Assembly: GCA_947450325.1 (NCBI GenBank)
Contig: CANFUT010000002.1
Coordinates: forward strand, 1 to 64,000
Direction of reading: 5' to 3'
DNA from: Flavobacteriia bacterium
Lineage (GTDB): Bacteria > Bacteroidota > Bacteroidia > Flavobacteriales_D > Crocinitomicaceae
DNA: 64,000 nucleotides
Made by a program: the position numbers and the translations under genes. The notes beneath the pieces were generated by a model, which was given only the letters and a program-made list of their open reading frames with translations, was not told where the DNA came from and did no database searches. This document shows positions 1-64,000 of the stretch, in pieces. Within the stretch, counting starts at the first letter, position 1, and the number at the start of each line of letters is the position of its first letter.

Positions 1-77
1 TTCTCAACTTTTAAAACATCAAAATACTCAACCAAATAATCAGGTAAAAGCAACTTTAACAAATCAATATTTTCCAA
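1..77 (-). CDS. Partial N-terminus of a probable ISAon1-like transposase
   Basis: The minus strand is open from a TTG at 77 to the left edge and encodes about 25 residues, including LLKLLLPDYLVEYFDVLK. This Leu-rich LLP-x-x-LVEYF pattern is what I know from the N-terminal region of ISAon1-family transposases in Bacteroidota. An in-frame stop lies just upstream of the TTG, so if the gene is real the start is TTG or a mutated ATG. The rest lies outside the window. The assignment rests on a short motif only. Confidence 0.4.
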   Translation of the reverse strand, partial: MENIDLLKLLLPDYLVEYFDVLKVE

Positions 78-107
78 AAAAAATCATTTAGGAATCAAAG
101 GTTATAA

Positions 108-413
108 AAAAATCTTAAATTTAGCTCCACAGGTATTTGTTTTGATCCAGAAATAGACAATTTTTATATTGGGTCAAGTTCTAATTTAGAAACCCGAAAG
201 GCGTTTCATGACGCCAAGAAAGGTGCTTTTTATACAAAACGTGCGTCGGATTGGGAAATATATTTTACAATTGAATGTCAAAGTAAAACTCAATCGTTGC
301 TAATTGAAAGGCATATTAAAAAAATGAAAAGTGCAGTTTACATCCGGAACTTGAAATTATTCCCTGAAATTGCACAAAAATTATTATCAAAATATGGTGA
401 ATCTGGCTGTTAA
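108..413 (+). pseudogene. GIY-YIG endonuclease-like gene remnant
   Basis: The reading frame encodes IDNFYIGSSSNLETRK followed by a KRASDWE segment, a Q-S-LLIERHIKKMK helix and an FPEIAQKLLSKYGE tail, which is the usual order of short GIY-YIG proteins of Bacteroidota. There is no usable start codon. The expected YVYILYS-like first strand is present only in another frame (VFVLIQ, about 133-150), so a frameshift near 150 separates it from the body. The 5' end lies about 30 bases from the transposase-like frame, so insertion or deletion may have removed the start. It ends TAA at 411-413 inside a tRNA-like tail. Confidence 0.6.
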
Positions 414-459
414 TCAGTTCCGATAGCTATCGGAATGGTTCGAGCCCAAGAGAGAGCGC
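401..459 (+). repeat. tRNA-Asn-like tail with an 18-bp perfect palindrome
   Basis: The end of the GIY-YIG frame overlaps a CTGTTAA anticodon-like loop (GTT, Asn) flanked by a weak stem at 402-418. A perfect palindrome follows (TTCCGATAGCTATCGGAA, 418-435), then a GGTTCGAGCCC segment like a T-arm at 438-448. No complete D-arm or acceptor stem is visible, so this is not a functional tRNA. It looks like a tRNA-derived or tRNA-targeted 3' end attached to the nuclease gene. Confidence 0.45.
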
Positions 460-467
460 AAAAATTC

Positions 468-500
468 AAGCACTTACATTTTATGTAGGTGCTTTTTTGT
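468..500 (+). terminator. Rho-independent terminator after the GIY-YIG remnant
   Basis: A 12-bp stem (AAGCACTTACAT paired with ATGTAGGTGCTT, one G-T pair) with a TTT loop is followed by a T-rich run. Its position fits the end of a transcript covering the remnant and the tRNA-like tail. Confidence 0.75.
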
Positions 501-714
501 TTTCTATTGTAACACATTTGTAGCATAAAATTGTTTTTAAGAAGTAATTCAAATTTCCTACTGCTAGCCAAAAAAAAGCACGATAATCTTAATTACTCTT
601 ATTGATAATTAAGGCACGATTATTTAACAAATTATCACGTTTATAAAATTCAAGTTGGTTTGTAAATATTAATAGTAAATTTAATACTTCGAATTTTAGT
701 TTTTTAAATTTACA

Positions 715-3700
715 ATGCAGTTTTTCAATTTAGGATTTCATTTTCCTCCTTCTAAAATATTAAGTTTTACTTTAATTTTTTTGATTCAGATTTTTTGCAA
801 TACTTTTCCAGTAAACGCTTCTAATTTTGATTTCCGCATCTATGACAACAAAGATGGATTGAATTCACCTGATGTGATTTGTGTTTTTGCCGATGTTCGA
901 TCTTATATTTGGATCGGTGGGGCAGATGGTTTAACAAAATATGACGGAGAGAAGTTTTATAACTACAATAAAATTCAAGGGTTAAATGATACTCAGATAA
1001 ATTGTATAACTCAAGGTAAAAATGGAGAAATTTATTGTGGCACTAGAAAGGGTGTTTCAATTTTTGATGGTTTCCGTTTTAGAAATATAAAAATGAAAGA
1101 TGAGATTTCATCGCCTTTCAGCCCTCACTATGTAAAGTGCATTTACATTTCAAAAAAATCCGAAATTTTCGCGGGTTGTATTGATGGACTTTTTAAATTA
1201 GATAAAAAACGAAATGTTTTTGTTCGTGTTTGGAAAATTCGAGCGTTTACTAACAATATTATTTCCAATAATAAAGGCACCATCTTTTTTTCCACTAGTA
1301 ATGGTACTTATTCGCTAAAAAATGATGTTTATTCCAAAATTTCAATTTGTAAAAGCACTAAAAATATAAAAATAAATGCTGTAGGGCACATTTTTGGAGA
1401 TTATTATTGGGCTGCCACAACATCTGGATTTGCAAAATTAAAATTAGTAGGGAGTCAGTTTACTATCGTGAAAATCCAAGGTGCGGAATTCGTAACTTCT
1501 GTTTTAAGTTGTAAAAATAAGATCACACTTTTTACAGGTAAGACAGGATTGTTGTTTTTGAGTAAAAATAATCTTTTTCAAACTATTGACTTAAGTCAAA
1601 GAATAACGCATACTCAAATTAAATCTGCAACCCAAGATTATCAGGGAAACATTTGGCTTGCTACGACGGTAGGATTGATAAAAATGGTTGAGACCGATGT
1701 ATTTAAATCTCCAATGTCAGCTAAAATATCTTCCCCTGTAGCTTCAATGACAATCGAGAAATCTGGAACAATTTTTTTGGGCACAGTGGATGGTTTAAAT
1801 GTTATTACTAATCTAAAAGTAAAAAAAATGTATGTATCCAGCGACCCGAAGGATAAATTCATTTCTGCATTGACTTATAAGAATGATGAATTGTATGTTG
1901 GAACTTTTAGTGGTAAAGTCTTTAAGTTAAAAAATAATAGATTTCAATTTCTTTTACAAACACAAAACAGCAATGCCTGTATTTATAGAATTCTACCATT
2001 GGCAAACGATGAACTATGGGTGACTAGTGGTGAAGAAATCATTCATTTCAAAGATAATAAACCTGATTATCATAAAATTTCAACTCAATATACGCAAGAT
2101 GTTCTAATCGACAAATCAGGTTGTATTTGGTTTGCAAATGTGGCTAAGCTAATGTTATTTAAGAATCAAAAGTTACAAAGTGCCTCAAAAGTTTTTGATA
2201 AATACGAAAACTTTGTAACTCTTACAGAAGATTTAAATGGCACCATGTGGATAGGAACTTTTGGCAACGGTTTATTGCGTTATTCAAAAGGTCAAGTAAC
2301 ACAAATAACAGCCAAGGATGGATTATCAAACGATTACATCTCTTCATCATTTTTTGAAAAAGAACAAAATATATTATGGATTGGGACAATGTACGGCGTT
2401 TCCAAAATTCGATTGGGTAAAAATTCAAAGGTTTTAGCCATCGATAATTATTTGAATGAAGCAAATAGAGAAAGCTATGGTTGTGTTCAAAATGCAATTA
2501 CCAAATTGAAAAATGGCAATCTATTATTTAGTGTTGGAGAAGAGTTATTTGAGTTTAATTCTGAAAATGTTGCAAATCACAAAAGGACTATTAATATTCA
2601 ATTAAATAGTTTGAAAGTCAATCAGCGAAAAGTTTTCAAATTAAAAAGCACTATTTTTAAGTTTGATGATTGGACAAGAATTCCAATGATGCCTAAATTT
2701 AAAGCCAATGAAAATAACATTGAATTTACTTTTAATGCCATTGATTTTCATAGTCCTCAAAAAATAAAATATTCATGGAAATTAGTTGGGAATGACAATA
2801 TGTGGATTCCTTTCAATGACCGTAATTATGCCTCCTATACAAATCTTGCTCCTGGTTTATATCACTTCAAAGTAAAGGCGGTGAATCAATCAGGCGAAAA
2901 ATCTTCTATCATAAGTTATTCTTTTCTGATAAGTAAACCTTATTATTTGGAATGGTGGTTTATTGCGATTTCAGCCATAATACCATTGATTTTAGTGTTT
3001 TGGTTTATAAAATGGAGAATTAATAAAGTTCTAATTAAGGAGGCTGAAAAAAACAAAAATTATATCAAACTTGCTGAATCTGAATTAAAAGCGCTAAGAG
3101 CTCAAATGAATCCGCATTTTATGTTTAATACCTTAAATTCCATTCAAGAAATTGTATTGGGAAATGATGATAAAACTGCAAGAATCTATTTTTCTGATTT
3201 TTCAAAAATGATGAGAATGATATTGGAAAATTCAACCCAAAGATTAATTACGCTCGAAAAGGAAATTGACTTTTTAAAACTCTATTTAAGTTTTGAAAAA
3301 TTAAGATTTAATAATAAAATGGAATTTAAATTAGAGGTAGATGAGCAACTTGAACCTAGCTTTATTAAAATTCCAGCCATGTTACTGCAACCATTTATAG
3401 AAAATGCAATAAATCATGGCTTGTTGCACAAGGAAGAAGAAGGTAAACTAGTAGTAAAGTTTGAACAAATAGACTACCAGGATGAGCTCTTTTTGAGGTG
3501 CACCATCGAAGACAATGGAATTGGAAGAGTGGCTTCAAAGCAATTTAATAATTGGAAGGAAAAGGAGCATAATTCCATTTCTACAATTGTTTCCCTTGAA
3601 CGAATAGAACTATTAAATACAATTATGGAAGACAAGAAATTTTATCTATTTATTACTGATTTAATGAATGGAAATGACTCGAATGGAACAAGAGTTGAAG

Positions 3701-3717
3701 TATTAATTTCAATATAA
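715..3717 (+). CDS. Two-component propeller histidine kinase (LytS-type)
   Basis: The protein is a 1000-residue membrane sensor kinase. A signal peptide is followed by a long periplasmic beta-propeller made of two-component-regulator repeats (DGLxSxxI and WIGTxxGL patterns, roughly residues 35-630), then a Y_Y_Y-like Ig domain (about 640-740, ending YxxSYTNLAPGLYHFKV). A single membrane helix lies near residues 745-766, then a coiled segment. The cytoplasmic kinase is of the His_kinase (PF06580) type, with the phospho-acceptor His at residue 801 in QMNPHFMFN and an ATP-binding LLQPFIENAINHGL motif. It ends 5 bases before a LytTR regulator gene, so the two form a signalling pair. The ligand is unknown; in this family sugars or cell-surface signals are common. 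Confidence 0.93.
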   Translation: MQFFNLGFHFPPSKILSFTLIFLIQIFCNTFPVNASNFDFRIYDNKDGLNSPDVICVFADVRSYIWIGGADGLTKYDGEKFYNYNKIQGLNDTQINCITQGKNGEIYCGTRKGVSIFDGFRFRNIKMKDEISSPFSPHYVKCIYISKKSEIFAGCIDGLFKLDKKRNVFVRVWKIRAFTNNIISNNKGTIFFSTSNGTYSLKNDVYSKISICKSTKNIKINAVGHIFGDYYWAATTSGFAKLKLVGSQFTIVKIQGAEFVTSVLSCKNKITLFTGKTGLLFLSKNNLFQTIDLSQRITHTQIKSATQDYQGNIWLATTVGLIKMVETDVFKSPMSAKISSPVASMTIEKSGTIFLGTVDGLNVITNLKVKKMYVSSDPKDKFISALTYKNDELYVGTFSGKVFKLKNNRFQFLLQTQNSNACIYRILPLANDELWVTSGEEIIHFKDNKPDYHKISTQYTQDVLIDKSGCIWFANVAKLMLFKNQKLQSASKVFDKYENFVTLTEDLNGTMWIGTFGNGLLRYSKGQVTQITAKDGLSNDYISSSFFEKEQNILWIGTMYGVSKIRLGKNSKVLAIDNYLNEANRESYGCVQNAITKLKNGNLLFSVGEELFEFNSENVANHKRTINIQLNSLKVNQRKVFKLKSTIFKFDDWTRIPMMPKFKANENNIEFTFNAIDFHSPQKIKYSWKLVGNDNMWIPFNDRNYASYTNLAPGLYHFKVKAVNQSGEKSSIISYSFLISKPYYLEWWFIAISAIIPLILVFWFIKWRINKVLIKEAEKNKNYIKLAESELKALRAQMNPHFMFNTLNSIQEIVLGNDDKTARIYFSDFSKMMRMILENSTQRLITLEKEIDFLKLYLSFEKLRFNNKMEFKLEVDEQLEPSFIKIPAMLLQPFIENAINHGLLHKEEEGKLVVKFEQIDYQDELFLRCTIEDNGIGRVASKQFNNWKEKEHNSISTIVSLERIELLNTIMEDKKFYLFITDLMNGNDSNGTRVEVLISI

Positions 3718-3722
3718 ACAAG

Positions 3723-4478
3723 ATGATAAAAGTTTTAATCGTTGATGACGAGCAGTCAGCAAGAGAAAGTTTGGTGAGTATTATTCAAAAGTATTGTGAT
3801 GGCGTTTCAATAATTGGATTGGGAAAAAATGTGGATGAAGCAGTTGATTTAATTTATCGCTTTTCACCCGATCTTGTGTTCCTAGATATTGAAATGCCTA
3901 AAGGAAATGGTTTTAGTTTATTTGAAAAGGTAAAAAGTCCAAGTTTTGAAACAATTTTTACAACTGCTTATGAAGAATTTGCAATTAAAGCTTTTCGCGT
4001 TTCGGCTTTAGATTACCTCACAAAGCCCTTAGATTTTAGACAAGTTCAAGAAGCCATTTTGAAATTCAAGCAAAAACAAAAAGTAGAACTGAGAGAACAA
4101 CGCATTGAATTATTGATTGAAAACATGTCTAACCGACCAAATGAATTCAATAAGTTGGTTGTCCCTGATGTAGATGGATTATCGCTTGTAAATGTTTCAG
4201 AAATAGTTTATTGTCAAGCAGATGGAAGTTACACGCACCTTCATTTTTTAAATGGAAAGAAAATTACGACCAGCAAACTACTGAAATCCATTGAGGAATT
4301 ATTGCCAGAAGAAACTTTTTTTAGAATTCATAAATCATATTTGGTAAATCTAAATCTCATTAAACGATACAATAAGATTGATGGTCATCAAGTTTTAATG
4401 GAAAACAACGTTTTTTTAGATGTTGCTGATCGTCAGAAAAGAGCTTTTTTAGATAAAATTAGTTCGAATAGAAATTGA
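3723..4478 (+). CDS. LytTR-family response regulator
   Basis: This is the cytoplasmic partner of the preceding kinase. The N-terminal receiver domain (residues 1-120) has the acidic pair VDDE at 8-10, the phospho-acceptor Asp55 in LVFLDIEMP, a conserved Thr in FTTAYEEF and Lys in LTKPLDF. The C-terminal LytTR DNA-binding domain (about 148-245) has the typical IVYCQADGSYTHLH and FFRIHKSYLVNL motifs. At 251 residues it has the usual length. It is separated from the kinase by only 5 bases, which indicates cotranscription. The target genes cannot be inferred; the surface-protein genes downstream are possible but unproven. Confidence 0.95.
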   Translation: MIKVLIVDDEQSARESLVSIIQKYCDGVSIIGLGKNVDEAVDLIYRFSPDLVFLDIEMPKGNGFSLFEKVKSPSFETIFTTAYEEFAIKAFRVSALDYLTKPLDFRQVQEAILKFKQKQKVELREQRIELLIENMSNRPNEFNKLVVPDVDGLSLVNVSEIVYCQADGSYTHLHFLNGKKITTSKLLKSIEELLPEETFFRIHKSYLVNLNLIKRYNKIDGHQVLMENNVFLDVADRQKRAFLDKISSNRN

Positions 4479-4582
4479 TTTAATTAGCTTATTAACGGCG
4501 GTAATTTCGAAAAAAACTGCGCTTACAAATCGGTATTTTGCGGATTTAAATAATTTATTTCTTTGTTAAAAAATTATAACAA

Positions 4583-5071
4583 ATGAAAAAAGGAATTTTA
4601 AGCTTGGTTGTGATATCTCTTATTGCAACTTCTTGTTCATCAGTAAAAATTATTGGAAGCGTCAATATGCTTTCTCATAGAAATGTGAATACTCAAACAG
4701 AGTATCAACTTTTAACCTCCTATGCGGGTGGAAGTCCAAAAGAGAGAAAAAAGTCAAAAGCAGTTACGATTGAAGATGCGATTGACCAAACTGTAAAAAA
4801 AGTTGCTGGTGGTGAATATTTGATGAACGCAAAAATTTATCAAATTATCAAAGGAAGAAAAATGTTTTATTTCTGTGAAGGTGATGTTTGGGGTTCAAAA
4901 GCCAATATTTCTTATCGAGGTTTTAAAGTTGGTGATAAGGTTATTGTTGATGGAGTTGTAAATACAATCGCAACTATCAAATCATTGAAAGACGATAAAA
5001 CATGTTTTATTATTCGCGTAAACGGCGTAATTGAAGAAGTTAAATATGACCGAATTAGTAAAGCTGAATAG
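4583..5071 (+). CDS. Small lipoprotein of unknown function
   Basis: A 162-residue protein with a lipoprotein signal (MKKGILSLVVISLIATSC, Cys18), so probably anchored to an envelope membrane. The body holds NMLSHRNVNT, a Lys-rich ERKKSKA segment and an A-I-D-x-TVKKVAGGEYL helix; I recall the same pattern in small conserved lipoproteins of Bacteroidota, without a known function. The last third (YRGFKVGDKVI to the end) looks like a small beta domain. It stands alone between the regulator gene and a good terminator. Confidence 0.8.
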   Translation: MKKGILSLVVISLIATSCSSVKIIGSVNMLSHRNVNTQTEYQLLTSYAGGSPKERKKSKAVTIEDAIDQTVKKVAGGEYLMNAKIYQIIKGRKMFYFCEGDVWGSKANISYRGFKVGDKVIVDGVVNTIATIKSLKDDKTCFIIRVNGVIEEVKYDRISKAE

Positions 5072-5097
5072 TGGATATAATTGACACAGTTTAATGA

Positions 5098-5126
5098 GCA
5101 TACTCCTGAGAGAGTATGCTTTTTTT
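5098..5126 (+). terminator. Rho-independent terminator
   Basis: A perfect 8-bp stem (GCATACTC / GAGTATGC) with a 6-base loop is followed by seven T. It ends the transcript of the small lipoprotein gene. The remaining 220 bases before the next gene are AT-rich and show nothing else I can support. Confidence 0.85.
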
Positions 5127-5344
5127 GATTTCAATCATTAATTGAATTTGCCTACTTCAACAAATTACCTTCAAAAGGTAGCTTCCACAAAGATATAGGT
5201 GCTCTTTACAAGCTTGTTAAACGCATTCATTGTATAATCTTGTTTTTAATTATATTATAAAATTTAATTTTTAGCTGGAAATATTTTATATTTTTGATAA
5301 AAATAACCTTGTATTTTTACTTATTGTAAAATTTAACAAACTGT

Positions 5345-5836
5345 ATGAATTTAACAAACATAATAAAAACTATTACTCTAGTTGTATTTTTTCTTTTGAT
5401 AAAAGAAGCCAGCTATGCTCAAAAAATTACCCATTCAGTAATTGGATCCTTAGGCTCTTTGTTAAATTCCGATGGAACTAATTACCAGCAATCAATTGGT
5501 CAGCCTGCCATTGTTACAAACGAAAAGAATGATGGAACAGGCTTAAGACAAGGATTTCTGCAACCATTCACTTTTACTGTTGAGAGTAATGAGTTGGACG
5601 TTCATTTATTTCCCAATCCTAACCATGGTGAATTTGCTTTTCAAGTAAATGTGGAGAATGATACCAAGTTTAATTATCAGCTTTTTGATCAAAGTGGAAA
5701 ATTAATTGAATTTAGTTCTGCTTTTGGTAACTCTTTGGTTCCGGTTAAAATTTTAAACCCTGCGCAAGGCGTGTACCATCTCAAAGTAAATACTGACAGT
5801 AAAACATCCTCTTTTAAAATTATCGTAATTCCTTAA
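5345..5836 (+). CDS. T9SS-sorted secreted protein
   Basis: A 163-residue protein with an N-terminal signal peptide (cleavage near SYAQK), a short mature part with GSLLNSDGTNYQQSIGQP, and a C-terminal type A sorting domain from about residue 82: LDVHLFPNPNHGEF, then a YQLFDQSGKL strand and LKVNTDSKTSSFKIIV at the end. The sorting domain sends the protein through the type IX secretion system to the surface. The first part (G-S-x-GQP) is common in very short Bacteroidota surface proteins whose role is unknown. It starts a group with the barrel gene 4 bases downstream and the collagen-like gene. Confidence 0.85.
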   Translation: MNLTNIIKTITLVVFFLLIKEASYAQKITHSVIGSLGSLLNSDGTNYQQSIGQPAIVTNEKNDGTGLRQGFLQPFTFTVESNELDVHLFPNPNHGEFAFQVNVENDTKFNYQLFDQSGKLIEFSSAFGNSLVPVKILNPAQGVYHLKVNTDSKTSSFKIIVIP

Positions 5837-5840
5837 GTCA

Positions 5841-6458
5841 ATGAAAGCAATACTACTAACACTCCTAATATTTGGGTCTTTACAAATTTTCAGTCAAAAA
5901 GATTTGAGATTAAACCTTTTTTATGGGAAAAATGCAACAAATTTTATTTTTAAAGAAGGTTTAACCACCAAGGCAACGAAGTACACTTTTGGAGAGTTCT
6001 ATGGATTAAGTTTAGGAATAAAAGTTGCGCCGAGACATTCTTTTCGACCAGAAATTAACTTTTACCAAGCTGGTGCAAAATCTACTTTTAATGAAACACC
6101 ATTAAATTGGAAACTTGATTATGTTGGCGCTGGTTGCGCTTATTTGGTAAAAATCCTAGGTAAAGACAGTGCAAATTTTGCTATGTCAACGGGTGCATTT
6201 TTTAGTGTCGATTACCTCGTGAAAGGAGATCAAGCGATTGGCACAACCAACTACAATATTATCCGAGAAAAGTCACTAGAGCGATATAATATTACTTCTG
6301 CTTTTTTATTAAATGGAACATACAAAGCGACCGAAAGTCTTTTTATCAATTTTGAATATAGATTCAATTTTGGATTGAATAACATTGAGAAAGACCAAAA
6401 TGAAAAAACAAGAAATATCGGAAATACTGGAGCAATTGGTATTTCATTTAAATTATAA
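5841..6458 (+). CDS. Outer-membrane beta-barrel protein
   Basis: A 205-residue protein with a signal peptide (cleavage after QIFSQ) and alternating hydrophobic/polar strands, with a C-terminal [11 protein letters not shown] strand and a final [10 protein letters not shown] ending on a hydrophobic pattern typical of outer-membrane barrels. Motifs such as [19 protein letters not shown] are typical of the small porin-like (OmpA-beta-barrel) group. It lies 4 bases after the T9SS protein gene and 11 bases before the collagen-like gene, so the three are probably cotranscribed. The function is not known; anchoring or assembling the surface protein is an inference. Confidence 0.75.
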
Positions 6459-6469
6459 AATCATACACT

Positions 6470-9010
6470 ATGAAACAGTTATTTATATTATTCAGCATTT
6501 TATTTGCGAGTACAATAACCCTTTTTGCGCAAGCACCGCCCCAAGGAATCAACTATCAAGCAGTGGTTTACATGGATGGAAGCGACAGCCAACCGGGAAC
6601 GAACATATCAGGACAACTTTTAACCAAGCAAAACATTTCTGTCCAATTTAGTATTTTGAAATCTTCTGTGACAGGAACGGTGGTGTACAAAGAAATACAC
6701 CAAGTGCAAACAGATGAATTTGGAATGTTTTCATTGATTATTGGACAAGGAAACTCCAATGGCACGAGTGCTTTTCCAGCAATTGACTGGGGAGCAGACA
6801 TCTACTTTTTAAAAGTAGAATTAGATAAAAAAGCGGGCACTGATTTTAAACTTATGTCAACACAACAATTGTGGAGTGTGCCTTATTCCCTTTACAGTGA
6901 AGAAGCAAGTTATGCCGAAAACGCTGGAAATGGAATTACCAATGTTTCAGATAATGGAGACGGTACAATAACAATTACTTATTTTGACGGTACAACCTAT
7001 ACATCTCCAATTTTAAGCGGATTGACTGGACCGCAAGGTATTCAAGGGGTGGCTGGTGCAACTGGAACAACAGGTGCCGCGGGAAAAAATACGCTTGCTA
7101 AAACAACAACCGAAACTGGTGGTGCAAATTGCGCAACGGGTGGTGTGAAAGTAGAATATGGTTTAGATGCAAACAGCAACAATGTGCTTGATGCTACTGA
7201 AATTAATGCAACATTGACTAAATATATTTGCAATGGAACTGCCGGTGCAACGGGCGCTCAAGGACCAACAGGTTTAACTGGACCGGCTGGTGTTCAAGGG
7301 ATTCAAGGAGTGGCTGGAACCTCAGGTGCGGCTGGATCAACAGGTGCCTCAGGTAAAAACACACTTGCTAAAACAACGACCGAAGTTGCAGGTGCAAATT
7401 GCGTAACGGGTGGTGTGAAAGTAGAATATGGTTTAGATGCAAACAGCAACAATGTGCTTGATGCTACTGAAATTAATGCAACATTGACTAGATACATTTG
7501 CAATGGAACAGCTGGAGCAACGGGCGCTCAAGGCGCTACTGGACCGCAAGGATTACAAGGAGTTGCGGGACCAGCCGGTGCGATAGGTACACAAGGACCA
7601 ATCGGTTTAACTGGACCATCTGGGGCGACAGGTGCTACTGGAACTGCAGGAACTAACGGAACCAATGGCATTGACGGAAAAAACACACTTGCTAAAACAA
7701 CAACCGAAACTGCAGGTACAAACTGTGCAACTGGTGGCGTAAAAGTAGAGTACGGATTAGACGCTAACAGCAACAATGTGCTTGATGCGACTGAAATTAA
7801 TGCAACATTGACCAAATACATTTGTAATGGAACCGCAGGTGCAACAGGAACTCAGGGACCAACAGGTTTGACTGGTGCAACAGGAGCTCAAGGAATTCAA
7901 GGTTTAGCTGGAACCGCAGGTGCGGCTGGTGCTGTAGGAAAAAACACCCTTGCTAATACGACTACAGAAGTTGCAGGTGTAAACTGTGCAACGGGCGGTG
8001 TGAAAGTTGAATATGGATTAGATGCAAACAGCAATAATGTGCTTGATGTTTCTGAAATTAATGCAACATTAACCAAATATATTTGCAATGGAACTGCCGG
8101 TGCAACGGGCGCTCAAGGACCAACAGGTTTGACAGGAGCAACTGGTGCTCAAGGAATTCAAGGTTTAACTGGAACCGCGGGCGCGACTGGCGCAACTGGT
8201 GCCGCAGGAACTAACGGAACCAATGGTACTGACGGAAAAAATACACTAACTATAACAACAACTGAATCTGCTGGCGTAAACTGTGCAACAGGTGGTGTAA
8301 AAGTTGAATACGGTTTAGATGCAAACAGCAACAACTTACTCGATGCTACAGAAATAAATGCTACGCTTACCAAATACATCTGTAATGGAACCGCTGGCGC
8401 AACAGGATTACCAGGACCAGCAGGTTCAAGTATTTTATCAAACATGACTGTTTATTCAAATTCAGGCACTTATACTTTTGTAATTCCCGCAGGGGTTACT
8501 AAAATCTGTGTAGAAGTGTGGGGAGCTGGAGGGGGAGGAGGAAATTCAAGTTCAAGTGTTGTTGGGTCGTGCAGCAGTGGTTCAGGTGGGGGATACGGAA
8601 AAGAAATTTTTAGTGTTTCTCCAGGAACATCTTATTCTGTTGTTGTGGGCACTGGAGGAACTGCTAGTGGTGGGAATGGCGGTAACTCTTCTTTTGGCTC
8701 TCTTATTTCTGCTACAGGAGGACAAGGTGGTTTAAATCTAGGGAGTAGTCCATTTTTCCTCCCAAACGGTGGAACAAGTTCAGCAGTGTTTAATGTTACA
8801 GGGCAAGCTGGGATTATTGGTTTTGGAGCTAATGGTCAAGGTGCTGCAGGAGGAGGTAGTTTTGGTTCTTTTGGAGGGAGATCTGGCTATAATGGTATGG
8901 TTGCTAGTCCCGGAAATAGTCCCGGCGGAGGAGGCTCAAGCGGTTGTGGTTTCACTGGTTTTACAGCAGGGGCGGCAGGTGGTGTTGGTAGAGTTGTTGT
9001 TTGGTATTGA
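6470..9010 (+). CDS. Collagen-like repeat surface protein with a glycine-rich C-terminus
   Basis: This 846-residue protein has a signal peptide (cleavage near LFAQA) and an N-terminal domain starting [13 protein letters not shown] (residues 22-150), typical of Bacteroidota fibre-like proteins. Collagen-like Gly-X-Y runs (GPQGIQG, GPTGLTG) follow, alternating with five copies of a 55-residue Cys-containing unit starting at residues 205, 295, 403, 490 and 589. The C-terminus (about 660-846) is a Gly/Ser-rich domain with VWGAGGGGG and [10 protein letters not shown], like the glycine-rich domains of phage-tail or surface fibres. I see no T9SS sorting domain. The units resemble the family I know as DUF7151. 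It is probably an extended extracellular fibre. Confidence 0.85.
7082..8398 (+). repeat. Five near-identical 165-bp coding repeats
   Basis: Units of 55 codons begin at 7082, 7352, 7676, 7937 and 8234 and are separated by variable collagen-like stretches. Each carries GKNTL, a Cys (x-NCxTGG), the invariant [13 protein letters not shown] and a second Cys in YICNGTAG. Long stretches are identical at base level, which suggests recent duplication or gene conversion and makes the copy number unstable in principle. Confidence 0.9.
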
Positions 9011-9184
9011 TAATAACGCATTTTCTTATGGAAAACAATGTTAAAATAGATATTTCCGATATAAATAAAAAGCAATGCTGACTTCAAATAGCAACTTCAA
9101 CTTTTGGGTTATACAAGCAGATTACCTACTACTCCATATTAAATCGCTTAATTATTGAATTAGATTTATTCAATAATAAGAACT

Positions 9185-9213
9185 AGTCAGCATGTAAGTG
9201 CTGACTTTTTTGT
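9185..9213 (+). terminator. Rho-independent terminator
   Basis: A perfect 8-bp stem (AGTCAGCA / TGCTGACT) with a 6-base loop is followed by T residues. It ends the surface-protein transcript about 175 bases after the collagen-like gene. The bases between the gene and the hairpin show no supported gene. Confidence 0.85.
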
Positions 9214-9267
9214 TTCCCCTAACCGCAACTATTTTCCACTCTATTTCATAAATCATTTTTCAAACCT

Positions 9268-9275
9268 TATCTTTG
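9268..9275 (+). promoter_or_regulatory. Probable aspS promoter -7 box
   Basis: TATCTTTG matches the Bacteroidota -7 consensus TAnnTTTG and lies 19 bases before the aspS start. The upstream -33 element is weak here (only T-rich sequence near 9244-9260). Confidence 0.5.
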
Positions 9276-9294
9276 CAATCTCAAATTCAATAAA

Positions 9295-11043
9295 ATGTAT
9301 AGATCTCACACATGCGGCGAATTGCGCGCAAATCATATCGGAAACAAAGTTACCTTGGCTGGATGGGTTCAGCGCTCAAGAGATTTAGGTGGAATGACTT
9401 TCGTGGATTTACGTGACCGTTATGGTATTACACAATTGGTTTTCAACTTGGAAGACAATGAAGCTTTGTGTATGCAAGCCCGCAAATTAGGTCGTGAATT
9501 TGTAATTCAAATTGAAGGTGCCGTCATCGAACGTTCTAGCAAAAATGCCAATATGCCAACAGGTGACATTGAAATCGTAGTGGAAAAATTGACCATTTTG
9601 AACGCAGCCAAAACGCCTCCTTTTACCATCGAAGACGATACAGACGGCGGAGAAGAATTGCGTGCGCAATACCGTTACCTCGATTTGAGAAGAAATCCGG
9701 TGCAACAAAAATTGCGTTTGAGAAACAAAGTTGCTTTAGAAACTAGAAAATATTTAGATGGACAAGATTTCTTGGACGTTGAAACTCCATACTTAATCAA
9801 GTCTACGCCTGAAGGAGCGCGCGATTTCGTGGTTCCAAGTCGTATGAATGAAGGAGAATTTTACGCTTTGCCGCAATCTCCGCAAACCTTCAAACAATTG
9901 TTGATGGTTTCTGGATTTGACCGTTATTACCAAATCGTGAAATGTTTCCGTGACGAAGATTTACGTGCCGACAGACAACCAGAATTCACGCAAATCGACT
10001 GTGAAATGGCGTTTGTGGAGCAAGAAGATATTTTGCAAACTTTTGAAGGCTTGATCAAACACTTATTTCAAGAAGTGCGTGGAGTTGAATTTGAAGGTGC
10101 TTTCCCAAGAATGACTTACGAGGAGGCGATGGAAAAATACGGTTCAGACAAACCAGACATCCGCTTCAATTTAGAATTTGTGTATTTGACTGATTTGGTT
10201 CAAAACAAAGGTTTTTCGATTTTCGATGCTGCTGAATCAGTAATCGCGATCAATTGCCAAGATTGTTCGGAATACACACGCAAGCAATTGGATGCGTTAA
10301 CGGATTGGGTGAAACGTCCACAAATTGGCGCAACTGGTTTGATTTACTTGAAATGTAATCCAGACGGAACTTTCAAGTCTTCAGTAGATAAATTCTATTC
10401 GCAAGAAGATTTGGCGCAATGGGCTGAACGCGCAGGCGCTGTAGCTGGTGATTTGTTGTTGGTACTTTGCGGCGGATTGGAAAAAACGCGCAAACAAATG
10501 AATGAATTGCGTTTGCACATGGGAAATGAATTGGGATTGAGAAATCCAAATGTATTCAAACCTTTGTGGGTATTGGATTTCCCTTTGTTGGAATGGGACG
10601 AAGAAAACGAACGTTACCATGCGATGCACCATCCATTTACTTCTCCAAAGCCAGAAGACTTTCATTTGATTCAAACTGAACCAGGAAAAGTTCGAGCGAA
10701 TGCTTACGATTTAGCCATGAATGGCGTAGAATTGGGCGGAGGTTCAATTCGTATTCACGACCGTGAGTTGCAATCACGCATGTTTGATTTATTAGGATTC
10801 ACCAAAGAAGAAGCGCAAGCACAATTTGGATTCTTGATGAACGCTTTTGAATACGGTGCGCCACCACACGGAGGTTTGGCATTCGGTTTAGATCGATTGG
10901 TTGCTACGATGGGCGGTTCAGATTCAATTCGTGATTACATCGCATTCCCGAAAAACAATTCAGGTCGCGACGTGATGATTGACGCACCTTCGCCATTGGA
11001 TGAGAAACAATTGAAAGAATTGCATATTCAATTGAATAAATAA
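9295..11043 (+). CDS. aspS: Aspartate--tRNA ligase
   Basis: The enzyme charges tRNA-Asp with aspartate in the cytoplasm. The 582 residues have the bacterial layout: an N-terminal OB-fold anticodon-binding domain ([27 protein letters not shown]), the class II core with motif 2 ([16 protein letters not shown]), the bacterial GAD insertion in the middle (about 280-410) and motif 3 ([16 protein letters not shown]) near the end. The ATG at 9295 gives the standard N-terminus and follows a good -7 box. The codon usage is less AT-rich than in the neighbouring accessory genes, as expected for a highly expressed gene. It appears monocistronic. Confidence 0.98.
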
Positions 11044-11179
11044 ATTGATTTGAACTTAAGGTGTGCTTTTTGTAGTAAACATAATTATAAAAAATTGTGA
11101 ATTTAAGGTCTTCATGAAAAGAAATAATAATTATTTTTACTTTAATGATGGCATTAATAATCTAATATTCAAAAGAACC

Positions 11180-12049
11180 ATGAAGCAAAAAGAATTAAAA
11201 ATCAACACTTTACAAAATACGGCTCGACAATTTTCAAAGTTCCTTGTGTTTAGTCTGATTGCATTAGTCGGAATGCTTTTAACTTCATGTTCTCATTTGT
11301 ATTTTGATAGCATTCAACCAAAAGGAGGCGAATTACAAAATGAAATCCCCATTCAAATCCAAGGAAATTATTCAAAATGGTGTTTTTCCAATGAAAATGG
11401 TACGGAAGTTTGCTACGATGAAAAGGAGTTACTTTCTGCTGATACTGTTGCCGTGAAAAGTTTATTTGACAAGGATACAAATATAATTTATTCAATGTTT
11501 TTTAAAATAGACTCAAAAACCATAGAGATTAAGTCGCTCATGAATAAAGATTTAAATGGGATTCATAAGTTAAATGAGGATATTTATCTATCAAGGATTA
11601 ATGATTTTTTTATTCTTAACTTTAAAGTTGATTCTAAGCAATATACCAAACAGAATGGCAAATCACTTAAAAAGGAGTTGTATGAATGTTATGCCTTTGA
11701 ATTAGACAGTTCTGGTATTACTCAAATATTTTTTATTGATCCATCTGTCCCTTTATTGAAAAAAACGAAAACAATTATCCCTTCTGGTAGTGGAGAAGCA
11801 GCCTACATCTCGAGGAAATCTCTTACAAAAAGAAATTTAGCAAAAGTAATGTATGCGCATCCTTTGCGCTATATCCTTTTAAATAAAAAGAATGGTTCTG
11901 TAAATCGGATTGAAATGAATGAAGATGCAGGCATGCAATGTGGTGAATCTCGCACAATTGGTTTAAAGTATAGAATGCGAAAAGTAAAATTGAACCAAAA
12001 AGGTGATTTAAAGCAAAATACTGAATTGAGCCCAGTTAAGTTTAATTAA
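11180..12049 (+). CDS. Putative lipoprotein of unknown function
   Basis: From the ATG at 11180 the protein has 289 residues, with a charged start, a hydrophobic helix and a lipobox LLTSC, so it is predicted to be a membrane-anchored lipoprotein. The frame extends upstream to a GTG at 11063 and an ATG at 11114, but those add 39 or 22 residues ahead of the signal peptide and are less likely. After the Cys come an aromatic SHLYFDSIQPKGGEL segment and beta-rich sequence; I recognise no domain. It runs convergently towards the WG-repeat gene with about 100 bases between. Confidence 0.7.
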   Translation: MKQKELKINTLQNTARQFSKFLVFSLIALVGMLLTSCSHLYFDSIQPKGGELQNEIPIQIQGNYSKWCFSNENGTEVCYDEKELLSADTVAVKSLFDKDTNIIYSMFFKIDSKTIEIKSLMNKDLNGIHKLNEDIYLSRINDFFILNFKVDSKQYTKQNGKSLKKELYECYAFELDSSGITQIFFIDPSVPLLKKTKTIIPSGSGEAAYISRKSLTKRNLAKVMYAHPLRYILLNKKNGSVNRIEMNEDAGMQCGESRTIGLKYRMRKVKLNQKGDLKQNTELSPVKFN

Positions 12050-12151
12050 AGAACTAATCTTTTTTATTTTCTACTTACTGATTTTTTGATTGCTTAAATT
12101 CGCCGTGCAGAAACCAATAAAAATTATAATATTTCAAAATCAATTTCCATT

Positions 12152-14773
12152 TCAATTCAAATATTCCAAAATCCACTTGGCACTTGGGATTTTTGACAAT
12201 TGCATTTTGGTCAAAATCAATTCAAACGCTTGCGATTCGCCTTCAAAAAAGTACAATTTGATACCATTTGGATGAAAGGAAAACTGTTTAACGCCACTGA
12301 AAAGAATATCGGGTTTATTGCAATCAATTTTGATACCTGGATTTTCTTGAATCGCCTCTAAAATTTGCTTTTGATAAATGGGACTTAATGGATTGAAAAG
12401 ATCTGAAAACACGATTCTTTTGTTGGATCCGTCATTTTTGAAAATCCAGTTTGCTAATTCTAAATCACCTGATGAACCATCTCTACCAATTCCATAATCC
12501 AATTGAACAGTTGGAGGTCGCGTGATGCTTAAGGTCATTGCTTTCGAAGAGAGAAATTCAGCTTTAAAATACTTTGTTGGCTCATAGCTCGAACCGCGAA
12601 CACCATTGATAATTGTGCTTCTATTTCCTTGAATTTGATTCAAATACGTTGGATAGAAAAAATCATACACCAAGTTTTTATGCGAATTCAGCAGTTGTTT
12701 CTGCTCATAAGCACATTGAATATTGAAATAATAATAGTTGGTCGGTTCTGTCCAATTGTTTATTAGGATTTCTTTTTTAGAAAGCGAAACTTGATTTCCT
12801 TCTTTGTCGAAACAGAAAGATTGACCATTTTTTTCTAAACTATAGTAAACTTTTTCTCCAGAAGCGTCAAAGAATAAGGGAATAAAACTGGTATACGAAG
12901 TGTCAAGCATTGCAGGTTTGCTAATATTGATTACAGCCACACGATTTGTAGGTGTTATACCAACGAATAAGTTTTTTGAGAATAAAAACAGATCACTGAA
13001 AATCGGTGGAATTTTCCACAAATAGTTTTCATCAAGCATTCCTTTTTTGGAATTTTGTTGGACAATCATCGCGTCCCAATCATATGACATTACATCAAAT
13101 TCATCATCGATTCGTTGCACGCCAAGTGTATCGTAAATCCGCCATTTTCCCGCTTTCGTATGCACCCAAATTCGATTTTTTGAGGCCATTTGTTGATTGA
13201 TGGTGGTATGAAATTCCTTGAAAAGAAACCCTTTTCTGGGGTGAATGATATTGACGCCTTCTTTGGTGTAAACAATTGGTAAACCACCATTTTGCAAATC
13301 AATGGATTTTACTTTTTCGAAGGTATTATTGGTTTTGTTGTAGATAAATCCACCTAAATTGCCACTGATGAGCAAAAGATTGCCAAAACTTTTAGGAAGG
13401 TTGTATCCATACATTTCTTGTCTCCACATTTTCTTGGTATTGTCGTAAATCAGCGGGTAATAATTGTCTTCAAATTGAAACAGAAAAATGCTATCCAATT
13501 GATTTTTAAATGTTACGGGCGTAGCATTGAAATTTTCTTGAGTAGTTAAAAGTATTCGATTGACTGTTGGAATATTTGTATTTAAATCCTCAACGAGTAA
13601 GGCTTCAAAATTACTAATCACAAGAATGTTTGCATTGGTTGCGGGAATCAAAACTTCACCTTTTCCGTTTAAAATTCCCCAACGAAAATCGTTATTTTGG
13701 CGCACTCCATAAAAATAATAAACCCTGTAGGCATCAGATGCGTAGTAATTGTTTTGAGGAATACGAATCATTTTCGTCAAAAAAGTATCTGCTTCAATCA
13801 GTTTTTTTCCATTTAAATCAATCAAATCGTAATTGTTATTTTCAGAACGGTGTCCAAAATAACGTGCTGGAGATGCTGTTTGTCCTTGAATATTAATGGG
13901 AACAATTCGTTCATAAACTGGCTCAGTAATTACTTTCCAACTGCCATTTACGATTCCTTTTTTTCCATTTTCTGTAAAAATGAACTGATGATGAGAGTGC
14001 AAGCAGGGCAAAGAAGTATTTGATTCATACATATTTCGCTCAAATTGAAACCTTGGCCAAACAATCGGTTTTCCTTCAGGATCAAAGAGTCCGAATTTGT
14101 TGTTTTTCACCACCGTAAAGTTTTCACCACATGGCGTTCCCATGTCGAATGTGCTATCTGAAAGCATTTTTCCTGCATGATTTATGAAACGAACATTTCC
14201 AGCTAGCGTCGAAGAATTGACTTGTTTGTCACCGACCAAAAAGATTTCTTGTTCATTGTATTTGTACAGGATAATACCATCTATATAAGGAATCAATAAT
14301 TTGCCTTGCGCATCAACGATGGTAGATTGGTTTTTCGGTTGTGCATTTTTGGGATAGGTTGTTTTTACCACCAAAAATCGCTCTCGAATAATTTGTTGTA
14401 TGGAACTAAATTCTTGAGGAAGAATCCAGGTTTTGTTGGTGTCCATGATTCCCATAAACGTTTGACTCACATTGTCCTCCACTTTTCGGTTTACAAGTAC
14501 AAATTGATTCTCTTTGAGTTGATATACTTGATCGTATTTTGTGTCAACAAATGTTTTACCGTATCGATTTAAAATTCCCCATTTTTCACCTTCTTTACAG
14601 AAAAAAAATCCACTTCCATTCACTTGGATATCTTGGTACTGCGCTGGAACGACCCATTTTTTGTCTGCGTTTTTCAAACCGTATGCACACGCAATCGGGT
14701 CGCGAACAACCTGCAATTGTGCAAATGACGCTGAGTTTAAAAACAGCAAAAAAATGAGTAATTTTTGTTTCAT
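12152..14773 (-). CDS. WG-repeat-containing secreted protein
   Basis: An 873-residue protein with a signal peptide (MKQKLLIFLLFLNSASFAQ). Its first two thirds carry many WG-type repeats with the pattern K-W-G-I-L/F-D-x-x-G-K-x-x-x-P-x-x-Y: EKWGILNRYGK, NKFGLFDPEGK, KKGIVNGSWK, FRWGILNGKGE and others. Such repeats form beta-propeller- or hairpin-like arrays in exported proteins of Bacteroidota. The last 250 residues lack clear repeats. The ATG at 14773 was chosen; a TTG two codons upstream is less likely. It is divergent from the AAA ATPase gene. The role is unknown. Confidence 0.82.
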   Translation of the reverse strand: MKQKLLIFLLFLNSASFAQLQVVRDPIACAYGLKNADKKWVVPAQYQDIQVNGSGFFFCKEGEKWGILNRYGKTFVDTKYDQVYQLKENQFVLVNRKVEDNVSQTFMGIMDTNKTWILPQEFSSIQQIIRERFLVVKTTYPKNAQPKNQSTIVDAQGKLLIPYIDGIILYKYNEQEIFLVGDKQVNSSTLAGNVRFINHAGKMLSDSTFDMGTPCGENFTVVKNNKFGLFDPEGKPIVWPRFQFERNMYESNTSLPCLHSHHQFIFTENGKKGIVNGSWKVITEPVYERIVPINIQGQTASPARYFGHRSENNNYDLIDLNGKKLIEADTFLTKMIRIPQNNYYASDAYRVYYFYGVRQNNDFRWGILNGKGEVLIPATNANILVISNFEALLVEDLNTNIPTVNRILLTTQENFNATPVTFKNQLDSIFLFQFEDNYYPLIYDNTKKMWRQEMYGYNLPKSFGNLLLISGNLGGFIYNKTNNTFEKVKSIDLQNGGLPIVYTKEGVNIIHPRKGFLFKEFHTTINQQMASKNRIWVHTKAGKWRIYDTLGVQRIDDEFDVMSYDWDAMIVQQNSKKGMLDENYLWKIPPIFSDLFLFSKNLFVGITPTNRVAVINISKPAMLDTSYTSFIPLFFDASGEKVYYSLEKNGQSFCFDKEGNQVSLSKKEILINNWTEPTNYYYFNIQCAYEQKQLLNSHKNLVYDFFYPTYLNQIQGNRSTIINGVRGSSYEPTKYFKAEFLSSKAMTLSITRPPTVQLDYGIGRDGSSGDLELANWIFKNDGSNKRIVFSDLFNPLSPIYQKQILEAIQENPGIKIDCNKPDILFSGVKQFSFHPNGIKLYFFEGESQAFELILTKMQLSKIPSAKWILEYLN

Positions 14774-14862
14774 ACTCAAAAGTAAGTATCATTTTTGAGA
14801 TGAGGGATTTTCACAGGTAATTGAAAATTGAAAATCGTGCAAATTGAAAGGCGGTGTTTCAA

Positions 14863-14894
14863 TTTGCATGGTTTATAAAATTTTTATATCTTTG
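14863..14894 (+). promoter_or_regulatory. Bacteroidota-type promoter for the AAA/DUF4143 ATPase gene
   Basis: TTTG at 14863-14866 is followed after 20 bases by TATCTTTG at 14887-14894, a close match to TTTG-N19/20-TAnnTTTG. The -7 box ends 25 bases before the ATG at 14920, which supports that start and argues against the GTG at 14854 upstream of it. Confidence 0.7.
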
Positions 14895-14919
14895 GTCTTG
14901 TAAATCAAGAATTAAGAGC

Positions 14920-16074
14920 ATGTATTTTCATCGTCATTTAGAAGATTCTATTCGAAAATATCAACAAATCTTCCCAATTATCGCCATTTTGGGTCCGCGT
15001 CAGTGCGGAAAATCGACCTTAGTGAAACAATTATTTTTTCCAGAAGAAAATTCAATTTACCTTGATTTACAGAATTTGGAGGATTTGAATAAATTGAATG
15101 ATCCGCGTTTATTTTTCAAATCGAATGCACAAAAAATCATTTGTTTAGATGAAATTCAACTAATTCCTGAACTATTTTCTGTGTTGAGAAGCGTTGTAGA
15201 TGAGGATCGACAAAATGGTAGATTCATTCTGCTTGGCTCTGCCTCGAGGGAATTAGTACAACAAAGCTCTGAATCATTGGCGGGAAGAATTGGCTATTTG
15301 TCGCTTACGCCTTTTCAAATCGGTGAACTTCCAACCATAGATCAGCAAACTTGCTGGAATCGAGGTGGATTTCCTGACAGCGTATTAGCTGAAAACGATG
15401 AATTTAGTATGATTTGGCGCGACAATTTCATCAAAACATATGTTGAAAGAGACTTGCCACAATTAGGTTTTCAAATTCCAGCCTTACAGTTGAGGAGATT
15501 TTTGATTATGTGCGCGCACAATCAGGGTCAAATCCTAAATCTAAGTAAACTAGGAAGTTCAATGGGTTTAACGCATCCAACGATTCGAAAATACATTGAT
15601 ATTTTTGAGCAAACATTCATTGTTCGATCCTTGTCGCCATTTGAAATTAATGTCAAAAAAAGACTTGTAAAATCACCTAAAATTTACTTGCGTGACAGTG
15701 GTTTGCTTCATCAATTATTGGGAATCAAAAATATGGATGCACTTTTTAGTCATCCCGTTTTTGGCTCTTCTTGGGAAGGATTTGTGATTGAACAAATATT
15801 ATCTGTCGTTGATGTGCCAGCATATTTTTACAGAACTGCCACAGGTGACGAAATGGATTTAGTACTAGATATCCATGGAAAAATAATCGCTATTGAATGT
15901 AAAGCTTCAGCTGCACCGCAAGTCACCAAAGGATTTTATAATGCAATCGAAGTTTTGAAACCTGTCAAAACATTTGTTGTTGCACCAATTGAAACAGAAA
16001 TGTATGCGTTGCAGGAGAATATCTTTGTAGCTAGTTTAAGGGAAACGATTTTAGAAATTCAAAAAATGATTTAA
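14920..16074 (+). CDS. AAA ATPase with a DUF4143 C-terminus
   Basis: A 384-residue protein of the large family of bacterial ATPases with a C-terminal DUF4143 domain. Walker A is GPRQCGKSTL (residues 25-34), Walker B is IICLDEIQLIPELF (about 72-85), and a sensor-like LLGSASRELV follows. After a winged-helix-like part (LSKLGSSMGLTHPTIRKY) comes the DUF4143 region, with SSWEGFVIEQIL and an EMDLVLDIHGKIIAIECKAS nuclease-like strand pair that resembles the PD-(D/E)XK fold. The family is very common, often within genomic islands, and its function is not established. The ATG at 14920 is supported by the promoter. Confidence 0.88.
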   Translation: MYFHRHLEDSIRKYQQIFPIIAILGPRQCGKSTLVKQLFFPEENSIYLDLQNLEDLNKLNDPRLFFKSNAQKIICLDEIQLIPELFSVLRSVVDEDRQNGRFILLGSASRELVQQSSESLAGRIGYLSLTPFQIGELPTIDQQTCWNRGGFPDSVLAENDEFSMIWRDNFIKTYVERDLPQLGFQIPALQLRRFLIMCAHNQGQILNLSKLGSSMGLTHPTIRKYIDIFEQTFIVRSLSPFEINVKKRLVKSPKIYLRDSGLLHQLLGIKNMDALFSHPVFGSSWEGFVIEQILSVVDVPAYFYRTATGDEMDLVLDIHGKIIAIECKASAAPQVTKGFYNAIEVLKPVKTFVVAPIETEMYALQENIFVASLRETILEIQKMI

Positions 16075-16080
16075 AAATAA

Positions 16081-16122
16081 ATAGTTCAAGTTAGTTTAAG
16101 TATTAACTAAATAGTTGAAGTT
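16081..16122 (+). repeat. Iterated AGTTnAAGTT motif upstream of a putative regulator
   Basis: AGTTCAAGTT (16083-16092) and AGTTGAAGTT (16113-16122) are direct repeats 30 bases apart, about three helical turns. The second overlaps the expected -33 region of a TATCTTTA box at 16135-16142, ahead of the gene starting at 16158. A related inverted copy lies just after the gene. This looks like an operator, but the binding protein is unknown. Confidence 0.4.
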
Positions 16123-16157
16123 TTAGATTAAGATTATCTTTATTTTAAAAAAGATAA

Positions 16158-17270
16158 ATGCCCAAGCCAAAATATTTGCTTTCTGAATATAATAAAAAGG
16201 AAATCTTCAAGAAGATTTGTATTCAAGTTGGTTTTCCAATTTTTACCAAATTAGATTGTAAAAAGGTCAGTGAATTGATTACAGAATCAGGTTTTTCTGG
16301 AATTTCAGAAAGTACGATTTATCGTTTATTTCTTTGGAAAGGAAATAAAAACAGGCCTTATTTGCATACCTTGAATACGTTAGCGGAATTTTGCGGATAT
16401 TCAAGTTGGAATGATTTTGAGATTCAGCAACAAGAGATAGATTCATTTGTACTAGGCTTTGGTAAATTTCAAAATTCTAAAGTTGAAGTTAAAAGTTTGA
16501 TTTCAATTTGCATCCATGAAAACGAATTGAAGCCGTTGTACCAATATACAGAGCAATTTGAAGCCATTGATGATTTTGAAATAAAATCCAAATTTGCAAA
16601 GGAGATTTTTAATTCAACACTCACGAATTCAAATAATGAGCAATTTTTTAAAACATTTCATCATTTTCCAATTATCAGGGAATTTTACTTTGAATTGCTC
16701 GCTGATCCTTCGTTTTCAATTCCTAATTATGAGTCTGGAATAGAATTATATCTAAAAAATATCAAGCCTGAAAATTCATTGAAAGATTTACAGGATTTTA
16801 TCTTTGGAAATTGTCTCTTGTTTCGACATTATTTTCTATCCAAGAAGTTAGTAAAAGCGAAAAAACTAGGGAAAATGTTGTTCGAAAATTTAGCATTGAA
16901 TGAAAAACAATTAAGTGAAATTCATGTTTTCCCTGTTGCACGCTACTTGTCCTGCAAATTGATGTATTTAGACCTCAAAAACAATTTAGTTGAAACATTT
17001 GATTTTATTGAAGAATTGCATGATTTTTTAGGAAAAAGAATGCCTGAAATTTCACTTCACGAGCAGCGAATTTTGTTTTATAATATCGGTGAAGCTTATG
17101 TATTTAATGGGTTGATTACCCAACAAGATCATGATCAATTGAAGAAATTATTTGCCCACTTGTTTGATCAACTTCCGAATCAATTAATTAAGCAGAAACT
17201 AGAAAAAATTGTTCCTTATTTCAATAAAAACGGTTCATTTTTGATTCATTACTTGAACCAATTGGAATAA
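16158..17270 (+). CDS. Putative regulator: HTH-like N-terminus plus helical repeats
   Basis: A 370-residue cytoplasmic protein. The first 95 residues form a small helical domain with SGISESTIYRLF, a basic KGNKNRPY loop and HTLNTLAEFCGYSSWNDF, a layout consistent with helix-turn-helix DNA binding. The rest is helical and rich in aromatic and acidic residues, without Cys clusters or enzyme motifs. The same layout and the S-x-x-TI-x-R / RPY-x-x-TLN signature occur in the gene at 23280-24539, so the two are distant paralogs. It is flanked on both sides by related AGTTnAAGTT motifs, which suggests autoregulation. I do not recognise a named family; the regulatory role is inferred. Confidence 0.6.
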   Translation: MPKPKYLLSEYNKKEIFKKICIQVGFPIFTKLDCKKVSELITESGFSGISESTIYRLFLWKGNKNRPYLHTLNTLAEFCGYSSWNDFEIQQQEIDSFVLGFGKFQNSKVEVKSLISICIHENELKPLYQYTEQFEAIDDFEIKSKFAKEIFNSTLTNSNNEQFFKTFHHFPIIREFYFELLADPSFSIPNYESGIELYLKNIKPENSLKDLQDFIFGNCLLFRHYFLSKKLVKAKKLGKMLFENLALNEKQLSEIHVFPVARYLSCKLMYLDLKNNLVETFDFIEELHDFLGKRMPEISLHEQRILFYNIGEAYVFNGLITQQDHDQLKKLFAHLFDQLPNQLIKQKLEKIVPYFNKNGSFLIHYLNQLE

Positions 17271-17289
17271 GTTGAACTAACTTAAACTG
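17271..17289 (+). repeat. Inverted copy of the upstream iterated motif
   Basis: Starting on the base after the stop codon, the complement of this stretch reads AGTTTAAGTTAGTTCAAC and matches 15 of 18 bases of AGTTCAAGTTAGTTTAAG at 16083-16100. The regulator gene therefore lies between imperfect inverted repeats. It may be an operator for the operon that starts at 17337, or a boundary of a transferred unit. Confidence 0.4.
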
Positions 17290-17336
17290 AATGTCAATGA
17301 ATCTGCAGAGTACATTTGAATACTAAAAAATGTATT

Positions 17337-17714
17337 ATGGCAGAAATAACAGTAAACGGAAGAATTAAAGTAAAATCATTCCAAAAATCATTTTTGAAAG
17401 AATATCCATATTTGGTTCCAACCATGAGAACTGAAGAGGGAAAAATGATTGACAATGAATTAACTATTGCAGGGGTTCGCTCCCAAGTAAATGGTGCATA
17501 TTCTCCATCTGGCGAATCTGAATTATCGGTAAATGGAAACCTTACAATCAAAGGATTTGAAGATCGTTTTGAAAAAGCATTTGGCGTTAAATGTGAAATT
17601 TGCTACCAAAAAAGTGGAAGAACTTTCAAAACAAATGAAAATTACGATTCTATGACATTGGCTTCTGCAAACAAAAAGTTGCAAGAAGACGGCGCAGAAG
17701 AAGTTGAAATCTAA
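17337..17714 (+). CDS. Small conserved protein with two related halves
   Basis: A 125-residue soluble protein starting at the ATG MAEITVNG (a TTG seven codons upstream is less likely). Residues 6-23 (VNGRIKVKSFQKSFLKEY) and 66-83 (VNGNLTIKGFEDRFEKAF) share the pattern VNG-x-x-x-(V/I)K-x-F-x-x-x-F, so the protein appears to hold an internal duplication of a beta-beta-helix unit. The end DSMTLASANKK recalls the (D)D-x-TLASIR motif of small conserved hypothetical proteins in Bacteroidota that carry similar paired halves; this is from memory and uncertain. It is the first gene of the KAP NTPase group. Confidence 0.7.
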   Translation: MAEITVNGRIKVKSFQKSFLKEYPYLVPTMRTEEGKMIDNELTIAGVRSQVNGAYSPSGESELSVNGNLTIKGFEDRFEKAFGVKCEICYQKSGRTFKTNENYDSMTLASANKKLQEDGAEEVEI

Positions 17715-17728
17715 TTAATTGATTATTG

Positions 17729-17757
17729 AAGCGGGAGAAATTCTTCCGCTTTTACTT
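17729..17757 (+). terminator. Terminator-like hairpin inside the KAP gene group
   Basis: AAGCGGGAGAA and TTCTTCCGCTT can pair over 8-11 bp, and the hairpin is followed by a short T-rich stretch (TTTTACTTT). It lies between the small duplicated protein and the tail-anchored protein, so it may reduce expression of the downstream genes relative to the first. Confidence 0.5.
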
Positions 17758-17772
17758 TAATATGTAAGCGCT

Positions 17773-18405
17773 ATGAAGTTACTTCCAAAATTGACGCCCG
17801 CTGAAGAGAAAGAAATTAAAAAAGGAGTGATTGAAGTGTATGGAAAACACATGAACAGAACTGCCTTAGGGGTTGTAGATGCTGTTTTACAATTATTTCC
17901 ATCAGTAACATTTGAGGAGCTGAAAGAAATTTTGCCGGATGCAATAAATCCAGCGGCACCTAAAAATTACAAATCGCTTTTCAAACCTTATACTGATCGC
18001 CTTTATGGTGTTGTTCAACCAGGCGTAATCCGAAAAGAATGCGAAGATGCAGGTTTAGATATCAATGCATCTCACTTTACTGAAAAAGGTGAAACTTTTA
18101 GAACAACCGATGGAATCGAAGTGTTGGTGTCAAAATCTTGGGAGTCGAAAGATACAGCTACAAATGAGCATGATTTACAAAATTTGATTGATCATATAGC
18201 TCAATATGGAATTCGCGTGGTTTCATTCGAAGCCAAAGATGAGGATTTCACGAAAGGAGGCTATTTCTTAAAAATCAACAATCCTGCTTTATTCAAAAAA
18301 ATCAGCTCCAAACATAAATCGGTTGCTAAAATAGTGTGGTTGCTACTGTCTTTAGGAATAGCAATTTCAGTGGCAGCAGTATTATTTTTCATCTTTAGAA
18401 AGTGA
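17773..18405 (+). CDS. Tail-anchored membrane protein of unknown function
   Basis: A 210-residue protein without a signal peptide. Residues 1-180 are soluble and mixed alpha/beta, and residues 187-208 form one hydrophobic helix (IVWLLLSLGIAISVAAVLFF) followed by Arg-Lys, so the soluble part should face the cytoplasm with the tail in the inner membrane. Features include an N-terminal LTPAEEKEIKKGVIEVYG helix, LFPSVTFEELKEILPDAI, and a beta-rich TTDGIEVLVSKSW segment. I recognise no family. The KAP NTPase gene starts 33 bases downstream; since that NTPase lacks membrane helices, this protein could tether it, which is an inference. Confidence 0.7.
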   Translation: MKLLPKLTPAEEKEIKKGVIEVYGKHMNRTALGVVDAVLQLFPSVTFEELKEILPDAINPAAPKNYKSLFKPYTDRLYGVVQPGVIRKECEDAGLDINASHFTEKGETFRTTDGIEVLVSKSWESKDTATNEHDLQNLIDHIAQYGIRVVSFEAKDEDFTKGGYFLKINNPALFKKISSKHKSVAKIVWLLLSLGIAISVAAVLFFIFRK

Positions 18406-18438
18406 TAATAATTTATTTCACTTTTCCAATCAATTAGC

Positions 18439-20205
18439 ATGCAAAAAACTTCAAATATCATAGATAAACCTCGCAAGGAGGGCGCTGAAGATTTATTAGG
18501 CGTTGACAAATACACCGACGCGTTAATACAATTCATTGAAACGTGTCAAATGCCAACAACCCTAGCCATTCAAGGAGAATGGGGAAGTGGAAAAACCTCT
18601 TTGCTGAATCAAATTCGCCATCGTTTGTGTGAATCAGATTTAAATACTCTTGAAGTAAATACTGCAAGACCATTTTATGGTATTTGGGTAAATACTTGGC
18701 AGTATTCCTTGATGAAAAGCAAAGATGAAGCACTCATTGCGATTATTGGAGGATTGACCAATGAAATTCTTTCCATTCTTAAATCAAAACACGAATCGAA
18801 AGCCAAAGCAACCATCAATAAAGTGAAAGGCTTATTTTCTAAATTGGGGAAAGTGGGTGCAAAAGCAGCAGTTAGCACCATCGGTTTGGAAACAGCTCTA
18901 GTTGATTCATTTTTGGAACGGGAAGAAGGCGAAGTGAATTTACTTCAATTTAAAAGTGCATTGCAAGATGCCATCAATGAATGTTTGGAGGAAGACCACA
19001 AACATGGAAATAATAACAAAGGATTTATTTTCTTCATCGATGATTTAGATCGAATTGATCCGCCAGTTGCGGTAGAGATTTTAGAACTCATTAAAAATAT
19101 CTTCGAAGTTGATAATTGTTTATTTGTATTAGCGATTGATTATGAGGTTGTCGTCAAAGGATTGATTCCGAAATTTGGACCTTTAACAGAAAAAAATGAA
19201 CGTGAATTTCGTTCGTTTTTTGACAAAATTATCCAACTACCATTTTCAATGCCGGTAGCCAATTACGATGTGACTAAGTTTTTAATTCATTCGTTGGAAG
19301 ACATTGGCTACATCGATAACCGCATTTTAGAAAATGACTTACTAAAGGAAAAATTAGCCGATTTAACTTTACTATCTGTCGGAACAAATCCGCGTTCTCT
19401 CAAAAGGTTGATTAATACACTTTCCCTTTTAAATATTATTGGGAAAATGGATGAAAATGAAGAAAAGGAAATCCACGAATTACTCATTAATTTCGCATTG
19501 GTTTGTATTCAAATTGCGTATCCAAAAATATATGAATTACTGACACAAGAACCTTCATTTAGAGAATGGACGGAACAAACCGCTAAAAAACTAAGACTTC
19601 CTGAATTGAATGAATCTCAATTAATTGTCTTAAACAGCACCCATGAATTTGACGAAGAATGGGAAAAAGTTTTGTTCAGAAAATGTCAGCAGGATCCATA
19701 CATGTCAAGCAGGGCTTTTCAAATTTCACAATTGCTGAATTACATCATTGAATTGGTGCCAGAGAAGATTAATTTTTCAGAAGAAATCTCGCGAATTATT
19801 GGATTTAGCGCCGTTACGAGCATCAATTTAGATCGAATTCCAAAAACAGTTTCAAAAGGAGAAAAAGTTCGTTTTGAGGGTTTTGCTGCACTAGGTGAAA
19901 TTCTAAAAGTCAATAAATTTAGTGATTCCTATATTGACACTTTAAAGGTTATTCACGATAAAATTGAAACGAGATTTAAAGATTTAATTCAAATCAATTA
20001 TACACCCAATTTTATCACCTTTACTTGTAAACACCCGAAAGGTAGAAGCAAAACCTTTTTATTTATCCGTTTTAAGAAAAATTTGGTACAATTTGAATTT
20101 TCAGGTCAAACGGCACAAATCATGGAAACAACAAATTTCACGGATGATTTGATGAATAAATTAGTGGATGCATTTAATAATTTATCTGAAAAACAATTAA
20201 ACTAA
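18439..20205 (+). CDS. KAP-family P-loop NTPase
   Basis: A 588-residue STAND/AAA-like ATPase of the KAP family. Residues 20-35 carry the usual start LLGVDKYTDALIQFI, Walker A is GEWGSGKTSLL (46-56), and Walker B is FIFFIDDLDRIDP (about 196-208), followed by ILELIKNIFEVDNCLFVLAIDYEVV and the GTNPRSLKRLINTL sensor that defines KAP proteins. Many KAP NTPases carry membrane helices between Walker A and B; here that segment (residues 110-160) is basic and amphipathic, not membrane-spanning. KAP proteins occur in defence systems and phage-exclusion proteins such as PifA, as well as elsewhere. The stop codon overlaps the start of the next, tiny gene by one base. Confidence 0.92.
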   Translation: MQKTSNIIDKPRKEGAEDLLGVDKYTDALIQFIETCQMPTTLAIQGEWGSGKTSLLNQIRHRLCESDLNTLEVNTARPFYGIWVNTWQYSLMKSKDEALIAIIGGLTNEILSILKSKHESKAKATINKVKGLFSKLGKVGAKAAVSTIGLETALVDSFLEREEGEVNLLQFKSALQDAINECLEEDHKHGNNNKGFIFFIDDLDRIDPPVAVEILELIKNIFEVDNCLFVLAIDYEVVVKGLIPKFGPLTEKNEREFRSFFDKIIQLPFSMPVANYDVTKFLIHSLEDIGYIDNRILENDLLKEKLADLTLLSVGTNPRSLKRLINTLSLLNIIGKMDENEEKEIHELLINFALVCIQIAYPKIYELLTQEPSFREWTEQTAKKLRLPELNESQLIVLNSTHEFDEEWEKVLFRKCQQDPYMSSRAFQISQLLNYIIELVPEKINFSEEISRIIGFSAVTSINLDRIPKTVSKGEKVRFEGFAALGEILKVNKFSDSYIDTLKVIHDKIETRFKDLIQINYTPNFITFTCKHPKGRSKTFLFIRFKKNLVQFEFSGQTAQIMETTNFTDDLMNKLVDAFNNLSEKQLN

Positions 20206-20378
20206 TGTTTGGATTTAAAGAAAAATTAGGCGTTTCTTTTTCTATGAAAAGATTGCTTGGAATTACTGGGTTAAAAAGCAGTTTTGCCCAAAAAACAGGC
20301 ATTCCAACTACAAAAGGTGGATTGGAAAGAAAAATTGGCGGTCAAATTCTAAAAGCCATTTTTGGCAAGAAAAAATAA
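20205..20378 (+). CDS. 57-residue basic peptide coupled to the KAP NTPase
   Basis: The ATG overlaps the KAP stop in TAATG, so translation is probably coupled. The product is small and strongly basic: it starts MFGFKEKLGVSFSMKRLLG, has KTGIPTTKGGLERKIG in the middle and ends in GKKK. The pattern (SFSMKRLLGITGLKS ... TGIPTTKGG ... RKIG) recalls a small conserved peptide family I have seen in other bacteria (SFS-x-KRALG-I-S ... IG-x-P-x-T-x-G-R-x-RK), but I cannot confirm this. A nucleic-acid- or membrane-binding role is possible. It is 33 bases before the UDG-like gene. Confidence 0.65.
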   Translation: MFGFKEKLGVSFSMKRLLGITGLKSSFAQKTGIPTTKGGLERKIGGQILKAIFGKKK

Positions 20379-20411
20379 TTGAATGTAGGATATTGAAAGA
20401 ATTTATTTGAA

Positions 20412-21302
20412 ATGTACGCAATTCATCCGAAACAAAAACAAATTATTCAATTGCTTGAAGATGCGTTTATTTGTCCTGAAAATGGCTTGGGTACAGTTTA
20501 TGATCAAATTGCGCAGTTTGTTGCAAATCAAATACCCAATTCAATCCAACATAGCACAGCTGAAAAGCTAAAATCGCCATTCTTTCAAATTTACCAAGAT
20601 TTTAGTGCTTCAATCACTACGATGGCGATTGATTTACCTGTTTTTTTATCTTCTAATTCGAAAAATAAAAAAACCATCATGGTTTGCGCGATGGACTCAC
20701 TTCCTCCACTTCCAACTAATCCATTTTGGAACAGCAGGCAAATTGATTTTAAAAAAGACATTGGTTTTTGGGCTCCGTTTAGTGTAATTGACGATTGGAA
20801 AAATCCAACTGGTTCCATGCGCACAAATATTCCGTTTTTTGAGACATTATTGGCTGAATACAATATTTACATAACGGATATTTATAAATTGTTTTTCCGC
20901 GTCGAAAAAGAAAATGGCTGGGTTAACAGCAACAGCATCGGATCATATACAAATTTGTCAGACCAAAAGGGAATTCATGTTCATGGCAAAATTTTAGCGC
21001 AGGAAATTGAAATAATTCAGCCAGAAGCGATTATTACCCTCGGAAATGCCTCAAGAAATTCTTTGCTGCAAATCAATACTTCCATGGGGTATGATGCACA
21101 AAATCCTTTAGGTTGGAAAGACGATATACAATCCTATTTCTGGGCAGATAAAATCAAAATTCTTGCATCAACACACATTTCGGGCGCAGCCAATGGAGCT
21201 AAATCTGCGATTCTTAGAAATCCGTCGTATACGCAGATTCAAGGAAAATACCAGAATGAGCGACTCGCCAAAATTATCCTTCAAAAATTAAACGATGAAT
21301 AA
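20412..21302 (+). CDS. Uracil-DNA-glycosylase-superfamily-like protein
   Basis: A 296-residue protein without signal peptide or membrane segments. The order of motifs recalls the UDG superfamily: a strand IMVCAMDSLPPLP (89-101) in the motif I position, a Rossmann-like EAIITLGNASRNSLL strand-turn (205-219), and ILASTHISGAANGAKS (250-265) in the place of the HPS-containing motif III loop. The classical catalytic residues are not clearly preserved, so it may bind rather than cut, or belong to an uncharacterised branch. The gene overlaps the downstream barrel gene by 8 bases and follows the KAP NTPase and the basic peptide, so all are likely in one transcript. Confidence 0.5.
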   Translation: MYAIHPKQKQIIQLLEDAFICPENGLGTVYDQIAQFVANQIPNSIQHSTAEKLKSPFFQIYQDFSASITTMAIDLPVFLSSNSKNKKTIMVCAMDSLPPLPTNPFWNSRQIDFKKDIGFWAPFSVIDDWKNPTGSMRTNIPFFETLLAEYNIYITDIYKLFFRVEKENGWVNSNSIGSYTNLSDQKGIHVHGKILAQEIEIIQPEAIITLGNASRNSLLQINTSMGYDAQNPLGWKDDIQSYFWADKIKILASTHISGAANGAKSAILRNPSYTQIQGKYQNERLAKIILQKLNDE

Positions 21303-22092
21303 ATTTATCTGTGGAATTTGGATTGTAATATTTCATTCTTTTGTAACTCAAAGTCAGGTGTTAAATATCGATCGAGTGACAGAAACCGATTCTATTTTCA
21401 AAAAATTTAGAGCTTATACTAATTTGAGTTTTTCAAACGAAAAACAAAAGAAAGCATTGATAGATTTTACCAATAAAACAGAGCTCAACTATTTCTTACC
21501 CAAAAAATATTTGGTGGTTTTTTTGAGTCAGGTTGACATGGCTTTCAATGGCAAAGCGATCAACGAAAACAACGGTTTTTTTCAGGCGAGATTTAGAGAC
21601 CATGACTCCCGAAAAGTCAGTCCAGATGTTTTTACGCAATACCAATGGAACGGAATTCAAGGAATGGAATACCGTTTTTTAAATGGAATCAATGCGCGTT
21701 TTAAATTTTTGGAGAAGAAAAAATCTGATTTATATACAGGATTTGGTGTTTTTTACGAAGCTGAAAAATGGAATCCCCACTTGCCTTCATTTGCCTTTAA
21801 AAGTGCTGCACTCAACACTGTTTATCGAAACATGTTTCGCCTCAATTGTTCTGCAAAATTTGCCATTAAATTGAGTAAATCAATTGATTTTTCAGGTTCA
21901 ACTTTCGTACAATTTCCCCTCAATGCACATTTCGGTTCGCCGCGGTGGTTTTTTGACTCCAATCTAAACTTCAACGTCAGCAAATATTGGTCTTTCATTC
22001 TACATTACGACCATAATTTTGACGCATTTCGACCATTGCCAATTGATCAGTATTATTATGCGATGACATTGGGAATTCAGTTGAAAGTTTGA
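21295..22092 (+). CDS. Outer-membrane beta-barrel (DUF481-like)
   Basis: A 265-residue protein with a signal peptide (cleavage near FVTQSQ) and a body of about ten amphipathic strands: AFNGKAINENNGFFQARFRD, VFTQYQWNGIQGMEYRFLNG, DLYTGFGVFYEAEKW, and a final YYYAMTLGIQLKV strand as in outer-membrane barrels. The pattern (hydrophobic-alternating, FTQYQ-x-N and E-x-RFLNG) is like the DUF481 family. It overlaps the UDG-like gene by 8 bases, which is unusual for an envelope protein next to a putative DNA-binding protein, and may be only a chance operon. Confidence 0.65.
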   Translation: MNKFICGIWIVIFHSFVTQSQVLNIDRVTETDSIFKKFRAYTNLSFSNEKQKKALIDFTNKTELNYFLPKKYLVVFLSQVDMAFNGKAINENNGFFQARFRDHDSRKVSPDVFTQYQWNGIQGMEYRFLNGINARFKFLEKKKSDLYTGFGVFYEAEKWNPHLPSFAFKSAALNTVYRNMFRLNCSAKFAIKLSKSIDFSGSTFVQFPLNAHFGSPRWFFDSNLNFNVSKYWSFILHYDHNFDAFRPLPIDQYYYAMTLGIQLKV

Positions 22093-22093
22093 T

Positions 22094-22208
22094 TTATTTC
22101 AACAATTCAAACACCCAAGAATGTCCTGTTTTTTTGGCGAAAGAATACACATTTTTTCAAGCATGGATTTTATTGTCCATTTCACGGTAAAGTTTCAAGA
22201 CCATTTCT
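22094..22208 (-). pseudogene. Decayed 3' end of a paralog of the 23280-24539 gene
   Basis: Bases 22094-22168 match 23280-23357 with two substitutions and one missing T in a T-run, which breaks the frame. Bases 22168-22208 then match 23535-23575 with about three substitutions, so a 177-bp internal deletion joins the parts. In the right copy these encode the C-terminus of the helical paralog (FAKKTGHSWVFELLK and LYREMDNKI). The remnant lies on the minus strand next to the Bro-N gene. Confidence 0.75.
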
Positions 22209-22305
22209 AAATTATTCATTTGATAGGAACTTTTGAAACTTTCGAAAACAAAAAAATGGTTTTTGATTAAAAAATAACTATATTTATGATGGAAAACTAA
22301 TCAAA

Positions 22306-23184
22306 ATGAGTTTAGACAGCAAAGCAAAAGACGAAAGTAAAATAACGAGTCTTCATTTATTTGAAGAACAACAATTGCGCACTGTTTGGGATTCTGAACA
22401 AGAAAAATGGTATATTTCTATAGTGGATGTAATCGCTGTGCTTACCGAAAGTAGAGATGCAAATGCCTATTGGAGAAAACTAAAACAAAGACTTAAAGCA
22501 GAAGGAAATGAAACCGTGACGAATTGTCACGGTTTGAAAATGGTAGCAACTGACGGCAAGATGAGATTTACTGATGTAGCTGATACAGAACAACTTTTTC
22601 GTTTAATTCAATCTATTCCTTCACCTAAAGCAGAGCCTTTTAAACTTTGGTTGGCGCAAGTGGCAGCAGAAAGATTAGATGAATTACAAGACCCTGAGTT
22701 GAGTATTGATAGGGCTTTAGAACAATATCTGAAATTAGGTTATTCAGAAAACTGGATAAACCAAAGGTTGAAAAGCATTGAAATTCGGAAAGAATTAACA
22801 GATGAATGGAAAAAGCGTGGTTTAAAAGAGGGTTTACAGTTTGCCACGCTTACGGATATCATTACCAAAGCTTGGAGCGATAAAACAACCAAGGAGTATA
22901 AAGTGCTAAAAGGATTGAAGAAAGAAAATCTAAGGGACAATATGACCAATACAGAATTGATTTTAAATATGCTGGCAGAGGCTTCTACAAAAGACATATC
23001 CGTTGCCACCAATCCCAAAGATTTTGAAGAAAGTAAAATTGTAGCCAAACAAGGAGGTAATGTTGCCAATGTTGCACGGTTGGAATTAGAAGCGAAAACT
23101 GGCAAAAAAGTGTTATCCGAATTGAATGCAAAAGATGTTTTTAGAAGCATAGAGGAAGACAAAGTCTCGAAGAAAAAAAGTTAA
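22306..23184 (+). CDS. Bro-N domain protein (phage-antirepressor-like)
   Basis: A 292-residue protein with a Bro-N type N-terminus (residues 12-125): LHLFEEQQLRTVWDSEQEKWY followed by ISIVDVIAVLTES and DANAYWRKLKQRL, then a conserved GLKMVATDGKMRFTDVADTEQLFRLIQ segment. The second half (LDELQDPELSIDRALEQYLKLGY, then WKKRGLKEG) matches the DinD-like/Bro-associated C-terminal pattern seen in many bacterial Bro-N proteins. Such proteins are frequent on mobile elements and near phage-related genes. It lies between the decayed copy and the intact copy of the helical paralog, which suggests insertion or duplication. Confidence 0.88.
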   Translation: MSLDSKAKDESKITSLHLFEEQQLRTVWDSEQEKWYISIVDVIAVLTESRDANAYWRKLKQRLKAEGNETVTNCHGLKMVATDGKMRFTDVADTEQLFRLIQSIPSPKAEPFKLWLAQVAAERLDELQDPELSIDRALEQYLKLGYSENWINQRLKSIEIRKELTDEWKKRGLKEGLQFATLTDIITKAWSDKTTKEYKVLKGLKKENLRDNMTNTELILNMLAEASTKDISVATNPKDFEESKIVAKQGGNVANVARLELEAKTGKKVLSELNAKDVFRSIEEDKVSKKKS

Positions 23185-23279
23185 AAAAATAATATTTCAA
23201 CTGAATAGATTGTTGTTTTAATTAGCTATTTCGGATGCAATATCTTTTTAGTTTAACAATCAGTTTCATGCAAGTAATT

Positions 23280-24539
23280 TTACTTCAACAATTCAAACAC
23301 CCAAGAATGGCCTGTTTTTTTGGCGAAAGAATACACATTTTTTTCAAGCATGGATTTGATATCTCCATCGGCATAAAGCAAAGAAGTAGAAGCTTCGATG
23401 ACCAATCTTGAATTGGTTTCGTTGTCGTGTGCTGCAGATATTCTGACAGGAGGAAAAATAGTGTTGTTTTTCACGATCTTTTTTTGAAAGCTATGAACTG
23501 TAAATTGAATGATTAATTCAGCGATGCTTTCAATTTTATTGTCCATTTCACGGTAAAGGTTTAAAACCATTTCTGTAAATAATCCATATTGAAACGCGCG
23601 TTTTAGCTGACCTGAAAAAGCCAATGCCTTGATGCATCTAGCAACAATCCAGCAGGTATCGTAACGATTAAATCTTTGGCAATGTTCGATGATTCTCTCT
23701 AAATGAAAAGTTAATTTATCTTTTAATTTTTTAGTTCTAAAATCCAACAAAATTTGAATTTCAAAATACCGCGATAATTCATGAAAATGAAGATTTTTTA
23801 AAGGAATATTTTCATTCAACATGATGGATGATAACATTTTTTCATCGACCGGTTTCTTCTCATAAATGGCTTTTGAAATCAAAAAACAATGCAAGAAAAT
23901 TTGATTGTTTGAATCAGTTAAATTAGATTGATAAAAAGTTCTTAAAGCATCTGAATAATAACTATTTGGGTCGTCCTCATCTACATAACTCTCATAAAAT
24001 AACCAACGCCCATTTTCAATTTCAATCAGGGCATTCAATAATTCTTTTTGTTTTGGATGTTTGCGAACAATGTTCCCTAACAACATCACTAATTCATTTT
24101 TTAGCGGACTATTTTTTTCAAAACTGTTTAATAAATGTTGTACGCTTTTCCAATCTTCATTGGCAAGTGCAATCTCCAGAGTCACCAATGAAAAAGGCCC
24201 TGTTTGAAATGAATCAATTGGTGAATAAAGCGCCGTATCTAATTCGTTTTGAATTGTTTTGCAAAAATCTGCATAGGTTTCAAATTCTAGATAGTGGCAA
24301 AATAGATTTAAAGTAGAAGTATAAGGTCTGTGATTTGCTTTCAAAATGCCTAAAAATCGTGCAATTGTGTGCGCAGAAACATGAAAACCATTCAAGTTCA
24401 TTTTGTCTGAAATCAGCTTACAATCAGCAAATTCTTTGACTTCAATACCTGTTTTTTGTTGCAAGCGCTTTGCTAGTTCACGCACATACAAAGTGTCGTA
24501 ACTTTCATTGGTAATTTTTTGCATGCACAAAGAAAACAT
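23280..24539 (-). CDS. Putative regulator: HTH-like N-terminus plus helical repeats
   Basis: A 419-residue protein with the same layout as the gene at 16158. The N-terminal part carries LAKRLQQKTGIEVKEF, then GFHVSAHTIARFLGI and NHRPYTSTLNLFCHYLEFETYADF, a signature of the form S-x-x-TI-x-RF-x-G / RPY-x-x-TLN. The remainder is a helical array with aromatic residues. The ATG at 24539 was chosen; M6 (24524) is an alternative. Tandem GATGCAATG repeats lie 32-51 bases upstream of the start. The C-terminal coding sequence is duplicated in decayed form at 22094-22208. No characterised family comes to mind. Confidence 0.65.
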   Translation of the reverse strand: MFSLCMQKITNESYDTLYVRELAKRLQQKTGIEVKEFADCKLISDKMNLNGFHVSAHTIARFLGILKANHRPYTSTLNLFCHYLEFETYADFCKTIQNELDTALYSPIDSFQTGPFSLVTLEIALANEDWKSVQHLLNSFEKNSPLKNELVMLLGNIVRKHPKQKELLNALIEIENGRWLFYESYVDEDDPNSYYSDALRTFYQSNLTDSNNQIFLHCFLISKAIYEKKPVDEKMLSSIMLNENIPLKNLHFHELSRYFEIQILLDFRTKKLKDKLTFHLERIIEHCQRFNRYDTCWIVARCIKALAFSGQLKRAFQYGLFTEMVLNLYREMDNKIESIAELIIQFTVHSFQKKIVKNNTIFPPVRISAAHDNETNSRLVIEASTSLLYADGDIKSMLEKNVYSFAKKTGHSWVFELLK

Positions 24540-24570
24540 CTTATAAAGTTAGTTAATTGCATTTAATAAA

Positions 24571-24590
24571 GATGCAATGAGATGCAATGG
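24571..24590 (+). repeat. Tandem 10-bp repeat upstream of the helical paralog
   Basis: GATGCAATGa and GATGCAATGg lie directly side by side, 32-51 bases upstream of the start codon at 24539 on the minus strand. Such a tandem site ahead of a putative HTH protein gene may be an operator. The rest of this 178-base gap is AT-rich without other supported features. Confidence 0.35.
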
Positions 24591-24717
24591 AGAGGTGTTT
24601 TATTAAAGTCTATTTTTGGTGGCATTTTGGGCACGGCAAATTATTTAATATAATAAATCATTTGGGCAAGTTAACCGCCCTTGACAAGGAAAAAATATTT
24701 AAACATAAATCAAAATC

Positions 24718-25020
24718 ATGGAAAATTTAAAAATTAATAATGGAAAAGTTGAAATCTGGACAAGAAATGGTTCACTAGTCAAAACAATCAGCACTAGTAA
24801 CGCATTAGCTGCAGACTTTAATGTTGACCAATCTTTAATAGCAATTACAATTGCTAATGGAAAAGTTGAAATTTGGAAAAGAGGTGGTTCGTTAATTAGA
24901 ACAATTGGTCAAGGAGGTGCAACAAATGCAAGATGGAATGGTTCGGAAATAGCTATTTCAACAAATAAAGGGAAAACTGAATTATGGACGCAAAATGGTG
25001 CTTTAATTAGAACCTTTTGA
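24718..25020 (+). CDS. Three-blade mini beta-propeller-like protein
   Basis: A 100-residue protein made of almost nothing but three copies of a 37-39-residue unit: NGKVEIWTRNGSLVKTI (8-24), NGKVEIWKRGGSLIRTI (47-63) and KGKTELWTQNGALIRTF (84-100). The pattern of two strands with W and a hydrophobic strand in between is that of WD40-like propeller blades. Three blades do not close a propeller, so it would have to be an oligomer, or is a fragment. There is no signal peptide. The gene has an ATG, a stop, and no obvious partner. Confidence 0.65.
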   Translation: MENLKINNGKVEIWTRNGSLVKTISTSNALAADFNVDQSLIAITIANGKVEIWKRGGSLIRTIGQGGATNARWNGSEIAISTNKGKTELWTQNGALIRTF

Positions 25021-25140
25021 ATAAATGGGGGCCTTGGTCTCTATACAGTCAAATCACCAATTACAGTATTTTTTAAGTGTATCAATCCTAAAATGGGAAT
25101 CAGAATAAACAGAACGAAACTGATCAAAAATTGAATAAAT

Positions 25141-25998
25141 ATGAAAGAACTATTAGAAATAATAAAATCTGATCTTACGTGCTTATTTAACACTGACAAA
25201 ATTGAAAATGCAGTAATTTTTAATAAAGCATTAGGAAAAGAATTTATTTCAGAGAATTTTATTCCAATGTATTTTGGTGGAAAATACGATGCAAAAACAG
25301 TATTTGTAATGTTAAATCCAGGAGGTCAGTTAAACAACAGTTACGCTTTCTCAAAAAAAGATAAATCAAATTATGAAAATGTTGATGATTTCGTTTCAAA
25401 ATATGTTGAAAGACATATAAATATTGGAAAAATAGATTTTGATCGACTTGACAATTTTGATTTAAAACAAGCCGCTTTTCTTCTTCCGTTTCAAGATTCG
25501 GGTATTTCACTTCCCGATTTTACCCTAGATTTAAAAAATCGTGAGTTAAAATTAAAAGCGAAAGAAGCCGTTTTAATGCAGAAACTACAACTAGAATTAA
25601 TTCCGTACCACTCTGCAAAGTTCGATGAGCTTCTTAGTAATGAAAAAATAGCGAAGAATAATATTGATTTGTTTCTGCCTCACATTAACAGACTTTTAAA
25701 TGTAATTACTTCAGAAGATCGAAAATATGTCATTTTCGGTGCGAAACAGTTTTATTATTTATTCAAAGCTTTCCAAAATAAATTCCCCGAATCAATTAAA
25801 TTTAAAGAAGCTAAAAGTTTTAAAATAGAAGGGTTAAAAAACAAAACAAACTTGTGCTTAATTCAAATTAACCACAATAATAAAAAAATTAAAGGCTTGA
25901 TTGCACATTCCTTTCCTCGCAGAGATTTACCAAATGCTTACGAGAAAATGAAAAAATATGGTGAATTATGTTTTAATGAATTTCAACAAACTTTTTAA
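25141..25998 (+). CDS. Second uracil-DNA-glycosylase-like protein
   Basis: A 285-residue cytoplasmic protein. Motifs in order: TVFVMLNPGG (53-62), where UDG-like proteins carry their first active-site loop; LELIPYHSAKF (151-161); a Rossmann-like KYVIFGAKQFYYLF (195-208); and IAHSFPRRDLPNAYEKM (254-270), which takes the place of the HPS loop. This is the pattern I associate with uncharacterised UDG-superfamily proteins of the FVMLNPG type. The gene is followed after 9 bases by a small acidic-protein gene. It is distinct from the one at 20412, so two UDG-like genes occur within 5 kb. Confidence 0.5.
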   Translation: MKELLEIIKSDLTCLFNTDKIENAVIFNKALGKEFISENFIPMYFGGKYDAKTVFVMLNPGGQLNNSYAFSKKDKSNYENVDDFVSKYVERHINIGKIDFDRLDNFDLKQAAFLLPFQDSGISLPDFTLDLKNRELKLKAKEAVLMQKLQLELIPYHSAKFDELLSNEKIAKNNIDLFLPHINRLLNVITSEDRKYVIFGAKQFYYLFKAFQNKFPESIKFKEAKSFKIEGLKNKTNLCLIQINHNNKKIKGLIAHSFPRRDLPNAYEKMKKYGELCFNEFQQTF

Positions 25999-26007
25999 AG
26001 ATATTTT

Positions 26008-26472
26008 ATGGCTGTATGCAATTTCAATGATTTTGAAAAAAAAGAAATCATTACTGAACTAAAAAAAAATAACCCACAAGATTCTGCATACATAACGTTA
26101 GAAGTCAAAAATTTAATAGAATTGCGACAACATGCAGGAATACTTTTTGATAAAAATTTCTCTTGTGAAATTAAAATTGAATGGGCTACTGCGAAACTTG
26201 AGAATGAAATATCAGTTGAGTCTTTAATCGCTTTACTCGAAAAAAAAGATATTTTAGATTTATCTATTGATGATTTTAATGCGTGTTCAATTCTAAAAAC
26301 GGTAGATGGAAATAACAGTATTTCAAACATAAAATGGGAAACTCCATTAACTGAAGCGGAAAAAATAGAATTAGAAAATCATAACCTAGAGTGGGAATCC
26401 GATATAAATGGAACACAATTGCTATTTAATCCTGGAAATGTAGATTCAATGATAATTGAATATAACAATTGA
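26008..26472 (+). CDS. Small acidic protein downstream of the UDG-like gene
   Basis: A 154-residue protein without signal peptide, very rich in Glu and Asp and with only one Arg. Segments include FEKKEIITELKKNNPQDSAY, VESLIALLEKKDILDLSIDDF and LTEAEKIELENHNLEWE. I recognise no family. It lies 9 bases after the UDG-like gene and is probably cotranslated with it. A partner or inhibitor role is possible, but only on the ground of position and charge. Confidence 0.6.
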   Translation: MAVCNFNDFEKKEIITELKKNNPQDSAYITLEVKNLIELRQHAGILFDKNFSCEIKIEWATAKLENEISVESLIALLEKKDILDLSIDDFNACSILKTVDGNNSISNIKWETPLTEAEKIELENHNLEWESDINGTQLLFNPGNVDSMIIEYNN

Positions 26473-26633
26473 TAATATAACATGAAGATTGAAAAGAAAA
26501 TTACAATTGTCGAAGAAAGAAATGGCGTTAATAAAGTTATAGGTTGTTAACGGCTAAAGAACCTAGGGATTTCTTGTATTTCTGTAAATTTAAATCATTT
26601 TAAAAATTAATCCTACTACCAACCCAAAATGAA
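26473..26633 (+). other. AT-rich gap with a 22-codon open frame
   Basis: Between the acidic-protein gene and the terminator hairpin I see only a short frame at 26482-26550 (starts MKIEKKITIVEERNG and ends GC), too short to call. No tRNA or repeat is visible. Confidence 0.3.
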
Positions 26634-26675
26634 AATTCCTCACTTTAATCTAAAAAGTGGGGAGTTTCGTTTTTA
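26634..26675 (+). terminator. Rho-independent terminator
   Basis: A 13-bp stem (AATTCCTCACTTT with AAAGTGGGGAGTT, two G-T pairs) is followed by TCGTTTTT. It closes the accessory region transcript before the symporter gene. Confidence 0.75.
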
Positions 26676-26776
26676 ATCAATCTCCGTTTTGCAGCTATTT
26701 CAGAAAATGTTATTTTTAACATTTAATAACTTCGATTTAGAAACTCTGAAAATCAAAATCAACAACACGCTTCAAT

Positions 26777-28333
26777 TTGTATTTTTTTCTCCTCTATTTT
26801 GCATTAATCATTGGATTTACTTTTCTCCAAAAAAAGGAAATATTCAAGGGTGTGTTCAAGGTTTCTGGACAAAAATCTTGGGTTGTTTCTGGCTTGTCTT
26901 TGTTTATGTATTACGTTTCTGTTGATCAAGGCCAATTGATTACGGGCGTCATTCACCAAAAAGGACTTTCTGGACTTTGGATATTTTGGGCAAGTTTCCT
27001 TGGTGCTGCTTTTGTGCCAATTGTGTTGGCGCCACTTTGGTCTAAATTGAATTTCATCACTGACAATCAGTTTATTTTATTTCGATTTTCAGGCAAATCA
27101 GCCAGAATTTTGCATCAATTTCGATCTGTTTATGTGGGTGGAATTGTAGTTGCTTTCTTAATCAGTTTTCATACACTTGCGTTTAGCCGAATTATTCAAC
27201 TTTATTTCAAAATAGATTTAGACACTTCGATCTTAATTACAGGAATTATCCTGCTTATTTTCACCTTAAAAAATAGTTTGAACTTAAAATTCACATTGGA
27301 TGTGTATCATTCTGTAATCTATGTTATTAGTCTGGCCATTTCTTTTTATTTCCTTTTTAAATTGGCCCATGGTTGGGACCATTCTATTCAGATATTAGCC
27401 AAAAAAAATCCTGAAACATTATCGATTTTCCCCAAATCAACGGATTCCTCCAATTGGAATTCAATCTACCTATACTTGGGTGTATTGTGGTGGAGCACGC
27501 AACTTTTTGATGGCGGTGGACCAGAAATGGCTAGATATACCGCTGTCAAAGGAAAATGGAATGCCATTAAAACAGGTTTATTGCCAGTGATTTTAAACTT
27601 ATTTCTTTCGGTGATTCTTGTTGGAATGGCCATTTTATCCGTTTCAATTCATCCCAATCAAAAAGAAGAAATTTCCTTTGTTCAGAATATTTTCGAATCA
27701 GTTCCAGATTGGCTAGATCCGGTTTGTTTGATTGGATTTTTTGCTATGTACATCACAACCGTAGAATCCATGCTTAATTGGGGAGGTTCGTTTCTGACAA
27801 TTGATTTTTACAAGACTTATTTGAGACCAAATCAGTCCAAAAAGCACTACGCAATTCTATCCTTTTTGGCGATGACATTTATTTGCGTTCTTTCGATTTT
27901 AATCACGAGAAACATGAGTAGTTTAGAAAGTGTGATCAAAGTAGTATTCTCAATTTCGGCTGGCGTTGCTCCCGTGTATATCTTGCGTTGGTTTTGGCTT
28001 CGCATCAATGCATGGAGTCAACTTTCAGCAATGATTGCTTCTGGAGTTTACACTTTAGCCTTTAATTGGTATGTTTCGCTATATCCGATTCAAACGCCCA
28101 ATTTCAATGAATACAATTGGCAAATTGTAACCGTAACCCTTTTGACAACCATTACTTGGATTATTGTTACGTTTTTGACACCCAAAGATGATTTGAAAAT
28201 AATTGAAAGATTCAAGGCAATATTGCCATCTACGAAGGAGATTTTGCAGCGGAGTGGAATTGCTTTATTATTGGGAGTTTTGCTTTTGGTTATTTTGGTT
28301 ATTTCAATTAAAACAATTTTGATTTGGTTTTAA
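26777..28333 (+). CDS. Sodium:solute symporter (SSS family)
   Basis: A 518-residue polytopic membrane protein with about 13 hydrophobic helices, starting with YFFLLYFALIIGFTFL and continuing GLSLFMYYVSVDQGQLITGVI, as in SSS transporters, plus ILWWSTQLFDGGGPEMARYTAVK-like loops (residues about 235-260) typical of the family. The substrate is not clear from sequence. No ATG lies in frame between the upstream stop (26747) and the first helix, so the start is the TTG at 26777 or another non-ATG codon. The 3' end is convergent with queA, 4 bases apart. Confidence 0.85.
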   Translation: MYFFLLYFALIIGFTFLQKKEIFKGVFKVSGQKSWVVSGLSLFMYYVSVDQGQLITGVIHQKGLSGLWIFWASFLGAAFVPIVLAPLWSKLNFITDNQFILFRFSGKSARILHQFRSVYVGGIVVAFLISFHTLAFSRIIQLYFKIDLDTSILITGIILLIFTLKNSLNLKFTLDVYHSVIYVISLAISFYFLFKLAHGWDHSIQILAKKNPETLSIFPKSTDSSNWNSIYLYLGVLWWSTQLFDGGGPEMARYTAVKGKWNAIKTGLLPVILNLFLSVILVGMAILSVSIHPNQKEEISFVQNIFESVPDWLDPVCLIGFFAMYITTVESMLNWGGSFLTIDFYKTYLRPNQSKKHYAILSFLAMTFICVLSILITRNMSSLESVIKVVFSISAGVAPVYILRWFWLRINAWSQLSAMIASGVYTLAFNWYVSLYPIQTPNFNEYNWQIVTVTLLTTITWIIVTFLTPKDDLKIIERFKAILPSTKEILQRSGIALLLGVLLLVILVISIKTILIWF

Positions 28334-28337
28334 AACT

Positions 28338-29573
28338 TTAAGAATTCCTCCACAACAAACTCCCATCCCCATAACTCAAAAATCGATACTCATTTTCCAA
28401 CGCAAATTGATAAATCGTTTTCCATTCTTCACCCACGAATGCATGAATCAGCAGCAATAACGTCGATTGCGGTTGGTGAAAATTAGTCAGAATTGCATCG
28501 ACCATTCTCAAGTTGTAACCTGGTGCTATCAATAATTGGGTTTTGGTTATCAGTCGATTTATTTTTTGGTCTTCCATGTATTTAACTAACGATTCTAACG
28601 CGACGTTTACAGATATTTCTTGTGGTAAATCATAAGCATCCCATTGTTGAATGCCAATTTCTGAAAGATCAATTTGCGCATGACTATGCACTTTGACACC
28701 CATCCAATATAAACTTTCCAAAGTTCGCAGCGAAGTAGTTCCAACAGCAATGAGGTTTTTGGGCAAATGCTGTGCAATTGCAATGATGGTTTCCAACGAA
28801 ACATCTATGAATTCTGAATGCATTTCGTGTTCACCCAAAGTTTCCGTTTTTACAGGTTTGAAAGTACCTGCGCCTACATGCAATGTCACAAATGAAGTCT
28901 TGATTCCTTTTGCTGAAAGACTTTGCATTACATTGTCTGTGAAATGCAATCCAGCTGTGGGTGCTGCCACCGAACCGTCATATTTGGCATAAATCGTTTG
29001 ATACAAAGCTTTGTCTTTTTCTTCAGTATCTCGATTGAGGTAAGGAGGAAGCGGAACAATTCCAGCATCGCTCAAAACTTCGGCAAAACAGATGTCTTTT
29101 CCGTCCCAAGAAAACTCGATCAAAAAAGAATCCGATAAACGTTCTTTTTTGGCAGCTGAAAGTATATATTTTTTTTTTGCGGTTTCTATTTCTAAAACAA
29201 GCGTTTCTTCTTTCCATTTTTTAGCACCACCAACCATGCATTTCCATAGTACGCGGTTCTTTTGAAACATGGCGGTCGTGATATCTGAATAATGATCGGC
29301 TGGTTCAAGACAGAACAATTCAATTTTGCCTCCTGTTTTCTTGGTGAAGATTAATCTAGCTTCCACTACTTTCGTGTTGTTCATGATTAACATGGTATCT
29401 GAAGGTAGAAAAGCAGCCAAATCGGAATAAACAGCCTCATCCATTTTTCCATTTTTGTGAATCAAAAGTTTACTTGTATCTCTCGGTTCAACTGGATATT
29501 TTGCAATTTTTTCCTCAGGTAAATCATAGTTGAAATGTACCATCGAAGTGTTTTGTACAATGTTTTTTGACAT
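28338..29573 (-). CDS. queA: S-adenosylmethionine:tRNA ribosyltransferase-isomerase (QueA family)
   Basis: The enzyme transfers the ribosyl part of SAM to 7-aminomethyl-7-deazaguanine in tRNA, making epoxyqueuosine. Visible landmarks are the N-terminal FNYDLPEEKIAKYPVEPRDTSKL, MLIMNNTKVVEARL, GAGTFKPVKTETLGEHEMHSE and LITNFHQPQSTLLLLIHAF-type motifs. At 411 residues it belongs to the long QueA form common in Flavobacteriia, compared with about 350 residues in E. coli. The ATG at 29573 was preferred over a GTG at 29594 because homologs start near FNYDLP. The gene is convergent with the symporter gene. Confidence 0.93.
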   Translation of the reverse strand: MSKNIVQNTSMVHFNYDLPEEKIAKYPVEPRDTSKLLIHKNGKMDEAVYSDLAAFLPSDTMLIMNNTKVVEARLIFTKKTGGKIELFCLEPADHYSDITTAMFQKNRVLWKCMVGGAKKWKEETLVLEIETAKKKYILSAAKKERLSDSFLIEFSWDGKDICFAEVLSDAGIVPLPPYLNRDTEEKDKALYQTIYAKYDGSVAAPTAGLHFTDNVMQSLSAKGIKTSFVTLHVGAGTFKPVKTETLGEHEMHSEFIDVSLETIIAIAQHLPKNLIAVGTTSLRTLESLYWMGVKVHSHAQIDLSEIGIQQWDAYDLPQEISVNVALESLVKYMEDQKINRLITKTQLLIAPGYNLRMVDAILTNFHQPQSTLLLLIHAFVGEEWKTIYQFALENEYRFLSYGDGSLLWRNS

Positions 29574-29732
29574 AATAAATATATTCAAGTGCACAAAAGT
29601 ACAATTGAAAAGAGATTACTCCAACATCTTGCATTACAATGAATTTTAGGAAGTACTAATAAACTTATTTTTTCATTGAGAAATTAACAAAACAATTTCC
29701 ATAAATTTACACGCAACTTAGAAAAGAAAACA

Positions 29733-30884
29733 ATGAAAAAAGATATGAAATTCGGTACAAAAGCCATCCACGCTGGTGCGCATCCAGATCCAACGACAGG
29801 TGCAATCATGACACCAATTTTCCAAACTTCTACTTATGTGCAAGAAGCGCCAGGTGTAAACAAAGGTTTTGGTTATGCGCGTGGGAAAAATCCTACTCGT
29901 GAAGCATTGCAAGAAAATATTGCTGCCTTGGAAAATGGTAAACATTGCGTTTGTTTTTCAAGCGGAATGGGTGCTACAGACGCTGTGATTAGAACTTTGC
30001 GTCCTGGTGATGAGGTGATTACTGGCGATGATTTGTACGGTGGTTCTTACCGTTTGTTTACCAAAATTTACGAACCTTACGGAATCAAATTTCATTTCGT
30101 GAATTTGACAGACGCTTCTAACATTGAGCAATACATCAATGAAAACACGAAAATGATTTGGGCTGAAACGCCAACCAATCCGACGATGCAAATCATTGAC
30201 ATCGAAGCGTGTTCAAAAATCGCCAAAACACATAATTTGACTTTGGTAGTTGACAATACATTTGCTTCGCCTTATTTGCAAAATCCTTTGAATTTGGGTG
30301 CTGACATAGTGATGCATTCTGTAACCAAATACCTAGGTGGACACAGTGATGTGGTGATGGGCGCATTGATTACCAACAGCGACGAATGGCATGAAAAATT
30401 ATATTTTGTATTGAATTCGTGCGGCGCAAATCCTGGTCCGATGGACAGCTTTTTAGTGATGCGTGGAATCAAAACTTTGCATTTGCGCATGGAAAGACAT
30501 TGTTTTAATGGAAGAAAAGTGGCTGAATACTTAAAAAATCATCCAAAAATTGAAAAAGTGTATTGGCCAGGATTTCCTGAGCATCCAAATCATGAAATTG
30601 CGAAGAAACAAATGCGTGATTTTGGTGGAATGATTTCCATTGTTTTGAAAGATGCATCAATCGAAAATACTTTCAAAGTAGCGTCTTCTTTCCACGTTTT
30701 TTCTTTGGCGGAATCATTGGGTGGCGTTGAATCTTTGATCAATCATCCTGCTACAATGACGCATGCTTCTATTCCAAAAGCTGAAAGAGAAAAAGCAGGT
30801 GTTGTTGATAATTTATTGCGTTTGAGTGTTGGGGTGGAAGACATCGAAGACATCTTGGCGGACATTGAACAAGCATTGGCATAA
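29733..30884 (+). CDS. metB: Cystathionine gamma-synthase-like PLP enzyme
   Basis: A 383-residue trans-sulfuration enzyme of the Cys/Met metabolism family (PF01053). The order is FGTKAIHAGAHPDPTTGAI, PIFQTSTY, GFGYARGKNPTREALQ (PLP-phosphate site), GDDLYGGSYRLF, VDNTFASPYLQ, and the Schiff-base Lys199 in MHSVTKYLGGHSDVVMG. The C-terminal domain has FSLAESLGGVESLINHPATMTHASIP. Family members act as cystathionine gamma-synthase, beta/gamma-lyase or methionine gamma-lyase; the sequence pattern fits the Bacteroidota proteins annotated as cystathionine gamma-synthase, but substrate choice cannot be read off safely. The next gene starts directly at the stop codon. Confidence 0.88.
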   Translation: MKKDMKFGTKAIHAGAHPDPTTGAIMTPIFQTSTYVQEAPGVNKGFGYARGKNPTREALQENIAALENGKHCVCFSSGMGATDAVIRTLRPGDEVITGDDLYGGSYRLFTKIYEPYGIKFHFVNLTDASNIEQYINENTKMIWAETPTNPTMQIIDIEACSKIAKTHNLTLVVDNTFASPYLQNPLNLGADIVMHSVTKYLGGHSDVVMGALITNSDEWHEKLYFVLNSCGANPGPMDSFLVMRGIKTLHLRMERHCFNGRKVAEYLKNHPKIEKVYWPGFPEHPNHEIAKKQMRDFGGMISIVLKDASIENTFKVASSFHVFSLAESLGGVESLINHPATMTHASIPKAEREKAGVVDNLLRLSVGVEDIEDILADIEQALA

Positions 30885-31598
30885 ATGTCAAAAACATACA
30901 TAATCACAGGCGTTTCGAGAGGAATTGGAAAGGCTTTGGCAGAACATTTTCTCTCGAAAAACCATGCAGTCATTGGCATCGGTCGAATGCATTCAATTCA
31001 CAATCCAAACTTCCATTTTATCGAATTGGATTTATTAGATTCTGCTGCGATTCAACAGTTGCAACTTCCAACAATCGAAAGTGATGAAATCATCTTGATT
31101 AATAACGCTGGAATAATTGGAAATATCGAACGAATTTCCTCTATGAAAATAGATTGTATCAGCGAAATTATGCAAGTAAATGTAACTGCACCCATTCAAT
31201 TGACACGAAAAATCAGTGAAATTTGCGGAAACAAGAAACATTTCACCCTTGTGAATATCAGTTCCGGCGCAGGTAAAAGAGCAATTCCTTCGTGGGCAGG
31301 ATATTGTTCTTCAAAAGCAGCAATCGACATGTTTTCTCAAACCTTTTTGTTGGAAGAACGTGAATTGGGAAGGGCGACTAAAGTTTATTCAGTTTCTCCA
31401 GGTGTAATTGATACGGACATGCAAATTCAAATTCGTGCGACAGATGAAAGTTCTTTTTCTAGCTTGGAAAATTTTCAAAATTTGAAGTCAGAAAATAAAT
31501 TAGAAACGCCAGAAAGAATTGCTTTAAAATTGGACAAACTATTAAGTATTCCTTATTCTGACGAAGTTTTATTTGCATTAAACGATGTGCTTATTTAG
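30885..31598 (+). CDS. Short-chain dehydrogenase/reductase
   Basis: A 237-residue SDR enzyme with the cofactor loop TGVSRGIG (8-15), NNAG (73-76), the catalytic Ser in NISSGAG (124-130) and YCSSK (Tyr140, Lys144). A C-terminal VIDTDMQIQIR segment is present. The sequence resembles the sepiapterin-reductase-like / (S)-benzoin-forming SDR group, whose short loop after Rossmann strand 1 is visible here, but the substrate is not known. It starts with the ATG directly after the TAA of the PLP enzyme gene, so the two are in one operon. Confidence 0.88.
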   Translation: MSKTYIITGVSRGIGKALAEHFLSKNHAVIGIGRMHSIHNPNFHFIELDLLDSAAIQQLQLPTIESDEIILINNAGIIGNIERISSMKIDCISEIMQVNVTAPIQLTRKISEICGNKKHFTLVNISSGAGKRAIPSWAGYCSSKAAIDMFSQTFLLEERELGRATKVYSVSPGVIDTDMQIQIRATDESSFSSLENFQNLKSENKLETPERIALKLDKLLSIPYSDEVLFALNDVLI

Positions 31599-31707
31599 AA
31601 TGATTTTACCGTTTAATCAATAGATATGCCATTTAACCAATAAATCTTTCTTATTTTTAAACCTTTTTGTAACTTGTGGCGTTTTAAATAAACTCAAAAA
31701 ATAAACT

Positions 31708-33879
31708 ATGAAAACTCTTTTGGATAAATTTCGATTTGCAATTTTCGGAATTAGCCTTTTCTCCTCTTTTTCTTTGTTTGCGCAAAAACAAACGATAGAC
31801 TTGTCAAACGCAAGAGCGGGTGAATCGGTAGAATATTGCACTTCGCACAAAAAGATGAATGCTTTACACGCAATCCCTGGGTTCTCCGCTCAATATGCGA
31901 TTGATCAAGCACAAATGCAACAAATTGAACAAAATTTGGCTGCAAATCCGCCTCATCAGCGTGTTATTTATAAAATTCCCGTTGTTTTTCACGTGCTCCA
32001 CAATGGAGGAATTGAAAATATCTCGAAGGAACAAATAATGGATCAGTTGGCGATTTTGAATCGTGATTATCGTTTGTTGAATGCAGATGCCTTGACAGTT
32101 CATGCTGATTTTCAAGCGAGTAATCCTGCTGCAACTTGTGTTCCAACAGATGTAGAAATTGAATTTGTTTTGGCAACCAAAGCTCCAAATGGGACTTGCT
32201 TCAGCGGAATTACTAGAACGCAAAATGCATTGACTGCAGACGGTTCGGACGGTGGTGCTCAGGTGAATGCAATTGTAAGTGGAAATGATGTTTACAATGG
32301 TCAATGGCCAGGAAATAAATACATGAATGTTTTCATTTGTGCTGAAATTGGTGGTGCTGCAGGTTATACTACAAATCCTTCTTCATGGTCGGGAAACTCT
32401 ATGCAAAATGGAATTTGGATTTTACATAACTATGTTGGATCAATCGGTACAAGTTCAGTGAACACAAGTCGTGCTCTAACTCACGAAGTTGGTCACTGGT
32501 TAAATCTTTCTCACACTTGGGGAGGAAATAACAATCCAAACGTTGCATGTGGTGATGATCAAGTTGCTGACACTCCTACAACTAGAGGAGTAACTTCATG
32601 TGCATTGAATGAAAATTTCTGTGGACCAAGAGCAAATGTTGAAAATTACATGGATTATTCATATTGCTCAAAAATGTTTTCTGCAGGTCAAGTTGCCAGA
32701 ATGAGAGCTGCAATTGTTTCAACCAATACAGGAAGAGCAAATGTTATTTCCGCTGCAAATTTAGCTGCTGTTGGTGCTGATGGAAATGTTTATTTATGTC
32801 AAGCAAACTTTACAGTTCCAAAACAGGTAATTTGCGTAGGTGACGCCTTACAATTTACAGATGAATCTTACAACGCTGCTTCTGGATGGAATTGGACTTT
32901 CTCTGGTGGAACTCCAGCAACTTCAACAAATCAAAATCCGTTAGTGACTTATACAACACCTGGTACCTACACTGTCGTATTATCAGCTACTGACGGAACA
33001 ACATCTGATGTTGAAACAAGAACATCTTACATCACTGTTTTGCCAGCTGGAACTTCAATTCCTTTCTTCGAAAGTTTTGAAAATTATAACCAGACTTCCG
33101 ATATTACAAGTTATGACATCGTAAATTCAGTTTCGACTTCATCAACTTGGGATTTGACTAATACTGCTGGTGCAACAGGTTCAAAAAGTATGAAATTAGG
33201 TAACTTTACGCAGTCAGGTACAAATTTTGATGAATTAATTTCATCTCCAGTTGACTTGTCATCAATTACTGCTGCGACAAGCGTAACTTTATCTTTCAAA
33301 TATGCTTACCGTAAAAAAGTTTCAACTAATAGTGAAATCTTTAAAGTATTCTTAACGGCTGATTGTGGAGATACTTGGCAACAAAGAAAAACAATCACAG
33401 GTACAAGTTTGTCTTCATTGACAGAGGTAGCTGATTGGACTCCAACTTCTGCAGATTGGACAACTGTTCACATGACTAACGTTACATCTCAATATTGGAA
33501 TCAAAATTTCAGATACAAATTTAGATTTGATGCTACAGGTGGAAACAATGTTTTCTTGGATGATATCAACATTTATGCAGGTCCACCATCAAATGTAAAT
33601 GTTCTTGGAATTGAAGAGCAAATTGCAGTTGAAGGGTTATCTGTTTTCCCAAATCCTACAGAAGGAGAATTGAATGTAACTTTCAATGTGGTTACTCCAA
33701 AAGCAATGACATTTGTTGTAACTGATGTTCTTGGAAAAACAATTCAAACACAAAATATTCAAGCTGCAACAGGCTCAAATGCAGTAATTCTTTCAACACA
33801 AGGAATTGCTTCAGGAATGTACTTATTGCAAATCGGTGACGGAAGCAACAAACAAGTTGTTCAGTTCATGGTGAAATAA
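31708..33879 (+). CDS. Secreted M43-like metalloprotease with PKD and T9SS domains
   Basis: A 723-residue protein. It has a signal peptide (cleavage near LFAQK), a prodomain (about 27-85) with a possible Cys switch (VEYCTSHKK), and a pappalysin-like (M43) zinc-protease domain with HEVGHWLNLSH (His259, Glu260, His263, His269) and a Met-turn in NYMDYSYCSKMF. A PKD-like domain follows (about 365-445, with FTDESYNAASGWNWTFSGG), then a beta-sandwich with a FFESFENYN start, and a type A sorting domain at the C-terminus (LSVFPNPTEGELNV). It is thus exported by T9SS and probably degrades extracellular proteins. A strong bidirectional terminator follows. Confidence 0.95.
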   Translation: MKTLLDKFRFAIFGISLFSSFSLFAQKQTIDLSNARAGESVEYCTSHKKMNALHAIPGFSAQYAIDQAQMQQIEQNLAANPPHQRVIYKIPVVFHVLHNGGIENISKEQIMDQLAILNRDYRLLNADALTVHADFQASNPAATCVPTDVEIEFVLATKAPNGTCFSGITRTQNALTADGSDGGAQVNAIVSGNDVYNGQWPGNKYMNVFICAEIGGAAGYTTNPSSWSGNSMQNGIWILHNYVGSIGTSSVNTSRALTHEVGHWLNLSHTWGGNNNPNVACGDDQVADTPTTRGVTSCALNENFCGPRANVENYMDYSYCSKMFSAGQVARMRAAIVSTNTGRANVISAANLAAVGADGNVYLCQANFTVPKQVICVGDALQFTDESYNAASGWNWTFSGGTPATSTNQNPLVTYTTPGTYTVVLSATDGTTSDVETRTSYITVLPAGTSIPFFESFENYNQTSDITSYDIVNSVSTSSTWDLTNTAGATGSKSMKLGNFTQSGTNFDELISSPVDLSSITAATSVTLSFKYAYRKKVSTNSEIFKVFLTADCGDTWQQRKTITGTSLSSLTEVADWTPTSADWTTVHMTNVTSQYWNQNFRYKFRFDATGGNNVFLDDINIYAGPPSNVNVLGIEEQIAVEGLSVFPNPTEGELNVTFNVVTPKAMTFVVTDVLGKTIQTQNIQAATGSNAVILSTQGIASGMYLLQIGDGSNKQVVQFMVK

Positions 33880-33900
33880 GCAAACTTTAATAATCAAAAA

Positions 33901-33937
33901 AGCCCTGAATGAGTTTTCATTCAGGGCTTTTTTTTTG
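33901..33937 (+). terminator. Strong terminator after the metalloprotease gene
   Basis: A perfect 12-bp stem (AGCCCTGAATGA / TCATTCAGGGCT) with a GTTT loop is followed by eight T and preceded by an A-run, so it could stop transcription on both strands. Confidence 0.9.
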
Positions 33938-34046
33938 GATAATTGGATAGTTAGATTATTGGACAAACAGATTATTTCAAAATTGCCGTATGGCAATCTA
34001 TCTAAAAATCCAACAATCCACTAATCCAACAATCTAGTCATCTATC
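33938..34046. repeat. Low-complexity gap with repeated ATTGGAT / ATCCAAC motifs
   Basis: The gap contains repeated ATTGGAt-a-GTTaGATTATTGGA-like runs, their inverted counterparts (ATCCAACAATCC twice), and a small palindrome ATTGCC-GTAT-GGCAAT (33982-33997). It lies between two convergent genes and resembles other low-complexity gaps of Flavobacteriia. No gene is visible. Confidence 0.5.
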
Positions 34047-34047
34047 A

Positions 34048-34686
34048 CTAAAAATTCATTTCCAACAACACCTTCTTAGAAACGTATTTCTTCAATTTGG
34101 GATCGTATAATTTTCTCATTTCATAGACAAATTGAATCTTTTTGCCTTTTAATTTAGATGGATTTTCAACGTACGTTTGATCAATTGTGATTTCATCAAG
34201 CCATAATACATTGATTGTCTCTCCGCCTTCAGTTTGTATACTTAATTGGCAAGGAAATGATGCAGCATCAATTGAAGAAATCGTTCCATCGTCAGCCAAA
34301 CGTTCAGAACCGCTATTTTCGTTAGATAATTCTTCGATGGCCAAATCTTGGAACTCTTTGTCTTCGCCCAACAATTTCATTGTCATTTCAGCAAATTTTG
34401 GACAATCATAAACCATTTGTTCCCCGATTTTTTCACCAATCATTTCCATTGATTTCATCAAATCTTTTTCTGTAATTCCAAATTCTGTTTTCAATTCTTG
34501 CAAATTGTCACCTAAGTTTGGCGAAACACATTTAACAATCAACCCCATAAATTCATCGTAATTTTTGACAGCAGTTTTTTCATTGTTCAAACAATCACAA
34601 GATTTGTCAACCACAATTTTTGATGCTTTTTGAGCTACTAAATTTCCTGTCAACAATGACAAAGTAAGCATGAGGTAAAATTTCAT
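34048..34686 (-). CDS. Hypothetical secreted protein
   Basis: A 212-residue protein with a signal peptide (MKFYLMLTLSLLTGNLVAQ). The mature part begins with ASKIVVDKSCDCLNNEKTAVKNYDEFMGL, a CDC-containing segment that I know from several small Bacteroidota secreted proteins (related to periplasmic or T9SS-linked proteins of unknown function), followed by a helix-rich part with acidic ELKTEFGIT and a C-terminal beta part ending YVSKKVLLEMNF. No catalytic motif is recognisable. It is convergent with the protease gene. Confidence 0.8.
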   Translation of the reverse strand: MKFYLMLTLSLLTGNLVAQKASKIVVDKSCDCLNNEKTAVKNYDEFMGLIVKCVSPNLGDNLQELKTEFGITEKDLMKSMEMIGEKIGEQMVYDCPKFAEMTMKLLGEDKEFQDLAIEELSNENSGSERLADDGTISSIDAASFPCQLSIQTEGGETINVLWLDEITIDQTYVENPSKLKGKKIQFVYEMRKLYDPKLKKYVSKKVLLEMNF

Positions 34687-34934
34687 TTTTTTATTTTTAG
34701 AATCTCCACAAACTTAATCTAAAAAAAGTAAGTCATCAAAATAGTTTTGGTACCTGATAAAAAACAAGAAAATAAAATAAAATTTTGAATTAAGCCCATT
34801 ACATTTAACCCTCTTAAAAACAACAAGTAAGATAAACGAATATTTTTTAAATTAATTTTATTGAATGCTATTTGAAAAGATTAATCCAACCTAATTTAAA
34901 AATAGGACGTTTGAATTTTAAACTTATAGAAATT

Positions 34935-37856
34935 ATGTTAAAAAACCACTTCAAATTATTGATTTTAATTCTTTTTTCAACAAACCTCGGTTTTTCACAA
35001 TGGTTGAATAGATACAATGGACAAGGAGATTTTAGTGATAAATACAATGCTGTAGTTACAGATTTAAATAACAATGTTTTTATTGCAGGCTCTACGGTAA
35101 ATACTTCCGTTAATAGTGATATCTTATTAGTAAAATTGAATGCAAATGGAGATACAGTATGGACGAATGTTTATAACGGACCTGGAAATGGAATTGATGA
35201 AGCCACTGCTATTTTCTTGGACAATAATTCAAATATTTACATTACTGGATTCCAGAGAGGAAGTAATACTGGTACTGATATGGTCACCATTAAATACAAC
35301 AGTGCTGGGGTTATTCAGTGGATAAGTCCTTACCTGTCAAATATTAATTCTGATCAAACTGACAGGGGAAATTCTATTATTGTGGATGCCGCTGGAAATG
35401 TTTATGTAACAGGACAAACAGATAGCGATCCAACTATTGTAAATAACGACGATTACATTACAATTAAGTATAATGCAAGCGGAGTTCAGCAATGGAGTAA
35501 ATTGTTTAATGGTTCAGGAAATGGAACTGATAGAACTGTAAAGATTGTTTTAGATGCATCAAACAACCCAATAGTAACTGGTCGTTCATTCAATGGTTCG
35601 GAAGATGATTATGTTACAATTAAATACAGTAGTTCAACAGGTGCACAAACATGGTTACAGACAGTAGATCGCACGCATTATGATAGACCAACTGACATGG
35701 TTATTAATCCAAGTAACGGAAATATTTATATTACAGGAAGGTCAAAAAACATTACATATGATTATCTTACAGTAGCTTACAGCAACGCTGGTGTGGAATT
35801 ATGGCAGGCGGTTTATGATTACATTGACGACGATAGAGCTACTGCCATTGGAATTAATTCAGCTGGCGAAATTTATGTAACGGGTCAAAGTGATTATGAT
35901 GTTACTGCAACTTTTAATTATGATATCACAACTGTAAAATATGATGTTTCTGGAAATCAGTTGTGGGCTAAAACTTATACTGGTGCTGCCTCGAATGATG
36001 ATGTACCAACAGATATCGTTGTAGATAATTCAGGAAATGCTTATGTTACCGGGTATACAGATACAGACGGAACACTATTAATTTCTAATGATTTTGTTAC
36101 TTTAGGATACACTACCGCTGGTACTTCCATTTTTTCAACATCCTATTCAAGTGCAGCAAATGTGAATGATATTCCTGTCGGAATTGCATTGGATAATGCG
36201 GCAAAAATAATCGTGGTTGGTTCTTCAGAGGCAATACCTCAAAGAAATGCAATTGCTTTAAAATATAATACTTCTGGCACACAACAGTGGGCAAAAATAT
36301 ATAATGGAATTGGTGACAATTCGAGTAATAGTCATGCGATTGCTAAAGATGCAAATGGAAATTCTTTTATAGCTGGATATACAGTTGAATATGGGACTGA
36401 TAGAAATTTCGCATTACAAAAAATAGATCCAAATGGAAATACAGTTTGGATTAGAACATTAAATGGAACTTCTACAGCAAGTGTTGATGAAGCATTTGGA
36501 GTGGCAGTAGATGCAAGCGGAAATATTTTCGTAGGTGGTTACTTGAAAAATCTTGGGCAGTCATATGATTATAAAGTTGCAAAATACAATCAGTTGGGAG
36601 ATACTTTATGGACAAGTTCTTATAATTATGTAACTGCAAATGAATCTGATAAAGCAATTGCGCTTGAATTAGATGCAACCGGAAATGTTATTTTAACAGG
36701 CAGAAGTGATAGCGATCCTAATATAACGTCTAATGATGATGTATTAACCGTAAAATGGGATATCAATGGTGCGCTTTTATGGGCAACGCGCTACAATGGT
36801 ACTGGAAATTTAAATGATTCTCCTAAATCTATGAAAGTGTCATCCACTGGAAATATTTATGTAGCTGGAAAAACATTTAACGGTTCAAATAATGATTATT
36901 TACTTTTAAAATATAATTCTTCGGGAGTCCAACAGTGGGTGAAAACATTTGACGGTACCGGTGACGATGAAGCTATAAAAATTGCAGTCGATAATAGTGA
37001 GAATATCTATATTACAGGCTTTAGTAAAAGTGCAACTAGTGCTGACACCAATATCGTAACAATCAAATATGATGTTTCCGGTACCTTGATTTGGACTAAA
37101 ACATTTGATGGACTTGCTCATGGAAATGATCATGGTGAAAGTATTGCAATTGACAATTCTTCAAATATTATTGTTGCTGGTACTTCAGATTCAGATGCAA
37201 ACTCAAATACCTTAAATAATAATATTGTAACGATAAAATATGATGTAAATGGGAATGAGTTGTGGAATAAAATCTACGACAATCCAAATGCACTTGATGA
37301 CCAAGCTTGTGAAGTCGGAATTGATATTTTAAGTAACATCTATGTTTCTGGTCAATCAGAAACAAATGCCACTATTTCAAATTACGATTTTGTAACATTA
37401 AAATATGCGCCAACTGGTGTTCAAGATTCAATTTATCATTACAATGGAACTGGAAATTCAAAAGATATTCCAAGTACCATGCTGGTAAAAGGATTGGAAG
37501 TTTTTGTGACTGGAGGTAGTTTGAATCCTAGTTTGCAACGTGATATGGTAACAGTAAAGTATTATGGAACTGCAGACGCTGGCTTAGCTAATTTAGATCA
37601 GTCAATTAGTTCATTATTTAAGATTTATCCAAATCCATCTTCAGATTATGTGGTGATTGATGCTACTGAAATACAAACAAACGGAAAGAATATTTTCCTT
37701 AGAATTTTAAACCTCGATGGAAGTGAAGTATTCTCAACCATGATCTATGATTCGAAAATCACATTAAACACTGAAAAACTTACACCAGGTGTTTATTTCG
37801 TTCAAATTGAGAACGCAAGCAAGACAAGTCAAACTCAAAAACTGGTAATACAATAG
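34935..37856 (+). CDS. SBBP-repeat surface protein with a T9SS sorting domain
   Basis: A 973-residue protein with a signal peptide (MLKNHFKLLILILFSTNLGFSQ) and a long series of SBBP-type beta-propeller repeats of the form D-x-x-x-N-x-(Y/F)-(V/I)-(T/A)-G, with TIKYNxSGVxQW motifs every 50-55 residues (such as TVKYDVSGNQLWAKTY). The C-terminus (IYPNPSSDYVVID, then LTPGVYFVQIENASKTSQTQKLVIQ) is a type A sorting domain. It is thus a surface-exposed multi-propeller, possibly for binding. An upstream TTG (34872) could extend the frame but precedes the signal peptide and is unlikely. Four bases later the P-loop gene starts. Confidence 0.92.
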   Translation: MLKNHFKLLILILFSTNLGFSQWLNRYNGQGDFSDKYNAVVTDLNNNVFIAGSTVNTSVNSDILLVKLNANGDTVWTNVYNGPGNGIDEATAIFLDNNSNIYITGFQRGSNTGTDMVTIKYNSAGVIQWISPYLSNINSDQTDRGNSIIVDAAGNVYVTGQTDSDPTIVNNDDYITIKYNASGVQQWSKLFNGSGNGTDRTVKIVLDASNNPIVTGRSFNGSEDDYVTIKYSSSTGAQTWLQTVDRTHYDRPTDMVINPSNGNIYITGRSKNITYDYLTVAYSNAGVELWQAVYDYIDDDRATAIGINSAGEIYVTGQSDYDVTATFNYDITTVKYDVSGNQLWAKTYTGAASNDDVPTDIVVDNSGNAYVTGYTDTDGTLLISNDFVTLGYTTAGTSIFSTSYSSAANVNDIPVGIALDNAAKIIVVGSSEAIPQRNAIALKYNTSGTQQWAKIYNGIGDNSSNSHAIAKDANGNSFIAGYTVEYGTDRNFALQKIDPNGNTVWIRTLNGTSTASVDEAFGVAVDASGNIFVGGYLKNLGQSYDYKVAKYNQLGDTLWTSSYNYVTANESDKAIALELDATGNVILTGRSDSDPNITSNDDVLTVKWDINGALLWATRYNGTGNLNDSPKSMKVSSTGNIYVAGKTFNGSNNDYLLLKYNSSGVQQWVKTFDGTGDDEAIKIAVDNSENIYITGFSKSATSADTNIVTIKYDVSGTLIWTKTFDGLAHGNDHGESIAIDNSSNIIVAGTSDSDANSNTLNNNIVTIKYDVNGNELWNKIYDNPNALDDQACEVGIDILSNIYVSGQSETNATISNYDFVTLKYAPTGVQDSIYHYNGTGNSKDIPSTMLVKGLEVFVTGGSLNPSLQRDMVTVKYYGTADAGLANLDQSISSLFKIYPNPSSDYVVIDATEIQTNGKNIFLRILNLDGSEVFSTMIYDSKITLNTEKLTPGVYFVQIENASKTSQTQKLVIQ

Positions 37857-37859
37857 AAA

Positions 37860-38903
37860 ATGGATAAAAAAATTAAAAGAACTATTTCATGCAGTGGCGT
37901 TCAGTATAGCGCAATTGATCAAACAAAAAATCACACATATTCTCCAAAGATGGGTGATGTAGCTTTGTTTGAAGTATTAGAAATTGGCAAGCACAAAACT
38001 GTTCAAGCAGAATCAAAAAGATTGGTAACGATTTTGAAAGGGGACTATATTTTGGCTGCATTCGCTAATCGATACGCCACTGCTCAATTTGAAGGTTATG
38101 TTCCTGATAAACCAACTGAAATTCTTGAAATTTTAGGTGCTGGAGGAGCAATAGGTTTGGTAAAATCAAAAAACGCAGCTTTTGAAGACATTGAAGCGAC
38201 CAAATTAAGATTGATTGGTTATGCCAATGATGAAAAAGGTGCTGTAATGAACACAATTTACCACAACAAAGTAAAAAGTGCTTTTAGAGGCGAAGTTCCC
38301 AATAATGCCAAAGTTATTTTGTCTATCGGGTCCACTATGGATAGTGGAAAAACCACTACAGCAGCATTTTTAGCAAGAGGTTTAAAAACTACCAATAAAA
38401 AAGTTGCTTTTATTAAATTGACAGGTACTTGTTATACCAAAGATAAAGATTTAGTATATGATTGTGGCGCAGATATTTCGATTGATTTTATTGATGCTGG
38501 ATATCCGTCAACATTCATGGTTTCTAAACCAGATTTATTAGATTTGTATCAAACTTTATTGGATCGATTGGCGGTTGAAAAACCTGATTACATTGTAATG
38601 GAAATTGCAGATGGATTGGTTCAACTAGAAACAGAATTTCTATTGCGAGACAAATCATTTATGGACACAATTCACCAAGTCGTGTTTTCTGGAGGAGACA
38701 GTTTAGCTGCTTTTTGGGGAATCTCATTTTTAGAAGAGCTGGGTCACAAACCAACGATGATTGCTGGTAGATTTACTATGAGTCCCTTGTTGATTCAAGA
38801 AGTGGAAGATCGAATTGATATTCCAGTAATGACACTTGATAAGTTAATGAATAAGGATGTGGTAAAAATTATTGAAAAATCAGTAGATTTTGTTAAAAAC
38901 TAA
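37860..38903 (+). CDS. P-loop protein with DUF1611-like C-terminal domain
   Basis: A 347-residue cytoplasmic protein. Residues 1-140 form a beta-rich domain without a family I recognise (VALFEVLEIGKHKTVQ, ILKGDYILAAFANRYATAQFEGYVP). From residue 150 comes a P-loop domain: ILSIGSTMDSGKTTTAAFLARGL (Walker A 157-166), then VAFIKLTGTC, DYIVMEIADGLVQLETE and later a SGGDSLAAFWGI segment. The order recalls DUF1611/MobB-type P-loop proteins (GT-x-C-x-x-GK pattern) but is not a close match. It starts 3 bases after the SBBP protein gene and its end overlaps the ABC-transporter gene by 14 bases. Confidence 0.7.
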   Translation: MDKKIKRTISCSGVQYSAIDQTKNHTYSPKMGDVALFEVLEIGKHKTVQAESKRLVTILKGDYILAAFANRYATAQFEGYVPDKPTEILEILGAGGAIGLVKSKNAAFEDIEATKLRLIGYANDEKGAVMNTIYHNKVKSAFRGEVPNNAKVILSIGSTMDSGKTTTAAFLARGLKTTNKKVAFIKLTGTCYTKDKDLVYDCGADISIDFIDAGYPSTFMVSKPDLLDLYQTLLDRLAVEKPDYIVMEIADGLVQLETEFLLRDKSFMDTIHQVVFSGGDSLAAFWGISFLEELGHKPTMIAGRFTMSPLLIQEVEDRIDIPVMTLDKLMNKDVVKIIEKSVDFVKN

Positions 38904-40560
38904 GGTATCAAAAAGAAAATTAATAAATAATTTTTTCAAAAAGAATCTCCTGCTTACCGCGGGAGCATTCTTTTTTGGATTCCTAAGCATTTTTAGCACC
39001 CTTTTAATCCCTTTATTTCTTGGGAAATTTTACCAATTGGCGATACATTCAAATAGCGCGAGAGGTAAAATTTTCAATGCGATTTTTGGTGAAGTGAATG
39101 ACATTCAAACCTACTTTAGGTTGTTTGCAATCATTATTTTTACGCGACTTATTTTCAATTATTTGTACACTTTCCTTTCAGGAATTTTAGTTGAAAAGTT
39201 TACCAAAACATTGAGAGAATTACTTTTTCAATCTCAATTAAACACTGATTTATCGTTTTTTGAAAAAAAAGCTACAGGAAACTACCTTTTGCGCTATAGT
39301 GGGGATTTAAGTTCAGTAAATAAATACCTTACCAAAGGAATCATCGGATTTATAAATGACATTCTATTTATCAGTTTGACGTTGAGTTTATTTTTTGTCA
39401 TCAATCCACTTTTGGCTTCCATTCTTCTGATTTCGTTTCCAATCTTATTTGTTTTGGTGCTTTTATTGAATTTAAAGCTCAAAAAATACACTGCCGTCAG
39501 AAGAGATATTCGTTCCCAAAACTTGGGATTTGTTTCTTCCAGATTAAATGCTTTGCTTACCATCAAGGTATTCAATAGAGAACCTATAGAAATTGAGAAA
39601 TTCAATAAAAAATCCAGTAAATTATATAAAAATGGAGTGCACTACTTTAAATGGTATGCGCTAATTGACAGTTTATTGCCTTTTTTGCTCTACAGCATGT
39701 TGGGAATTATTCTATATGTAGCTTATTACTTCCAGGTAACCGGATCGCATCAACTAGAAGGATCGCAAATTTTGATTTTTATCATGCTTACGGTCAATAT
39801 TATTCCAGTATTGAAACGAATTTTGAAAGTAAACATAGTATGGCAAGCAGGAACTATTTCTTTTACTAAGCTCCTTCAAATTGTAAATTCTCCTTCTGAA
39901 TTAAACGAAAAAACCGATTTATTGAAAGTGGAAGCTGGAAAAATCCAGTTTGATAATGTCTCGTTCTCTGTAAACGATGAAATCTTCATTTTTCAAAACG
40001 TCAAATTTACCATACCGGGTTTTGGTTTCTTTTTATTAAATGGTGAACAAGGCAGCGGTAAAACTACCATTTTGAAGCTTTTGTTGGGTTTGTATCAACC
40101 AACTTCAGGCGCAGTCTTAATTGATGGAAAAGATGTTTCTAATTTTACATCAAAAGCAGTGCGAAAAAACATTACTATGGTTTCAAGTGAGTTAACTTTA
40201 CTAGGCAAAACTTTGTTTGAAGTAGTATCTTATTCTAGGAAAGAAGAAAAAAAGCAAGAAATAGAAGATTTACTCGTAGCGCTTGGGTTTTTTACAGCGG
40301 AAAACGCAAATCTTTCAATTCCAGTCATTGATGGTGGCAAAAATCTTTCTAATGGGCAGCGAAAATTATTGATTATTGTTCGAGCATTGTTATCTAAGAA
40401 AAAAATATTGCTGTTAGATGAGCCTTTTACTGATTTAGACGATATTTACAAAGAAAAAGTTATTCAACTTTTGAAAGTAAAAAGCAAAACGAATACGATC
40501 ATAATTATCGACAAAGACAAAAATTCATCCATTCCTTTTGATGGGATTATAAACTTTTAA
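38890..40560 (+). CDS. ABC transporter with fused permease and ATPase
   Basis: A 556-residue exporter-type half transporter. An N-terminal membrane domain with six helices covers about residues 20-310, and the ATPase has Walker A GEQGSGKTT (385-393), the signature LSNGQ, and Walker B ILLLDEPFTDLD near residue 510. The start is TTG at 38890, inside the end of the P-loop gene; no ATG lies before the first helix, so coupling to the upstream gene is likely. The C-terminus is short after the D-loop. The substrate is unknown; its neighbours suggest export of a product made or handled by the P-loop protein. Confidence 0.88.
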   Translation: MLKTKVSKRKLINNFFKKNLLLTAGAFFFGFLSIFSTLLIPLFLGKFYQLAIHSNSARGKIFNAIFGEVNDIQTYFRLFAIIIFTRLIFNYLYTFLSGILVEKFTKTLRELLFQSQLNTDLSFFEKKATGNYLLRYSGDLSSVNKYLTKGIIGFINDILFISLTLSLFFVINPLLASILLISFPILFVLVLLLNLKLKKYTAVRRDIRSQNLGFVSSRLNALLTIKVFNREPIEIEKFNKKSSKLYKNGVHYFKWYALIDSLLPFLLYSMLGIILYVAYYFQVTGSHQLEGSQILIFIMLTVNIIPVLKRILKVNIVWQAGTISFTKLLQIVNSPSELNEKTDLLKVEAGKIQFDNVSFSVNDEIFIFQNVKFTIPGFGFFLLNGEQGSGKTTILKLLLGLYQPTSGAVLIDGKDVSNFTSKAVRKNITMVSSELTLLGKTLFEVVSYSRKEEKKQEIEDLLVALGFFTAENANLSIPVIDGGKNLSNGQRKLLIIVRALLSKKKILLLDEPFTDLDDIYKEKVIQLLKVKSKTNTIIIIDKDKNSSIPFDGIINF

Positions 40561-40570
40561 TTTATTAAAA

Positions 40571-40975
40571 ATGAAAAATATAGCTTTGATAATTGTTTTT
40601 TTAATAACCATTCTTGGGTGTAAAAAACAAGCAGGAATTGGAGGTGAAGCCTCTGTACATGGGAAAGTGTATTACAAGCACTATAACTCAACTTTTACAA
40701 CTTTAATCAGTGAAAATTATTTGCCAGATACTTATGTCTACATCATTTATGGAGATAACGTAAATTATGGTCAACGCATTAAAACGAATTACAAAGGTGA
40801 ATTTGAATTCAAATATTTGTATAAAGGGAATTACAAGATTTACACCTATTCCTTAGATTCTGTCGCGATGGTAAATGGTCAATTGCCCATAGCTGACACT
40901 GCTGTTTTAGTAGATTTTTCTATTCAAAAAAGAAAAGACGAGATAGATTTAGGGACTTTAAATGTATTCAAATGA
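40571..40975 (+). CDS. Small lipoprotein with a carboxypeptidase-like beta domain
   Basis: A 134-residue lipoprotein (MKNIALIIVFLITILGC, Cys17). The mature part looks like a small beta sandwich: GGEASVHGKVYYKHYN, LPDTYVYIIYGD, TNYKGEFEFKYLYKGNYKIYTYSLD, as in the carboxypeptidase-regulatory/CarboxypepD-like proteins of Bacteroidota. It starts 10 bases after the ABC gene and overlaps the next gene by 4 bases in ATGA, so it is part of the same transcript. Its role is unknown. Confidence 0.75.
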   Translation: MKNIALIIVFLITILGCKKQAGIGGEASVHGKVYYKHYNSTFTTLISENYLPDTYVYIIYGDNVNYGQRIKTNYKGEFEFKYLYKGNYKIYTYSLDSVAMVNGQLPIADTAVLVDFSIQKRKDEIDLGTLNVFK

Positions 40976-41538
40976 GAATTCTAATCCTCCCAATTATAAT
41001 GCTGATTGTTACCAATTTTTCGTTTGCACAAAGCAGGAGAACAATAAGAGAAATGAAGATTCGGAAAGTGGAAATTCAGCAGCAGGAATTCAAAAAAGAT
41101 AAATTTGAACAGGTACGCAATTCGGTTTCTGAATACGACAAACATGGAAATCTCGTCAAAGAAATAGAGTATAATAGCGACAGTACTTTCAAAACGTATG
41201 AGACTTATGCATTTGATCGAAACAATCATGAAATCGAACATTGTACTTTTGATAAATTTGGAAAAATCACTCAAAAAACAATTTCGAAATACGACAATCT
41301 AGATGATAAAAGGGAAGAATTGATTTACAATGCTAATAACGAATTACAGGAAAGAGTAGAATTTGTTTACGATAATTTTGGACAGAAAACAGAAGAGAAT
41401 TCATTCAACAAAGAAGGCATTTTAAAAGAAAAAACAGTTTTTAAATATGACCGAAAAGGTTCGTTGATCGAAAGGAGCATTTTCGATGAAAATCAAAAAT
41501 TAATCTACAGCAGAAAGTACACATACTTTTATAATTGA
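40972..41538 (+). CDS. YD-repeat-like secreted protein
   Basis: A 188-residue protein with a signal peptide (cleavage near SFAQSRR) and a series of short repeats of about 20-25 residues with the YD-like pattern: YDKHGNLVKEIEYNSD, FDKFGKITQKTISKYDN, YDNFGQKTEENSFNKEG and YDRKGSLIERSIFDENQK. Such repeats form beta-rich surface or periplasmic proteins. It overlaps the preceding lipoprotein gene by 4 bases and lies 2 bases before the barrel gene, so the three belong together. Confidence 0.8.
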   Translation: MRILILPIIMLIVTNFSFAQSRRTIREMKIRKVEIQQQEFKKDKFEQVRNSVSEYDKHGNLVKEIEYNSDSTFKTYETYAFDRNNHEIEHCTFDKFGKITQKTISKYDNLDDKREELIYNANNELQERVEFVYDNFGQKTEENSFNKEGILKEKTVFKYDRKGSLIERSIFDENQKLIYSRKYTYFYN

Positions 41539-41540
41539 CT

Positions 41541-42209
41541 ATGAAAATTGGACTTAAAATAGTGCTTGTTCTCATCTTATTCATTGGATTCAAATCAAAT
41601 GCACAAGTGCAAAAGGATGGAGTTTTTTGGCTTTCGTTGAACGTGGAGAAAAAATTTACCAAACGTTTTTCTGGCACTTTTTTTAATCAGAATTCGTTCA
41701 ATCAAAATATGAGAGAATTGGGTTCCATTTTTGGCGATGTTGGATTAAGTTATAAAATCAATAAAAACATTGCCATTGCGGGGAATTATAGATTTGTAAA
41801 AGCAAGAAATTTAGATAATTTCTACAATGATGTTCAGCGGTTTTATGGCGACATTACTTTCTCAAAAGGATACAATAAATTTTATTTTCAATTTAGGTCG
41901 AGACTTCAAGGCCAACTGTATGGTTTGAATCTGTTTGACACGTATAAATTGGACAAAAATTTTAATCGAAACAAATTGATAGTGAAGTATAATCTGAACG
42001 GAATTTATAGTTTGCATGTTGGTGCTGAACAATTTTTAAGATTGAATCAGATTAATAAAACGCAAGCTTATCGGTTTGATATAGGTTTAACATATAAAAT
42101 AGATAAAAGAAACAAGTTGGATTTTTATTACATGAATCAGTTTTTGGTAAATACTAAGTATCCCAGAATTGATTTTATTTATGGTGTGACGTACAGTATT
42201 AAGTTTTAA
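41541..42209 (+). CDS. Outer-membrane protein of the DUF2490 type
   Basis: A 222-residue protein with a signal peptide (MKIGLKIVLVLILFIGFKSNAQ) and the DUF2490 pattern: a V-FWLSLNVEKKFTKRFSGTF strand, GDVGLSYKINKNIAIAGNYRF, then paired strands to a C-terminal FIYGVTYSIKF. It should be a 10-12-strand outer-membrane barrel. It was started at ATG 41541 and not at the TTG 41535 that overlaps the preceding stop. It completes a set of inner-membrane exporter, lipoprotein, secreted repeat protein and barrel encoded in a row. Confidence 0.8.
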   Translation: MKIGLKIVLVLILFIGFKSNAQVQKDGVFWLSLNVEKKFTKRFSGTFFNQNSFNQNMRELGSIFGDVGLSYKINKNIAIAGNYRFVKARNLDNFYNDVQRFYGDITFSKGYNKFYFQFRSRLQGQLYGLNLFDTYKLDKNFNRNKLIVKYNLNGIYSLHVGAEQFLRLNQINKTQAYRFDIGLTYKIDKRNKLDFYYMNQFLVNTKYPRIDFIYGVTYSIKF

Positions 42210-42218
42210 CTTTAGCCT

Positions 42219-43259
42219 ATGAAGCTTAAATTTTATTTTTTATTTTTTATTTTATCATTTTCCAGTTTTGGACAAGTCAAAATGGATTCACTAAAAGCGC
42301 CAATCATGACAAGTAAATTTGCCCTTGCATTGCACGGTGGTGCAGGAAATATGGTTAAAAGAAAATTTACTCCATCCGAGGAGGAAGCTTATAAAAAAGT
42401 AATGGATGAAGCCTTGGTTTTGGGTTATTCTATGCTTGAAAAAGGGGCAACTGCAACGGATGTTGTGGAAGCGGTAATCAAAGTAATGGAAGATTCCCCG
42501 CTTTTTAATGCCGGAAAAGGGGCTGTTTTTTCAAATGAAGGCATGAATGAAATGGATGCAGCCATAATGAATGGTAAAGATTTAAAATGTGGTGCAGTTA
42601 CAAATCTCCGAAAAGTGAAGAATCCAATTTCATTGGCAAAGGAAATCATGAACAATTCACAATTTGTCTTTTTAAATGGTGAAGGCGCAGAGAAATTTGC
42701 AAAGTTACAAGGAATTGAAATTGTCGACACATCCTATTTTTTTGTGCAAAAACGCTGGAATGAAATGCTTAAAATCAGAGATTCATCTAAAACTCAACTA
42801 GACAATGAGGGCAGTAGTGGAGCAATAGATGACTTAGATAGCATTAATAAATTTGGAACTGTGGGTTGTGTCGTTTTAGATGGTTATGGAAATATTGCGG
42901 CCGGTACTTCTACTGGTGGTATTACCAATAAAAAATTCAATCGTATTGGAGATTCTCCCCTAATTGGATCTGGAACTTATGCTAATAATGAATCCTGCGC
43001 TGTTTCTTGTACTGGACATGGTGAAGATTTCATCAGATTAGTTGCTGCGCACCAAGTGCACTCATATATGTTTTTCAAGCATAAAAATGTTGAAAAAGCT
43101 GCCGAAATAGTTATTAAAAAAGAATTAACTGGTATTGGCGGAAGAGGTGGTTTAATAGCAATTGATCGACAAGGACGAATTACTTTTCAGTTTAATACTA
43201 CAGGTATGTTTAGAGGTAGTATCGACACCAAAGGAGAAAAATTTGTTGCAATCTACTAA
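42219..43259 (+). CDS. Isoaspartyl peptidase/L-asparaginase (type 2)
   Basis: A 346-residue Ntn-hydrolase precursor with a signal peptide (MKLKFYFLFFILSFSSFGQ), so it acts in the periplasm or outside the cell. The protein self-cleaves before Thr214 in NKFGTVGCVVLDGYGN, the conserved GTVG motif of the family, and carries the typical LALHGGAGN, EDSPLFNAGKGAVF and AGTSTGGITNKKFNRIGDSPLIGSGTYA motifs. It cleaves isoaspartyl dipeptides and asparagine. It is 9 bases after the DUF2490 gene and may be in the same transcript, although its function is housekeeping-like. Confidence 0.93.
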   Translation: MKLKFYFLFFILSFSSFGQVKMDSLKAPIMTSKFALALHGGAGNMVKRKFTPSEEEAYKKVMDEALVLGYSMLEKGATATDVVEAVIKVMEDSPLFNAGKGAVFSNEGMNEMDAAIMNGKDLKCGAVTNLRKVKNPISLAKEIMNNSQFVFLNGEGAEKFAKLQGIEIVDTSYFFVQKRWNEMLKIRDSSKTQLDNEGSSGAIDDLDSINKFGTVGCVVLDGYGNIAAGTSTGGITNKKFNRIGDSPLIGSGTYANNESCAVSCTGHGEDFIRLVAAHQVHSYMFFKHKNVEKAAEIVIKKELTGIGGRGGLIAIDRQGRITFQFNTTGMFRGSIDTKGEKFVAIY

Positions 43260-43300
43260 GATTTTCTGCTTTTAAGGTTGCATTTTTCTACCTTTATGGC

Positions 43301-44719
43301 ATGAATCATTTTAACGATACAATTTGTGCTTTATCAACCGCAAATGGAATAGGAGCCATCGCCGTAATTCGAATTTCTGGTCCAAAAGCATTTCCAATTT
43401 GTAGTCAAATTTTCACTAAAAATCTCGAGGAATCAACTTCTCACACCGCTCTGTTCGGTAGAATTAAGACTGCTGAGGGAATTATAATTGATGAGGTATT
43501 ATTAACAGTTTTACACGAAGGAAAAAGTTTTACGGGTGAAGCAACAGTGGAAATTGCTTGTCATGGTTCAATCTATATTCAACAACAAATCTTGCAATTA
43601 TTGATTCAAAACGGTTGTCGCATGGCGGAACCGGGAGAATTTACTATGCGTGCTTTTTTGAACGGAAAAATGGATTTGTCGCAAGCAGAAGCAGTTGCAG
43701 ATTTGATTGCTTCTCAGTCGCAAAAAGCACATGAAGTTGCGATGAATCAAATGCGTGGCGGTTTTTCTTCGGAATTAAAGGAATTGCGCGAGAAATTGAT
43801 TCATTTTGCTAGTCTGGTAGAATTGGAACTCGATTTTGCGGAAGAAGATGTAGAATTTGCTGACCGCTCCGAATTGAAAATCTTGGTTGCAGAAGTATTA
43901 AACTACATTCATCGTTTATTGAAATCTTTTGAGCTCGGAAACGCCATCAAAAATGGGGTTCCAGTGGCAATTGTCGGTGCACCAAATACAGGAAAAAGTA
44001 CTTTACTGAACCAATTGGTAGGCGAAAATAGAGCGATTGTAAGCAACATTGCAGGTACCACGCGTGATGTGATTGAAGAAACCTTGAACATTGCAGGAAT
44101 TTTGTTCCGATTGATTGACACCGCAGGAATCCGCGAAGGATTGAACGAATCCGACAGCGACCGTATCGAGGCGATTGGAATTGAAAAATCACACGAAAAA
44201 ATTGCCCAAGCGCAATTGGTACTTTTGATGAGCGATTTTTCTGCAAACGGTTCAGCTTCTGAAGGTCACAATACGATGTCTACCGACGAAACCATTCGTT
44301 GGGCACAAGAATTACAAGTAGAATTTCCGAGCAAAAAATTCTTGGTCTTGGCCAATAAATTAGACATTCGAAGCGAAAATTCAAACCTTGAAATCAATTC
44401 AAACATCGAAATTCAAGCCATATCCGCTAAAACAGGTCTGGGGATAGAAGAATTAAAAAATTGGATGGTAGCTCAAATTCAAGCAGGTTTCGACAGCAGT
44501 CAAGAAACGATTGTCACCAACGTGCGCCACGTCGAAGCCCTAGAAAAAGCAGCTTTCTCACTCAATCAGGCCCAAACAGGCCTCGAAACCAACGTTACAG
44601 GAGATTTCGTCGCGATGGACATCCGCCAAGCAATGTTCCACTTGGGAAGTATCACAGGAGATATTTCTACGGATGATTTGTTGGGGAATATATTTTCTAA
44701 GTTTTGTATCGGGAAGTAA
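43301..44719 (+). CDS. mnmE: tRNA uridine-5-carboxymethylaminomethyl(34) synthesis GTPase MnmE
   Basis: The GTPase works with MnmG to make the cmnm5 modification at wobble uridine-34 of certain tRNAs. The N-terminal tetrahydrofolate-binding domain (DTICALSTANGIGAIAVIRISG) is followed by a helical domain holding a GTPase: G1 GAPNTGKS (226-233), G2/G3 GTTRDVIEE and DTAGIRE, and G4 NKLD. The C-terminus ends in the conserved C-I-G-K. At 472 residues it is slightly longer than the usual 450-465. The first ATG after an AT-rich leader was used. Confidence 0.98.
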   Translation: MNHFNDTICALSTANGIGAIAVIRISGPKAFPICSQIFTKNLEESTSHTALFGRIKTAEGIIIDEVLLTVLHEGKSFTGEATVEIACHGSIYIQQQILQLLIQNGCRMAEPGEFTMRAFLNGKMDLSQAEAVADLIASQSQKAHEVAMNQMRGGFSSELKELREKLIHFASLVELELDFAEEDVEFADRSELKILVAEVLNYIHRLLKSFELGNAIKNGVPVAIVGAPNTGKSTLLNQLVGENRAIVSNIAGTTRDVIEETLNIAGILFRLIDTAGIREGLNESDSDRIEAIGIEKSHEKIAQAQLVLLMSDFSANGSASEGHNTMSTDETIRWAQELQVEFPSKKFLVLANKLDIRSENSNLEINSNIEIQAISAKTGLGIEELKNWMVAQIQAGFDSSQETIVTNVRHVEALEKAAFSLNQAQTGLETNVTGDFVAMDIRQAMFHLGSITGDISTDDLLGNIFSKFCIGK

Positions 44720-44731
44720 AAAACCTGTTCT

Positions 44732-44757
44732 TTGATAGTATCAAATGATACTATCAA
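44732..44757. repeat. Perfect 12-bp inverted repeat after mnmE
   Basis: TTGATAGTATCA and TGATACTATCAA pair perfectly with a 2-base loop, 12 bases after the mnmE stop. There is no T-run, so it is not a typical terminator; it may be a binding site or a weak transcription stop. Confidence 0.55.
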
Positions 44758-45047
44758 GTGAAACCGCCATATCAAATAACAAGCAAAATAATGAGTTTAA
44801 TTGTTTCTATTTCAGAGACAATAGGACAAATTAATGCCATGCATTTGTACAAGCCAACAACTGAATTACGGAAAAAACCGAATCAAAACGATCAAATTTT
44901 CATTGGAAATTAAAGGGTGCTCTTTGACCCAAGAACAAGTCATTGTGTTGATTTACAAAACATTTATTTAACTAAGAATAGAAATTTTTCAACTAAAAAA
45001 TCAATATAAAAACACTAATTGTTACTTTTAAGAAATTTATTTTCAAT
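44758..45047. other. Gap with short open frames, perhaps gene debris
   Basis: Two overlapping short plus-strand frames are present: 44791-44913 (40 residues, starts MSLIVSISETIGQINAMH) and 44834-44971 (45 residues, with TIKFSLEIKGCSLTQEQVIV). The second looks protein-like, but neither can be recognised. They may be remnants of a small gene such as a toxin-antitoxin or HTH gene. Confidence 0.25.
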
Positions 45048-46115
45048 ATGTATAAATCACTAGTTATATTCATTCTTGCCTTCAAAACAGCGGCTTTATT
45101 TTCACAAGAAGATAATTCATATCAAGGATATGCGCTTCAAGTTTTAAATTTTGAGAATAAAAATTTAGATAATTTGACACCTGAACTAAACTATAAATTT
45201 AATTTATGGAAAGAATATTTAAATCAAAATCAACTATTTGATATTCCAAGTGCTGAAATTTGCGCTGATTATTTGAAGGGGAATTTGGAATATGATTTCA
45301 GTAGTAAAAACATGCCTCTAAGGATCTCGAGCGTAAAGTACTTGAAATTCAACTTGCAAGGAGTTGAATATTTTTTCATTAAATATGAGTTGGACAATTG
45401 TATCGGTGGAAGTGCATTTTTCAGAGATTTTGTTTTTTTTAAAAGGGATAAATCTAATCTTGAGTTTGATATTGATTTTACAAATAAAATAAAAGTGGCT
45501 TTTTTAAAGACTGTAAATGAAAAATTAAGCATAAAATCTGATCCTTTTTTTAGTGCTGAATTAGGTTCAAATTTTATCCATACTGATGGTTTGATAATTT
45601 CAGACTTCAATGGTGATAATATTTTTGGGAAATACGCCCTTCAAGGCGATGGCGCAAATTGTTGCCCTGAATATTCTGGCGATTTTGAATATTCCATTCT
45701 AAACAATCAATTCACGTTTAAAAATGAAATATTTGAATCTCAAAACGTTCAAAACGATGAAAATAATGCTGAATTTGAAGACAAACCAGCTCTCTCTTTT
45801 GTTGAAAAACAGGCTGAATTTGTCGGAGGAAATGAGGCAATGTTTAAATTTCTAGCTAAGAATTTAATTATTCCGAAATCTGTGTCTACAACAAATGAAG
45901 AAAATCAAAATCATCTCAAAATCTACGTAAGGTTTATCGTGCAAAAAGATGGGACTCTTTCTGATATTATTTTAGAAAATAAGTCCATTGAAACATCTAA
46001 TTATGAAGCGATTATTGTTGAATGTTTTCAAAAAATGCCAAAATGGATTCCTGCTGAACAAAATGGCAAAAAAGTTAATTCATATAGAAGAGTGCCAATT
46101 AATATACAAATTTAA
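45048..46115 (+). CDS. Secreted protein with a TonB-like C-terminal domain
   Basis: A 355-residue protein with a signal peptide (cleavage near ALFSQ) instead of the usual TonB membrane helix, an N-terminal part of unknown type (about 20-250), and a C-terminal TonB_C-like domain (about 262-355): FVGGNEAMFKFLAKNLIIP, IYVRFIVQKDGTLSDI, VVECFQKMPKWIPAEQNGKKVNSYRRVPINI. Such proteins with the domain alone are common in Bacteroidota, and their role is not settled; they need not power TonB-dependent receptors. Confidence 0.85.
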   Translation: MYKSLVIFILAFKTAALFSQEDNSYQGYALQVLNFENKNLDNLTPELNYKFNLWKEYLNQNQLFDIPSAEICADYLKGNLEYDFSSKNMPLRISSVKYLKFNLQGVEYFFIKYELDNCIGGSAFFRDFVFFKRDKSNLEFDIDFTNKIKVAFLKTVNEKLSIKSDPFFSAELGSNFIHTDGLIISDFNGDNIFGKYALQGDGANCCPEYSGDFEYSILNNQFTFKNEIFESQNVQNDENNAEFEDKPALSFVEKQAEFVGGNEAMFKFLAKNLIIPKSVSTTNEENQNHLKIYVRFIVQKDGTLSDIILENKSIETSNYEAIIVECFQKMPKWIPAEQNGKKVNSYRRVPINIQI

Positions 46116-46183
46116 GTTTGTGAAAAACGTAAATTAACAAAAAACAGATAATAACAACATTCTTTTATCAATATCTTTCCTTA

Positions 46184-46834
46184 TTAATGCTTTCCGCCAT
46201 GTCCACCTCCTGGTTTCCGACCACCATGTCCTTGTTTTTCAATGTGATGCACAGGACTTTTTAATTTTACCGGCGGATTTTGTTTTGGACGAGGTGTAGG
46301 TTTCGACAACGGGCGCGGAGACGGCTTTGGCACTGGACGAGGTGTCGGTTTTGGCATTGGATGAGGTGTCGGCTTTGGCACTTGACGAGTTGGTTTTGAA
46401 GGAGGTTTCACTTTTCCTGGTCTGGTACCTATGTTTCTTTGATACCTGCCTCGATAGCCTTTTCCATATCTATGTCTATGATTTCGAAAATGTCCGTAAG
46501 GATAGTATCCATGATAATGATTCAAAACAACTTTGTAGCCGCCATACAAATCATAATTTCTATAACGATATGGCAAATACGTTCTTCTGATCCAAACACC
46601 GTTATATAAATAAATGAACATGTTTGTATTGATGTCATAATATACCTCAATGTCTGGAAGATAGTAATATTGTACATCTGTATATCCGACTGGACCCCAA
46701 TTAGGTGCTGTGCCTATCTTTACACTGACTTTCACTTGCGATTGTGCAGTGAAAGCTGCCGTCAAGGACAAAATAAAAATTATTTGCTTTAAGATTTTCA
46801 ATTTGAATTTATTTGAAAGTGAAAGTTTTTTCAC
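46184..46834 (-). CDS. Secreted protein with a Pro/Lys/Arg-rich tail
   Basis: A 216-residue protein beginning with GTG, since an in-frame stop precedes it and no earlier ATG is available. The signal peptide ends near TAQSQ. The middle (APNWGPVGYTDVQYYYLPDIEVYYDINTN) contains a pattern known from small Bacteroidota envelope proteins of unknown function, followed by a His/Tyr/Arg-rich stretch. From about residue 135 it is a repeat of KPTPRP / KPSPRP type with a final Gly-His-Lys-rich end. The tail is highly basic and could bind cell-wall polymers or nucleic acid, but this is only inferred. Confidence 0.7.
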   Translation of the reverse strand: MKKLSLSNKFKLKILKQIIFILSLTAAFTAQSQVKVSVKIGTAPNWGPVGYTDVQYYYLPDIEVYYDINTNMFIYLYNGVWIRRTYLPYRYRNYDLYGGYKVVLNHYHGYYPYGHFRNHRHRYGKGYRGRYQRNIGTRPGKVKPPSKPTRQVPKPTPHPMPKPTPRPVPKPSPRPLSKPTPRPKQNPPVKLKSPVHHIEKQGHGGRKPGGGHGGKH

Positions 46835-46901
46835 TTATTCAAAATTGATGTTTTTATCTGCCGTTTTTATTACACAACTTTTCAAAAAACTTACATAATA
46901 C

Positions 46902-47273
46902 TCACAAATTCACTTTGTAAACATCTGTTTTATTTCTTCTAATATCTTTCACCGTAAATCCTCCTGGTTCAGGGATTTTTTCCATCATCGAAAACACCTT
47001 GCAACTTGCTGGCAGCCCCTTAAAAATGAGTGTGAATCGAAAAAAACCGTTGTGCATGACCACTGTCCATTCTGGAGCGAGCGAGATTCCTTCCCAAAAC
47101 ATCAAGGGAATTTCTGTTCCATCCTCAGTTACTAAATAAGTAGTTTTCCAAATGCGCATGCCCATGCCACGTTCACAAGGTATTGAGCAGTGGACAATCA
47201 CTTGCTTTTCCTCAAAAACCATCGGTTTTACTTTGACTTTGATTTTTTTCTTCGGCGCTACAAGGGTGGACAT
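46902..47273 (-). CDS. Hypothetical small beta-rich protein
   Basis: A 123-residue protein without signal peptide: a basic start (APKKKIKVKVKPMVFEEKQVIVHCSIP), then GMRIWKTTYLV, FWEGISLAPEWTVVMHNGFFRFTLIFKGLPASCKVF, which reads like a small beta domain. I recognise no family. It lies alone between two gene groups on the minus strand. The stop is close to the upstream end of the Pro-rich protein gene (67 bases). Confidence 0.65.
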   Translation of the reverse strand: MSTLVAPKKKIKVKVKPMVFEEKQVIVHCSIPCERGMGMRIWKTTYLVTEDGTEIPLMFWEGISLAPEWTVVMHNGFFRFTLIFKGLPASCKVFSMMEKIPEPGGFTVKDIRRNKTDVYKVNL

Positions 47274-47394
47274 TCAATGAAATATTTAGTGGAATCACGA
47301 AGGTAAACAATTTATGACTTTAAAAATTGTATAATTCTAAATCCGCTGTAGTCATTCTAATTTTTTTAAATTTGAAAACAAAATTATTCAATTC

Positions 47395-47739
47395 ATGTTG
47401 AAAGTAAATCTTACACTCTCCTATTTCGTTACAATCATCTTGCTTCTAGTAGGTGGTTTAATGTGGGTGTTTTTAGCCTATGAAGCGAATATTTTGAGAA
47501 TGATTGGTTTATTATTGTGCGTTTTCGTTTGTGCGATTGTCAATCTAACGTACTTTTTATCCGCCTTCAAACTTTGGGTTCGATTGTTGGTTCCGGGAAT
47601 GATTTGTATCATACTTTTCATTTTGGTTAATAAAGGTTCAAGCGTTGAAAGAAACTTTTTTACTTTTTTTGGAGTTTTAAATTTATTGATTGGATTTGTT
47701 TGGTTTTTAATTAAAAATGTGAAATCTAAAGCCCAATAA
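47395..47739 (+). CDS. Small four-helix membrane protein
   Basis: A 114-residue protein with four hydrophobic segments (about 10-28, 33-52, 60-78, 86-106), so it should sit in the inner membrane. No motif identifies its family. The GNAT gene begins directly at the base after its stop, and so is probably cotranscribed. Confidence 0.7.
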   Translation: MLKVNLTLSYFVTIILLLVGGLMWVFLAYEANILRMIGLLLCVFVCAIVNLTYFLSAFKLWVRLLVPGMICIILFILVNKGSSVERNFFTFFGVLNLLIGFVWFLIKNVKSKAQ

Positions 47740-48294
47740 ATGAACTTCGATCCTCAAACAATTCAGCTCAAAAATGGCAAGTTGGTTCTTGTCCGAGAAG
47801 CACGACTTCACGATGCGCCTGCCATTCTGCAAATGGTCAAAAGTTATTTAGACAATAGTCCATACATTCCGAAATCGACTTCAGAATTTCGAATGTCTTT
47901 GGAGCAAGAGGATGCTTGGATTCAATCGTTTTTGGATGCGCCAAATTCATTGTTGTTGGTGGCAGAATTCGAAAATCAAATGATTGGCAATATTGACTTG
48001 ACAGGAAATAAACGCCAAGTAATGCAACACAATGCGTTGGTTGGAATGGGAATGTTGATCGAGTGGCGAAACCAAGGACTTGGAAGTGCTTTGATGCAAG
48101 CGGCAATTGATTGGGGAAAGTCAAATCCAATCTTGGAAAATTTGCAATTGGAAGTGTATGCCGAAAATTTCGCTGGAATAAATCTCTACCAAAAAATGGG
48201 ATTCCAGCAAATTGGAATTATTCCAAATTTATTCAAAGAAAACGGCAAATACTGCGATAGCATCATGATGAGTTTGTCATTAAAAAGTGAATAA
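47740..48294 (+). CDS. GNAT-family N-acetyltransferase
   Basis: A 184-residue enzyme with the GNAT fold: an N-terminal LVREARLHDAPAILQMV strand-helix, an acetyl-CoA-binding segment VGMGMLIEWRNQGLGSALMQAAIDWGK (motif A with Q/R-x-x-G-x-G/A as RNQGLGSA) and a C-terminal LEVYAENFAGINLYQKMGFQQIG motif. The sequence is like the ribosomal-protein- or amine-acetylating groups, but the acceptor is not predictable. It abuts the small membrane-protein gene. Confidence 0.88.
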   Translation: MNFDPQTIQLKNGKLVLVREARLHDAPAILQMVKSYLDNSPYIPKSTSEFRMSLEQEDAWIQSFLDAPNSLLLVAEFENQMIGNIDLTGNKRQVMQHNALVGMGMLIEWRNQGLGSALMQAAIDWGKSNPILENLQLEVYAENFAGINLYQKMGFQQIGIIPNLFKENGKYCDSIMMSLSLKSE

Positions 48295-48411
48295 TTCAAT
48301 CGATTTAGACAAAATTATTTGGGGATTTATTGCTTTTTTAATTTCTATTTCAATTTTTCTCCTTAACTTAATTTAGAAAACCGATTCATAGACTAAAAAT
48401 TTTACAAAAAA

Positions 48412-50139
48412 ATGCAAAAACGCTGGCTAATTAAAGACATTCCTGCTCAAAACAAAATTGACACCTTGGCGCAAGCCTTGAATATTGAACCTGCTTTGGC
48501 AACAATTTTACTTCAACGCAATATTTCCACTTTCGAGGAAGCACAACATTTTTTCAGACCTTCCTTAAATGATTTACATGATCCTTTTTTGATGCAAGAT
48601 TTGAAGGAAGCTGTTGAACGCATCAATTTGGCCATCGAGCAAAATCAAAAAATCATGATTTATGGCGATTATGATGTCGACGGAACGACCGCCGTTGCTG
48701 TGATGTGGAACGTATTGATTGAACATTACAAAAACATAGAATTTTACATTCCAGATCGTTATGCGGAAGGTTATGGCGTGAGCTCGCAAGGAATTGAATA
48801 TGCAAATACACAAAATATTGAACTGATTATTGCGCTCGATTGTGGCGTAAAAGCGAATGAAAAAGTTGATTTTGCCAACAGTTTAGGCATCGATTTCATT
48901 GTTTGCGACCACCATACACCTGGAGAAACGTTGCCAAAATGTTTTGTTTTAGATCCAAAACGCGCTGATTGCGCATATCCTTACAAAGAATTGTCGGGCT
49001 GTGGCGTAGGATTTAAATTATTGCAAGGTTTGTGCATCGCCAACGATTGGGAAACGACTACATTGTTTGAGCAATTAGATTTACTGGCAATTTCAATTGG
49101 GGCTGATATTGTGCCAATTACGGGAGAAAATCGTATTTTATGTTACTTTGGTTTGCAATTACTAAATGCCAAACCACGCCTTGGAATTGCTGAAATTTTG
49201 CGTGTCGCTGGAAAAGCATTGCCTTTGACTTTAACGAATGTTGTTTTCATCATCGCACCGCGAATCAATGCTGCGGGAAGAATTCATACTGGGAAAAAAG
49301 CGGTCAGTTTGATGATTTCGGAAGACCAAGAAGAGTTGAAAACCATTGCAGAAAGCATCAATGAAAACAACAGTGAACGCAAAGATTTAGACCAATTGAT
49401 TACTGCTGAAGCGCTGGAACAAATAGAGAATGATTCCACTTTTGAATCCAAAATTACTACTGTTGTTTTTCAAGAAGATTGGCACAAAGGCGTAATTGGA
49501 ATTGTTGCGTCTCGCTTGATAGAAAATCATTACCGTCCAACCATCGTTTTAACAGAATCCAATGGAAAAGCAACTGGTTCAGCGCGCAGTATCCGTGGAT
49601 TGGATATCCATGCAGCGTTGGAGAAATGTACTGATTTATTGGAACAATTTGGCGGACACACCTTTGCAGCAGGAATGACTTTGCCACTCGAAAATGTGGA
49701 AGCATTCAAAGCAAAGTTTGAAACGGTTGTTCAATCGATGATTGCCAAAGAAGATTTAGTTCCGCAACAAATCGTGGATTACGCATTGAATTTCAATGAA
49801 ATTTTTCAAGAAAATGAATTGCTGAATAAAATTCCAAAGTTCAAACGCATCATCAGTCAATTGGAACCGCACGGACCTGGAAACATGAAACCAGTTTTTG
49901 TTTCGCAAAATGTTTATGTAAAGTCCTTCAAAGTTCTTAAAGACGTGCATTTGAAATTGATTTTAGGTCAACCAAATTCCAAGGTTACAATTGACGCCAT
50001 TGCATTCAATATGATTGACAAATTAGATATCATCGAGAGCAACCTTCCAATCGAAGTATTGTACACCCTAGAATCCAACATTTGGCGCGACTTGGAGACA
50101 TTGCAACTGAACGTGAAAGATATTCGGGCAATGATTTAA
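48412..50139 (+). CDS. recJ: Single-stranded-DNA-specific exonuclease RecJ
   Basis: The 5'-to-3' exonuclease acts on single-stranded DNA in recombination and mismatch repair. At 575 residues it is of the usual length. The DHH motifs are clear: YGDYDVDGTTA (84-94) with the metal-binding Asp residues, ALDCGVKAN, VCDHHTPGE (164-172) and SGCGVGFKLL; the DHHA1 part has ATGSARSIRGLDIH and FGGHTFAAGMTL, and the C-terminal OB-fold domain follows. It ends 30 bases before the convergent TonB-dependent receptor gene. Confidence 0.97.
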   Translation: MQKRWLIKDIPAQNKIDTLAQALNIEPALATILLQRNISTFEEAQHFFRPSLNDLHDPFLMQDLKEAVERINLAIEQNQKIMIYGDYDVDGTTAVAVMWNVLIEHYKNIEFYIPDRYAEGYGVSSQGIEYANTQNIELIIALDCGVKANEKVDFANSLGIDFIVCDHHTPGETLPKCFVLDPKRADCAYPYKELSGCGVGFKLLQGLCIANDWETTTLFEQLDLLAISIGADIVPITGENRILCYFGLQLLNAKPRLGIAEILRVAGKALPLTLTNVVFIIAPRINAAGRIHTGKKAVSLMISEDQEELKTIAESINENNSERKDLDQLITAEALEQIENDSTFESKITTVVFQEDWHKGVIGIVASRLIENHYRPTIVLTESNGKATGSARSIRGLDIHAALEKCTDLLEQFGGHTFAAGMTLPLENVEAFKAKFETVVQSMIAKEDLVPQQIVDYALNFNEIFQENELLNKIPKFKRIISQLEPHGPGNMKPVFVSQNVYVKSFKVLKDVHLKLILGQPNSKVTIDAIAFNMIDKLDIIESNLPIEVLYTLESNIWRDLETLQLNVKDIRAMI

Positions 50140-50169
50140 AAGCTTAATTTTAAATTCTAAATTAAAAAA

Positions 50170-52614
50170 CTACGCTTTACGTTTCACTTTGAAATCAACT
50201 TTGTAATAGAAAATCGGCAAGAAACCCAATTGTTGTTTGATAGCAAGTGGTTCCTTGGTTGGATTTGCTAAATCCGGCGCGTATGCCAATCCCAACAAAT
50301 TTTTGGTGTTCAAAATGTTTACCAAATCCAGTCCAATTTCATGCGTCATTGATTTGGCGTTGAATTTCCAATTTACTTTCAAATCCAATCTAAAATAGTC
50401 TTTGAATTGTCTTTCATTGAATGCTGAATCGGAGAAAACCACTTCTTTGCGCAATTCTGATGCCGCAAGGTTTACGTAACCGTAGCGTTTTCCGCCTGCG
50501 TAAGTCATTTTCACTCCCACAGATATAGATTGCTTCTCTTTCAACTTAAATTCTTTCCCTGCCAAGAAATTAGTTGCATATTTTCCATTGTAAGAAGTGT
50601 TTCTTTCGATTCCATCACTTCCTTTGTATTTAGAATCATACAACGAAGCAGAAAACAAGAAGAAAAACGACTTATTGAAGAATTTTTGAACGGTCAGCTC
50701 CAAGCCATAATTGCGACCAGTTCCTGTATTTTGCAATGAATCTGGGAAAAAGCGTGCGAATCCACTACCTTGATTGATCAATGAAAAAGACGAACTTTTT
50801 ACATCAACAGGAACATTATACAAATGTTGGTAATAGACTTCTGTTTTCACTTGTAAATTCCCCTTGAAGAATTTTTCGTAAGCCAATGCAGTGTGAATAC
50901 TTTTCGTAAATCCCATGTTTTTATTGTGTAAATAAGGATTTCCGTTGCCATCAATCTTTTGGTAAGTGTAAGTATAATTTGGTTGCGTTTGGCTGTGCAA
51001 TCCAGCGCCAGCAGAAATAGATTGTGCTTTTTTCAATCTTAATTTCCATCCGATGCGTGGTTCAACAGGACTCAAACTATTGCTAAAAGAATAATATTGA
51101 CTGTGCAAACCAGCAGTTAAATCCATGTTTTCCTTTACTCTCCATTTCCATTGAACAAAAGGTTGAACTAACATCGCAGTTCCTGTATAATTCCATCTTG
51201 TTTCAAATTTTGATTGGTCTACTGTCAACGCAGAATCAACCATTTTCATGAATTGCTCTTCCACATTAAAACCAGCTTTAATCAAATGGTATTTGTTGAT
51301 TTTGTGGACAATACTCAAATAGCCTGACAATCTTGTGGTTCTAAAAGCGTAGCCCATCAAAGGATAAATCGAATCAACATTGATGTTATAGATTGGATTT
51401 CCATTTTGATAAGTTGTATCTAATGTTCTAATCAGATAATTGTGATGAGAATTTTGCTTTTCGTAAGAAAGAGATAGGGTAGAAGTGAGGTAAGTTTTTT
51501 CGCTTAACGATTTTTTATAGGTCAATCCAGAAACACCCATCGTTGTTCCAAAGTATTGATCTCGATCTCCTTCGCCATAAAATTCAGCGGAATATTCTTT
51601 TTGATCTGAAATTTTGATGGCAATGTTACTCTTTCCTCCAATGGCGAACCAAGACAATGAACCACCTTTTTTCAACTGCCAATTTAATTTGAAAGCCATG
51701 TCGCCATAAGTCGGAACTGCATCGGTTCCAATTTGAACGCCAATCGCTTTGAACATACTTAACGTTGAATACCTTGCCATCGCCAAATAGCTCGATTTTC
51801 CGCTTTTACTCATCGGACCTTCTGCCATCAATTCAGTTCCTAAAACCCCAAATTGACCTGTAATTTCATGCATTTTCTCATTTCCGTTACGCAATTTAAG
51901 GTCGAAAATTCCAGAAGTACTGTTTCCGTATTCTGCTGGAAACGCACTCATGAAGAAATCTGAATTCGCTAGAATCTTGTTATTTAAGATAGAAACTGGT
52001 CCGCCCGAACTTCCAGAAATCGCAAAGTGTGAAGGATTTGGGATATCGACACCTTCAATTTTCCATACAATTCCAAGTGGAGAATTTCCACGAACTACGA
52101 TGTCATTTCGAGAATCATCCGCTCCTTGCACGCCAGCAAAATTAGATGCCATTCTCGCTGGATCGGCTCTTGAACCTGGATAACGGTTGGTTTCTTCAAC
52201 ACTAAATTGTTGCGAAGAAATAAATGAAAGTTCATTCATCGTTTGTCCTTTGCGCTGAGCTTTCACCACAACTTCTTCTTCTTGTTTCACATACGCCTCA
52301 TTTAAAGTCATTTGTACAATCGTTTCTTTTCCAGTATTTACTGTGATTGTAACCGTTTTGAGTTCATAGGAAATATAATCAGCGACCAATTCATGTTTAC
52401 CAACTGGGACATTTTTGATTTCAAATTCACCTAATTCATTCGTGGTGGCTTTGTATATTTTAGTTGAATCTCCAGTATAAATTTGAATTTTCACACCCAA
52501 CAACGGGAAATTACTTTCGTTGTCAACGACTTTACCGCGAACATTTTGAGAAAGTTGTGAATAGCTGTAAAAAGCCGATAAACAAATGGATAAAATTAAA
52601 ACTAGATTTTTCAT
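50170..52614 (-). CDS. TonB-dependent receptor with carboxypeptidase-like N-terminus
   Basis: An 814-residue outer-membrane receptor. After the signal peptide (MKNLVLILSICLSAFYSYSQ) comes a carboxypeptidase-regulatory-like domain (about 21-105: VRGKVVDNESNFPLLGVKI, NELGEFEIKNVPVGKHEL), then a plug domain (about 130-240: GRAD-like YPGSRADPARMASNFAGVQ, NDIVVRGNSPLGI) and a 22-strand barrel whose last strand ends in YYKVDFKVKRKA. The ATG at 52614 overlaps the stop of the upstream binding-protein gene in ATGA; the upstream TTG at 52650 is less likely. The substrate is unknown; coupling to a peptide-binding-like protein suggests peptide uptake. Confidence 0.93.
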   Translation of the reverse strand: MKNLVLILSICLSAFYSYSQLSQNVRGKVVDNESNFPLLGVKIQIYTGDSTKIYKATTNELGEFEIKNVPVGKHELVADYISYELKTVTITVNTGKETIVQMTLNEAYVKQEEEVVVKAQRKGQTMNELSFISSQQFSVEETNRYPGSRADPARMASNFAGVQGADDSRNDIVVRGNSPLGIVWKIEGVDIPNPSHFAISGSSGGPVSILNNKILANSDFFMSAFPAEYGNSTSGIFDLKLRNGNEKMHEITGQFGVLGTELMAEGPMSKSGKSSYLAMARYSTLSMFKAIGVQIGTDAVPTYGDMAFKLNWQLKKGGSLSWFAIGGKSNIAIKISDQKEYSAEFYGEGDRDQYFGTTMGVSGLTYKKSLSEKTYLTSTLSLSYEKQNSHHNYLIRTLDTTYQNGNPIYNINVDSIYPLMGYAFRTTRLSGYLSIVHKINKYHLIKAGFNVEEQFMKMVDSALTVDQSKFETRWNYTGTAMLVQPFVQWKWRVKENMDLTAGLHSQYYSFSNSLSPVEPRIGWKLRLKKAQSISAGAGLHSQTQPNYTYTYQKIDGNGNPYLHNKNMGFTKSIHTALAYEKFFKGNLQVKTEVYYQHLYNVPVDVKSSSFSLINQGSGFARFFPDSLQNTGTGRNYGLELTVQKFFNKSFFFLFSASLYDSKYKGSDGIERNTSYNGKYATNFLAGKEFKLKEKQSISVGVKMTYAGGKRYGYVNLAASELRKEVVFSDSAFNERQFKDYFRLDLKVNWKFNAKSMTHEIGLDLVNILNTKNLLGLAYAPDLANPTKEPLAIKQQLGFLPIFYYKVDFKVKRKA

Positions 52615-54344
52615 TTCATGTATTGGTTTTGGTATTCTTCCTTGGTCCAATTTTTAAAATATACTTCCCTGAAATTGAAGTAATTCATTGGATTTTCTTT
52701 CAAATTTCTAACTTTTGAATAAATGATTTGATTGTCGCCTGCGTACCACAAAGCAATCAATGGAGGATTTTTCATCAATTCAACTTCTGCCAAATTGAAA
52801 AAACGTTGTTGTTCAGAAATTTTCCGCTCGCGCAAAGCCATTTCGTAATAGGTGTCAAAACTTGGATTCAAATAGCGTGATTGATTGATTTCAGAAGGTT
52901 CTCCGATGGTTTTCGGAACCAATTTTCCATAAAAATTTTGCAAAAAGGTTTCTGGACTATTGTAGTCGGCACTCCAAGCGGAACGAAAAATATCGCCTTT
53001 CAAATTGGTTGCATCTTGGTTTAATTCCTCGAAAGTTGAACTTGTCAAATTGACTGTAATTCCCAAATTTTTAATGATTTGATCTGCAAAATCTGCCGCA
53101 ACTGCGCTTTCTACTTCTCCAAAATTGAATCTTAGATTGACAACCCCAAAATCTTTTCCGTCGGGATATCCCGCTTCAGCGAGTAACATCTTGGCCAATT
53201 CTGGATTGAAATCGTAGCCAACTGCACCGACTGCTTCAAAATCATAGTTTTTTAATACACTTTTAACCGGTGGAACAATACCATAAATTCCAATTTCATG
53301 CGCTTGACCAAGTAAAACGTTCTTTGTGATTGCAGTTCGATTGATTGCATAATTGAAAGCTTGTCGCACCCGATAATCTTGAAAGCGAGGGTCTTTCATA
53401 TTGAAAAAATAGTAATTTGTGACCAATAGTGGATTGTTTCGCAATACTAAAACTGGCGGAACGCCATTGAAATCTTTGATTCTTCCGTCCAACATTTTGG
53501 TAATTCCTTCAGTGGGTAAAGAAGTAATAATCGATGTTTTTCCCGTTTCAAAAAGTGCCAGCTGCTTTTGTTTGTTGGATTCAACGATAAATTCCAATCG
53601 GTCTAAATAAGGTAAATTGCAACCTTTGCTGTCTTTCAAATAGTAATCGGTGTTTTTCTCTAAAACGATGGTTTTTTGCGCATCATTTAATGTTTCCGTA
53701 TACCAAAATGGTCCGGTTCCAATGAAGTCTTTTTTCTTGGAAAGAAATACTTTTTTCGACGTAATCGCAGCATTGATGTTCGCGAGTTTATTCAGGAAGT
53801 TGATGTCTTGTGCAATCAATTTGATTTCCAGTTTCCCTTCTTTGACTTGGATTCCAGCGATTTTTTTGGCTTTTCCTTCGAAAAATGATTTAGCTCCCAA
53901 CACATTCTTTTCAAAAATCGTGGTGTAAGCAGTAGTTGGCAAACCCCTTTTGTCTTTGGTACAAGCAAGTTCGAAACTGTGAATGATGTCGTCTGTTGTT
54001 AAAATTCGATCGTCATCTGACGCAAACGCCTGGTGCGGATGAAATAAAATGTTTTTTCGGATTTTAAAAGTATAAATCAACCCATCTGAGGAAGTTGTAT
54101 AAGATTCTGCGATTTGTGGTCTCACTTTCAAATTCTCTGGATCGAGTGAAACCAAGCCTTCATAAATTTGAGTGAAAACGGTGTTGGTGTAATAATCTGT
54201 GACTAAATTTGGATGTTTTGCTCCCAAATCCATGTCTATTACCATTCTGAAAGTTCCGCCAGCGTCCTCAAATTCTTTGGAATTCCAGCTATCACAGCCA
54301 GAAATAATCCAAATGAACAACAATAAAAAGCAACTTATTCTCAT
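52611..54344 (-). CDS. ABC-type peptide-binding lipoprotein (SBP_bac_5)
   Basis: A 577-residue solute-binding lipoprotein (MRISCFLLLFIWIISGC, Cys17) of the family-5 extracellular binding proteins (DppA/OppA type). It has the typical TFRMVIDMDLG / TLDPxxxx start, VFTQIYEGLVSLDPENLKVRPQIAESYTTS, FKIRKNILFHPHQ, and GTGPFWYTE, with VRQAFNYAINRTAITKNVLLGQA later. No permease or ATPase genes lie beside it. The stop overlaps the TonB-dependent receptor start in ATGA, so the two should be made together. The ligand is probably a peptide or similar, by family only. Confidence 0.9.
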   Translation of the reverse strand: MRISCFLLLFIWIISGCDSWNSKEFEDAGGTFRMVIDMDLGAKHPNLVTDYYTNTVFTQIYEGLVSLDPENLKVRPQIAESYTTSSDGLIYTFKIRKNILFHPHQAFASDDDRILTTDDIIHSFELACTKDKRGLPTTAYTTIFEKNVLGAKSFFEGKAKKIAGIQVKEGKLEIKLIAQDINFLNKLANINAAITSKKVFLSKKKDFIGTGPFWYTETLNDAQKTIVLEKNTDYYLKDSKGCNLPYLDRLEFIVESNKQKQLALFETGKTSIITSLPTEGITKMLDGRIKDFNGVPPVLVLRNNPLLVTNYYFFNMKDPRFQDYRVRQAFNYAINRTAITKNVLLGQAHEIGIYGIVPPVKSVLKNYDFEAVGAVGYDFNPELAKMLLAEAGYPDGKDFGVVNLRFNFGEVESAVAADFADQIIKNLGITVNLTSSTFEELNQDATNLKGDIFRSAWSADYNSPETFLQNFYGKLVPKTIGEPSEINQSRYLNPSFDTYYEMALRERKISEQQRFFNLAEVELMKNPPLIALWYAGDNQIIYSKVRNLKENPMNYFNFREVYFKNWTKEEYQNQYMK

Positions 54345-54430
54345 GAATAGCTTATTTAAACGCTATACAAGAATAGTGAAATTTTAACAAACTAATGCAA
54401 TAATTGACTTTTTTGAAATACGAAATAGGG

Positions 54431-55093
54431 TTATAATATGCGTAAAATCTCGATCAATTCCGTTTCTGATGCAGTTTTTAAAGTGAAATATGGATTGTAA
54501 CCTTTTGACATTAAATGCTTTTCAGTTGTTTTCCCCCAAGCGATGATTTTGCAATTGTCGGAAATTGAATTCTCCAGCAAAAAACCATCTACATTAGAAG
54601 GACTTGTGAATGCAATCGCAGCCAATTTTTCATCTATTTTTTTAGTTTTACCTTTTGTGTTGTAAACAACAATTTCAGAAACTTGATTTTTTGGAAATGT
54701 TTTTGCGATGGAATGGTCGCTCATATTGGAAATAGGAACAATTAAATTAGCAGTTTGAATTTGTTTTTTTAGTTCATTTGAAACTGATTCAGGATTTCCA
54801 GATTCTTGCCCAAAAAAGTCAACTTTTAGACCCATTTTTTCCAAATGGGATTTCGTTTTTTGACCGATGCAAGCCACTTTGCATTTTGCTGGAATTGAAG
54901 CTTGTTTTAGGAAATAATGGGCGGCTCTTTTGCTTCCAAAGAAAATCCAAGCAAAGTTGTTGGGGATTTCTGCTTTTACAAGTTCAAATTCGATGAATGA
55001 ATTGCAAATCAGTTGTAAATTGTTTTCATCACAAAACTTTTTCAATTCAGACACTTCGTCTTCAGTTTTGGTGATTAAAGTATTGAATTTCAT
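54431..55093 (-). CDS. hemD: Uroporphyrinogen-III synthase
   Basis: A 220-residue enzyme that cyclises and isomerises hydroxymethylbilane to uroporphyrinogen III. The family is poorly conserved; the pattern here is FNTLITKTEDEVSEL, ANNFAWIFFGSKRAAHYFLKQ-type strand-helix, ACIGQKTKSHLEKMGLKVDF, IVPISNMSDHSIAKTF, and AIAFTSPSNVDGFL. It follows hemC by 5 bases in the same transcript, which supports the assignment. Confidence 0.9.
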   Translation of the reverse strand: MKFNTLITKTEDEVSELKKFCDENNLQLICNSFIEFELVKAEIPNNFAWIFFGSKRAAHYFLKQASIPAKCKVACIGQKTKSHLEKMGLKVDFFGQESGNPESVSNELKKQIQTANLIVPISNMSDHSIAKTFPKNQVSEIVVYNTKGKTKKIDEKLAAIAFTSPSNVDGFLLENSISDNCKIIAWGKTTEKHLMSKGYNPYFTLKTASETELIEILRIL

Positions 55094-55098
55094 AACGT

Positions 55099-55989
55099 TT
55101 AATCTTCGTCAGAATTGATTTCTTCGACAATTAATTCTGCCATATTTTCCAATTCATCAAATTCATACAACATCCAGTCTGCACCGTCTTCCCAGTTTTT
55201 TGCGTGGGAAACATACACTTTACTTTCAGTTTCGCAATAAACGCCCAATGGCAATTGACATCCGCCTTCCAATAAATTCAATACTTTTCGTTCAACACCA
55301 ATGCGTTGTGCTACTTCTGGATGATTGATTTGTTGTAAAATCTCGAATAATTCTGTATCGCTTTCTCTGATTTGCAAAGCCAAAACTCCTTGTGCTGGAG
55401 CTGGAATTACAACCGTTGGATCCAAAACTTCCATGTGAAAATCACTTAAATCCAATTGCAAACGATCAACTCCCGCTTTGGCCAATAAAATGGAGTCGTA
55501 GTTTCCGTCTCTTAACTTTTGAATTCTTGTAGGAACATTTCCACGTAAATCTTTTATTTCCAAATCAGGTCTGAAACGAATTACTTGAGATTTTCTTCTT
55601 GCAGAAGAAGTGCCGATAATTCCATTTTCAATCAAATTCCATTCTTGATTCAAATCAACTTTGGACTTATTAATCAACAACAATTCAGATGGATCTTCAC
55701 GCTCAGAAACTGCGGCAATCATCAATCCTTTCGGTGGATTTGTCTCTAAATCTTTGTGAGAATGTACTGCCAAATCGATCGTTCCTTCTAATAAAGCTGT
55801 TTCGATTTCTTTGGTGAAAAAACCTTTTCCTTCTAATTTGTCAAAACTCAAATGCTGAATTGCATCGCCTTGTGTAACAATTACTTTAATTTCAATTTCA
55901 TGACCCAAATCTTCCAATTGTTTTCTAACATGATTGGCTTGCCACAAAGCTAAATCGCTTCCACGAGATCCGATTACAATTTTTTTCAT
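55099..55989 (-). CDS. hemC: Hydroxymethylbilane synthase (porphobilinogen deaminase)
   Basis: A 296-residue enzyme that builds hydroxymethylbilane from four porphobilinogens. Signature segments are IGSRGSDLALWQA, DLAVHSHKDLET, GTSSARRKSQ and DLRGNVPTRIQKL; the cofactor-binding Cys is Cys244 in LEGGCQLPLG. At this length it is typical. It lies 36 bases downstream of hemA and 5 bases upstream of hemD. Confidence 0.97.
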   Translation of the reverse strand: MKKIVIGSRGSDLALWQANHVRKQLEDLGHEIEIKVIVTQGDAIQHLSFDKLEGKGFFTKEIETALLEGTIDLAVHSHKDLETNPPKGLMIAAVSEREDPSELLLINKSKVDLNQEWNLIENGIIGTSSARRKSQVIRFRPDLEIKDLRGNVPTRIQKLRDGNYDSILLAKAGVDRLQLDLSDFHMEVLDPTVVIPAPAQGVLALQIRESDTELFEILQQINHPEVAQRIGVERKVLNLLEGGCQLPLGVYCETESKVYVSHAKNWEDGADWMLYEFDELENMAELIVEEINSDED

Positions 55990-56025
55990 GAATGAGTTGG
56001 GTTTTTGATTATCAGTAATTTGATA

Positions 56026-57303
56026 TTATTTTAACATGATTTCTTTCGCCAATTTCATTGGCATACTCATGTATTTCTTTTCCATGTATCCAATGATTTT
56101 TTCCAAGATTTCTCTGGATTCATCGTCTAGGTTGTTCAAATCGTTTTTGAAAACTTCATTAACGGCAGTTGAACGAATTTCTTTCACCATTTTAGGCACT
56201 TCGCGCATCGCTATTTCTACAGACCTCACTTTTTGAATGTGTTGAAAGTTCAAAATCGATTCCAATAAAATTTCTTCTACATGTGCGATTTCGTTTGATC
56301 TTTCTTTCAAATTTTGGTCTGATATTTTTTGCAATACATCTACCGAAATGTGCGTAACATTATGTTTTGCAACGATTTTTGCGTCTAAATCATGTGGAAT
56401 AGCAATGTCGATTACAACTTTTCTGCTGGTTTCATTTGCCAACAATTGTTCGTAAATCTCAGGAGTAATCACATGATTTTCAGAACCTGTACAAGTTATG
56501 ATGATGTCAAAACCTTTGTCATATGTTTTCAACGCTTCCAACGGATAAGCGATTCCGTGTAAATCTCCAGCCAATGTTTCAGCTTTGGAGAAAGTACGAT
56601 TGAAAACGGCGAAATTTTTGAATTTGTGTTTTTTCAAAAATCTTCCCATGTTGGTATTGGTCATTCCCGCACCGATGATCAAAATACGCGCATCTAATGA
56701 GATGTTCATGTCTCTCAAAGTATGGTAAGCCAAAGCTACAACAGAAACGGGACGTCTTGCGATGTTGGTTTCAGTGTACACTTTTTTCGCAGTTTCTACC
56801 GTGTGACGCATTACCAAACGGATAAAATCGCCAGTCAAATTCATTTTTCTAGAATCTTCAAAAGCGTTTCTCACTTGCGTGATGATTTCTCTTTCGCCCA
56901 CTATCATTGAATCAATCGAAGAAGCAACTTGCAAAATGTGGTCAACTGCGGATAATCCTGAGTAAACGTTTCCTAAACTGACAAAATTTTGAATTTGTTC
57001 ATTTTCATAATTTGGATACAATTTAGAAAAGAAATCCATCAAAAAAGATTCAGAAACAGCTTCTTCCGTACAAAAAAGGAATTCAACTCGGTTGCAAGTA
57101 GATAGAAACATCAATTCGCTCAATTTCATTTCATTTTTAACTGCACCTAAACGAGATTCTTGTGAGTCTGATTGGATGTGTAATTTCCCAACCTCGCTGA
57201 CATCGAAATTTCTGTGCGTAAATGCTATGATATGAAATTGTTCTAACATGTATTCTCTTGATTCTACTGCAAAGTTGGGAATACAGTCTTTTTGGTTTGT
57301 CAT
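56026..57303 (-). CDS. hemA: Glutamyl-tRNA reductase
   Basis: The enzyme reduces glutamyl-tRNA to glutamate-1-semialdehyde, the first step of tetrapyrrole synthesis by the C5 route. Visible are FLSTCNRVEFLF with the catalytic Cys70, GEREIITQVRNAF, the Rossmann segment ILIIGAGMTNTNMGRF, and VIDIAIPHDLD. The ATG at 57303 gives 425 residues; an in-frame ATG at 57249 (MLEQFHIIAFTH) would match the shorter start of many homologs, so the start is uncertain. hemC and hemD follow in the same direction. Confidence 0.96.
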   Translation of the reverse strand: MTNQKDCIPNFAVESREYMLEQFHIIAFTHRNFDVSEVGKLHIQSDSQESRLGAVKNEMKLSELMFLSTCNRVEFLFCTEEAVSESFLMDFFSKLYPNYENEQIQNFVSLGNVYSGLSAVDHILQVASSIDSMIVGEREIITQVRNAFEDSRKMNLTGDFIRLVMRHTVETAKKVYTETNIARRPVSVVALAYHTLRDMNISLDARILIIGAGMTNTNMGRFLKKHKFKNFAVFNRTFSKAETLAGDLHGIAYPLEALKTYDKGFDIIITCTGSENHVITPEIYEQLLANETSRKVVIDIAIPHDLDAKIVAKHNVTHISVDVLQKISDQNLKERSNEIAHVEEILLESILNFQHIQKVRSVEIAMREVPKMVKEIRSTAVNEVFKNDLNNLDDESREILEKIIGYMEKKYMSMPMKLAKEIMLK

Positions 57304-57364
57304 GGTTTTGTCAAAAAAGTTAATTTAGAATTGATATAAATTACATAATTTTTTAATATCACTC

Positions 57365-58534
57365 TTAATCTTTCTTTTTCAGCCATTTAGGTAATATCAA
57401 AGCGCCAATAAATAAATAAGGAAAATAAGAAATTAATCGCCACAAAAGCGCCAGTCCAGCTAAGAGCAGTGCAGAATGACTAAAATCTGACATTAATTCG
57501 CCAAATGCATATTCCGCGACGCCACTTCCGCCTGGCGTTGGACTGATGCGCATGAGCAACCATAAAACCAGTTGTTTGGCGAGAATAAAAAAGTGGTTAT
57601 TGAAGCTTAGATTTAAGAAAGCGGCTAAAATACAGTTGATTACCAAATACCTTGATGTCCAAGAAAGAACTGTTGCGCCAAAACTGCCCAACCAAAATTT
57701 CCAAGATTCTTTTTTGAATTCTTTGGAAGTTACAATGATTTCTTTTCCAGTTTCTTGCGCTTTATTTCGCCATTTTTTAAGGAAAGGCAATCTGAACACA
57801 AAATTCAAAAAGCGACTCATTAATTGTGGATAGTAAAAAATACTGACGAAAAGCAAAACACAAACCGAAGAGAAAATGATGTACGCCAACCAAAATGCTG
57901 CTTCAACGCCTTGTTGCGCACCTGTTTCAGAAGGAAAAAGTAAACTTGGTTGGATGAAAAGAAACAGGAACGGAACCAACAATACGTAAAATAAATTGTC
58001 CATCATTGCGGTAATCACGACAATGGCGGTTGATCTTCCCAGTTCTACTTTTTCTTTGTTTAAAATAAACATCGCAACGGTTGTTCCACCAAGTACGCCG
58101 GGCGAAAGCGCAGAAGCAAATTCCCACAACATGATAACGTTGAAACTCGATTTCCAAGTCAACCGTTTTTGCGTTAAAATTTTGATTCTTATCATGTATG
58201 CAAAATCTCGACCGACCATGAAAACCAACGCCATCAAAATCCAAAATAAAGATTTTCCTGTCCAATTGATTTGCTGCAACAAATCACCAATTTCTTCGAT
58301 TTTATAATCTCCGTTTTTTGTTTTTTTGAATTCGCTCGTTTGATGAAAATCGACTTTTTGGTTGTGATTGGCATCAATCCAGGAATAATTTCCTTTGGCT
58401 TTTGCTGTTTCTACAAAATGTTTTTGCTGCAAACTGTTGAACATCATCCAACCTGCAATTCCAAGTCCTAAAAAAATGGCAATCGCCATTTTCCATGAAC
58501 TGAATGCTGATTTTATGGTGGCGTTGCTGTCCAT
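57365..58534 (-). CDS. UPF0104 / lysylphosphatidylglycerol-synthase-type membrane protein
   Basis: A 389-residue polytopic membrane protein with about eight helices, including WILMALVFMVGRDFAYMIRI, WEFASALSPGVLGGTTVAMFI and LRISPTPGGSGVAEYAFGEL-type motifs. These are the conserved regions of the UPF0104/YbhN family, which resembles the flippase-like part of MprF. It lacks the aminoacyl-transferase part, so a role in lipid transport or envelope stability is only inferred. Its ATG overlaps the stop of the upstream gene by one base in TAATG. Confidence 0.88.
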   Translation of the reverse strand: MDSNATIKSAFSSWKMAIAIFLGLGIAGWMMFNSLQQKHFVETAKAKGNYSWIDANHNQKVDFHQTSEFKKTKNGDYKIEEIGDLLQQINWTGKSLFWILMALVFMVGRDFAYMIRIKILTQKRLTWKSSFNVIMLWEFASALSPGVLGGTTVAMFILNKEKVELGRSTAIVVITAMMDNLFYVLLVPFLFLFIQPSLLFPSETGAQQGVEAAFWLAYIIFSSVCVLLFVSIFYYPQLMSRFLNFVFRLPFLKKWRNKAQETGKEIIVTSKEFKKESWKFWLGSFGATVLSWTSRYLVINCILAAFLNLSFNNHFFILAKQLVLWLLMRISPTPGGSGVAEYAFGELMSDFSHSALLLAGLALLWRLISYFPYLFIGALILPKWLKKKD

Positions 58535-60093
58535 TATTTTTCAGGAATCAAAGCAACTTCAATTTCCCAATTGGCTCTGACTTTGACACCTTTTGTGAAA
58601 AATAAAATTTCTTCAGGTTGAATTTTTTCTTCCAATGAACCGTCGTCCCATTGTTGGTTTTTGTTTTCATCTAAAACAATTCTGAAAGTATAAGTTTCAG
58701 GCAACAATTTCGCAACAATTTGATTGTTCTTTATGTCGTTTGGATACCAAGTTTGTACCACTACATTTTTTTGTAAAATTTCAACGAAAGCATTTTCTGG
58801 AATACCTTTAGTAGATAAAATGATTGTCCCAAATTCTGATTCAGAAAATTGTTTAATTTCTATTTTTGAACTAGTAAATTCGTTATTATTTTTGAAATTA
58901 ATTGAATTTTTTAATAAATTGAAATATAAGTTTTTAAATTCATTTGGTTGAATAGATACTTCAATCTTATTTGAATCAATTTTTTTAAATGAATAATTTA
59001 GTTTCAACGAATCTTTATTTTCAATATAAATCAGATTTTTGTCGTAAGAATCAATGTAATCTGTAAACTTCAAAATCAGCTTTTCACCCGTTGGAATAAT
59101 ACCATTTTTCAAGTTCGTTTCAAATCCTGCTTTCTTGTTTCTTTCCGTTTCAAAAGTTTTGATATTGAAAGTGTCAATGGCTTCATTTGTTTTTACAATC
59201 AGTTCCAACGAACTTTTATTTTGATGATCAACAAGCAATGAAATGGAATCTTTTCTAAAGACATGATTTACATTCGCAGGAATTCCATTCACCAAAAAAG
59301 AAGCATTTTCCAAACTTCGGTTAGAACCTACATTCACCAAGGCTGGACCTTGAAATGCAGCACGCGTTTTTATTCCGCCTTTTTGTTTGAAAACCCGCAA
59401 AGGAATGCTGTCTACAACACTTGAATCAATTTGAATCAATTCGTTTCGAAATCCAACACGTTCTGTTTTTTGCAGTGTCAAATCTTTGTTTTTGTCTTCA
59501 AACGCCAACATTTGATATTGTCCAGGTTTGATGTAAGACATTTCGACTTTACCATCTGCACCGGATTTGCTAAAATAGGCAGGTTTTGCTTTGTAAATGC
59601 TGTCTGAAGCGCCGTAAAGTCCGACCAAAACATCTTTCAATGGTTGGTAAGTAAAGGCGTCAGTCACAAATGTGGCGTATTTTAAAGTGTCGATAAAATC
59701 TCCTGTGGAAAAAACATATTGCATCAAAGAATCATTTCCTTCAGTAATGTCTTGAATCGTTCCATTCAGGTAAATCGCATAAGTTGTCGCAGGTTTTAAA
59801 TCTCCCTCAATGTTCAATGTAACCGTTTTCTTTTTCGTTGTAGCTACGATTTTCGCATCCGCAGGAACAAGTGAAATTGTTTCCGTTGGATTATTGAGTT
59901 TGATGTATTCATTGAATTTTAGCTCAATCGTTTTAGATTGAAACTGCAAGCTTCCATTGGGAGGTGTAACGCCATTTTCGAACGTTTTTGGTGGCGTTTC
60001 ATCTTTTGGTCCGCCTGTAATGGTGCCAACTTGCGCGCAAGAACCCAAGAGTAAAACAAGGGTAAAAATTAAAAAGTATAAGCGCTTATCCAT
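58534..60093 (-). CDS. Ig-like domain lipoprotein of the GGPKDETPP type
   Basis: A 519-residue lipoprotein (MDKRLYFLIFTLVLLLGSC, Cys19). Directly after it comes AQVGTITGGPKDETPP, a stretch that is strongly conserved among Bacteroidota lipoproteins with an SbsA-type Ig-like domain, followed by that domain (about 30-125) and a longer beta-rich region with GQYQMLAFEDKNKDLTLQKTE, then an ending ENKNQQWDDGS segment. Its function is not known, though such genes are widespread in Flavobacteriia. The start overlaps the end of the GAF-domain gene by 25 bases. Confidence 0.88.
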   Translation of the reverse strand: MDKRLYFLIFTLVLLLGSCAQVGTITGGPKDETPPKTFENGVTPPNGSLQFQSKTIELKFNEYIKLNNPTETISLVPADAKIVATTKKKTVTLNIEGDLKPATTYAIYLNGTIQDITEGNDSLMQYVFSTGDFIDTLKYATFVTDAFTYQPLKDVLVGLYGASDSIYKAKPAYFSKSGADGKVEMSYIKPGQYQMLAFEDKNKDLTLQKTERVGFRNELIQIDSSVVDSIPLRVFKQKGGIKTRAAFQGPALVNVGSNRSLENASFLVNGIPANVNHVFRKDSISLLVDHQNKSSLELIVKTNEAIDTFNIKTFETERNKKAGFETNLKNGIIPTGEKLILKFTDYIDSYDKNLIYIENKDSLKLNYSFKKIDSNKIEVSIQPNEFKNLYFNLLKNSINFKNNNEFTSSKIEIKQFSESEFGTIILSTKGIPENAFVEILQKNVVVQTWYPNDIKNNQIVAKLLPETYTFRIVLDENKNQQWDDGSLEEKIQPEEILFFTKGVKVRANWEIEVALIPEK

Positions 60094-60551
60094 TGACAAA
60101 TAATTGATAAATATTTTGCATCCGTTTCATCAAAATCGTTGAGTTCGTCGCTGTCGACATCCATCACACCGACAACATTTTCACCATGAATGATTGGAAT
60201 TACAATTTCACTTTTCGAAAATGAACTGCAGGCGATGTGTCCTGGAAAAAGTTCAACGTCTGGCACCAATTGAATCGATTTTTGTTCCCAAGCAGTGCCA
60301 CAAACGCCTCTTCCTTTGGCAATTCGTGTGCATGCAACAGAACCTTGAAACGGTCCGAGTACCAATTCATCGTTTTTCACCCAATAAAATCCGACCCAGA
60401 AGAAACCAAATGTTTCCTTCAAACCAGCAGCAAGATTTCCCAAATTAGCTACGCAATCAGCTTCGCCAGCGATCAACGCTTGCAATTGTGGAAGCAACGT
60501 TTCGTATTTTTCCGCTTTGGAATTTCCCTGAATGAATAAATCTTCTGCCAT
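60069..60551 (-). CDS. Free methionine-(R)-sulfoxide reductase (GAF domain)
   Basis: A 160-residue enzyme made of one GAF domain, which reduces free Met-R-sulfoxide. The three Cys residues that make up the active site are present in GPFQGSVACTRI, RGVCGTAW and PGHIACSSFSKSEIVIP. The ATG at 60551 (MAEDLFIQG) gives the family length; a TTG 18 codons upstream is not needed. The end overlaps the lipoprotein gene by 25 bases. It starts a three-gene minus-strand transcript. Confidence 0.92.
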   Translation of the reverse strand: MAEDLFIQGNSKAEKYETLLPQLQALIAGEADCVANLGNLAAGLKETFGFFWVGFYWVKNDELVLGPFQGSVACTRIAKGRGVCGTAWEQKSIQLVPDVELFPGHIACSSFSKSEIVIPIIHGENVVGVMDVDSDELNDFDETDAKYLSIICQWISAYTF

Positions 60552-60616
60552 TGTTTTTGAATTAGAACAAAGATAGGATTTATATATTTTAATTTGATGA
60601 AACAAAAATTTGTTCT

Positions 60617-60650
60617 AGTTACTTTCAGAATGAAAGTAGCTTTTTTTTGA
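60617..60650 (+). terminator. Plus-strand terminator-like hairpin in a divergent gap
   Basis: AGTTACTTTC and GAAAGTAGCT pair over 10 bp with one G-T pair, a 5-base loop and eight T after it. It reads on the plus strand, but the genes on both sides diverge (the reductase leaves to the left, the exonuclease to the right), so no obvious plus-strand gene precedes it. It may end a small transcript or attenuate the exonuclease gene. Confidence 0.6.
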
Positions 60651-60745
60651 ATTGAAAATCAGAGAATAAAACCAAAAAATATTGATTGAAAGTTTGACAA
60701 TCTAAAAATTTAGCGTAATTTCATTCTATTCAAAACCATTATTAC

Positions 60746-61465
60746 ATGTTAGAAAAAATACAGCTTGACAAAGTTTTGTTTCTCGATATAGAAACAGTTC
60801 CACAACACCAAACCTTTGATGAAATGAGTCCTGAGGGACAAAAATTGTATGACCAAAAAACCAAATTTTTACAAAAAGAAACAGATGCAGAAGGCGTTTA
60901 TGACCGCGCGGGAATTTATGCTGAATTCGGAAAAATTATTTGTATATCCGTTGGTTTTGTCCACGAAACCCGAACAGGAAGAGAACTTCGTTTGAAGTCT
61001 TTTTACCACGATGATGAAGAAACGTTACTGAAACAATTTGTCAAATTATTGGAAGACAGATACAATACACCTTATCATATTTTGTGCGGTCACAATGCGA
61101 AGGAATTTGATTTCCCTTTCATTTGCAGAAGATTGTTAATCAACGGAATGAAACTTCCAAGCATTTTAGATATTGCTGGAAAAAAACCTTGGGAAATTTC
61201 TCATTTAGATACCATGGAATTGTGGAAATTTGGAGATTACAAAGCGTATACTTCATTGGCACTTTTGTGTCATATTTTTCAAATTCCAACACCTAAAGAT
61301 GATATTTCAGGTGCAGATGTTGCCCGTGTTTATTACGAAGAAAATGATTTGGAGCGCATCAAAGTATATTGTGAAAAAGATGTTGTTGCTTTGATTCAGT
61401 TGTTTCTGAGAATGCGCGGCGACTCTTTGGTAGATGAATCTTCAATTATTTTTAGTCATGCGTAA
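60746..61465 (+). CDS. PolB-like 3'-5' exonuclease
   Basis: A 239-residue DEDDy-type exonuclease related to the exonuclease domain of family B DNA polymerases. Exo I is FLDIETVPQ (Asp14, Glu16), Exo II is GHNAKEFDFPFICRRL, and Exo III is the YCEKDVVALIQLFLRM motif, which has the Y-x-x-x-D form. The insertion EGVYDRAGIYAEFGKIICISVGF is typical of this family (PF10108). It probably acts in DNA repair, but the substrate is not known. The last 8 bases overlap the next gene. Confidence 0.92.
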   Translation: MLEKIQLDKVLFLDIETVPQHQTFDEMSPEGQKLYDQKTKFLQKETDAEGVYDRAGIYAEFGKIICISVGFVHETRTGRELRLKSFYHDDEETLLKQFVKLLEDRYNTPYHILCGHNAKEFDFPFICRRLLINGMKLPSILDIAGKKPWEISHLDTMELWKFGDYKAYTSLALLCHIFQIPTPKDDISGADVARVYYEENDLERIKVYCEKDVVALIQLFLRMRGDSLVDESSIIFSHA

Positions 61466-62750
61466 AATCATTTTTCTTTTAAGTGCTGCTTTTTTAGTTT
61501 TAGTCACTTCTTGTCAAACCATCACGACTTCCAAAGTTTTGGATACTGAAATGTTTGAGTTCATGCATGGCGGGAAAGCTATTTCTCTGCCTGTAGATTT
61601 AGTTGAAATCAAAATTAGCAAGCGCAGGGGGAAATTATTCAGCGGTCGCGATGTAACTTTCGAATATGTTTATGCATTAAAATCGCCACAACGAAGAACA
61701 TTAATGCGCTATAAATGCACAGAAGATTCTGAAATTGATTGGTTTATCAGTCAATTGAAAGTCAAACAATCTAAAGACAGAAGTCATTTTGCAATCGGAA
61801 TTGGTAATAAAACGGCAGCTATTTTTGATGTTTTTAAAAATAATTTTTTTGTTTCCTATTCCAAATTTTCGGACAGTAAGGATAAAATTTATGATTTCAA
61901 ATCATTGGATTTAAATAGTTTAAAGTCCCCGAGAAAAGCTATTTTAGATCACCTTTCAGGTTACAAAACTTTAGAAAATTTGGATGACAGAGTATTGGTT
62001 GATATTTTATGTAGTGTTTCACCTGATGATGAATTGAATACTGAAGCTTCCTACATGTTGATTGACAAAGATTTGAATGACCTGTCAGCTGCAAATGAAG
62101 ATAGAATTATCGAACATGACAGACAATCCTCTAAGTGGAGAAAAAATATTGTTTTGGCGATGAGTCAATCGCGAGATGATATTCCTGTAGAGTCTTACAT
62201 TCGATGGCTAGAAAAATTGGTTGGTAAATCTGGAATTGAACAAGAAGACCAATTGAGATTAAAGGAATTTAATCAAAATGGCAACATTGATTATTTTTCA
62301 ATTAGGTTAGACTATGGAAATTTTCCTGTCAGTAAAACGATTAGAAAATCTTTCAGAGAAGCGCTTGAGAAGATGGTTTATAATGTCTGTGAATTGCCAG
62401 AAAGCGGTCAAGAAGACATGATTGAGAAAATCAATTTATTGAAAGATCTCGGTGAACACGATTGTTTTAGTACATTTTTAGATTCCTATAGAAAATCAGG
62501 ATGTATAAGAGAATCAATTCATGAATTTAATAATTCATTCATGTTTTTAAGTGATTTGAATTCAACTGAAACGAGACTTTGGGTTGATTTTATGTATCAA
62601 AATTTTGATAAAATTGCGCCTTCAGAACGTAGTTGGGATTATGATCGAATTGAAGACGAACTTACTTGCCAACAGAAAAGAGATTTGTTAACAAGATATA
62701 AATCAGATATTGATATTTTCGATGATATGACTATACCGTCTTGTAACTAG
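61458..62750 (+). CDS. Lipoprotein of unknown function
   Basis: A 430-residue lipoprotein with the start MRKIIFLLSAAFLVLVTSC (Cys19); an upstream ATG at 61434 is less likely because it lies ahead of the signal peptide. The mature part has no family I recognise: ISKRRGKLFSGRDVTFEYVYALKSPQRRTLMRYKC near the start, then helical and acidic sequence to the end. It overlaps the exonuclease gene by 8 bases, so is cotranscribed, and ends at a shared terminator with the M42 gene. Confidence 0.72.
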   Translation: MRKIIFLLSAAFLVLVTSCQTITTSKVLDTEMFEFMHGGKAISLPVDLVEIKISKRRGKLFSGRDVTFEYVYALKSPQRRTLMRYKCTEDSEIDWFISQLKVKQSKDRSHFAIGIGNKTAAIFDVFKNNFFVSYSKFSDSKDKIYDFKSLDLNSLKSPRKAILDHLSGYKTLENLDDRVLVDILCSVSPDDELNTEASYMLIDKDLNDLSAANEDRIIEHDRQSSKWRKNIVLAMSQSRDDIPVESYIRWLEKLVGKSGIEQEDQLRLKEFNQNGNIDYFSIRLDYGNFPVSKTIRKSFREALEKMVYNVCELPESGQEDMIEKINLLKDLGEHDCFSTFLDSYRKSGCIRESIHEFNNSFMFLSDLNSTETRLWVDFMYQNFDKIAPSERSWDYDRIEDELTCQQKRDLLTRYKSDIDIFDDMTIPSCN

Positions 62751-62763
62751 AAAAATAAGCTAA

Positions 62764-62799
62764 AAAAAAGCGTGGAAAACTCAAAATCCACGCTTTTTT
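62764..62799. terminator. Shared convergent terminator
   Basis: An A-rich stem (AAAAAAGCGTGGA) pairs with TCCACGCTTTTTT over a 10-base loop, with T and A runs on both strands. It lies between the convergent lipoprotein and M42 peptidase genes and can serve both. Confidence 0.88.
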
Positions 62800-62807
62800 G
62801 TTTCCAA

Positions 62808-63857
62808 TTAGAATTTCCAATCGTGTTGGTCTAATTCAGAAACGCAAGCTGTAAGCAAATCAATACTTGCTTGAATATCTGATTTATTGGCCATTTCAAT
62901 CACCTGATGTAAATGTCTTGTCGGAATTGAAACTGCTCCAGCAATTGAACCACCTTGTGTCATTCGTTGAATTCCCGCAGTATCTGTTCCACCTGCAGTC
63001 AAAATTTCTGGTTGCCACTTAATTTTGTGTTTGTCGGCAGTATTTTTCATAAATTCTACCATTCTGTAATCACAAATTGTCGATGCGTCCATGATTTTAA
63101 TCGCCGTTCCTTCGCCCAATTTGGTAATCATTTCGTGTGCTGCAGCGCCAGGTAAATCGAAAGCGATGGTTGTGTCGAGTCCAAATCCAAAATCAGGATT
63201 AATTTTCAATGCAGAAACATTTGCACCACGCACACCAACTTCTTCTTGAACCGTGAAAACGCCGTAAATATCGTAAGGAACTTCTTTTCCTTTCAGGTTT
63301 TTGAACATTTCAATCAAGATGAAAACCGCCAAACGATTATCCAAAGATTTTGAATTTACGCATTGACCCATTTCGATGAATTCACGTTCACGTGTCACAG
63401 AATCTCCAATTTTTACCAAATCTTTCACTTCTTCAGGAGTCAAACCTGTATCGATGAAATAGTCAGATAATTTGGCCACTTTGTTGCGTTCGTCTGCTGT
63501 CATCACGTGAATCGGTTTGGAAGCCATTACCCCAATCACGTCTTTTTTTCCATGAATGATGACACGTTGAGCTGTCAAAGTTTTAGGGTCAAATCCACCT
63601 AAAGTGTGAAAACGGATAAATCCTTTGTCGTCGATGTGCGTCACCATGAATCCAATTTCGTCCATGTGCGCGCCAATCATAACTTTTTTGTCAGCTTTTC
63701 CTTTTTTTATGGCGTAAACATTGCCCATGTTATCCACTTCAACTTGGTCAACCAAACCTTCTAATTCTTCCAAGACCAAAGCGCGTACTTTTTGTTCAAA
63801 TCCAGGTGCGCCCGGTGTTTTGCATATTTTTGCGAGTAAATCGATGTTCAAACTCAT
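62808..63857 (-). CDS. M42-family metallopeptidase
   Basis: A 349-residue cytoplasmic aminopeptidase (tetrahedral, two-metal) of the family related to glutamyl aminopeptidase and endoglucanase M. Metal ligands lie in IGAHMDEIGFMVTH (His64, Asp66), SLDNRLAV, VQEEVGVRGA and LDTTIAFDLPGA, with HLHQVIEM towards the end. The ATG at 63857 (MSLNIDLLAKICKTPGAPG) was used; a TTG eight codons upstream is less likely. Confidence 0.95.
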   Translation of the reverse strand: MSLNIDLLAKICKTPGAPGFEQKVRALVLEELEGLVDQVEVDNMGNVYAIKKGKADKKVMIGAHMDEIGFMVTHIDDKGFIRFHTLGGFDPKTLTAQRVIIHGKKDVIGVMASKPIHVMTADERNKVAKLSDYFIDTGLTPEEVKDLVKIGDSVTREREFIEMGQCVNSKSLDNRLAVFILIEMFKNLKGKEVPYDIYGVFTVQEEVGVRGANVSALKINPDFGFGLDTTIAFDLPGAAAHEMITKLGEGTAIKIMDASTICDYRMVEFMKNTADKHKIKWQPEILTAGGTDTAGIQRMTQGGSIAGAVSIPTRHLHQVIEMANKSDIQASIDLLTACVSELDQHDWKF

Positions 63858-63901
63858 ACTTTTACTATTTTGAAATCGCAAAGTAAAACAAAGTTTTGAA
63901 T

Positions 63902-64000
63902 TTAATCAGCAAAGAATGTTAAACGGTCTACTAGGAAAGTGAATTCGAAAAATTGGATGATAAATTGATCGTCATTTTGTTTTTTCGTCAAAAGTTGACT
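63902..64000 (-). CDS. Possible C-terminal fragment of a gene cut by the right edge
   Basis: The minus strand is open from the right edge to a TAA at 63902-63904 and encodes 32 residues (ending FFAD). It is not interrupted and lies just upstream of the M42 gene, so it could be the end of a neighbouring gene, but there is too little sequence to recognise. Confidence 0.3.
   Translation of the reverse strand, partial: SQLLTKKQNDDQFIIQFFEFTFLVDRLTFFAD

What the first reader, a model, noticed from the sequence alone, without database searches (positions are those of the whole stretch)
17337..22092. Candidate undescribed system: KAP NTPase operon
Six genes are in one direction with short gaps or overlaps: a small duplicated protein, a tail-anchored membrane protein, a KAP NTPase without its own membrane helices, a 57-residue basic peptide coupled in TAATG, a UDG-like protein and an outer-membrane barrel. 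KAP NTPases occur in phage exclusion. A separate membrane anchor plus a DNA-binding-like partner is not a combination I know. The neighbourhood (Bro-N, HTH-like proteins, gene debris, DUF4143 ATPase) is typical of an island. The system's function is not visible in the sequence.
Basis: inference. Interest (0 to 1): 0.7.

Follow-up and report, generated by a model that had tools for sequence, protein, structure and literature searches.

The report
Modular KAP–glycosylase membrane operon
Six neighbouring bacterial genes belong to a mix-and-match gene set seen in many Bacteroidota that joins a KAP-type motor protein, membrane parts and DNA-attacking enzymes; it is most likely a virus-defence machine, but that role is untested.

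Summary
The six genes are real, at the stated coordinates, and evolve under purifying selection. The set recurs. Of 79 genome loci fetched with the 57-aa peptide g4, 13 hold this KAP, and in 7 g4 starts at -1 or +2 from its stop. Anchored on KAP instead, 15 of 20 close-KAP loci carry at least one partner family against 0 of 9 distant-KAP loci (p=2e-4); without the outer-membrane family, 9 of 20 (p=0.017).

It is modular: 10 of 15 aligned g2 relatives continue into an OmpA-like domain; g4 also sits with small membrane proteins, TerB, TerD/VWA/PP2C/kinase operons and DNA enzymes (UDG-like, PvuRts1I-SRA, GIY-YIG, PD-(D/E)XK). The UDG-like profile's best PDB hit is the Sulfolobus tokodaii family-4 UDG, also Brig1's best structural match.

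Best reading (inferred): an envelope-tethered KAP NTPase system delivering an exchangeable DNA-damaging effector, here a Brig1-like glycosylase. Against it: defence families in the flanks are not significantly enriched (at most 6/118 vs 1/118, p=0.06), a terminator-like hairpin splits g1 from the rest, nothing is assayed. A Ter-type stress response is the main rival. Qat, Zorya, Tmn/PifA and Brig1 memberships failed. New variant of a known kind.

The parts
16158..17270 (+). HTHa-like 370-aa protein; frequent upstream neighbour, perhaps a regulator or lineage marker, not core
   Evidence: no Pfam match; its cluster is in 13 loci of the g4 set incl. the window; upstream of the set in L223, L227, L235; homology to G061 ends at 17301
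17311..17318 (+). TANNTTTG motif (Bacteroidota -7-like box, motif recalled), 18 bases before the g1 start
   Evidence: pattern match only, no chance control
17337..17714 (+). g1: 125-aa soluble protein made of two b-a-b-a repeats
   Evidence: family in 25 of 79 genome loci fetched with g4; no significant PDB fold match
17728..17752 (+). terminator/attenuator-like hairpin, 11-bp stem, followed by a U-rich stretch
   Evidence: z -3.41; same stem in L091. Not in the tool's terminator list
17773..18405 (+). g2: cytosolic domain plus C-terminal membrane helix; 10 of 15 aligned relatives are 309-415 aa and continue into an OmpA-like domain
   Evidence: OmpA confirmed by Pfam in L155 and L224
18439..20205 (+). 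KAP-family P-loop NTPase without internal membrane helices; C-terminal domain (about 465-588) shared with a TerB-domain protein in G061 and a similar protein in G182
   Evidence: Pfam PF07693 6e-38; PADLOC PDC-S20 1e-31, PifA 5e-29, QatA 2e-18; C-terminal domain matches; TerB in the G061 protein
20205..20378 (+). g4: 57-aa basic peptide, translationally coupled to KAP (TAATG)
   Evidence: w 0-0.14 in the five pairs with finite dS; 79 genome loci kept for its profile; gap to KAP -1 or +2 in 7 of the 13 that hold KAP
20412..21302 (+). g5: uracil-DNA-glycosylase-superfamily protein with conserved active-site-type positions (D95, T155-D156, E198, H255)
   Evidence: Pfam UDG 1e-4, below cut-off; alignment A4; PDB 4zbx/4zby E 1.1e-4 and type-4 UDG / UDG X chains
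21295..22092 (+). g6: predicted outer-membrane barrel (DUF481-like, below cut-off)
   Evidence: its family lies by 11 of 22 close KAP loci (two of these at only 27% identity) and 0 of 9 distant ones
22093..22174 (-). remnant of the 3' end of an HTHb-like gene, scar of rearrangement downstream of g6
   Evidence: DNA matches to the 3' ends of HTHb-like genes of G061

Best explanation
The operon is one build of a modular, envelope-tethered KAP NTPase system. Shown by sequence: a soluble KAP NTPase, coupled translationally to a basic peptide (g4), next to a protein with a cytosolic-type domain and one membrane helix (g2; in most aligned relatives continuing into an OmpA-like, peptidoglycan-binding-type domain), a two-repeat small protein (g1), a UDG-superfamily-like enzyme (g5) and a predicted outer-membrane barrel (g6). 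Inferred: g2 (or, in other builds, three small membrane proteins) and g6 anchor or inform the complex at the envelope; g1 and g4 are adaptors linking KAP to membrane and effector; on an infection signal the KAP NTPase, possibly as a DNA-binding ring like QatA, loads the effector onto incoming DNA, and g5 removes a modified base (Brig1-like), leaving abasic sites that stop phage replication. In other builds the effector place is taken by PvuRts1I-SRA, GIY-YIG or PD-(D/E)XK nucleases.
For: Recurrence: 15 of 20 KAP-anchored loci carry at least one module family against 0 of 9 for distant KAPs, p 2e-4; without the OMP family 9 of 20, p 0.017. Order HTHa-G1-G1'-69-KAP-G4-M104-M129-M74-UDG-OMP in G780, nearly the same set reordered in G865 and, with g2 added, in G807; G1-s89-G2-KAP-G4 in L093 and L096. 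KAP/g4 coupling in 7 loci. DNA-acting neighbours: UDG or UDG2 within -4..+5 genes of g4 in 12 of 79 genome loci; PvuRts1I-SRA in 7, GIY-YIG in 6, PD-(D/E)XK in 3 (labels from one representative each). UDG-like profile hits 4zbx/4zby, the protein that is Brig1's best structural match (PMC11078745, passages); the position of the base-reading Asn is Asp156 in 15 of 15, where Brig1 has Glu147. Tmn and QatA are KAP members of anti-phage systems, QatA binds DNA and forms 7-8-mers (PMC11846954, PMC13279940, passages). TerB occurs in Shango and Bunzi (PMC10952713, passage). In the window itself Bro-N and DUF4143 match PADLOC candidates PDC-S13 (4e-134) and PDC-S01 (7e-90). Purifying selection on the six genes.
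Against: No phage or defence assay. Flank enrichment for PADLOC families not significant (at most 6/118 vs 1/118 at 1e-20, p 0.06; no difference at 1e-10). QatA is dispensable for part of Qat defence, so a KAP need not be the effector switch. g5 scores below Pfam's UDG cut-off and does not match NCBIfam Brig1; the Asp156/Glu147 equivalence runs through an alignment to type-4 UDG / UDG X chains, because the 4zbx alignment starts after that loop. 5 of 22 close KAP loci have no module within reach, and 6 of the 17 others have only the OMP family. No phage or plasmid home was found: g4 in both, KAP in phages, g5 in plasmids gave none, KAP in plasmids one 30% hit. g1 paralogues sit by hemN- and copper-ATPase-like genes, so g1 is not defence-specific. 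g1 and g2 have no recognised fold.
Confidence: 0.5

Rival explanations
1. A Ter-type general stress or envelope-damage response: the KAP complex senses envelope or DNA damage (metal, oxidative, bacteriocin) and g5 repairs or protects host DNA; phage defence would be incidental.
For: g4 stands beside VWA genes in TerD/VWA/PP2C/kinase/PRTase operons (8 loci: L108, L110-L114, L116, L134); TerB-type proteins next to KAP builds (L045, L224, L225); ion channel and pyroglutamyl-peptidase-like genes in the pool; no significant defence-family enrichment in the flanks.
Against: PvuRts1I-SRA restriction enzymes and nucleases in the same pool; swapped halves between congeneric species and patchy distribution (KAP at E<=1e-30 in 10 of 385 genomes) fit conflict genes better than housekeeping; TerY-P modules themselves are linked to restriction and defence (PMC11090510, passages).
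Confidence: 0.27
2. No joint function: a recombination hotspot collects small independent genes, and g4 is merely a mobile or homologous joint between them.
For: In G112 two short ORFs join a g4 start to a UDG-like end, and g4 is present in 2 copies in G061 and 3 in G112; g4 adjoins very different genes; homology breaks at 17301 and 18421.
Against: g4 is under purifying selection and coupled to KAP at -1/+2 in loci whose KAPs are 64-99% identical to the window's; KAP-anchored searches recover the same families, distant KAPs recover none.
Confidence: 0.13
3. A peptide-based interbacterial conflict or signalling system: g4 (basic, pI 10.9) is a secreted or membrane-active peptide, the small membrane proteins are immunity or export parts, KAP drives release.
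For: g4 followed directly by M104/M129/M74-family genes in 12 loci; MvdD-type ATP-grasp with an 81-84-aa peptide gene in the same pool.
Against: No export signal was apparent to me by eye in g4 (no signal-peptide program was run); 19 invariant columns among 12 g4 proteins, unlike diversifying toxins; often adjacent to DNA enzymes.
Confidence: 0.08

Closest known systems
qatABCD (QatA KAP NTPase)
   Same: multi-gene operon with a KAP NTPase and a nucleic-acid enzyme (QatD)
   Different: QatA NCBIfam score 73 against cut-off 600; no QueC-like or TatD-like protein among the six genes; membrane and outer-membrane partners here
PifA and Tmn (KAP exclusion proteins)
   Same: KAP NTPase core (PADLOC PifA E 5e-29 over residues 7-330)
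   Different: Tmn has two transmembrane domains (PMC11846954, passage; for PifA recalled); here KAP shows none and the anchor is a separate gene
Brig1/Brig3 anti-phage DNA glycosylases
   Same: g5 is UDG-superfamily-like, its best PDB hit is the S. tokodaii UDG as for Brig1; acidic residue at the base-reading position
   Different: no NCBIfam Brig1 match for g5; part of a KAP/membrane operon; activity untested
Zorya
   Same: relatives of g2 have a membrane helix plus OmpA-type domain; PADLOC ZorB hits fall in that domain; envelope complex plus DNA effector (recalled)
   Different: no Zorya model hit in the window operon; window g2 lacks OmpA; different cytosolic domain
Ter / TerY-P linked systems, Shango, Bunzi (TerB)
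   Same: TerB next to KAP builds; g4 inside TerD/VWA/PP2C/kinase operons
   Different: no Ter domain in the window operon itself
PADLOC candidate PDC-S20
   Same: KAP of the window matches it at 1e-31
   Different: the library names no partners in the output; taken from its name to be a single-gene candidate

Membership tests
KAP P-loop NTPase (PF07693) | profile match above the curated cut-off | tested here: met
   131.2 bits vs cut-off 20, E 6.2e-38; Walker A GEWGSGKTS by eye
PifA / Tmn type KAP | transmembrane helices within the KAP protein | tested here: not met
   no 19-residue hydropathy window above 1.6 in 588 aa, max 1.51 (a simple scale, no dedicated predictor)
qatABCD | QatA equivalog model | tested here: not met
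   73 bits vs cut-off 600
qatABCD | QueC-like QatC and TatD-like QatD in the operon | tested here: not met
   no such Pfam family in the six genes and four flanking genes scanned
Zorya | ZorA (MotA-like) and ZorB (OmpA/MotB-like) pair | tested here: not met
   no PADLOC Zorya hit in the window operon; only the OmpA part of a g2 relative hits ZorB, 3e-7
Brig1 (NF047634) | equivalog profile above 230 bits | tested here: not met
   no match of g5 at E<=1; UDG2 at 25141 only 12.6 bits
UDG superfamily (PF03167) | profile match above cut-off | tested here: inconclusive
   22.8 and 24.2 bits vs 24.3; profile-based PDB hit 4zbx 1.1e-4
UDG superfamily (PF03167) | base excision activity | not testable with these tools
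   needs an enzyme assay
Ter-dependent systems | Ter-domain protein (TerB/TerC/TerD/TerY) in the operon | tested here: not met
   none in the window operon; present in relatives
ubiquitin-like fold (g1) | significant structural match | tested here: inconclusive
   best Foldseek E 0.16; VIA Z at most 4.1, rmsd 3.3, 63 aligned, MCU domain first, ubiquitin-fold rows tied with it

The most novel reading that the evidence does not exclude
A previously undescribed exchangeable chassis in Bacteroidota (g1, g2 or small membrane proteins, s89, g4) physically couples very different switches (KAP NTPases, TerB proteins, TerY-P kinase/phosphatase triads) to very different DNA-damaging effectors (Brig1-like glycosylases, PvuRts1I-SRA, GIY-YIG, PD-(D/E)XK) at the cell envelope, so that KAP-based and Ter-based immunity are two builds of one architecture that attacks modified DNA as it enters.
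Probability: 0.3. Interest if true: 0.85.

Novelty: new variant of a known kind. Interest (0 to 1): 0.62.

Why it matters
What KAP NTPases and Ter proteins do is a long-standing open question. A recurring gene set that joins both to a membrane anchor and to recognisable DNA enzymes turns it into a testable one: does the complex sit at the envelope, and does the glycosylase remove modified bases from incoming DNA. It also gives family handles for finding such loci: PADLOC has no hit for g1, s89 and g4, and for g2 only through the OmpA part of a relative.

Tried and rejected
Fold of g1: AlphaFold model good (pLDDT 86) but no Foldseek match at E<=0.001; weak GABARAP/ubiquitin-fold and MCU rows were not taken as an assignment. 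Fold of g2: pLDDT 81, no significant match, one VIA row shown, Z 2.8. KAP C-terminal domain as DUF5655 (a recalled guess): no Pfam hit to it for the window domain or its two relatives; dropped. KAP against PDB sequences: one row, E 0.37. UDG2 (window 25141-25998) against PDB: best rows are TIM barrels at E 0.007 and weaker, so its UDG assignment rests on a 12.6-bit Brig1 hit and my reading of motifs. Defence-family test: 118 of 143 collected flank proteins of system loci (25 loci) and 118 of 192 control proteins by g1 paralogues and similar loci (15 loci), sampled at random, proteins over 900 aa left out; the tables count members and give only the best E-value per family, so 'at most 6 vs 1 proteins at E<=1e-20' and 'about 9 vs 9 at 1e-10' are my reading. 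Short g2 going with OMP and long (OmpA) g2 without it: 4 of 6 vs 0 of 10 incl. the window, but G807 has long g2 and OMP and lineage confounds it; dropped. Viral homes: g4 profile 2 relatives among 39 stretches of viral contigs, g2 profile none of 95 stretches. In one search two close KAP loci were left out: G708 (not fetched) and G035 (KAP cut at the contig end; its upstream part showed no module, so it would count as a miss). Of the 22 used, L045 and L053 contribute to the reference set and were left out of the 15/20 count; four loci (G111, G029, G090, G135) are of one genus and several lie on contigs under 10 kb, so loci are neither independent nor equally long. In L057 the only g2 hit is to the OmpA part; OMP hits of L057 and L061 are at 27% identity. 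L091-L169 were fetched by g4, so co-occurrence there is ascertained by g4; the KAP-anchored test is not. Neighbour clusters are single-linkage BLAST clusters (50% coverage); labels come from Pfam scans of one or a few members (the ion-channel label from the G061 protein; the L167 representative of that cluster had no Pfam hit).
Full report
Observation. The six reading frames exist at the stated places with the stated couplings. The small first protein is a true internal duplication (0 of 2000 shuffles reach the half-to-half score). KAP is a KAP_NTPase with no membrane helix by a simple hydropathy scan, g2 has one C-terminal hydrophobic segment, g4 has pI 10.9. The genes are not debris: dN/dS between the window and its nearest relative L091 is 0.07, 0.16, 0.025, 0, 0.31 and 0.17 for g1 to g6 (0.56 for the flanking Bro-N gene), and g4 stays at 0.08-0.14 in the four other pairs in which dS is finite. 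One correction: between g1 and g2 lies a hairpin of 11 pairs followed by a U-rich stretch (z -3.4), with the same stem in L091, so g1 may be expressed mostly apart from the rest. The tool's own terminator scan did not list it.

Where it is. The window lies in a 3.4-Mb genome. A same-genus genome, G061, shows the same site, with aspS, a wg-like gene, DUF4143 and HTHa on one side and the 26591-32837 region (SSS and queA-like genes) on the other; DNA homology to the window stops at 17301, just after HTHa, and resumes at 18421, just before KAP, up to 22153; the one piece between is a 140-bp 71% match inside g1. In the exchanged part G061 has a channel, a pyroglutamyl-peptidase-like protein, another g1, a TerB-domain protein that shares KAP's C-terminal domain, a second g4 and three small membrane proteins. 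So one half of the operon differs, the KAP-g4-UDG-OMP half is kept. A second same-genus genome, G204, has neither g4 nor HTHa. Contig lengths tie G061, G112 and G270 to records titled Chryseobacterium gleum, Lishizhenia tianjinensis and Crocinitomicaceae bacterium; these metagenome-bin titles disagree with each other, and I take the window to be of the order Flavobacteriales, perhaps Crocinitomicaceae.

Recurrence. Own genome counted, g2 is found in 2 of 199 genomes of the order, g1 in 15 of 199, of which 4 are strong (E<=1e-36) and the rest paralogue-like, KAP in 24 of 199 including distant KAPs, and g4 in 14 of 299 at E<=0.01. A profile of g4 found 107 relatives in the genome collection, of which the best 80 (79 loci) were kept. 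Of these 79 loci, neighbours include g1 in 25, s89 (an 80-97-aa protein) in 17, g2 in 15, KAP in 13, UDG-like in 11, M104 and M74 in 12 each, a channel family in 10, OMP in 8, TerB in 7, PvuRts1I-SRA in 7, GIY-YIG in 6, ATP-grasp in 5 and PD-(D/E)XK in 3. KAP is followed by g4 with a gap of -1 or +2 in 7 of the 13 and of 71 in an eighth. In L093 and L096 the order is c54 - G1 - s89 - G2 - KAP - G4 - OMP - (M104 in L096) - M74 - UDG.

A test not anchored on g4. KAP hits at E<=1e-30 were taken from the order and the class (10 of 385 genomes), and their loci read. In 17 of 22 loci at least one of G1, s89, G2, G4, M104/M129/M74, UDG, UDG2, OMP or TerB lies within about 8.5 kb; leaving out the two loci that fed the reference set, 15 of 20. 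For nine loci of distant KAPs the count is 0 of 9 (Fisher p = 2.0e-4). OMP is the most frequent and the least specific family: without it the count is 11 of 22, or 9 of 20 (p 0.017). OMP 9 of 20 (p 0.017) and G1 8 of 20 (p 0.029) were also tested singly. The five misses are L055, L056, L058, L059, L060, three of them with KAPs of 38-39% identity. G780 has HTHa - G1 - G1' - 69 - KAP - G4 - M104 - M129 - M74 - UDG - OMP; G865 has the same families in another order; G807 adds g2 with OmpA and an EcsC-TerB protein; second loci of G865 and G780 have KAP followed by UDG2, the family of window 25141-25998.

Modules. g2 relatives of 309-415 aa (10 of 15 aligned) continue from the membrane helix into an OmpA-like domain (Pfam in L155 and L224), so g2 in those cases can be expected to hold peptidoglycan. 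g4 is directly followed by M104/M129/M74-family genes in 12 loci; membrane segments were computed for the G061 copies. g4 stands next to a VWA gene in eight loci (L108, L110-L114, L116, L134) whose neighbours include TerD, PP2C, kinase or PRTase clusters. In seven loci g4 follows a PvuRts1I-SRA gene and a long g1, in six of them with s89 in between (the L141 enzyme is PADLOC mREase_II 2e-82).

The effector. A profile of 15 g5-family proteins has 4zbx/4zby, called Uracil-DNA glycosylase, as best PDB match (E 1.1e-4), with type-4 UDG / UDG X chains next (E 0.006 and weaker). Invariant residues D95, Y153, T155, D156, K159, E198, G211 and H255 fall on UDG-type motifs; H255 aligns with a histidine of 4zbx, and T155-D156 with the T-N of the 8iit chain. 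Passages of PMC11078745 say that Brig1's best structural match is the Sulfolobus tokodaii enzyme 4ZBY and that its Glu147 takes the place of Asn82. The acid at this position in g5 is therefore compatible with a modified-base glycosylase. Passages of PMC13160076 extend the group to Brig3 with a partner enzyme. g5 itself does not match NCBIfam's Brig1 model.

Mechanism. Shown: the composition, the coupling, the anchors, the Walker A and UDG-type motifs, the exchange of halves. Inferred: that these proteins form one complex; that g2, the small membrane proteins and the barrel place it at the envelope; that KAP acts as a DNA-engaging switch (QatA binds DNA and forms 7-8-mers but is dispensable for part of Qat defence, PMC13279940, passages; Tmn is a KAP defence protein, PMC11846954, passages); that g5 damages incoming DNA. 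I put 0.5 on this reading. The main rival, a Ter-type stress response, gets 0.27, because Ter proteins share the pool and because the flanks show no significant surplus of defence families (at most 6 vs 1 of 118 at 1e-20, p 0.06; no difference at 1e-10).

Comparison. It works like Qat (KAP plus nucleic-acid enzyme), Zorya (envelope anchor plus DNA effector, recalled) and Brig1 (base excision), and fails the membership tests of each (see the table). TerB is listed for Shango and Bunzi in PMC10952713 (passage), a TerB system 'Dionysus' is listed in PMC12926258 (passages), and TerY-P modules are described as linked to restriction and defence in PMC11090510 (passages). One passage of PMC10853773 puts a KAP NTPase with an Orc/CDC6 pair, a different set. 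Ten paper searches, nine of them on KAP, Ter, OmpA and glycosylase combinations and one on Brig1, listed no paper whose title or abstract start describes this gene set; subscription papers and most preprints are not in that library, so an existing description cannot be excluded.

Verdict. Real, conserved, modular, very likely a functional system; defence is the most likely role but unproven. New variant of a known kind; interest 0.62.

Noticed in passing
window 25141-25998 and L103, L142, L146, L226, L229: A second UDG-like family (UDG2, weak Brig1 hit 12.6 bits) 3 kb downstream; in L226 and L229 the same family directly follows KAP, in L103 it follows g4.
   Followed up: partly
G000:C35:17172-17507 (L185) and G000:C15:71414-71767 (L186): g1 paralogues in the window's own genome beside a universal-stress-type protein and a hemN-like gene, and beside a copper-ATPase/cbb3-type cluster. 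Gene names are my reading of sequence, not Pfam scans.
   Followed up: partly
L053 (13162-13410, 12179-13162), L123, L125, L149, L161: MvdD-type ATP-grasp ligase with an 81-84-aa precursor-like peptide gene (graspetide-like, recalled) inside the same gene pool.
   Followed up: partly
L129, L133, L141, L143, L145, L148, L163: PvuRts1I-SRA restriction enzyme, long g1 and g4 in seven loci, with s89 in six of them.
   Followed up: partly
L053 9011-9274 and 6496-6855: Short ORFs that begin as g4 and end as the C-terminus of the UDG-like protein, apparent recombination scars in G112.
   Followed up: no
L045 7986-10132 and L053 13479-15616: Ion-channel protein with a long soluble part, coupled to a pyroglutamyl-peptidase-like protein, as a two-gene unit in G061 and G112.
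   Followed up: partly
window 28338-29594: A QueA-like gene that is a second, divergent copy: G061 has a 92% match here plus a 38% one elsewhere, G204 only the 38% one.
   Followed up: no
L045 3735-5194: Partial duplicate of the DUF4143 ATPase gene directly before the longer copy in G061.
   Followed up: no
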